Source: Fragilaria crotonensis
Taxonomy: Eukaryota > Bacillariophyta > Fragilariophyceae > Fragilariales > Fragilariaceae
Assembly: GCA_022925895.1 (NCBI GenBank)
Contig: JAKSYS010000648.1
Span: forward strand, 1-35,603
DNA: 35,603 bases
Direction of reading: 5' to 3'
Shown: positions 1-35,603 of the stretch, piece after piece
Layout of the letters: every line of letters starts with the position of its first letter
Position numbering within the stretch: position 1 is the stretch's first letter
The notes under the pieces: model-generated
The model's database searches: none
Told to the model about the DNA's origin: nothing
The model's input: only the letters and a program-made list of their open reading frames with translations
Translations under genes and position numbers: made by a program

Positions 1-2
1 AC

Positions 3-510
3 CAACTATACGGCAGTCCCCGACTTGTTCGAGCTCCAAGAGGCATGTGTCCGATTGTTCGTCAAGAGTCCATGACGTCCTCCGACGACATGATTTTGGT
101 GGACAAGGAAAAGACACCGATTCGAGTCTTTGAGGTGCCGCCTATGCGTTACAAGAAATTAATCGATTGAGGAATGATGGTCATAACATCCATGCGGCTG
201 TAGCATCTCGAACCGATCAAGAGGAATGGGCCCATGTGTGCATGAAGCATTTGCAATTGCCGGACAGGACAACTCTGAGTGATTGTTTCCAAGATCGGAT
301 CGAAATCGATTGTATGCGGGACAAGACGCATCACATACGGCGACTCGAGAAGAAAACTGGAATTCTCCATGAAATGTGCTTTTTGATAATGAACATTGGA
401 ATATTGAATGTGTTCGGAAGATTGGCGTTCTATCAATCTATACGCCGGATGGTATGACACGGAGTGCTTGGAAGGATGCTCTCAAAGCTTTTGGAATGCA
501 TGATTGGTAG
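3..510 (+). pseudogene. Magnesium-dependent phosphatase-1-like (HAD family) gene, 3' part, two frameshifts
   Basis: The conceptual product matches the C-terminal two thirds of the MDP-1/acid phosphatase class of HAD hydrolases, which dephosphorylate protein tyrosine or small phosphoesters. The left edge of the window cuts off the N-terminus with the catalytic DxD motif. Visible in order: a strand ending VFEVP, the HAD motif II region AVASRTDQEEWAH, the Lys-containing stretch DKTHHIRRLEKKTGI, the acidic motif FDNE and the ending YTPDGMTRSAWKDAL, which is typical of plant and algal MDP-1. These pieces lie in three frames: frame 3 to about 135, frame 2 to about 380, then frame 1 to the TAG at 508-510. 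The second shift lies in the T run at 380-384 and would be mended by one T; the first lies near 136-142. It converges on the receptor gene. It is either decayed or mis-assembled. Family assignment is fairly firm. Confidence 0.72.
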
Positions 511-761
511 CAAAGTATTTTATTGATAGAGTACAATCTATCTTGGTTTGCTCAAATCATCGATCTGACGAATGCCGTTCTTGGTAGTCATGCCTTGTTG
601 GAGCAAGTTTTTTTTGTAGTGCGGCACGACTCGAGACCCGAGCGCTTCACATTTCATCATATCCAAGTTACATCTATAAGCCTATAAAGAGGAAAAATGG
701 GATGAACCAAGATGCATAAACCGACCTCCTCGTTTTATCAAGATGCCCTTCTGAGAATGGC
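511..761. other. Short intergenic gap between convergent genes
   Basis: This gap lies between the 3' ends of the phosphatase remnant and the receptor gene. It contains no open frame, repeat or RNA signature that I can support. Confidence 0.5.
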
Positions 762-3551
762 TCAGCTCGTCACGTCGTATCTGCCAATTGTGTGGCTTAT
801 CGTACCTTCGCGCTCATCGCTGTCGTGGCCCAAGTTCGAACTTAAATCCTGCAAGTCGAGAGAGTCGAATCCTCGATTAAACTGAGAATTCTGAAAGGCC
901 GCCATTTTGCGCTCTCGTTCCATTGCTTTTTGAACCGCATCCGCTTGTTCTTTTTTCTTCTTCTTTTTCTCTCGTTTGGAGAGCTGAAGGCCTTTTGCGT
1001 ACTCTTCCGAAACCTTGCGACGGGCACGAATCGGAAAAAGATTAAACTAATCACTCCGATATCACTCCCAAATACAATCCAGGTGAGCGCATACCGAGCT
1101 GTCGTGTCGTCTCTCACAGCCGCAACAAGTGGGACACCAATCAGCAAGAGCACTGCAGCGTAAAGCGCAGCAAAGAAACAAGAACGGCGTTGACCAAACT
1201 TATCTTCTCGGGTTCGATTGGTCGTGTACAGGACAACAATACGGATGAGGAGTGTCGCGTGGCAAAGCGCAAGCGATCCCACAAAGACCCAGAATGGAAC
1301 ATGTCCCGTCGCAGTACAGAACCCGACTGTATCAATCGTTATCATTCCAGTATTCGGGTCCACAACTTCGGATACTGTCCAACGGGAATATTCCCTGGGA
1401 CTCAACAACGTCCACAGGATGCACACAAGTGTATTAAACGAAACTGTCATGTACAACGGCCAAGCAGATCTGGGTTCGACATACGAATGTATGTGAGGAT
1501 TCCACGCACGGCGTGATACAGGATAGGCAAGCCCAGCGACACTGCCCAGTTGGAGGCCCCAACCAATCGTGTAAAGGAAGGGTGTTATTTGACACCCGAC
1601 AGTTGCCAAAGTCGAGCTGGATCCTGTTCCAGCATCGAAGGACATGGTCATGAGGGATGTGGTGGATAACATTGCGCCGCCAGTCATTAGGAACATGTAA
1701 GTTCTGGAAGTCTTGACAATTTGGTCGTCCTTGTGGCGTAGAATCCATGCAAGCATCGAAAGTCCCACAGACCATGTGATACAGGCAAACATGAAGGCCA
1801 TGGATAGTAACGCTCTTGACAAGATGTTGTCGTCCGTCACTACGCATGCGGTCGCCCCTGTATCTTGATTTGTGGATGACCCTTCAGGACATGGAAGACA
1901 GGATGATCCGTTGGAAGGCGAATATGTATCAACGTCACAAGCAACGCATTTCGAAATCAATAGACTTGGTTCATCCTGGACCGCTTCGAGCGACACAGAG
2001 GCACCTGCTTCACAGGTCTCCAATGCGGGAGAAGGGATTACTATTGTTGAATCCGCTTCGCTCGATGGTGAGGTGCATTTGTTCTGTATCGAGTTGTTCA
2101 ATTGGGCATCGGGTAGCCATTGTGTTCCAGCCGGGTCGCGTCCGCTATTCTGCATTTGGTTTGCTGGTATGTAGAAGGGGCCAAATAATGTGTCGACCTT
2201 CAAGACCGTCATATTGCTTCGCAAGTTCTCATACCCAGTCTCCGAAGCAAAATCTTCATCCACAGTTGGAGTATCCACATTTCTGTTGAACCATTGAATG
2301 TGCTTTGAGAACAATGTCATGATGGAATAGCTTATTAGCATATCGTAGGTTCCTCGGTAGCCCAATTTCTGTTCCTGCTGGTTTAGGAAATCAGTACCAG
2401 ATTGGAAAAAGTCATCCACGTAGGAAAAGGAAGGATGCCATTGCGCAGCCCCTTGGATGTAGGGCACCGCGTCGGGGTTGTCCGTGGCCCACGTTTGCGT
2501 GGCCTGAGTCATCCACAGACTGACTGGTCGACAACCATTTTCCCTCCATCGGTTCAGCAGAACATCTTCGCTCCCACTGGTACACATGAAAATAGCTGGG
2601 AAAACGTCAGTCAGTGAGCCGGGTCCGCACACTGAATCTGCAAGGTCGATGAGATAATCGGCATCCATCGAATTGACAACAGTGTTGTTGTTGTCGTCCG
2701 CAAATGGATCAAATTTATAATCCACAGTGTCGTTGAATCCATATTTGTGGGCCAGATCAGAGATTGCCTGACATGTGGATCGAAAGAAATCCGGTTCCGA
2801 TTGATGAAAATTCGAACAGGCTGTCCCGACAGTCCTCTCTTGAGTTGTTGTTGTGACGACGATGCGTACAATCGCAACGCTTTGGGAGGAGTTCCGTAGC
2901 GATTGCTGCTCACATGAAAGCCAAAGACATAGGGATTGTCTGTCGTGTAAAAGTCGGTGGACCCACCTGTGCCACGAGGATGCGCTTGTATTCCAAGGCA
3001 ATCTGTCGTTCGTGCGCTGCCACAAAAGTACAGGTGCCCATAATATAATGTGGATTGAGGGTATCAATCATGGATTTGAGAATTGTTTTGTGGTCTTGCC
3101 CTTCTTGGTCATTATTATCGGCATCGGCAATGGATCCAGCGACAACCGCGACGAATCTAAATTGAACATAATGATCTTTCTTGGATCCTATTGCAGGTCC
3201 TCGACCATTGTTTTGAGAATTCAATAGCTCGACAGCCGTCGGAGCGCCATCTCTATGGTTGGAGCACTGAGGAGGCGTCACTTGAATCACAGTAATAAGA
3301 GGCGACGAGATCGACACATTCGACATTGAATCATTGTCATTTGTGTTATTGTAGGGTCCCACATCCCAAGCAATGCATGGGACTACAATAACAGATGGGT
3401 CCAGTGATGACATCTCCACGCTCGACAAATTACACGGCTTGAGATCATTGTAGGACAGAGACATTGAACTTGATTGCGCCAGCGTTGTTGTACTGCCACC
3501 GGTGTGCGATATCAGAGGCAGGGTCAGGGCGCAGGTACACACGGAAAACAT
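762..3551 (-). pseudogene. Family-C (GABA-B/mGlu-like) seven-transmembrane receptor with ligand-binding ectodomain, three frameshifts
   Basis: The start at 3551 gives a short hydrophobic signal peptide (MFSVCTCALTLPLIS). A periplasmic-binding-protein type 1 ectodomain follows, with motifs such as AVELLNSQNNGRGP, YIMGTCTFVAAHERQ and, in a second frame, TDNPYVFGFHVSSNRYG. A cysteine-rich stretch (CVACDVDTYSP to SSCLPCPEGSS) near 1840-1960 links to seven hydrophobic helices between about 1810 and 1030, including TYMFLMTGGAMLSTTSLMTM and FGSDIGVISLIFFRFVPV. This order matches class C GPCRs, which sense extracellular ligands at the plasma membrane. Frame changes lie near 2962-2964 and 2825-2827 (each mended by one extra G/C in a run of three) and near 1019-1025. 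Past the third, the alternative frame gives a far more plausible lysine-rich, coiled tail ending at the TGA at 762-764; the uncorrected frame stops at 842. It could be a pseudogene or a sequencing artefact in a multicopy family. Ligand unknown. Confidence 0.8.
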
Positions 3552-5262
3552 CGGCCAACAAAGTCGACTGCGATTGCCGTTGCTTTCTTCGTAATCTCTT
3601 GTTCACCATTGACAAATGCTAGAGTGATGATGAGTGGGTGAGCGTGTTTGTCCAAGTTGTGACTTTCGGGGATACTCGGACCTTTCACATTTCACACTGT
3701 GTCCGTCTTGACGAGGTACTGGTACATACAACGTACTGCCTGTTCTACCGGTAGTCTAGTGCTCGAGAAGTTGAGTAGGTCATTGAGTCATAATGTCATA
3801 GTTTCATGCGTCATCATTCATCATCATTCATCAGCATGCTTCATGGCGTCATGCTGTCGCTGCGTTCTAGGCTTGGATGACCAGGTACCGGTACTTTACT
3901 CCGTGTACCATTCTGCACGTAGGCATAAATGCATGTATGTGTTCCTACGATATGCATACAGATACGTACTACGTAGTACTTGTTTACTACCTGTAGTACT
4001 GGAGTACCAAAAGGCAATGTACGGACGCACACTCAGTTAAGTACTGTAGTACAGTGTTCAGTGTACCGAGCAACATGTAGCTACAGTACTGTATCATAGA
4101 TGCTAGATGCAGCATCATGGTACAAGTACATGGTACATGTATCATGTATCATATCGTTCCATAATTTGTGAGTAAAGCATTACACTGCTTACTGTCAAGC
4201 ATACATGTACCAGTACCACATAAAAATGGCTTGGAACCAATAGTTTCACAAGAGTTTCAAATTACTTTATCTCCGTAGAAACATAAATGTTTAACGAACA
4301 GTTCTTGTATCATTGACCCTTCATCTGCTTGTCAACAGCAATGTAGAATGATCAAAGTACTGGAGCAAGATCCGAATTGCCTATCGATGATATACAAGTC
4401 TTCATTTTTCATTTACTGGTTCAAAGTCGTGTATGAATATATATGCATGTATATATAATATTTTATACTCCGTTCTTAATATTTTTCACAAGAGTTTGAT
4501 GAGTAAATCGTCAATCGAAATTCGTATTGGTACAGGGTTTTGTACGAGCTGTTTGTACCACACAGTGTAGAACGAACGCCAAGTGGAATTCTCTCAAACG
4601 TATGAAAATATTCAGAACTGTAGCTTGTAGAAATTGGGAGGGCATCCTCGACATGTGAAAAATGGTCGTGCAACAATGTGTTGACGTCTCATCTACAGTA
4701 TGCATTTTTCAGAGAATTGAGTAATTGAAATGCTTTTCTATCAGCAGAACATATCTCTATTGGTAAACTAAGTAGAGCTTTATCATAGGTCACGGTGTGT
4801 AATAATGGAAAATGGATTGTTTTTGTGTAGAGTTCCTTGAATTTCACAAGAGATCGGTTCAAAGCTATTTTATTGGGCCAAGGCCATTTTTATGTGGTAC
4901 CACTAATTAGCATACCCGTATTCCCAACTGGGCTGTTCCGCACCTGTGGATTTAATTGGTGCAGCCGACCCACACGGATTCCACGGGTTCTGCACACACG
5001 ACATACAGGACACTTTCATGCTCTGCGAGACTGCGAGTCATGTCGGCATATCGATCATTCACGTTATATGCAGAGTTGCAACGTTGTAACCAGTCTATGT
5101 ACGGAGTATCAATCCAGTAACTACCGTAGCTTGAAGTTCAAAATTCAGGTGTCGATTTATTCGAGAGCACATGCTACCTCGCTTGAAGAACTAATTTGAA
5201 ATGTGCTTTTAAACTGGCGGACAAAGGATCCAGACTGCCAGATGGCTTCGTGCATATCTAAT
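3552..5262. other. Intergenic region upstream of the receptor, no gene recognised
   Basis: This 1.7-kb stretch is AT-rich and has only short random-looking frames. It holds the GTAC-dense block at 3716-4216, a TCATCAT-type simple repeat near 3811-3835 and an alternating AT tract near 4436-4466. The open frame at 4837-5199 starts from a non-ATG codon and its composition does not look coding. Confidence 0.5.
3716..4216. repeat. GTAC-dense palindromic block
   Basis: I count 20 GTAC tetramers in about 500 bp (for example at 3716, 3722, 3733, 3885, 3891, 3966, 3976, 3996, 4041, 4049 and 4207), about ten times chance expectation. Many are embedded in longer palindromes such as AGTACT and GGTACC. 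The block lies upstream of the receptor start. It may be a degenerate repeat or a cluster of protein-binding sites; nothing in it looks coding. Confidence 0.6.
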
Positions 5263-5586
5263 TAAAAATCGGAGAATTCGGTGTAGACGTACTAAGCATA
5301 TAAGTGATTAGTATGGAGTCGATCCTCAGAGTCGCAGAGTCATGCAAAGCTCGAGTTGGGCCCGGCGAATAAAAATTAATCCACAAGCAATGCACATAAA
5401 CAAAGTATAAATACCATGTATCGCATCTGCCATTCTTCCTGCAGGCCTGGTTGGTTGACACTATTTTTGTATCCAGTTTTCACGTCCTCAAAATCATACT
5501 TCTCAAATAAGAGACGGTGTACACAATATTCTGGTTATGGACTACATCGATGCAACATGAAAGTGCTCTTAACAATTACATGTGCT

Positions 5587-5593
5587 TGACGTC
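5587..5593 (+). promoter_or_regulatory. TGACGTC motif (CRE/bZIP-type) upstream of secreted repeat-protein gene A
   Basis: TGACGTC lies about 155 bp before the ATG of gene A, in a block conserved with copy B (7552-7558). TGACGT elements bind bZIP factors and mediate CO2/cAMP responses in Phaeodactylum; a role here is inferred from conservation only. Confidence 0.4.
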
Positions 5594-5746
5594 GGAGGAA
5601 CGCATGGAACGGCTCACCTCATTCAAAAATTTCAATATGTACGCCAGAGTTCGATGCAGTGTCACTCTGAAATCAGTCCCCATTATTTCAGCAAAAAATT
5701 AAAATTTGTTTCCCTCCGCGAAGTGATCACGTTCTTCTCCTCTACC

Positions 5747-6096
5747 ATGAAGCTCATCCATCTCTTCCTCATCTTAGGACTCTTCACCCAAGGTATCTTC
5801 GCAGCCGAGAACCAAATCCGGTCCCTGAAGGAAAGGGGACAACCACGACAAAGCGGGCCGTGACCTGAAGGGCGCCAAAATCTCCCGGGCCGCCAAAGTC
5901 GCCAAAAGGCCCTTCGGACCGTGATTTGAAGGGAGCACAAAAGTCGCCAGGCCCGCCAAAGTCGCCAATGGGCCCTTCGGGCCGTGACCTTAAGGGTGAA
6001 CCAAAGTCCCCAGGGCCACCACAATCGCCAAAGGGTCCTGTGCGCCGGGTCCTCAAGGGAGCGCCAAAGCCGAAGAGCAAGGGCGCACCTAATTAA
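5747..6096 (+). CDS. Small secreted Lys/Ser/Pro-rich repeat protein with RXL sites, copy A (frameshifted)
   Basis: The ATG at 5747 opens a signal peptide (MKLIHLFLILGLFTQGIFA, likely cut before AEN). In its own frame it stops at 5861-5863 after 38 residues. Downstream, one frame runs from about 5870 to the TAA at 6094-6096 and encodes about three 21-residue repeats of the form DLKG-x-x-KSPGPPKSP-x-GPSGR, then a tail ending KPKSKGAPN. Arg-X-Leu motifs recur at each unit boundary: RSL at 5819, RDL at 5859, 5920 and 5983, RVL at 6046. The spacing is 61, 63, 63 nt, so the first repeat lacks two bases and the frame is broken twice near the start. A signal peptide plus Lys/Ser/Pro repeats cut by RXL resembles silaffin or silacidin precursors; that role is inference. 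It is not a true Gly-X-Y collagen. The minus-strand frames here are shadows of the repeat. Confidence 0.6.
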
Positions 6097-6320
6097 GTGG
6101 ACTGGAATGAGTTTTCAAGTCCTCACCAATCAGGGAGTATCTTGTTGTCAACATCTAATTGATGGAAGACTGTCGGTCGTCTTGATTGTTTAGTGCGTTG
6201 CATAAGTTATTATGTCCACACGTGTTCTGTGTTCTGTATCACTGGCATCTTTGTAGATTTTTTGCTGATGATCGTACGACCATTTCTGCTACGGCGACCC
6301 ATGATCACAATGGTTTGTTC

Positions 6321-6689
6321 GAACCACTCGTGAAATGATCATGTACCTAAATCATCCCATCGCATATCATCAGAATTCAACAGTAGTCGGAGTGTGTTGT
6401 AAGAGTACAAAGTACAAAAACCTGGACCTTAAATTTTGCACGCTACCGCTTTGCCTGTGTTGTGGACATTCTACCAAAACGTCTAGAGACACTGCGGTGT
6501 TCAGATACCATCCAGTAGATATGTACCTTCACGAGTATAATCATTACACCAACCTTTGCTTAATTTGCCTCACATTTTGCCTGGATGTTTCTGCAGTTCT
6601 TTAATGCTCTCATGCAACAAGCTGCATACATCGCTAGCCAATTTCGATTATACCCGGTTGTTATTTAGAAGTGTTCCGTGATGTCTTAG
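6321..6689. other. Spacer between the duplicated units, left part
   Basis: No gene is recognised. A short plus-strand frame at 6335-6604 has no signal peptide or motif and looks like chance. Confidence 0.4.
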
Positions 6690-7200
6690 CACAATAGGTC
6701 CTGAACCCGAGGCTTAACAAATGCCCGCACATCACAGAACTCCCGCAAGGAGAATCGATCTTCTCTCTTGCAGCTCAAGTGCAAGACGACACGTCTGCTC
6801 CATGTAGCTCTTTGTTTCGCATCTCCCACAACCTGAACCACGGAGTCTATGTACTCCGGATGATTGTAGTTTGCCACCGGTGGCCAGTCCCTGTCTGAAT
6901 CTTCTGACAATTCACTTGCATGTCATCTTTCTTGCAACTCCATGTGGATCCAAATTGCGCTTGGAAAGGGTGCTCCCATCCAGTGGTATTTGGTTGCCAG
7001 ATGAGATGTTGATATGCCTGCGGGAAAACGCCTCAGGTCATCTGAGGCAAAACCTCATGTGTGCAAGGTCGTACACTATCTGTCTGCTCAGTTGTCGACG
7101 TCATGTTTTCGGTTGTGCACATGGCACCTGGATTGAACTTTGCGCTTCTGACTAGTGGACAGAGCTGCAGTGCCTGTAGTTCACCCGTAGATTCGAATTG
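6690..7200 (-). pseudogene. Possible decayed gene of unknown family
   Basis: On the minus strand three stretches read like coding sequence. One includes LCPLVRSAKFNPGAMCTTEN and runs down to about 7040. A second includes RRFPAGISTSHLATKYHWMG and runs to a TGA near 6920. The same frame then continues as SEDSDRDWPPVANYNHPEY to QDLLC, ending near 6686. One frame change and one in-frame stop separate them. I do not recognise the family. It could also be chance, since the pieces are short. Confidence 0.3.
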
Positions 7201-7551
7201 GCGTCATAAGATATGGTTTCAAAACTCGGAGAATTCAATGCAGATGGTGGTAGGTGGTACTACCCGCCATCTACCCATTCACTGACTCCTGCGGAATCGC
7301 GGAGTCGTGCAAAATTCGAGTTGGGCATCGCGTATAATCAATACAGAATCAATATCTAAATAATGAGACGCTTGACATACTTTATCGCAGTTGACGTTCT
7401 TCCTGCTGTTCTGGTTGGCTGATTTTACCTTAGTATCTACTTTTCACGTAGCATAAACCACACATCTCTAAAATAGATTGCAGTAGGCAAGAGGTGGTGA
7501 CAGAATGTATGTATTCAGCATGAGGGTTGAAATAAAACATTAACGTGTGGT

Positions 7552-7558
7552 TGACGTC
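7552..7558 (+). promoter_or_regulatory. TGACGTC motif upstream of secreted repeat-protein gene B
   Basis: This motif is the counterpart of 5587-5593. A second site in inverted orientation (GACGTCA) lies at 7643-7649, just before a TATAAA-like sequence. Both precede the ATG at 7744, at about -190 and -100. The bZIP/CRE interpretation is inferred. Confidence 0.4.
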
Positions 7559-7743
7559 TGAAGGAGATATGGGTCGGGTTTTCATTCAAATTTTTACGAG
7601 AAGATCGGGGATACTTTTGCATATGTATACATATCTTTCTCAGACGTCATTATAAACTCATAAACCCAACCCACCGTTTTTTCTCCTCACACTAATCACA
7701 ATTCGTACCTCTTTGCAAAGTGATCTCTCTCGTCTCGTCTGCC

Positions 7744-8147
7744 ATGAAGCTCATCAATTTCTTCCTCATCCTAGGCCTTTTCACCCAAGGTGTTGTCGCC
7801 GCCGAGAACCACGTCCGTGCCCTGAAGGGAGAACCCAAAGCTCCTAAGTCTCCAGGCCGCCAAAGGCGCCAAAGGTGGGTCCCTCGGGCCGTGATCTGAA
7901 GGGAGAACCCAAAGCTCCAAAGTCTCCAGGGCCGCCAAAGGCGCAAAGGTGGGTCCCTCGGGCCGTGACCTAAAGGAGAACCCAAAGCTCCAAAGTCTCC
8001 AGGGCCGCCAAAGGCACCCAGGGGGTCCTTCAGGCCGTGACCTGAAAAGGGAGCTGGAGCGCCAAAGTCTCCAGGGCCAAAGGGTCCAAAGGAGGCCCCT
8101 CGGGCCGTGACCTGAAGAAAGCGAAGACCAAGGGTGCACCTAATTAA
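7744..8147 (+). CDS. Small secreted Lys/Ser/Pro-rich repeat protein with RXL sites, copy B (frameshifted)
   Basis: The ATG at 7744 gives a signal peptide almost identical to copy A (MKLINFFLILGLFTQGVVA, then AENHVRALKG). The starting frame passes into the repeat (EPKAPKSPG) and ends at the TGA at 7897-7899 after 51 residues, because the CCAGGG of the sister repeats reads CCAGG near 7853. Restoring the repeat register gives 25-residue units of type GEPKAPKSPGPPKAPKVGPS followed by GRDLK. RXL motifs are RAL at 7816 and RDL at 7890, 7964, 8036 and 8106. Copy A's tail is matched by KKAKTKGAPN and the TAA at 8145-8147. Units are four residues longer than in copy A. Both copies share the 3' flank AATTAAGTGGA. 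A function as a silica-associated or cell-wall peptide precursor is inferred from architecture. Confidence 0.6.
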
Positions 8148-8370
8148 GTGGATTGGAATGAGTTTTCAAACCGTCACCGATCAGGGAACACACCCAGTTA
8201 CTGGTTAAGGTATTAAGAAACACCTGTTTCGTGTCACTAATATCTTAGAGTATTTACAGTATTCTTGCTGATGAGCGTTTGAACTTCTCACTCATGCGGT
8301 GACACCTTGCTCCCAGTGGTGGACACCATCAATTGCGTGACGATTCGTTCGAACTCCACAACACGGCATA

Positions 8371-9024
8371 CTCCGACCTGCTCGAATTAGTGTATCTTGT
8401 GCAGTGCAACAACATGATTTTCCTGATGCATCAAGGATTCATACGGCCACACCTCTGCACATCGATCCAGTCAGGAGTCAGGAGTATACTCCCTAAGAGC
8501 ATCGCCACCGGTTCAGTAGCGCTTTTAGAAATCTATTTTCGTAGGTTTCCGTCCTTTTTCGCACCAGTGCCTCGTTTTTATTATTAGCGTGTTGTCGTTT
8601 TCGCGCCGATATCACGCTAAACTTTATATTTTACATATGGCGAGTATATGTATGACTACATTCCTAATGCTACTGTTGGTCTACATTCTACATACCTGAT
8701 GCTATATTACATTGGTTAACGTTTTCGCGGAGAATTTTCCCGCTAGATACTCCGGAGAACATCCTCGAATAAAAAAATACGGTAGATACTATCCACAAAA
8801 AAATGCAGTCCAGTAGCAAATACCGAACGCGGACCGGAGTACTAGTACCGGTACAGTGTAGTTCACGAATTAAGATCGAAAATACGTTTCAAAACTCCCG
8901 AAAATAGTTATTTCAGTATATTTTCAGGAAAACATTGAGGGCAGCTCCGGACTCCAGACAGACGACAATCGACGGACGGCACTCATCCCTATCCACCACA
9001 AACAACGTTCGGACGGAATTGACC
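8371..9024. other. Intergenic region upstream of eIF3k
   Basis: No gene is seen. The last 200 bp hold GTAC/TACTCCG-type motifs (8748, 8835) and presumably the eIF3k promoter; no clear TATA box is visible. Confidence 0.4.
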
Positions 9025-9819
9025 ATGACGACCGTTGCCGAGATCCAGTCGTTGCTTGAAACCGGCGCCTATAGCGCCGCTACCATCGGACAGCTTGAGA
9101 AATATGTCGAAGCTCAAATGACAGGCTCCGCACCCTACCATTATGGCGCAAATCGAACACTTGCGAAGCTCTATCAGTTCTTCCCCGACCTGGCAAACAA
9201 CGCCGTGTTGGCACGGATATTGACTCTCGCTCTACTTCAGTTCCCAAAGACTGATGCTTTGGCTCTCTCCTGTCTCATTCCTGAAGTGACTCAAGAAACT
9301 GAGCCGATCGCGTCTATCATACGGTGAGTAATTGGAGATGGCTGTTCCGTACATGAGTGTTGTCAATGACGTTCGTTTCAGTTTGATGCAATTTGTTCAT
9401 GTATCAATTATATTGCCTTGCTCATACCATTAGCGCATTACAATCCACCCGTACGATAACAACGATATTTTAGATGCTTCGAGTTGTTGGATGCTTGCAA
9501 CTTCAAAGATTTCTGGATTCTATTCAAGGACCTTCAAGGAGGCAACGCTGACCTCAAGGCCTTGGTGCACGCGGACGATCAATTGCGACAAGGTATTGTG
9601 GACGTATTGGCACTTTCCTATCGGGCTGCCCCATTGGATGTGGTAAAGGTCGCCCTCAATGTCGACACTGTGGATGTGGCAGCGTATCCAAAGGTGGAAT
9701 CCGTGTCCGCGACGCAAGTTTTATTTGTCGCAACTCCTGACAATACCAAACGCAGTCGTGTCTTTCAAGAGGGACTCAAATTCTCGGCGATTAGCAGCTT
9801 TGTGGCAGCAAGTCAGTAA
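9025..9819 (+). CDS. eIF3k: Eukaryotic translation initiation factor 3 subunit K
   Basis: The spliced product is 214 residues, the usual eIF3k length (about 218 in human). The protein is a small PCI-type helical and winged-helix subunit of eIF3, which promotes assembly of initiation complexes on the 40S ribosome. Family-typical stretches are LEKYVEAQ, ANRTLAKLYQFFPDL, LALLQFPKTDALALSCLIP, ELLDACNFKDFW and the C-terminal ISSFVAASQ. Exon 1 is 9025-9323 and exon 2 is 9474-9819; the intron 9324-9473 has GTGAGT and TTTTAG ends and splits an Arg codon (CG|A). The ATG at 9025 is chosen because homology starts right after it; the frame extends upstream to 8935 without an ATG. The gene has no frame disruption. 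It converges on VPS13 with 208 bp between the stops. Confidence 0.93.
9324..9473 (+). other. Intron of eIF3k (150 nt)
   Basis: The donor is GTGAGT and the acceptor is ATATTTTAG. Removing it joins PIASIIR to CFELLDACNF, which aligns across the family without a gap. Confidence 0.88.
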
Positions 9820-10027
9820 TTATAGCAGGACAAGGTCGTATGTATGTAGAGACACAGATCCTAGATTCAATGATGTGTTTAATTTATTCATGGCCAAACA
9901 TCATCGCACTGTAATGCTTCTGTCCCACGATGTTGATCCACAGGGTGGACCGCCCTCCAGGACAGGCAGTGGTACGCTCCGCAACCATCTTGTTTCGTAC
10001 TTGGAAGCAATGTTCCTCAACAGTCGT

Positions 10028-13000
10028 TTAAATCTTCTCACTGAACGATCTTTCCACGTCGACGAGCGACTGAGGAGAGACAAGACTCACAGCGTCCTCC
10101 ATGCTCTTGTGCACAGACGTGATCTTGCGACGTAGAGTCTTGGCCAGATCTTGAGGAACAAACAGTGATTTGCACATGAGCATACCGAGTCCCAGATCAG
10201 AGTCTGTCACAATGGCGTTGGCAAATCGCGAAAAACTCTCGTCCACGTTGCCTTTGGAATGCTCCGTATCAATAAGGTACCAAAACTTGGCAAGACAGAA
10301 GAAGGCACCGTCGACATCTTCCAATTCCAAGTTTACCATGTTATCAAAGAGCGCCTCCCAAACAACGTGGCAGAAGTTGGCATTACGTTCCCCGTTCAGC
10401 AGTAACACTCTCTCCGAGGTCACCATGATTATGAGTGGAGTTGTATTCACGTCAGCCTGGGTATCTCCCTTGGTATTTGATCGAAGGTGGACATTTTCGG
10501 CATGGAAGACATAGCCTTCTCCAAGGTGCTGACCAGCTCGAACCCGGGATAACAAGGCTTTTCCGGCGTTTTCACCCTCGACGTACTCCACCAGAAGTTC
10601 CTTGCCATCAACATGGGCAAAAAGTCGGGGATTGCGTGTACGAGACGCCAAGATGCCGTCAGGTTCTCGGTACCGAAGCGACGAGGCAAAGGAAGAGAAA
10701 ACCAAACCCCATGTGCGACACGAAGACGCCATCAGGAGAATTGGCTTTCTTAGTAGGGCTACGGATACGCCTGTCGCCTGGTCGGCGAACTCCTTTCGGA
10801 ACGAAGGAGCTGTCGTGGTCGACTTTGTCATCACATCTTTGGGAATGTTGTCAAGCCAAACGTCTTCGGCAAGGGAACACCAGAGTGAAGCGGCGTCGAA
10901 GAAGGACGCAAATGCCTCTCTTGTGGTATAGACAACGGCTCGAATGAGAAACGTGGGCTTGAAAGCGAGTCCAAACACCGTATCGAAGATGCGCCAGACG
11001 CTGATATAGTGATGTCCGATGCCTTCTGCAATGTCCTGTGCAGTTCCGTACACATGATTCGAGGTGAACGATCTGAGCACGACAGGAAGTGACTCAAAAG
11101 TCAATGCAGGCCGAAGAATTCCAGGAAGACCAAAGAATGACTTAGGTAACGCCCCAGTCCAACTAATCTCAGTCTTGACGTTCGATATCTTCACCTTGTT
11201 GATGTGAAGCTTTCGCTCGCCAAAGCGCCGATGTGAGACTGCTTTCTGTGGTTCGGGCCTCGTTCCTGCTGCTGGTAACCGCAGCAAACCAGATCCAGCC
11301 TTTATCTTCGCAGCTACTGCGGCTGTCGCGAGGAAAGTTTTTCCAGCGTCTGCCAAGTGGTTGGGCAGTAGTTGGGGGGATTGAGAGTTCTTTCGTTCCG
11401 AAAAGTAGTCAATCCTCAAGACACGTCTGATTTCTGCTTCTAGCCAGTCGTCTCCCCGAGGGGCATTCGACGGTTTGTCGGTGATAGGATGCAACATCAT
11501 ATTCACAAGGTGGTTGACAACAGCCCCATCCACCCGTAATGTGATGGGATCAATCGACAACTCAACGTTCGTCAACAGCATGAGACCACCCTGGTTGGCT
11601 AGGGCACTTGAACATCCAAACTCAAAAGCATGGTTTCGTCGACGCCGACCAGCAGCTTGTTTTCGCCCAATCTTCAGAAGCACCGGATAAGGCGTGACCC
11701 AGAGCTGATTGTCAATAGATAGATGTCCAACTGTGACGGAGAATCGTTCATGAGCCTGGTCAACAGTTCTCTCGATGATTATGTTGTCTATGCTGACGTA
11801 CAACAATTCCTTTGGTGTCCAATCAACAACGCTGATTCCAATCCCGTGGAATAGTCTAACTTCAATCGAAGATGGGACAGTTAGAACTCCGTCCTTTCTC
11901 GACATGGTGTCAGTTTGTACAGTGTCGTCGTCGAAAACGGTTGCCGGCATGTTTGCATCGGTGAGTCGAAGCACTCGAGTAGGCCCATCAGCAACAATTT
12001 CTCCAACGATTACGCTGCTCGACAACTGCAAATTCGAGCCAGGTGCTATCTTTTCCAGGGCAACTGATCCTAGTGTGTTCGACGCAGTGCGACCTGTTGA
12101 TCCCCTCTCTTCAAATTCGATGGATATTGCTCTGCGACCTTCGTCAGGTTCGTCCCAAGCGAAGTCAACGTGTTGGTACGGAAGAAGTGTGCTATCCAAC
12201 GAAAGATCGGTGCTTTGCCAGCTGAGCTTCTCGCGACCAATACTGAACTTAGACGATTGTCCGTACCGAAAGGCATACATAGTATGGTTCTCTAGTCGGA
12301 ACGGTGGCTGGCTTGCATTCCGGAAAACAAGAATGTTTGCGGGGGACTTCGAGCTCGTCAAACATTCCACGGTGGCGACAATGATCTGTCCTCGCAGCTT
12401 ATGCACTAACCGTACTGTGACTTCTCGCCGTTTCTTGACGGTACTGATCTTTCCAGACCACAGCCAACCGAATTCCTTGGGACGAAAGCGTATGGGATCG
12501 GAATCGTCAAAATGGAATGGAACTTGATTGCCTGATGCTTCGATCGTAATCGGCTCCTTTTCGCCGTGCCCAGCGATGATTTCAATATCTCGTCCCATTT
12601 CATTTATAATCTTGTATCGGCTGAATATATGAATAATTTTTGTTCCGTGAAGACCGCCGCACTTCGAAGGAGCCTTGACCACTTCGTAACGCAAAGCTAA
12701 GGGCTCCAAAATGGACGAATGTGGACCACCCTGGTCAGGGAAACCGGAAGGCGGGAACACAGTTACTTCATTGAACGTGTTCTCAGTCGTTTGTAGAGAA
12801 AAAGGTTCACACCACGACGACGTGTACTGGGACATTCCTCGATTGTCTTGGTGGAATCGGGTTTGTCTTTGCCTCATCGTCAATCGAGAAGCCCGCTCTT
12901 GGCCAATCATTAACACTTCAAACGACAGACGTGCAGAATCGGCATCGAATTGCTCATTCCTCACAAGGTCCGCAAGCCCGAGGCACGACCAAGGTTCTGC

Positions 13001-16000
13001 TTTCCCGTTTTGCAATCCCGATTTAGGCAGTGCCCTCATGGCTTGACCCGCGATAGGCTTGTTCGACAAAAACTCCAAATCCAAACCGCTGCTGTCAACA
13101 ATCCAGTACGGAACACTCACCCTCACAACTCGATGAGCTTGATCCAGAAGGGATGCAAATGATCTGATATCTTCTTGCCCGAAGTCGTCATTCTCATTGA
13201 CACCAAGACCTGCGCGAACGTGCACAGAGAGTGCCAGCGGGGTGCCTGCTTCGTCATTTACCGTCATGGATGATGACGGTTCACCGGCATCCCTATCACG
13301 CCTAGAAGTCGTTTGTGGCAATATCGTAGCCACAGTACTCCAATCAGGAAATTGTTCAGAACTCTTGTCTCTCACGTCCAATAGCTTCACTTTTATCTCC
13401 ACCTCTTGGGACGCTTGTGCACCAGTCCACCGAACAGACTTTCCGCAACTGACGATGCCAAGGTCGGTCCAATTTTCTTCGTCGACGTGACGGTCCCATG
13501 ACTCCATAGCTTTCTCCATCGGTGCTACGAGCCCAGCAAGACTCGAGGAACTTCCGTTCGCCAGTCCGACAAGATTTGACGAACTCACGTGAACACTCCG
13601 TACAGATTGGACCTTTCGGCGAACCTGGACATGCATCAGAGCTGGGAGTTGGTTCACAACTACAAGTGGCGCCCTCAAAAAGAGCATTCGCTGCTCAGGA
13701 ACAATTGATGCTGTCGGCTTCCTAGTGTTCGCTCTGGTCCGAGATGCAGATGCAACTTCAAACGAGCCGAGTCTTAACGAGCACGCCGAAAGAAAGAATA
13801 ACTTTGTTTCTTCGCTTGAAATTGCCAAGAGGCTCAGCTCGGCCTCCGCAACAAGGCCCCTTGAAATGGAACTTCTCGAATAGGGAAGCGGTGGAACAAC
13901 GGCGCAGGCAGGTGATAAGGCGTCGTTGTTTGGCCGCGATTGAATACGCCCAGCAAGTGCAGTCAGCGAGAGGGTTGCCGAAGCGGAATCAATCAATGGT
14001 AACAAGTCAGCCGGAACAGGATCTGTTGCCCGAATTCGGTCAGATTCATCGTCGACTTCGCTGATCATTGGTATCGTTGAACTCCATAATTGGACAATCC
14101 CGTTCCTGTCCCGCACCTCGCAATGCAGATCTTGCTCCGTAGCATTACACAAAACCATCGGCGATTCAATTGATACCAGTTTGATACCACCCTTGAGCGA
14201 AATCCTAACAATAATTTTCCCCACGGCTGCAGTTCTCTTGTGGACATTTTGCGACAACAGTTCCGTGTTCTCATAAAAGGAAACGTCCTGGACGCCGACG
14301 GCGTCAACTTGAATTCTTCCGAAAGCCTTGTAGAAGAATGTAGTGGAGCGTGAGCCCTTGGAAACGTTATACTTCGAATGGTCTACCCGGTCCACAGTTT
14401 CCTCGAAACTACCAAGCTCGAGGGTAATTTGAGCACGGTGAGGGTCACACGACTGCGAAATCGCTCTCCTCAAAGAAAGCGGGATTTCGCGTCCGCTTGC
14501 CAAGGTGGTTGGTTTCGGTTGCTCTCCTTTTCGCACCCGGTCAGAATCCAATACTTCCATGAAGCGAATCGTCTTAAAGGAGATTAGTAATGAGAGTAGC
14601 GAAATACGTGGCCACTTCCTTGCAGCAACTTACCAGGCCGGTTTCATTCCTGATCCAATGAGGGATAATTGCACTTGTATCTGATGTGCCCGTCATGTAC
14701 GTCGCCAGATTCTCAATCAGGGCTCCGGTGAAATTAATATTAAGAGTTTTCGTGTCTCTCAGACAGCACTGTATTGCTGGATCCCGCGAGAGAGGTGCCT
14801 TCTCACCCCCAGCGAAACCAGGATGACCGAATTGCTTCAGCCATTCCATTCGCCTAGTCCCGGGAATTCGCATCACGCTTCTCTGCGTTGCCTCCTGCTG
14901 GATATTGAGTTCGTTCGATGTGCTGGGGAGTAGTGCTGCAGAAATAAGGGACGGGGCCAGAGCCACGAGAAGGAGGTAAGGCATATCCGACGCACATTTC
15001 ACATTCTCCGCGCCACGGTCAGATTGCTTATTTGCAAACGGCGAACCGAAAAGCTTCCGAATATCTCGAAGAGTTTCGCCTGCGTCAGGAACAAAATTCA
15101 TCCCTGATGTCGACCGTCCCTTCGCGGGAGCAGCAAGAGCGCTATAGTCTCGCAGGGACGGCGTGACATCAAGAACGCGCACCAAATCGACACCCAAGTT
15201 CGCTCCTGCAGTCCATTGCTCAATCAGTGGCTCCCATGCCACCAAACGCCTATTGTGGTAATGTGCAGAAATATCCACATTGAGCCATCCACCCACGGTC
15301 ACGTGAGATACCCTCGATTGGCCAAGCTGAAAGATTTCCTTCCCGGCGGCCTCCCCTCGCAGCGCTCCGGAGATGGCGAGTAGAGTTGCTCCACGAGGAG
15401 ATTGCTGCTCAACGATGGCGGGAACATCTATCGCAGCAACGCCAACCCTCGCGTTCTTCATTACGAACTGTACTATCGGCGATTCGGTGAGACGAGTTGC
15501 GCCTCCTGGTACCAGTGTGACTTGGAAGCCCTTTACTGTGGCTGACCCAACAGTCGAAGCTCTCTTGATCAAGGCCGCCAAAGTCTTTCCGAATTTTCCA
15601 TCACCTGTGTTAATTTTTTGATATGCGCGCTGAGCATCTTTCAGGGAGGATACAATAGGTGCGAGTGTAATCCGATGCGCATCGCCCATGCCACCAGCGC
15701 TTGATCGGATGTATACAAGCACATCTACCGTGTCGGCCTTCAATTCGAAAGCATGCGCCAGCTCCATATCGTCCAATGGTTCGCCGTGCTGAGACGACGA
15801 AACAGATGTACCAAACAAGCGATGATCCACACTGAAGTTGATCGGATTTGTAATTCGTTGTTCACCAGCTGTTGGTGGGACAACAGTGAAAACTGCAGGC
15901 ACATCGCCCGAGTCGCCGGCCGCAGACATCGTAGCTTTCGCCCTCTCAACGCAAGTTCTCAAGGCTTGAAATTCAGTGACCTGTAAGTCAAGGTGAATTG

Positions 16001-19000
16001 AGATAACTCCTCTTTGAGCGCTATGGGCTAATGTTGTATCATCCTCTTGTGATTTCAAGAACTCCATCGTATGTAGTTGGTTCTCAGAAAATCGCTGCAG
16101 GGTTTCGATGACCTTTGCATGGTCCTGCATTTTCGAGTTGCCAATGATATCAGCCGTCGACGAAAACTCCATAGTTGAGGGTCCGGATGATCTCACGAGA
16201 GCAATGAATCCCTTTAAAGTAGACGCCCATCGAAACGCAACGACGTTGATCGATTCCTCTGAACTGTCGCGAACATGATCAAAGATGTTCCGCGACGATA
16301 GGATGCATTCAAACCCTTCGGTTTCAAATGTGAGGTGTACTAATACTGTCTCACGTGGCCATGCCACGCTTTTCTGGACATGTGTAGGGAGCGGCGTCGT
16401 TTTGGGAGCATCCATTTGCCAAATATCCTTGACAATGGATAGACACGAGTCGATTAAGGACGGCAGCGGCAACAGCTGTATTTCCCCCCAAATAAGCCGC
16501 ACATCAAGCATCAGGAGAGCCTTTTGTCTTCGAAGTGACACCTGCAGTGTCAGAAATACATCCGATCCTTGCTTGCCTTTGTTCTGATTCAGTCCCACAG
16601 CACGAACACCAGGATGCATTGACAGGTCATGCACCATAAAATTACAAACTCTCATAGAGGCGCTGCAATCTTCCCTATTTCCAGATACTTCAACCGACCA
16701 GCCTGAAACAGCGATTGAGAAAAGAGGCCGTGCGAAGGCGATCCCCGCTCTCGCAGCACTGGGAGAGTCCTTGGAAAACTTCACCTCAAAGTCAGGCGAC
16801 TCAAAAACAACAATGCCCTCAATATTGAGTTTCCGGGGCTCCCTTCTCACAAGGTTTCTATGGTTGCCAGTCTGTAGATTAAAGATCTTCTTATAGCTTG
16901 CATGGGTTTTGAGCAAAAGGATCAGGATTGAGGACGATGCATTCAACCTGATCGGGGACGATAAAAACGAAATTTGGAGTTTCAGTCCGTCTCTTGTTCC
17001 TGCCGAATAACATGAGGAAGCGACGAATGCTCTACACTCGGGAAGGAGCATTTCAGTTTCCGACCAATATGAGGTTGATGGTAAATCGATCCTCTCCAAC
17101 ATCGAACTTGGCTCCAAGTTCGATGATAAGTCGCTTAAGACAGCTGCCATGGACAACGCTGATCGCTCAAGGATTGGCCAACCGTCCAACGAACGGACGA
17201 CAGAAACATCGTACATAGATGCCCGGATAACAGGCAAAGGGTGGCTTTCACTGGATCTGTGCTCCGCACACAACCGCAGTGACAGCATCAGCTGCAGTGC
17301 ACTATCAGACATTTTTGCCACATCAATGATGTCACCGCGAGCACTAGGAATCACGACCGTAGTTTTCTGGATAGCAACATCGACTCGCCATCTGACTGCG
17401 ACATCATTCCGTAATTTAAGTGCCTTGGACGGGCGCTTAGGCCCTTCGGATCCCGAGGTGCCCTTGAGAAGACTGAGACAACGCTGGAGACCCTCGTTGT
17501 GTGGCACGATTTGGATTGGTTGCACCCGGATTCCCAAATGGCAATCGACTGCCATATCTTCGGGAGTTGTGGCAACCTGTTCCTCCTGGATTTCACTACG
17601 ACCATATCCGACGGCCCAACCATCGACTTGCGACCGTGGCGTGCAACTGATACGAAACCGTGATCTCACAACCTGCCCGTGGTGATCCTTCCTTCCCAGA
17701 AACTCTTTCGGGGAAGAGCCGACATCATCAGTACACCCATATACCTGAACATTTCCACAAAGAGTATCTATCTGAAGGCGAGTAGTTATTGGAGAAAGCT
17801 CCAAACTTGTCCGCACTCCAGCATCTGTCAAGACGATGGCACCGACGAGAGGCAAGCTGGAATGGTCATCCCAGACACACATTCGCAAGGATGAGCATCG
17901 AAGATGCAAATCATGAACTAGCGAAGACATGTTTCCAACGCTTCTTGGTCGCGTCAGCTCGTTCACCATGTCGCTGAAAAAGCTGGATTTCGGTTGGGTA
18001 ATCTCGCCTTGGTTAATAGACTCAGCGTTTCTCTTCACGGCGTGTACCAATTTTGTCACCGCAGGGAACAAGGATGCCTCTGGACTAAATTCGATCCCAC
18101 CCAGAATGATTCGTCCCTTCAACGAAACTCCTTGGCGGCCGTGTCGTATGAAGTCAACAGCAAGCCTCAAGAAGGGATCAACCTCAGGAGAAACCAGCCG
18201 ACTGAAGATCCTAGCACTAGTGGGGCCTCCAGCACGAAGTAGCTCTCTCCGCCTGCCATCCTCTTCGTGCGATACACAAAGAAGATCCGTTCCGATAAAA
18301 ACCTTTGAGTCTCGTGATCGATGCAATAAGGCACAGGAAACATGAGATAGCTGAAAATCGTAAGTCGAGCGTTCGTCCGTGTGTGATCTGCTTTCCAACT
18401 TGGCGCAGAAGCTCTTCACAACAATGGATCCTTGGAAAAACTCTCGATTCAAAGGATTGATGTCGGTAGGGTTTGCGTCCATGTCTTCAATGAGAGCGCT
18501 CCTCTGCCGTCTAAAACGCAAAATTGATTTTGCTTTCACAGCGGCCATTTCCTCCTGCTCTCGTCCTTCGGGATGGGGATGCTTAGACTCGTGGGCGAAC
18601 GCATCAGAAGACTCGTCGTTCACGTCGATTTCAACAGTCTTTTCTAGGTCATGGAGGGATGCTTTCATGGCACGCAGTTCAGCCTTGGCTCTCTCAAGAG
18701 AAACCTTGAGAGACCGACGCTCGCGGCGTTTGCTCCTCGTCAGATGTTGCTGGATGGATTCAAGGGAAAACGCATTTGAATTGGAGAGTTCGAGCAGCCT
18801 TTTCTCCAAGGCAGCCACTTCATTCTCTGCCAAAGCGATGTCCTCTAAAAGGGTACTGACCAACGCAATCCTTCCTCCGAACGAGATTGCGGAATGAAAC
18901 GAATCAGCATCACTGTCAAGATCACTGTCTTCGTCTTCTTCGCCACGGCCTTCTTCTAGTCGAGCGAGGTTCTCGGCGTTTAAATACACTGCACCAGCGC

Positions 19001-22000
19001 GTTTCGGAGCGCGCTTGCGTGACCCGTCAGACGTCGAGGAAACATCTGAATGAGATCGTGCACGTCTTCGTTGTTGAGCAGATTTCAGGGACTGATCGTC
19101 TCCATTCAAAACAGTCTCGGCATCCACGGTCCATTTGTCTTCGGACCAAGAAGTTTCTCCGTCATCCTCAAAGACATCCAAAAATTCGTTCTCGTCAACA
19201 ACGCTTGACGTCTCCGAAAATTCCTCGCGGAGCGGTTTCACTTCTGCCTTGATCTCACTCATAAGCTCGTCGTGTAAATTACGAGATCTTTCATCACCTC
19301 GCCACACAAACATATCTGGCGAACGACTTTGACTGGCCATACTCATGGATCGTTTCCAGGCGTTCGCGATACCTCCGATCTCGTGGACACTCCATCGAGA
19401 TGCGGATAGTGCAATATCATTGACCATCGCTTGCGCTTTGAATCTGCAATGGGTGAGATCGGAGGGTATCACGGACGACGACAACGAAACAACCAGATCG
19501 AAGTCGGACAAAACGTCATCTTTGCGGTCGTCCCTGGGTTCGAGAAGGTAGATCCTTGTTCGGGACAAGTGTATTTGAAACTTATCGTAGAAAGATGTGT
19601 GTCCTGACTCAGCCGCGATCGTGCGATCGCCGTTGTATTCTGATACGGTCGAGCGAAAAGTAAATCTTCGAGCTTCTGACCCAGCAACGCTTGCCGCGCC
19701 GTTCAGGAAGAAGTGGTCAGCACCAAACTTCGGGCTTGACGGCAACGTCATGACCGTTTGACCGTCCATGGAAGGAGCAAGGTACAGTGAATTTGCGTCG
19801 CCGACACTTCCATCCGTTCTTTCAGTCGTTGACGTTACTCGCCCACTTTTCCGTCGCGAATTTTGGTGAGATGCCGAAGCGGCACTGCCCCTTTCCTCAG
19901 GTTTCGCTTCCTTAAATGCATAGTTCAACTTTGCGAGAGCTACCCCGGCCAGACTTTCTGTCGCAAGGTGTGCCGTACCAAGGTCAATCATGAGAGTGCA
20001 GTCTCGGTCGCCGTGAAAGCAAATTACCGGGCAGTTTATTCGAACATCCAGGTCAAGGTTCTTGTGCTCACTAAGAGCCCTTGCACTCCGTCCAAGCCAC
20101 CCAGCTCTGTCCGAGCCAAGTTGCGATAGCGCAACATTTTGCCAATATTTCGAGGAACTGATCTCGCCTTTTGACGGGATAAGATCTCGAATCCGATACA
20201 TCCATTCACTATCTGGAGTGAGATTAACTTCGACAGCATCGAAACATGCATGGAAGCCAATGTCGTACTCAGGATGGTCAGGTGGGTCGCTCGTGATTTG
20301 AACGTAAATCAATGGGTTGCTTGGACTGTCCATGCCATCATTTGAATCCATATCATCGTTGCTATGTACCCTCGAAACCACAATACACTCCTTCTTACTA
20401 CTTGAGCGGAGCTCGGAAGTTGTAAAGTCATCCAACGACAGAGTCAGCTGATAAGATTCGAAATTTCCCATAAGGTCCAATTCAGAAGTAAAACGGTGGA
20501 TGCTGATATTCATGAACTGCTCGTGTAGTCGCCGGTATTGTTGCACTTGATCCGAAGTCGATTCCAGGGCTGCAAACAACGACATGCATCCACGTTCCAG
20601 GTGGACTCGAATTGACAATGCCACGCGGCTCTTGTCCTCCGCCGACAACTCGGCCGACTCTGACGCAGTCTCAAGGTAGGCAAGCAGCCTGTCGCACTCT
20701 CGTTCTGATTCAGCATCCTCCTTGGCAGCGGAAGAAATCCATTTTCGTAATCCCGAGCGCTTCTTCATCTTCTTCGAAGAAGTCTCCACACTCCCAATGA
20801 TTCCGGCCAACCTTGCGTTGACAATTGCTCGGTATAGGATAATATCTCGCGTGGAAAGATCACCACGAATACCATCTTCGATTTCAACAAGCTCAGCAAG
20901 TTCTCGCTGCGAGAGACCACGAGGGGCTTGTATATAGGAAGCCGAAACGTCCAACGTTGGATCATCGCCTTGGTTCGGTGTTCCACTTGCTGACTCTCCT
21001 TCGTTTGCCTCGTCCGTCACATGAATAGATCGAATAGAGAGTGATTCAAGAGCTCCGGTCGATTCTTTTCGAGGAAGCGTCAAATTGGAAGGATATCGAC
21101 ACTGACGTTCATACAAATCGCAATACCGCCGTCTCATCTCGTAGCGTTGATGGAATCGACTCCACGACCATCGCATTCGCGATTCTCGAAGTTCCATACG
21201 GACCACCTTGGCAGCATACCGCCACCAAGCTCGAGGACTCTCGAGTGGTGGTACTTGTGGTCGGTACGGGCGGTACTGCTTGAAGAAGACATGCTCCTTC
21301 ATGGCAGATGTCAGGGCGATAATACCGGCGGCTTGAAAGTCCCGAATATGGACGGAAAGATCGTCAATGGTGATGGAGCAGACAAAACTTGGGCGTTCCT
21401 TCAGATTTCCGGGCTTTGTGGATAGTGCAGCATGACATGTGGCATCGACTGGTCGCAAGAGATAAGTGTGCATCGGAGCATAAAATGCAGCACCGACTCT
21501 TGATGGTGACGCCAAAGCACTGCCTCGGCGGGCTATACACTTGTTGAGCGCCTTGCCCAGATTCATGGGCGGCAAATTCTTGACGTGAAGAACAGACATT
21601 TCGACTGGTAAGCTCTCATCATAGTCGATTGCATTCCAGTATACTGCAAAATGATTTAATTGACCTTCTTTTTGAATGACATCCAATCCATCGCAATCTT
21701 CTTTGTATGATTCATCTTCGGCTTGAATGTGAATACTCTCGAGAGTAATCCCACATGCAAATGGATTCATCGGATCGGACAAGACATCCTCGAGTCTGAC
21801 ATGAACATCTCTGATATGAATATGTAGTTTTTCCATAATATCTTTGAGAATCCCTTCTGTTATACGCTTCTGAAGTAGTTTGGATAGCGATTGTGTTTCT
21901 TTCCTTCCGTAGGACTCGGAATCTGCCAGGGCATTGCGTCTTGATGCGATTGCACTTTTGCGCATGGCTTCGTCGTTGTAATCATAATTGGTCCGCAACA

Positions 22001-22307
22001 GCAAATGAACCCCATCCAAAACGACCACAACCACGGCACCATCATCATCGGTGGCAGATGTCCCCAGTTTCGCCCAGGGGACCGTAATTTCGAGTGATGT
22101 AATTGAACCAGATACCATCTCCACGCCCGTGTTTTGCAAGAGTTCATTGACAACATCTTTTCGGAATTCCAAATGATCCAACGAGATGTATCCACTCCAG
22201 ACACTGAGTTGTGCAGACTTGTGTGGCGACACTTCATCTTCCTGATTTTGAACAAAGTACTTGGAAAGGAAGCCATTTAAGAGCTTGCCAGCTAAACGTT
22301 CGAACAT
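10028..22307 (-). CDS. VPS13: VPS13-family bridge-like lipid transfer protein (about 4072 aa, one intron)
   Basis: Exon 1 is 22307-14634 (2558 codons) and exon 2 is 14572-10028 (1514 residues plus stop). The N-terminus MFERLAGKLLNGFLSKYF with LSVWSGYISLDHLEFRKDVV is the chorein domain (residues 1 to about 120), followed by the long beta-groove of repeats that conducts phospholipids between membranes. At about 1100-1225 there is an acidic linker and a predicted coiled coil. The VAB/SHR-BD region covers roughly 2700-3300 (IFSRYKIINEMGRDIEI near 3190). The C-terminal ATG2-like helices include SWTGALPKSFFGLPGILRP near 3690, and a PH-like end with LFAHVDGKELLVEY lies near 3875-3970. A FFAT-like motif sits at 1041-1047. 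Length fits the family (3100-4400 aa). VPS13 acts at organelle contact sites. The coding sequence is free of frameshifts over 12.2 kb. Confidence 0.95.
14573..14633 (-). other. Intron of VPS13 (61 nt, phase 0)
   Basis: On the minus strand the donor is CTG|GTAAGT, a branch-like TTACTAAT lies near the 3' end, and the acceptor is CTTTAAG|ACG. Unspliced, the frame stops after NLL. Splicing joins NETGL to TIRFMEVLDSD in frame, matching the W/F-rich start of VAB repeats in the family. Confidence 0.85.
19167..19187 (-). other. FFAT-like motif codons within VPS13
   Basis: Codons 1041-1047 read EFLDVFE, preceded by VDEN and followed by DDGE. The FFAT core is EFFDAxE with acidic flanks and binds VAP proteins of the ER. 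The match is 4 identical plus conservative changes, in a disordered acidic linker where such motifs lie in other VPS13 proteins. Binding is inferred. Confidence 0.45.
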
Positions 22308-22869
22308 GATGCAATCCTGGCTCCTGGAAGCTGCTGTTACAGCGGTTGTATTTTATGATTGCTTTCAAGGGTATCAAAGTGTTGTAGACCTGTTGAGATT
22401 GGAGATCTCTCACCAGACAGAGTTGGATGGCGATTGCGTCGCCTTTTTCTAATATGATGTATAATAAACAAAGTGTGGAACTGCTCTACTGGTAGGATCT
22501 CGGAGGAAAGGATCGGTTCGTCACGATGATGTCAGATGATCACAAAACCTCGACGTAAATTGGACTGTGGGCGTAGGCAAGTGCTAATAATGTGTGATAT
22601 CGCCCCACACATACTCCGAGTACGATGCGTTTTCGACTGATGGGTGTGAACCTGAACGGACATGCGCGCTACGACGGCGTCCCGAAGATTCACTCCACTG
22701 TGACACGCGAGCACGCATCGTTGACGTTTTTTTTGACGTTATGATTGTGATGTTTGCTTCGTTGTAGTACTTTACGAATTACTACTAGTAGTAGTATGTC
22801 ATACCAGGGTACTAGTACCAAAGGCTGAACACTGAACACTGAACACTACGAATTAACGGTCAAAATCTT
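22308..22869. other. Intergenic region between VPS13 and the kinase-like gene
   Basis: This is the presumed VPS13 promoter and the 3' flank of the kinase-like gene. It holds the TGACGTT pair, a threefold CTGAACA heptamer repeat near 22825-22848 and a TACTAGTAG/GTACTAGTACC palindromic patch near 22781-22818. No gene is seen. Confidence 0.5.
22722..22740. promoter_or_regulatory. Direct pair of TGACGTT motifs upstream of VPS13
   Basis: TGACGTT occurs at 22722-22728 and 22734-22740, 12 bp apart across a T run, about 420 bp upstream of the VPS13 ATG. The sequence resembles TGACGT bZIP elements; function is not shown. Confidence 0.3.
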
Positions 22870-24998
22870 CTAGTTGAATTTTAACACAGTAACCTGGTAG
22901 TAGTCATACTGACTACCTATTTCCTTTTCACTTTTGTGACGAGCGCAACACCAGTTTGTCAGCTTCACCTTGTTGCTATTACCAGAACTGTCGACCTTTA
23001 CCATGATGTTCGCCGGTCGGACATAGATGTGGGTCCATCCGTCTGAATGGACAGAATTAAGAGTAGCGCAGACGTCGGAGACCATCATATCAAAGCCACT
23101 ACTCCACTTGCGCTTCTGGCTTGTGGGTTGCCCGATAATCCCTTTCAACCTCAAACACGAGATATCGGCGCGTTCGCACCTGATCTTCCCTCGAAATGTT
23201 GAGATAGGCGTATCCACGTCATGCAGTTGGGGGATATTGCCATGCCTGCCCAATTTCTGCAATACCTGAGACTCATGCTCTAAATGCCCCGTCATTTGAT
23301 GGCACATCAGAAACAAGCGCGAATGCGCTCCGGATCCAAGATAGCAACCCGCCTCAACAGGCTCAGCGTTGTCAGCGACAACAACAAAAGTATCACGACA
23401 TCCTTCGCTCCTTTGCATCAGTGATGTACCTAGTCCAACTTGGACTGACATGAGTGTGCGAGCCAGGAGGCAACAACCGGAAGGCATCCCATGTTCTTCA
23501 TTCACATCCTCGAATAAGGCCGCCACCTCGCTCGCCTTCTCGCCGAAGAGATTCTTTCCAGTTTCTTTGTCGAACAGCGGTGCATGTTTGGTTCGCTTTG
23601 TATTGATCCTCACATTTTCCGTTCCCACACCTGTAAGTTCGAGAACAACCACAACGAAGGAACCCATGGTTAGCACAAGGCCAACGAGTGTACAATCTTC
23701 GCCAATCCCTCCGACGTCAAAAAAGATCATGGCTTTCTTTGCCATGTGTCCGAGTATGTGATCCCGAGCAGTCACCAGAAGCTTGCCAACTGGGACGTTC
23801 TTACGAGCGACTGGCTTGCATTCCATTGGAACACGAAGCATTGCAGGTGAAGTACTCGATGAGTACTCTTCGGCCAATGGCGACACAACAAAGTCGACGG
23901 AACGAACTTTACGAATGTCAACCTTTTCCATCCCTTGTTCATGTATGACATGCTGTTCAAGGCCAAGGACCTGCGTCATTTTGAACATGATAGCATACAA
24001 AATGGGATGAACTCCGGCAAGCTCCTGTCCTACACAGCCAGGTGCAAAGAACTGAGTCGTAGATGTCGCTGTAGAGGAGTTGTCGTCGACGTTCCATCCG
24101 ATGATAGCGTTGACTGTTGTATCAATCTTGAGGATGTATTGCTCATCGTCGGAATCAAGCACTGATGCCCTTCCAAAACCGCGCTTCAAGGGAGAGTACA
24201 GCGGAGCACGCTCACGTGTTTCTCGTCAAGATTAGGAAGAAAGTCAACGTTACCTAATTCGACTTCGCTAAGACTGCAAAGCGCGTCGAAATTAGGATTC
24301 CGCTTTTTGTCAGCGTCACTTTCCTGGCTTTCCGTCGTTACGAGGGAAGTTTCGTTCCCAGCAGCCCTTAATCCTTGCATAATGCACAGGACCCCAAAGT
24401 GACGGCTTGAAATCAGCTCGGCTTTCACGGCGACCGCCTCGGCCTCTCTGCAAACACCCTTTTCTTTCTCCGCGACCATCGCGGCGTCTTTGAAAACATT
24501 CTTGGCTTTCTCGGCGACCAACTCGGAGTCTTTGGAAGCCAGTTCCGACGATTTCGCGTCATGCTGATGGGACTGATTTTTAACGTTGAGCTTTTCGACA
24601 GCGTCGGCATGTGCCACTCTAGCTAAAGCATATGCGTCCTTGCTTTCGAGGTAACTCTCGCATTCTGCTTTCAGCGAGCTGACGGCTTTGCACATAGTGG
24701 AGGAGCACTGTTCGCCATGTGGGGTTGTGCATTCGATCGCGAAGACGCAAGGAGCAAGAGCTTCTAGATCTTGGATTGCGGGAATCTCTCTCTGGCACCA
24801 TCGCTGCACCACACCCACCAATCCTTTGGTCTGTGCAGCACGCGTCGTCCACCGTTCGGCGACATAACTGAAGAAATTGGATGCCATCTGCTGATTCCCT
24901 CCATCGCATCGTGCCATGAGGTTGCTGTCCATTTCACATTCTTGTTCGAGATAGGCTTCGCCATCACCATTACTGGGAGAGATTTCGTTGACTTGCAT
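22870..24998 (-). pseudogene. Kinase-like protein with lost catalytic aspartates, one frameshift
   Basis: The ATG at 24998 opens a 270-residue frame with an Ala/Lys/Glu-rich, coiled-coil-like middle (repeats of the type DSELVAEKAKNVFKDAAMVAEK). It stops at 24186, but the text continues in another frame (GFGRASVLDSDDEQYILKID) to the stop at 22870. One extra base in the AAA run at 24219-24221 would join them into about 710 residues. The C-terminal third is protein-kinase-like: glycine loop LGSGAHSRLFLMC, a helix-C-like LEHESQVLQKLG, the catalytic-loop equivalent HIYVRPANIMV and the metal-site equivalent VKLTNWCCAR. The first Asp is Tyr (codon 23023-23025) and the second is Asn (22954-22956), so it should be catalytically dead even if the frame were intact. 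The exact kinase subfamily is not recognised. Confidence 0.65.
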
Positions 24999-25792
24999 CT
25001 GATCTTCCCGTCTCTACCTTGTGACGAGAGTCAAACTTGTTGCTACACTAAATTGTGTCCCAATGGGAGAAGATTGCTGCGACGTTGTGTGGTAGTACCG
25101 GTATGTGCGATTTCAGTTCGGTTTCTCACAGACACACACGAACGGATTGCTTCGTTGAGTTAAGAAGGGGCGTGGCTACTTTTGCGTTTAATTGACATTT
25201 TTTAGTTTGGCCCTTTAAAACAACTTTGTATTATACTCCGGTGTACAACGTATGCTGCTGCGTTGACTTTGTACCAACAACGGTATTAGGCTCATTCTAA
25301 GCTAGCTACCAAATGGTGGGAGGTGGGAATTGTCAAGCTTTCACTACACCACCCCTACAAGAACAGTTATAGCATAGTGCTTAAAAACTCCGCCCTTTGT
25401 GCTGCAATGATACTAGTGCAACTAGGCTCATCACATACCAAACACTTGTCATACTAGAGACTTTGTTGACTGTCCCCTATCATCAAAAGGAGTACAAATA
25501 GGCCTTGTACGGTTTGCCAAAGCGTTCCCAAATGATATCCCTTTGTCTCACCAGCATCCTTGACACTTTTTAGTCTTTTTGTGTACTACCTTTGTATCCT
25601 TCACACAACTCAACAACAGAGAAACAACAATACGAACTCAAAACATTCTTCATTAGCGATGACAGTTGACGTTCGGAAGTGCAAACTGCAGCATAGAAGT
25701 GATCCCCTTAACCACTGTTCAATTATACATTTTGTACAATTGCGCGAAAACAGTTGTTTTAAACAGCTGTTTAAAACAGCTTGTCTTAAACA
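24999..25792. other. Intergenic region upstream of the kinase-like gene
   Basis: No gene is supported. A plus-strand frame at 25560-25796 looks like chance. The region holds a TACTCCG motif at 25234 and the palindrome at 25755-25778. Confidence 0.4.
25755..25778. repeat. Perfect 24-bp palindrome
   Basis: The 24 bases are self-complementary around CAGCTG (25764-25769), with arms TGTTTTAAA and TTTAAAACA. It lies 15 bp beyond the stop of the ankyrin remnant. It may be a dimeric protein-binding site or a hairpin. Confidence 0.6.
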
Positions 25793-26190
25793 CTAATTAT
25801 CGCAAACAACATCCAAGTGGCCCCAAGGGCAAGCACAGATGAGAGGCGTGCGGCCGTAATTGTCCCGGCCATTGACATCTTCATCCTCGCGCGTCAACAA
25901 GAATTCGTGAACATCATCCCAGTGGTCACCAGCAAGTGCTCCAATTAGCAGTGTGCGGTGGCTGTTGATCATCCAGGGCATTGACATCCACATCCTCCCG
26001 ATTCAACAACAACACGCGAACAACATCCAAGTGGCCACCAACTCATGCTTCGATGAGCGGTGTGCGGCCTTGACGATAACCCGTGACATTCACATTTACA
26101 TCCTCGCATTTCAAATGTTTGCGAACAATCTCCAATTGTCCCCAAGCGCATGCTTCGACAAGCAACAAGGCGTGATGGCGTCGATAATCC
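25793..26190 (-). pseudogene. Decayed ankyrin-repeat gene fragment
   Basis: About four ankyrin repeats are readable on the minus strand: EACAWGQLEIVRKHLKCEDV, then GRTPLIEA followed by an in-frame TGA at 26043-26045 and VGGHLDVVRVLLLNREDVDV, then (after a frame change near 25960) LIGALAGDHWDDVHEFLL, and GRTPLICACPWGHLDVV before the final stop at 25793. TPL and GHLDVV are the ankyrin signatures. No start or partner domain is visible. Ankyrin repeats mediate protein-protein contacts; this copy cannot encode a full protein. Confidence 0.7.
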
Positions 26191-26404
26191 ATTGGCAAAA
26201 GTGGGGCTTTGAAACTACGACATGACTATCCGAGGACAGGTCCAACGAGTTGATATAATACGCGTACGCGGTATGACATAAAACATACCTGGAAAAAGTA
26301 GCTCGTCTGGTAGCACTGTACTAGTAGTTCATTTGACAAACGCGTTGTCTTTGGGTCGAACTGTGGAAGTATTGGATTCCAATACTATGTCATACTGGAG
26401 AACA
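26191..26404. other. Short spacer, no gene
   Basis: Nothing recognisable beyond GTAGC/ACTAGTAG-type short palindromes near 26320. Confidence 0.3.
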
Positions 26405-26700
26405 ACTCTGGATTCTGGATGCAACTACGCTGTGAAGCATACATCCATACGTGTATTCAAGACGGGCGAGAGGAGTGAAGTGCTTGCGCGAGTATGTCAT
26501 ACTAGGCAGCAGTAAGTTGGATTTCAAGTGTGATTCCATGTTCGCGTCCAGCATTGCTACACTCATGACATTACGTAATAAAAACCTCAGCAAGTCTGAG
26601 GTTGGGATTAAGCATCCCCAACATTTTTGTCCCACTGGATTGCATTAATAATACTACGGTAGAGTCACTACTTAACTGCTGTCCATATGCTATCCAATAC
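26405..26700 (-). repeat. Truncated second copy of the 3' end of the GCR1_C-like element
   Basis: This stretch is clearly related to 27020-27320: both contain GGGATnAAGCATCCC, a TGTCCC-x-TTGATTGCATT-like block, a CGAGAGGAGTG block and a GTCCAGCAT/ATCCAGCAT block in the same order. It covers only the C-terminal coding end and 3' flank of the parent element. Frames are disrupted. Confidence 0.55.
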
Positions 26701-26850
26701 ACCGTGTATATCCTCTAAACAAGCCGGCCCTTACTGTGGTAGCGTACGGGAGTACTCTCGTGTACTGACTACTGATACGGAGTAGGGAATTTCACCTGGA
26801 ATTTCTATCCACAGAGAGGATCACTCCAAGATTCGTATGTCATAGGTACA

Positions 26851-26906
26851 TGCGATGTGCGATGTGCGATGTGCGATGTGCGATGTGCGATGTGCGATGT
26901 GCGATA
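26851..26906. repeat. Heptamer microsatellite (TGCGATG)8
   Basis: Eight tandem TGCGATG units occur; the seventh reads TGCGATA. Degenerate TGTGCTA/TGTGCGA units continue to about 26955. The open frame through it is a repeat artefact. Confidence 0.9.
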
Positions 26907-27019
26907 TGCGATGTGCTACAGTATGTGCTATGTGCTATGTTGGATGTGCGATGTGTATTTTGATTTGTCTTTTTTATAGAAAACTTGATCGGCTCGATGA
27001 CGGGACATACCGGGGGCTC

Positions 27020-27210
27020 CCATTCTGGATGCGACTATGATACTTTCTAGTAGTAGGGACATAGTAATCGATGATGTAGGTTCATTCAAGTCGAGAGGAG
27101 TGCAGTGTTTGTGCTAGTAGTAGATAGTAGTACTACGACAGTAAGTATGATTCCAAGTATGTTTCTTCGATGCTCGCATCCAGCATGATTACAGCATTCA
27201 TGACATGAGA
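27020..27210 (-). repeat. 3' flank of the GCR1_C-like element, full copy
   Basis: This counterpart of 26405-26600 carries the CGAGAGGAGTGCAGTG block and several CTAGTAGTAG motifs. Non-coding. Confidence 0.4.
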
Positions 27211-27700
27211 TACAAAACTAAACTCTGAGATTGGGATCAAGCATCCCAGCCTTTATGTCCCTCTTGATTGCATTTACAACATTACTAGCAAGTTTCACTT
27301 GACTGCCGTCCATCGACAACATATATGGCATCGATTGCCGTATCAGCTGTCATTCCACTGTGAACCAAGCCAGAAGCCATTGTCCAAAGCACACTGCAAC
27401 GGTGGTACTTGTGCTTCACCTTCCCACCATGCTCCTTGGTAGTAGTAAACAGTTCAGCATCTTTCTGCCTTCCAATCCCACTTGATATTCATGCCTCAGC
27501 TCAAACAAAATTTTCAATTAGGGCTCAGAGGAGTTGCCGGAGGAGCTGCTCCACACCAGCTCCAGCAATTGCTAGGAGTTTGTGCAGCATCGACAATTCT
27601 GTTGTCGTCATTTTCCAATTGTTGCCTCATCGTACCCATGGGACCCCTCACTCGTCCTGGTTGCAATTCAATCCTCCTTATGCATATTTGCAGGGACAGC
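27210..27700 (-). pseudogene. Decayed transposon-like protein with GCR1_C-like DNA-binding region
   Basis: Reading down the minus strand: RGPMGTMRQQLENDDNRIV, then TPLSPN, KILFELRHEYQVGLEGR in a second frame, DAELFTTTKEHGGKVKHKYH, SVLWTMASGLVHSGMTADTA and IDAIYVVDG, a TAG at 27285-27287, then VNAIKRDIKAGMLDPNLR in yet another frame. The order 'LW/L-x-EY-x-G-x-x-GRK...KYHR-x-x-VLW...TADxAID-x-IY' resembles the GCR1_C-type domain common in transposon-like diatom proteins. At least three frame changes make it non-functional. The large plus-strand frame at 27482-27907 is its shadow. Family assignment is tentative. Confidence 0.4.
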
Positions 27701-28560
27701 AGTGAAGTACTATTTCTTGTGCTGAAGCTCTGTCTGTCATTTGGTTCGGTTGCAATTCCTGAAGCTCACACCAAATCTGACTGCTTCCAAGAGACCATAC
27801 TGCCAACAGCTGCGCTGCCAATCCTCCTGTTCTTGTTGCAGCCACTCCTCCATCCCCTCCCACCAGCTCCACCAGCTCAAATACTCAGTTTTTCTCCATT
27901 TCCATGATTCTCATCAACAAGGGTAGGTACAATATCAATATGAACACAGGCTTGGTTGCTGGTCACCACAACTGGCACTCTTTTTGTAATTGCATGATGG
28001 TACCAAGTGTTGTTGCAATCAACTCCAACAACTGTCACAGCAAAAAAAATTTCCACTCCATCTGAATCCTTTGTGTAAAATCCTACGGAACATCGTGATG
28101 ATGTGTTACTATGTCATACACTGAAAAAATCAGCCAGCAAAGCAACAGCACCTTGCTTCCCAAGCACAGGCACCACCCCATCCGACATCCGCTTCATGAT
28201 GTTGGTCAGGATGAAGGTCTTGCTTGTTCATCATTGCAATCATTGGCACACCAGCAGTCACCTCATTGACCACAGTAGAAGTGTTAGTGGCATTCAGTAC
28301 ATCAGGAAACAGGTAATAGCATGGTCTGCCAATGCACAACATCTAGGCAACTTACACACCAGGATATAGTCGTAGTTCTGTATGAAAGACAGCATCCAAC
28401 ACGTGACTTTTTTATTTCCACTGTCCTCAAAGATCCTAGTGCATCCCGAACAATGTGCATATGTCAACGCAAATTTACAAATCAATTGAGGATTTCCGAA
28501 GCCAAACTCTTCCAACCCATCAGGTCAGATGCCTGAACCTGGATCCATGAACATGGCAAA
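27700..28560 (-). other. Probable upstream remnant of the same element, unrecognised
   Basis: Minus-strand fragments such as MSDGVVPVLGKQGAVALLAD, GVDCNNTWYHHAITKRVPVV and EFGFGNPQLICKFALTYAHC read like coding sequence but are in different frames and separated by stops. No domain is recognised. Confidence 0.3.
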
Positions 28561-28563
28561 TGA

Positions 28564-28791
28564 CAAGATGCCCACAGCACCAGGAAGGTCTGGCTTGCAC
28601 TAAATGCCCATTTTGATGATGAAAAAACTGGAGAACTCAATGAAAATATTGAACAAGTCAAGGAGGATGATGTCTCACACTTATACTACAATGATAACAA
28701 AGTGTATCCATCCTTTTAGCAAAATGTGACTACTAAGCAAAACAACAATGTTGGTAAATTAGGCCCTTGGAGAGACTTGCTTGGTTGGTAG
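28564..28791 (+). pseudogene. Plus-strand coding-like remnant
   Basis: The frame 28564-28719 includes KVWLALNAHFDDEKTGELNE and VKEDDVSHLYYNDNKVYPSF, then a TAG. The same frame goes on as NVGKLGPWRDLLGW to a second TAG at 28789. The composition is protein-like; the family is not recognised. It may belong to a mobile element. Confidence 0.3.
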
Positions 28792-29160
28792 CCAGTAGCT
28801 ACCGGTAGTCACTGTTGTTGACTCAGAGCTGCAGCACAGATGATAGGTGCTGATTCGGACAGTTCGTGCAACGAAGTTAGATAGACCCGGCGGACGCGGC
28901 GGACCGTGTCGCTTGTATGAACACCATGGGTGACCTCACAGTGGCACAGTAGACTTAGGCGAATCGTCCCAGTACGACTCCAGACTCCAGAGCGCAGGAT
29001 ATGGGCGCTGCTTCTGTACAAAGCAGTGTTTGGTCGTGCGGGTCGAATGTTCTTAGCAACGGACAACGCGGCAGCACGGTAAATATAGAATTTGGTTTTT
29101 TTTTTGGTTTCTGCTTTCAATGTTTTGACGTTACAATTTAAAATGTACCTGGTACTGAGT
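28792..29160. other. Spacer before the retrotransposon
   Basis: No gene is seen. A minus-strand frame at 28809-29120 has no recognisable motif. Confidence 0.35.
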
Positions 29161-29164
29161 CTAT

Positions 29165-29384
29165 TGAACGAATATGATAGCGGTACGGTACTACTGACTG
29201 AGAGGTACTGTACAGGTTCGAACTAGCCGTTAGTGTGCGATGGTGTTAGCGATAGTGATAGCGTGGATGTGTGCGTCTATATGTGAGAAACGGCGCACTT
29301 ATCTTAGGATTGTCTGTTTTAGCGTTTACCTCTATCTTCTCTTGTAAGTACCCATGGCAGCGATAGCGCAGCGTAATTTATACA
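29165..29384 (+). repeat. 5' LTR (220 bp)
   Basis: It begins TGAACGAATATG and ends TTTATACA. By direct reading it is identical over its whole length to the LTR at 35328-35547. It contains GCGATAGTGATAGCG and a GTAC-rich start. Confidence 0.95.
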
Positions 29385-29402
29385 GTTTATCAGACCCACT
29401 CG
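29385..29402 (+). promoter_or_regulatory. Probable primer binding site
   Basis: Directly after the LTR, GTTTATCAGACCCA resembles the initiator-Met tRNA complement TGGTATCAGAGCCA, with the TATCAGA core kept but the leading TGG missing. A degenerate or internal-fragment primer site is possible. Confidence 0.35.
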
Positions 29403-29675
29403 CGCTAGATGATAATGGAGAAGAGATTGTGGGAAGAAAGTGGGTTATGCCATGAAAATGCGAGTTATGTCATAACGTATATATTTTCGGTTACATTGGC
29501 GACGGCTGATGGTGGGCACTGAAAGCGTTCTTTGACAATGGAATGGGAAGGGAATCCTTCCCATACTAAGCGTAGCGCGACCAAAGAGACTGATCATCTC
29601 GATTGGATATAGCGTGAAAACCCGTGTTGCCCCACACGAGCACTAACGATTGAGACGAACGTCATCGTAGTAAAC

Positions 29676-31118
29676 ATGGCTGATCTTGATGACCCGATTG
29701 AACTTGTGGGCGTTGCTCACGTGCTTCAGTTATTGGTTTCGACCGGGCTGTCGACAGAGACAACATCATGCAAGCTGGACTCAATCAGTTCGAGGATTTC
29801 CGTTACCTAGTTGAAAGGACATTCGTGACATGGCAGACGAATTTGGGAAGCGTACACAGGCAGCGGGAGGATTGTTTTGGACTCGGAAGGTCCAAGAAGT
29901 TGGTTGGTGTAATGCACTGGGTGCAGGATTGCTTCAGGGCTAGCGATGTCCCGAACCATGCGCATTTTGATAACGGCGTCTTGATTGAGGCGCTTAGTCT
30001 GGCTCAGATCGCAAGTCCGATGTCGAATTGGTCTCTACCAACACGAAAGCAGTTGATCCCGGGAAGTTCAAGGACGAGCGTAAGTGGCCTGAATGGGAGA
30101 AGGCATTCATCAATTATCTGTCTGTTGTCCCTGGCGTGAGTGGTATCCCGTTGTCGTACGTTGTGCGAGAGCAGAAATTCCCACGCCTGGGATAGATTAT
30201 CCAACCCTCACTGATAGGATGATCCATCGAGCCCCTCGTTGGACAATACTTTATTGCCGATACTCGGCGCGTGCACAACCTGTTGGTGGGATTTCTTCAA
30301 GGCAAAAACACGGAGAACTGGATCCGAAATATAGCCAATTTCCAGGACGGACGACGTGACATGATTGCCCTACGCCGCCATTATGCCGGCGAAGGGAACT
30401 CCACTAGGAGGATAGGAGATGCGAAGCGAATCCAATCGTCTCTCCATTACAAAACGGAGAGGGCCTTGCCGTTTAACAAATTCCTCGATTCTTTGCAGCG
30501 TATGTTCACCATTTTCGAAGAGGAAGGCAAGCCCATGACAGAAAGGGCGAAAGTCGATGAATTGTTGACAAAGGTTCAAAACACAGCGTTGTCTGCAGCG
30601 GTGGCTCAACTAAGGTACCAGCTTAATACCGTGGGTATTTCTTTTACAGTTGCGGCTAACCACTTGAACTCTGAGATCTCTCAAACCCCAGATTACCAGT
30701 TGTCCCGAAAGATCAGCTCCGTGGCCACAGGAAGCGGCGGACGCGGTGGCGGTCGCCACAGTGGTCGGGGTGGACGAGGCACTGGGCGCGGACGTGGCGG
30801 TCGCGGAGGCCGCGGAAGCGGAAAGGCCAATACAGGGTATTACTCTCCGGCGGAATGGGAAAAGTTATCATTTGAGGGCGTGACAATATTCGCAAGGAAC
30901 GCGACAAGAAGGGCGAGCAGGGTGGCAGCAAACGAACCATTTCTGAGATGACAACGAAGCAACTAACCACGGCGCTCATTAGCTCACTCCAAAAGGCGTC
31001 AGAAAAGGCTGGGGAGAAAGAGAATGCGTGTGGCGATGAAACTCCCAAGAAGTCGAATACACAAGCCGGTAATGCTTTCGGCGGCAAGGAAAGCGCCAAA
31101 CGAAGCAAGACAGAATGA
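29676..31118 (+). pseudogene. gag: Copia gag, frameshifted, with RGG box instead of zinc knuckle
   Basis: The first ATG after the leader is at 29676 (MADLDDPIELVGVAHV). The capsid-like part continues in other frames (EDFRYLVER near 29790; the longest open stretch 30271-30951 holds GKNTENWIRNIANFQDG and the helical RALPFNKFLDSLQRMFTIF). Near 30735-30825 lies an Arg-Gly-rich stretch of repeated GGRG/GRGG; the text then shifts frame and ends with a lysine-rich tail at the TGA at 31116-31118. No CCHC zinc knuckle is visible; the RGG box is the likely RNA-binding part. At least three frame changes are present. Confidence 0.75.
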
Positions 31119-34100
31119 CTGGCTGCTCTGTCTCGAGTGTTGGCGGCGTATCGAACAACGTCGAGACGGAACATATTACTTGCTCATCGCACCCTTTCCT
31201 CTCTCTCTAACTCTAACCCTTACACAGCTCGTTGCGAACTCGATTCCCATGCTGACACTTGTGCTCTCGGATCGAACTTCGTCCCCCTCCATTTCACTGG
31301 TCGTGTTTGTGATGTGTCCCCCTATAACTCCGATGTTTATGATGCGGAGAAAGATATCCCCATCGTAACTGCAGCAACGGCGTACACAGACCAATCGGAT
31401 GGTCAAGTGTATATCCTGGTGATCCACGAGGGTCTTTGGTTTGGCGACAAGTTGACCCACTCGTTGATTAACCCCAACCAGTTGCGTTATGCCGGAGTGA
31501 CAGTGCATGATAATCCGTTTGATGATCACAACCCTATTTCTATCTCCACAGACAATGTGTCGATCCCCCTGCGCTTGATTGGAACTACCATTTTCATGGA
31601 ATCCACCACACCTACCCAGCGCGAACTTGATGAATCCCCATCCACCTTACCCTCGACACAGAATGGAATCCGCACACTGTGCGACTTGCGTCTACACAAT
31701 CTGCGGAGGCGGAACATGTATTCTGTGATACGGAGCCAGGTCTTCTGCAGATATCTTCTGTCTACTGCTTGCGCGAAATGGCGGAATCAATATCCGACCA
31801 TAGAATTGTCAGTGCAGTCGATGTTGAAGCACGAAAACATTCATATCCAGTGAGCGACACCCAGCGATATCAAGCGAGCAACTCAGCGAGAGATGGAACA
31901 TTGGATTAAAACACGCGCAGCAGACCTTAAAGGTAACCACACAGCGAGGAGTCAGGTCAGCGATACTCCCTTTGAGTAGACGGTACCGATCCGACAGAAT
32001 GTTCAACCAAAGAAATTACGAAACCAGAAGTTTTACACAGACACTCTGTTCGGGCGATGCAAGTCAATCACTAACAATACATGTGCTCAAATATTTGCGA
32101 ACGAGTCCTATTTTGTAAGCGTACCCTATGGAAAGAAGTCGTCAGCAGGCCAGGCTTTGAGACAATTTGTGCGTGATTTCGGTGTCCCGGAACAATTGAC
32201 TTCTGACGGAGCGAGTGAGCAGACCGGACCTAAGACGGAATTTATGCATACAGTGAGAAAGTACAACATTGAGCATCATGTCAGCGAACCTCACCGGCCG
32301 CAGCAGAACCGAGCGGAGTCGGTCATCAGAGAGGTCAAGAGGAAATGGTTTCGCCAAATGACAAGCGGAGGGTCCCCAGGCGTCTCTGGGACTTTGGTAT
32401 AGTATGGATATGTGAGACTATGTCACTTACAGCGAACTCATCCTTTTCTCTCGAAGGTCGAACTCCGATTGAACAAATCACAGGCGAAACACCTGACATA
32501 TCGGATTACCTCGATTTTGGTTTTTATGACTGGATATGGTATCGTGACAATGCAGGTGTTGGTGACAACATGTTTGGACGCTGGATTGGCGTATCCCATC
32601 GCATGGTAACCTAATGTCATACTGGATACTAACCATTAATGGGCGAGTAATTTCAAGGACCACAGTGCAGCGTTACAAATTTGGAGCTTGGAACAACGGA
32701 GGTCAGACAGCGATGCAAGGAATATGATGAGCGGATTGCCGAATTGTTGAAAGATGATAACCATGTGATTCATGACGGAGAGGGCATGAGCGTCAGCTAC
32801 AGGATTGGGACGACTACACTGCGGGAATGACCGCGATTTTGCAGAACAATTTAACGCGGCTGTGTCGGACCCTGCAATCCCTGATGCTGATGAAATGTTC
32901 ACTCCTGACACCTTCGGCGATGAGTATCTAAACAAAGAGGTGGCGATGACCGCGGGAGCGAATAATCAGAGCGATGTGCAATTCGGTAAAGTAACGAAAC
33001 GGCTTCGTGACGCTGAAGGCCGGCCAATTGGCATGGCAAATAAGAATCCATTGCTTGACACGAGAGAATATGAAGTGGAATTCAGAGATGGCCGGACCGA
33101 ATCAATATCTGCTAACCTTATTGCTCAAAACCTATTTTCACAGATTGATGAGGAGGGCGCCAGGCACGTGCTGCTTGACGAGATCATAGATCACCGGAGA
33201 GGTGACAGCGCTATTGACAAGGCTGATGCGATCATGATAATGAAGAACGGCGTAAAGCGGAGGCGACACACAACGCAGGGTGGCATCTCCTGTGCCAGTG
33301 GAAAGATGGCAGTTCTAATTGGGTGTCCTTAAAGGATGCCAGACAATCGTATCCGATCCTCGTGGCGGAATATGCGTTTGCGAACCGCATTCATGAGGCC
33401 AGCGTTTGCTTGGTGGGTTGGAGATGTGATAAGGAAGCGCGATCGAATCTTGTCAAAAGTCAAGTCTAAGTATTGGCAGCGAACACATAAGTTTGGTATA
33501 CGTATCCCAAAGTCTGTCGAGGAAGCACTTGCGATTGACAAGCAGAATGGCGATAATCTCTGGTGGGAGGCCATTTGTAAAGAAATGAAAAATGTGCGAC
33601 CGGCGTGTGAAAATGGGAGAAGAGTGAGAAGAGCTACCACCGGGGTTTCAAAGATCAAATGCCATTTTATATTTGACATTAAGATGAGTGAGAACTTCAG
33701 GAAAAGGCGAGACTAGTAGCGAACAGGAAACAAACAAAACTCCTGCGGCACTGACCTATTCATCTGTCGTGTCGCGGGATTCGTAAATTGCTCTATTGCT
33801 TGCTTCTCTGAATGAACTTGAGATCCTTGCGTGTGACATACAGAATGCGTATTTGACCGCGAATTGCCGCGAGAAAGTTTATGTTGTTGCCGGACCTGAA
33901 TTTGGATCTGAGGCCGGAAGCATCATGATCATTCGGAAGGCGTTGTACGGGTTAAAGTCGAGCGGGGCGGCTTTCCGAGCACACCTAGCAGAGACTCTTT
34001 ATGAACTGGATTACAAACCAACCAAGGCGGATCCCGACGTGTGGATTCGACCAGCAACAAAGCCTGACGGTTTTGAATACTATGAAATGACACTCGTGTA

Positions 34101-35171
34101 TGTCGATGACATTTTGTGCATATCTCATGATCCCAAAGCGACTATGGAAGGTATACAAGCGACATTTCAGTTGAAAGATAACAAGATCGAGAAGCCGGAA
34201 CACTATCTTGGTGCACAATTGTCGCAGAAAGTGATTGGAGGTGTTGAATGTTGGACTATGTCATCGGAAAGTTATGTGAAGGCGGCAATTGTCAATGTTG
34301 AAGCGTCGCTTGACTCATCCGGGCAAAGGCTGCCGTCACGTTGCACAACTCCGATGCAAGCCAATTATCGCCCAGAGCTTGATGATTCATCGGAACTGAA
34401 GATTGATGGTGTCCGATATTTTCAAGAGTTGATTGGCGTATTGCGATGGGCCGTGGAACTTGGCCGTATCGACATTGCCATGGAAGTTTCAATGTTATCC
34501 ACTCACCTTGCGTTACCTCGGGAAGGACATTTACAGCAGGTTTATCACATTTTTGGGTTCTTGAAGGCGAAGCCGAAGCGTACGATTGCGTTTGATCCTC
34601 AGCATCCTGATATTGATGAGAAGCGTTTTGTTAAGTGTGATTGGCATGATTTCTATCGCGACGCGATGGAACCAATTCCAAGGGACTCACCTGAGCCCCG
34701 TGGTAACCTTGTTTCAACTCATTGTTTCGTCGATGCCGATCATGCAGGCAATCGTGTGACCCGGCGATCACAGACCGGGATTTTACTCTTTGTTTGCAGG
34801 GCAGTGGTATTATGGTATAGTAAGAGGCAAAATACAGTGGAAACTTCGACGTTCGGTAGCGAGTTTGTGGCAATGAAATTGCTGTTGAATTGATTGAAGC
34901 GTTGCGATATAAACTCCGGATGTTTGGGGTACCACTCGACGGCCCAACAAATGTGTTCTGTGATAACGAGGCCGTCACCAAGAATGCAATATACCCGAGT
35001 CAACCCTGAAAAAGAAGCACAATGCAATAGCTTACCATCGGACAAGAGAGGCTGTTGCAGCGGGCACGATTAGATGTGAAAGAAGATGGGAAGACGAATT
35101 TGGCGGACGTGTTGACGAAACCGTTGCCGCAAACAATGCGAGATTTCCTTTGCGATCGCTTCATGTACTAA
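31119..35171 (+). pseudogene. pol: Copia pol (protease, integrase, reverse transcriptase, RNase H), frameshifted
   Basis: The protease is marked by ELDSHADTC at about 31236-31262 (catalytic Asp codon 31242-31244, His-Ala in place of the usual Gly). The integrase core follows near 31990-32620, with SDGASEQTG and the Glu-containing QNRAESVIREVK. The longest open stretch, 33796-34893, is reverse transcriptase: ACDIQNAYLTA, RKALYGLKSSGAAFRAHL and the catalytic YVDD at 34099-34110. RNase H comes next with FVDADHAGN and an ETSTFGSEFVAMK stretch, then a frame change; the readable end LADVLTKPLPQ leads to a TAA at 35169-35171. Many stops and shifts (near 31700, 32400, 32620, 33330, 33710 and 34890) break the polyprotein. 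Enzymatic residues are otherwise largely kept. Confidence 0.88.
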
Positions 35172-35327
35172 GTACTGATGTATGGGGTGATGTATAGCCT
35201 AGGTTCATCGAGGGCCGTGGGGCGCTCGGTTACCTCCTGGAACATGCATTGACATGTGGCTTTTGTACATACCAGGTCGACTTGTGGCGAACAATACCTC
35301 GGTTGCCTCGATACTGTTCGAGGGGAC
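35172..35327 (+). other. 3' untranslated part and polypurine tract of the retrotransposon
   Basis: This stretch is non-coding. The purine run GAGGGGA just before the 3' LTR (about 35320-35326) is the likely primer for plus-strand synthesis. Confidence 0.5.
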
Positions 35328-35547
35328 TGAACGAATATGATAGCGGTACGGTACTACTGACTGAGAGGTACTGTACAGGTTCGAACTAGCCGTTAGTGTG
35401 CGATGGTGTTAGCGATAGTGATAGCGTGGATGTGTGCGTCTATATGTGAGAAACGGCGCACTTATCTTAGGATTGTCTGTTTTAGCGTTTACCTCTATCT
35501 TCTCTTGTAAGTACCCATGGCAGCGATAGCGCAGCGTAATTTATACA
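35328..35547 (+). repeat. 3' LTR (220 bp)
   Basis: It is identical to 29165-29384 base for base. It is followed by CTAT, matching the CTAT before the 5' LTR. Confidence 0.95.
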
Positions 35548-35603
35548 CTATCCCTAGTAGTACCAGGTAGCGCAAGTAATCAAACATCATTCACGATAAC
35601 CAC
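35548..35603. other. Right flank of the insertion
   Basis: Only 56 bp of flanking DNA remain, starting with the CTAT target duplication; no gene is visible. Confidence 0.5.

Follow-up and report, generated by a model that had tools for sequence, protein, structure and literature searches.

A five-locus family of putative RXL-processed secreted repeat precursors in the diatom Fragilaria crotonensis

Introduction

Several diatom biosilica proteins carry an Arg-X-Leu (RXL) triplet. In the available part of one account, RXL is placed at the C-termini of repeats and after the signal peptide of silaffin-1, frustulins, cingulins or silacidins. Sil1p of Cylindrotheca is described there as a protein with a signal peptide, RXL and repeats that end in RRIL/RRNL, a terminus missing from the mature peptides, and pleuralin as one that joins a Pro-rich region to Cys-bearing PSCD repeats (PMC4557024). 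SAPs and silicanin-1, in the excerpts at hand, have RXL after the signal peptide. According to the accessible text of another study, RXL sites come so far only from biosilica-associated proteins, and cleavage there is hypothetical and remains to be proven (PMC5647440).

The known silica-forming peptides have almost no sequence in common between diatoms, and they are therefore sought by composition (Ser, K-[S/G]-[S/G]-K). Silaffin screens in the field use a threshold of 18% Ser, and cingulins are defined as Tyr- or Trp-rich proteins. One silaffin screen, as outlined in the available text, looks for repeated KXXK with X being S or G (PMC5501833).

We analyzed a stretch of 35,603 nucleotides of Fragilaria crotonensis DNA (the window, contig C611), in which an initial annotation had pointed out a tandem pair of genes for secreted, silaffin/silacidin-like repeat precursors. 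The genome that we searched comprised 62.1 Mb in 881 contigs.

Results

Two repeat genes bounded by RXL

We translated both copies in all frames and located the following features.

5747..6096, + strand: copy A, gene of a secreted RXL-bounded repeat precursor, ATG to TAA, frame interrupted (from translation and the counterpart C349:8986-9352)
5747..5803, + strand: signal peptide of copy A, 19 aa, cut placed by eye after GIFA, aligned with the four other loci
5819..5827, + strand: first RXL of copy A, RSL, residues 25-27
5859..5867, + strand: RDL of copy A
5920..5928, + strand: RDL of copy A
5983..5991, + strand: RDL of copy A
6046..6054, + strand: RVL of copy A
7744..8147, + strand: copy B, gene of a secreted RXL-bounded repeat precursor, ATG to TAA, interrupted in the window and intact on C349
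7744..7800, + strand: signal peptide of copy B, 19 aa, cut placed by eye after GVVA
7816..7824, + strand: first RXL of copy B, RAL, residues 25-27
7890..7898, + strand: RDL of copy B
7964..7972, + strand: RDL of copy B
8036..8044, + strand: RDL of copy B
8106..8114, + strand: RDL of copy B

Copy A reads MKLIHLFLILGLFTQGIFAAENQIRSLK, followed by units that end in RDL, RDL, RDL and RVL, and copy B reads MKLINFFLILGLFTQGVVAAENHVRALK, followed by RDL four times. Both have a hydrophobic N-terminus, RXL at residues 25-27 and then Lys/Pro-rich units bounded by RXL. Every site listed in the initial annotation (RSL, three RDL and RVL in A; RAL and four RDL in B) was present in the all-frame translation, and its tandem pair of secreted precursors was supported, with the signal peptides judged by eye. 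These had been called near-identical; they are similar, and the wording is generous for 76% identity over 29 residues that include the first RXL. Tandem Repeats Finder gave periods of 63 nt (copy A) and 74 nt (copy B). On the near-identical contig C349, successive RXL sites lay 21, 21 and 21 aa apart where A could be read, and 25, 25, 25 and 24 aa apart in B, so that the proposed unit of 21 aa holds for A, and the 25 aa proposed for B becomes 24-25 aa.

Broken frames in the window and on a near-identical contig

Neither copy is a single open frame in the window: A spans three frames and B several. These breaks, together with two open antisense frames in the window (113 and 122 aa), would fit pseudogenes, a low-complexity artefact, or a long antisense frame as the real product, a reading that we consider very improbable. 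On C349, copy B is an uninterrupted frame of 136 aa (C349:14570-14977 plus stop), and copy A is broken once, by a frameshift that separates signal peptide and repeats and is partly common to the window. The initial annotation was to fall if the frames proved broken in several strains and no intact paralogue existed; copy B of C349 and the members on C147, C329 and C582, described below, are open.

C349 is colinear with window positions 1-4106, 4897-7623 and 7618-8411, with identities of 98.2, 99.4 and 98.4%, respectively. We counted 27 indels in the three blocks, 8 of them within the copies (2 in A, 6 in B) and 19 outside. Since 22 of the 27 are deletions in the window, its extra frameshifts look like consensus errors in the window contig, which fits these differences better than decay. 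Consensus error would also fit the denser indels within the copies and the 7 substitutions recorded there (5 of them in ten bases beside one gap).

Both contigs carry insertions absent from the other, in a haplotype-like manner. The match ends at window position 8411 (C349:15245) and is not taken up again over the 40 kb that remain; because of this stop, C349 and the window may be either haplotypes or a segmental duplication. One insertion interrupts colinearity close to copy B.

7618..7623, no strand: site of the C349 insert of ~3.58 kb, placed from the colinearity break and the boundary sequences, ~120 bp before the ATG of copy B

The insert itself (C349:10862-14449) has ends that match in inverted orientation over 13 bp. 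It carries frames of 339 and 330 aa on the minus strand and appears transposase-like by eye. As it lies near the start codon of the intact copy B, and as copy A is frameshifted on both contigs, the A-B pair, if not the family, may be partly dead.

Other features were observed on the two contigs. An insert of ~680 bp at window 4214-4896 has inverted ends CACATAAAAATGGC, and its empty site lies near position 8137 of C349. A minus-strand frame of 741 aa (window 842-3067) matched Ephrin_rec_like just below cut-off (22.9 vs 23.1 bits). At window 10028-22307, two minus-strand frames that adjoin each other (1510 and 2577 aa) matched VPS13_VAB and VPS13_N; they probably represent a single VPS13 gene interrupted by an intron or frameshift. 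Identical direct repeats of 220 bp (window 29165-29384 and 35328-35547) surround an RVT_2 match at 33796-34893, and the whole looks like a recent LTR retrotransposon. On C349, an inverted repeat of ~1.5 kb (46419-47959 and 53548-55048, 95.6% identity) reaches the contig end and is possibly an assembly fold-back.

Five loci form one family

A genome search with copy B, by a method that may miss matches, returned 13 matches at E<=1 (16 scored candidates), confined to C349, C611, C147, C329 and C582. Three further members are open, with 171 aa on C147, 189 aa on C329 and 263 aa on C582. Searches with the other members and with the N-termini gave the same loci plus weak matches on C357 (E 0.0106 and 0.229 with the C582 query, 3.47 with the C329 query), C34 (7.73) and C647 (1.3). 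An alignment of the N-termini of all five loci spans 29-30 columns and has R25, L27 and K28 invariant.

RXL stands between units in four of the five loci, and the units themselves differ (GPPKSPK, GPSKGTMM, TNTTKLPKG). Examples of unit peptides are KGAPKSPGPPKSPKGPSG in A, KGEPKAPKSPGPPKAPKVGPSG in B, TKGEPKIPGPPKGTMMGG in C147 and KGAVKATNTTKLPKGVKPT in C329. One boundary of C329 has lost its Arg (GDL). In C582 there are 11 lysine-rich KAPKATKEPKE repeats with no RXL in between; its RXL triplets lie near the N-terminus, at residue 50 and near the C-terminus. The gene family is real, its RXL boundaries are conserved and its peptides change. We also observed that the C329 gene has an in-frame stop (downstream of 1288), after which ~22 codons of similar sequence are open (SDLKNDSKAQKATKVPKDPSPS).

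None of four members scored over cut-off in a Pfam scan, and a PDB sequence search with copy B gave no match at E<=0.1. Among viral contigs, the copy B search found 25 pattern-matching stretches and no relative. In the 300 bp upstream of the five loci, no 7-8-mer was common to four and no 9-10-mer to three, and thus no common regulatory motif emerged. No description of a GPPK/RXL family was found in the open-access literature searched.

RXL is retained between diverged paralogues

In the mature region of B there were 5 RXL against 0.22 expected (5000 shuffles, p = 0.0002), a test in which the units are copies of one another and hence not independent events. All five Arg and all five Leu of this region fall within an RXL. 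Chance at this composition does not account for the sites. Because the units are not independent, retention between diverged paralogues is better evidence than the shuffle test. The boundary triplets were RXL in 27 of 28 cases (A 5, B 5, C147 7, C329 8, C582 3; the exception is the GDL of C329), a count that leaves out the inter-repeat junctions of C582, which have no RXL. The X was D, A, E, G, T, S or V, and the Leu was written with five codons over 26 counted sites. When units were anchored on RXL by hand, all fixed letters of RxL(T)KGxxK (R, L, K, G, K) were identical in 4/4 and the other columns varied. Tandem R-[G-codon residue]-L-K occurred 10 times in a genome-wide search, each time within A, B or C329; the control gave 1.

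It had been claimed that RXL stayed while the repeats evolved. Across diverged paralogues, RXL was indeed kept while unit length and content changed. Within the repeats the claim holds for A, B, C147 and C329 (with the one loss); it has to be narrowed in that KGxxK is conserved as well and that the junctions of C582 are without RXL. The same annotation would have yielded to RXL being no more conserved than the rest of the repeat, and RXL was found among the few invariant positions, together with KGxxK.

At the unit boundaries of family members we saw neither a recurrent dibasic site nor a recurrent RXXR, and Kex2-type processing was rejected for want of the former. RXL is also a cyclin-binding motif; we set this meaning aside in view of the signal peptide predicted for these proteins.

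These proteins could also be uncut, disordered structural or adhesive surface proteins, possibly glycosylated, in which RXL is a spacer and not a cut site. Dipeptides of the SP/AP/GP/VP/TP type are abundant (15 in A, 21 in B), C329 has 7 N-x-S/T sequons (six NTT, one NAT), the long region of 11 repeats in C582 lacks RXL, and AC3362 of Amphora, in the part of the source available, has a Pro- and Lys-rich repetitive region (PMC4220933). We nevertheless judge such proteins improbable, as 27 of the 28 boundary triplets retain both R and L while the immediately preceding residues vary, and the first RXL stands at residue 25 in all five loci beside the signal peptide, as excerpts on SAPs and silicanin-1 describe.

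Selection on the units

We compared the units within each gene in the sense frame. The pN/pS was 0.11 in B (3 units), 0.20 in A (3 units, after the frameshift), 0.36 in C147 (5 units), 0.42 in C329 (3 units) and 0.34 in C582 (10 units), the unit pairs not being independent. The value for C329 leaves out a fourth unit of shifted register, with which it was 0.56. As judged from these ratios, the units have been under purifying selection, and values of 0.11-0.42 (0.56 with the shifted C329 unit) show the frames to have been protein-coding.

The antisense frame that shares third positions had a pN/pS nearly as low (0.31, 0.25, 0.52, 0.43 and 0.31), and in C582 it was below the sense frame (0.31 against 0.34), which speaks for an antisense product. 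Against an antisense product, pseudogenes or an artefact, the sense value was the lowest of the three sense frames in 5/5 loci and of all six frames in 4/5, signal peptide and RXL are conserved between loci in the sense frame, three paralogues and copy B of C349 are open, and the indels of the window are biased towards deletion relative to C349.

Composition departs from known silica proteins

We then compared the mature regions with known silica proteins. The Ser content was 10.3% in part 2 of A, 6.9% in B, 4.0% in C147, 1.2% in C329 and 9.1% in C582, and the net charge was +14, +20, +22, +35 and +3, respectively. K[SG][SG]K was absent from all five, and so were F, W and Y. KXXK with any X was enriched in B (p = 0.033), C329 (p = 0.032) and C582 (p = 0.0002), and unenriched in C147 (1 vs 2.5 expected, p = 0.94) and part 2 of A (2 vs 2.7, p = 0.81). 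Pentalysine clusters (5 non-consecutive Lys in 12-14 aa) did not occur in part 2 of A, B, C147 or C582. C329 had 4 matches with adjacent lysines allowed, at least one of which (KGEAKVPKPKNATK) was without adjacent lysines.

The layout corresponds to that described for Cylindrotheca silaffin-1. In all five loci the N-terminus is hydrophobic and the presumed cut (by eye) has small residues, and R25-x-L27 adjoins the signal peptide in each, as RXL does in silaffins. An RXL triplet ends each repeat, as in Sil1p, in A, B, C147 and C329 (with one loss), and does not in C582.

The "silaffin/silacidin-like" of the initial annotation fails on composition: the units are Ser-poor, without K[SG][SG]K, and basic, not acidic. 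By these composition tests, a silaffin was rejected at 1-10% Ser and no K[SG][SG]K. A silacidin was rejected since the charge is basic, or near neutral in C582 (+3), and not that of an acidic Asp/Glu/Ser-rich protein. A cingulin was rejected for the lack of aromatic residues and of K[SG][SG]K. The mature regions have no Cys, so the PSCD repeats of pleuralins are not there. A genome search with a silaffin repeat peptide, run with no positive control, gave no match.

A pyrenoid linker of the PYCO1 kind is scarcely credible. Plastid-bound diatom proteins are expected to have Phe after the signal-peptide cut, and it is absent in B, C147 and C582. PYCO1 is likewise a basic, mostly disordered tandem-repeat protein of a diatom, but its binding, as stated in the available text, needs aromatic residues in KWSP and GTGYNP (PMC10288592), and the mature regions of the family have none.

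Silicon transporters

The genome gave 19 Silic_transp matches, 18 of which were over cut-off. According to the part of the source available, Parmales have 1-2 and diatoms 3-8 silicon transporter genes (PMC10328945). By this contrast, the transporter matches point to a diatom. For the ice-binding family PF11999, neither the genome nor the controls gave a match. Two loci have silicon-transporter domains in tandem in one frame: three domains at C97:29749-33762 (1456 aa) and two at C771:21664-24330 (1008 aa). Another match, at C349:33494-34817, lies ~18.5 kb from copy B, beyond the end of the match with the window.

Discussion

Copies A and B belong to a five-locus family whose members are probably RXL-processed multi-peptide precursors. 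We lean towards the fuller statement that these are RXL-processed secreted peptide precursors with a role in the silica cell wall; for the silica role, we rely on the layout of the precursors and on the silicon transporters of the organism. The signal peptide would take the chain into the ER. An R-X-L endoprotease would then remove the N-terminal pro-stretch and cut at the unit boundaries, as the conserved RXL and published precursors suggest. This would release several short, disordered Lys/Pro-rich peptides of ~15-22 aa, for example the unit of B given above. By analogy with silaffin-1, their lysines, possibly with modified side chains, may bind to silica or to polyanions in the cell wall.

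The predicted released peptide differs between members: Pro-Lys in A and B, Met/Thr-Lys in C147 and Thr-Lys with N-glycosylation sequons in C329, while C582 is predicted to be an uncut zwitterionic Lys/Glu array. It is a tentative idea, which we hold less readily than its opposite, that one cutting code (RXL, then KGxxK) is kept and the released peptide is exchanged among members.

The same precursors might be cut at RXL and yet yield peptides for signalling, pheromone or antimicrobial use, with silica uninvolved. Multi-peptide precursors in general have this layout of signal peptide, pro-stretch, tandem similar peptides and one cutting site. The peptides are cationic and Pro-rich, with a net charge of +14 to +35 in four loci, and the paralogues differ strongly in unit content, as defence or recognition peptides do. 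We regard this use as unlikely, since the boundary motif RXL is described, in the sources as available, from biosilica proteins and no Kex2-type dibasic site recurs. Moreover, C582 is nearly neutral, and the low pN/pS within genes does not suggest rapid diversification of units.

If the peptides of our preferred reading, RXL-processed precursors of the cell wall, are indeed cut and reside in the shell, what evolution preserves would be the cutting site rather than the peptide, with RXL periodicity as the better search key. If they lie in silica, these Ser-poor, Pro-rich peptides would break the K-[S/G]-[S/G]-K rule, and screens built on it would miss a whole class. The family would also offer natural substrates for the proposed RXL protease, as short peptides with one type of site, and natural variants for work on it, with the site loss in C329 and C582 without inter-repeat sites.

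Among described proteins, we compared the family with four, each on the basis of the available parts of the sources. The silacidin precursor of Thalassiosira pseudonana is highly repetitive with RXL at repeat ends, like the family, and is cut into short peptides, as the family would be. Silacidins, however, are acidic and Ser-rich, whereas the family is basic, with C582 near neutral (+3). The cingulins and SFLPs of T. pseudonana are likewise secreted and Lys-rich with RXL present, and some SFLPs and TpSil1 also have Pro-rich repeats (PMC5501833). They use K(S/G)nK motifs, in contrast to the family, which has none and no aromatic residues. AC3362 of Amphora coffeaeformis, a cell-wall protein, has a signal peptide, such as is predicted for the family, and a repetitive Pro-/Lys-rich region like the family, but is Tyr-rich, while the family lacks aromatic residues; RXL is not named for AC3362 in the available parts (PMC4220933). 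Sil1p of Cylindrotheca fusiformis has a signal peptide, such as is predicted for the family, and has in common with it an early RXL, basic tandem repeats and an RXL-type triplet at each repeat end. The family differs from Sil1p in having no long acidic domain before the repeats, and in units of Pro and Lys with little Ser and no K[SG][SG]K. In summary, the family is new in sequence and known in layout.
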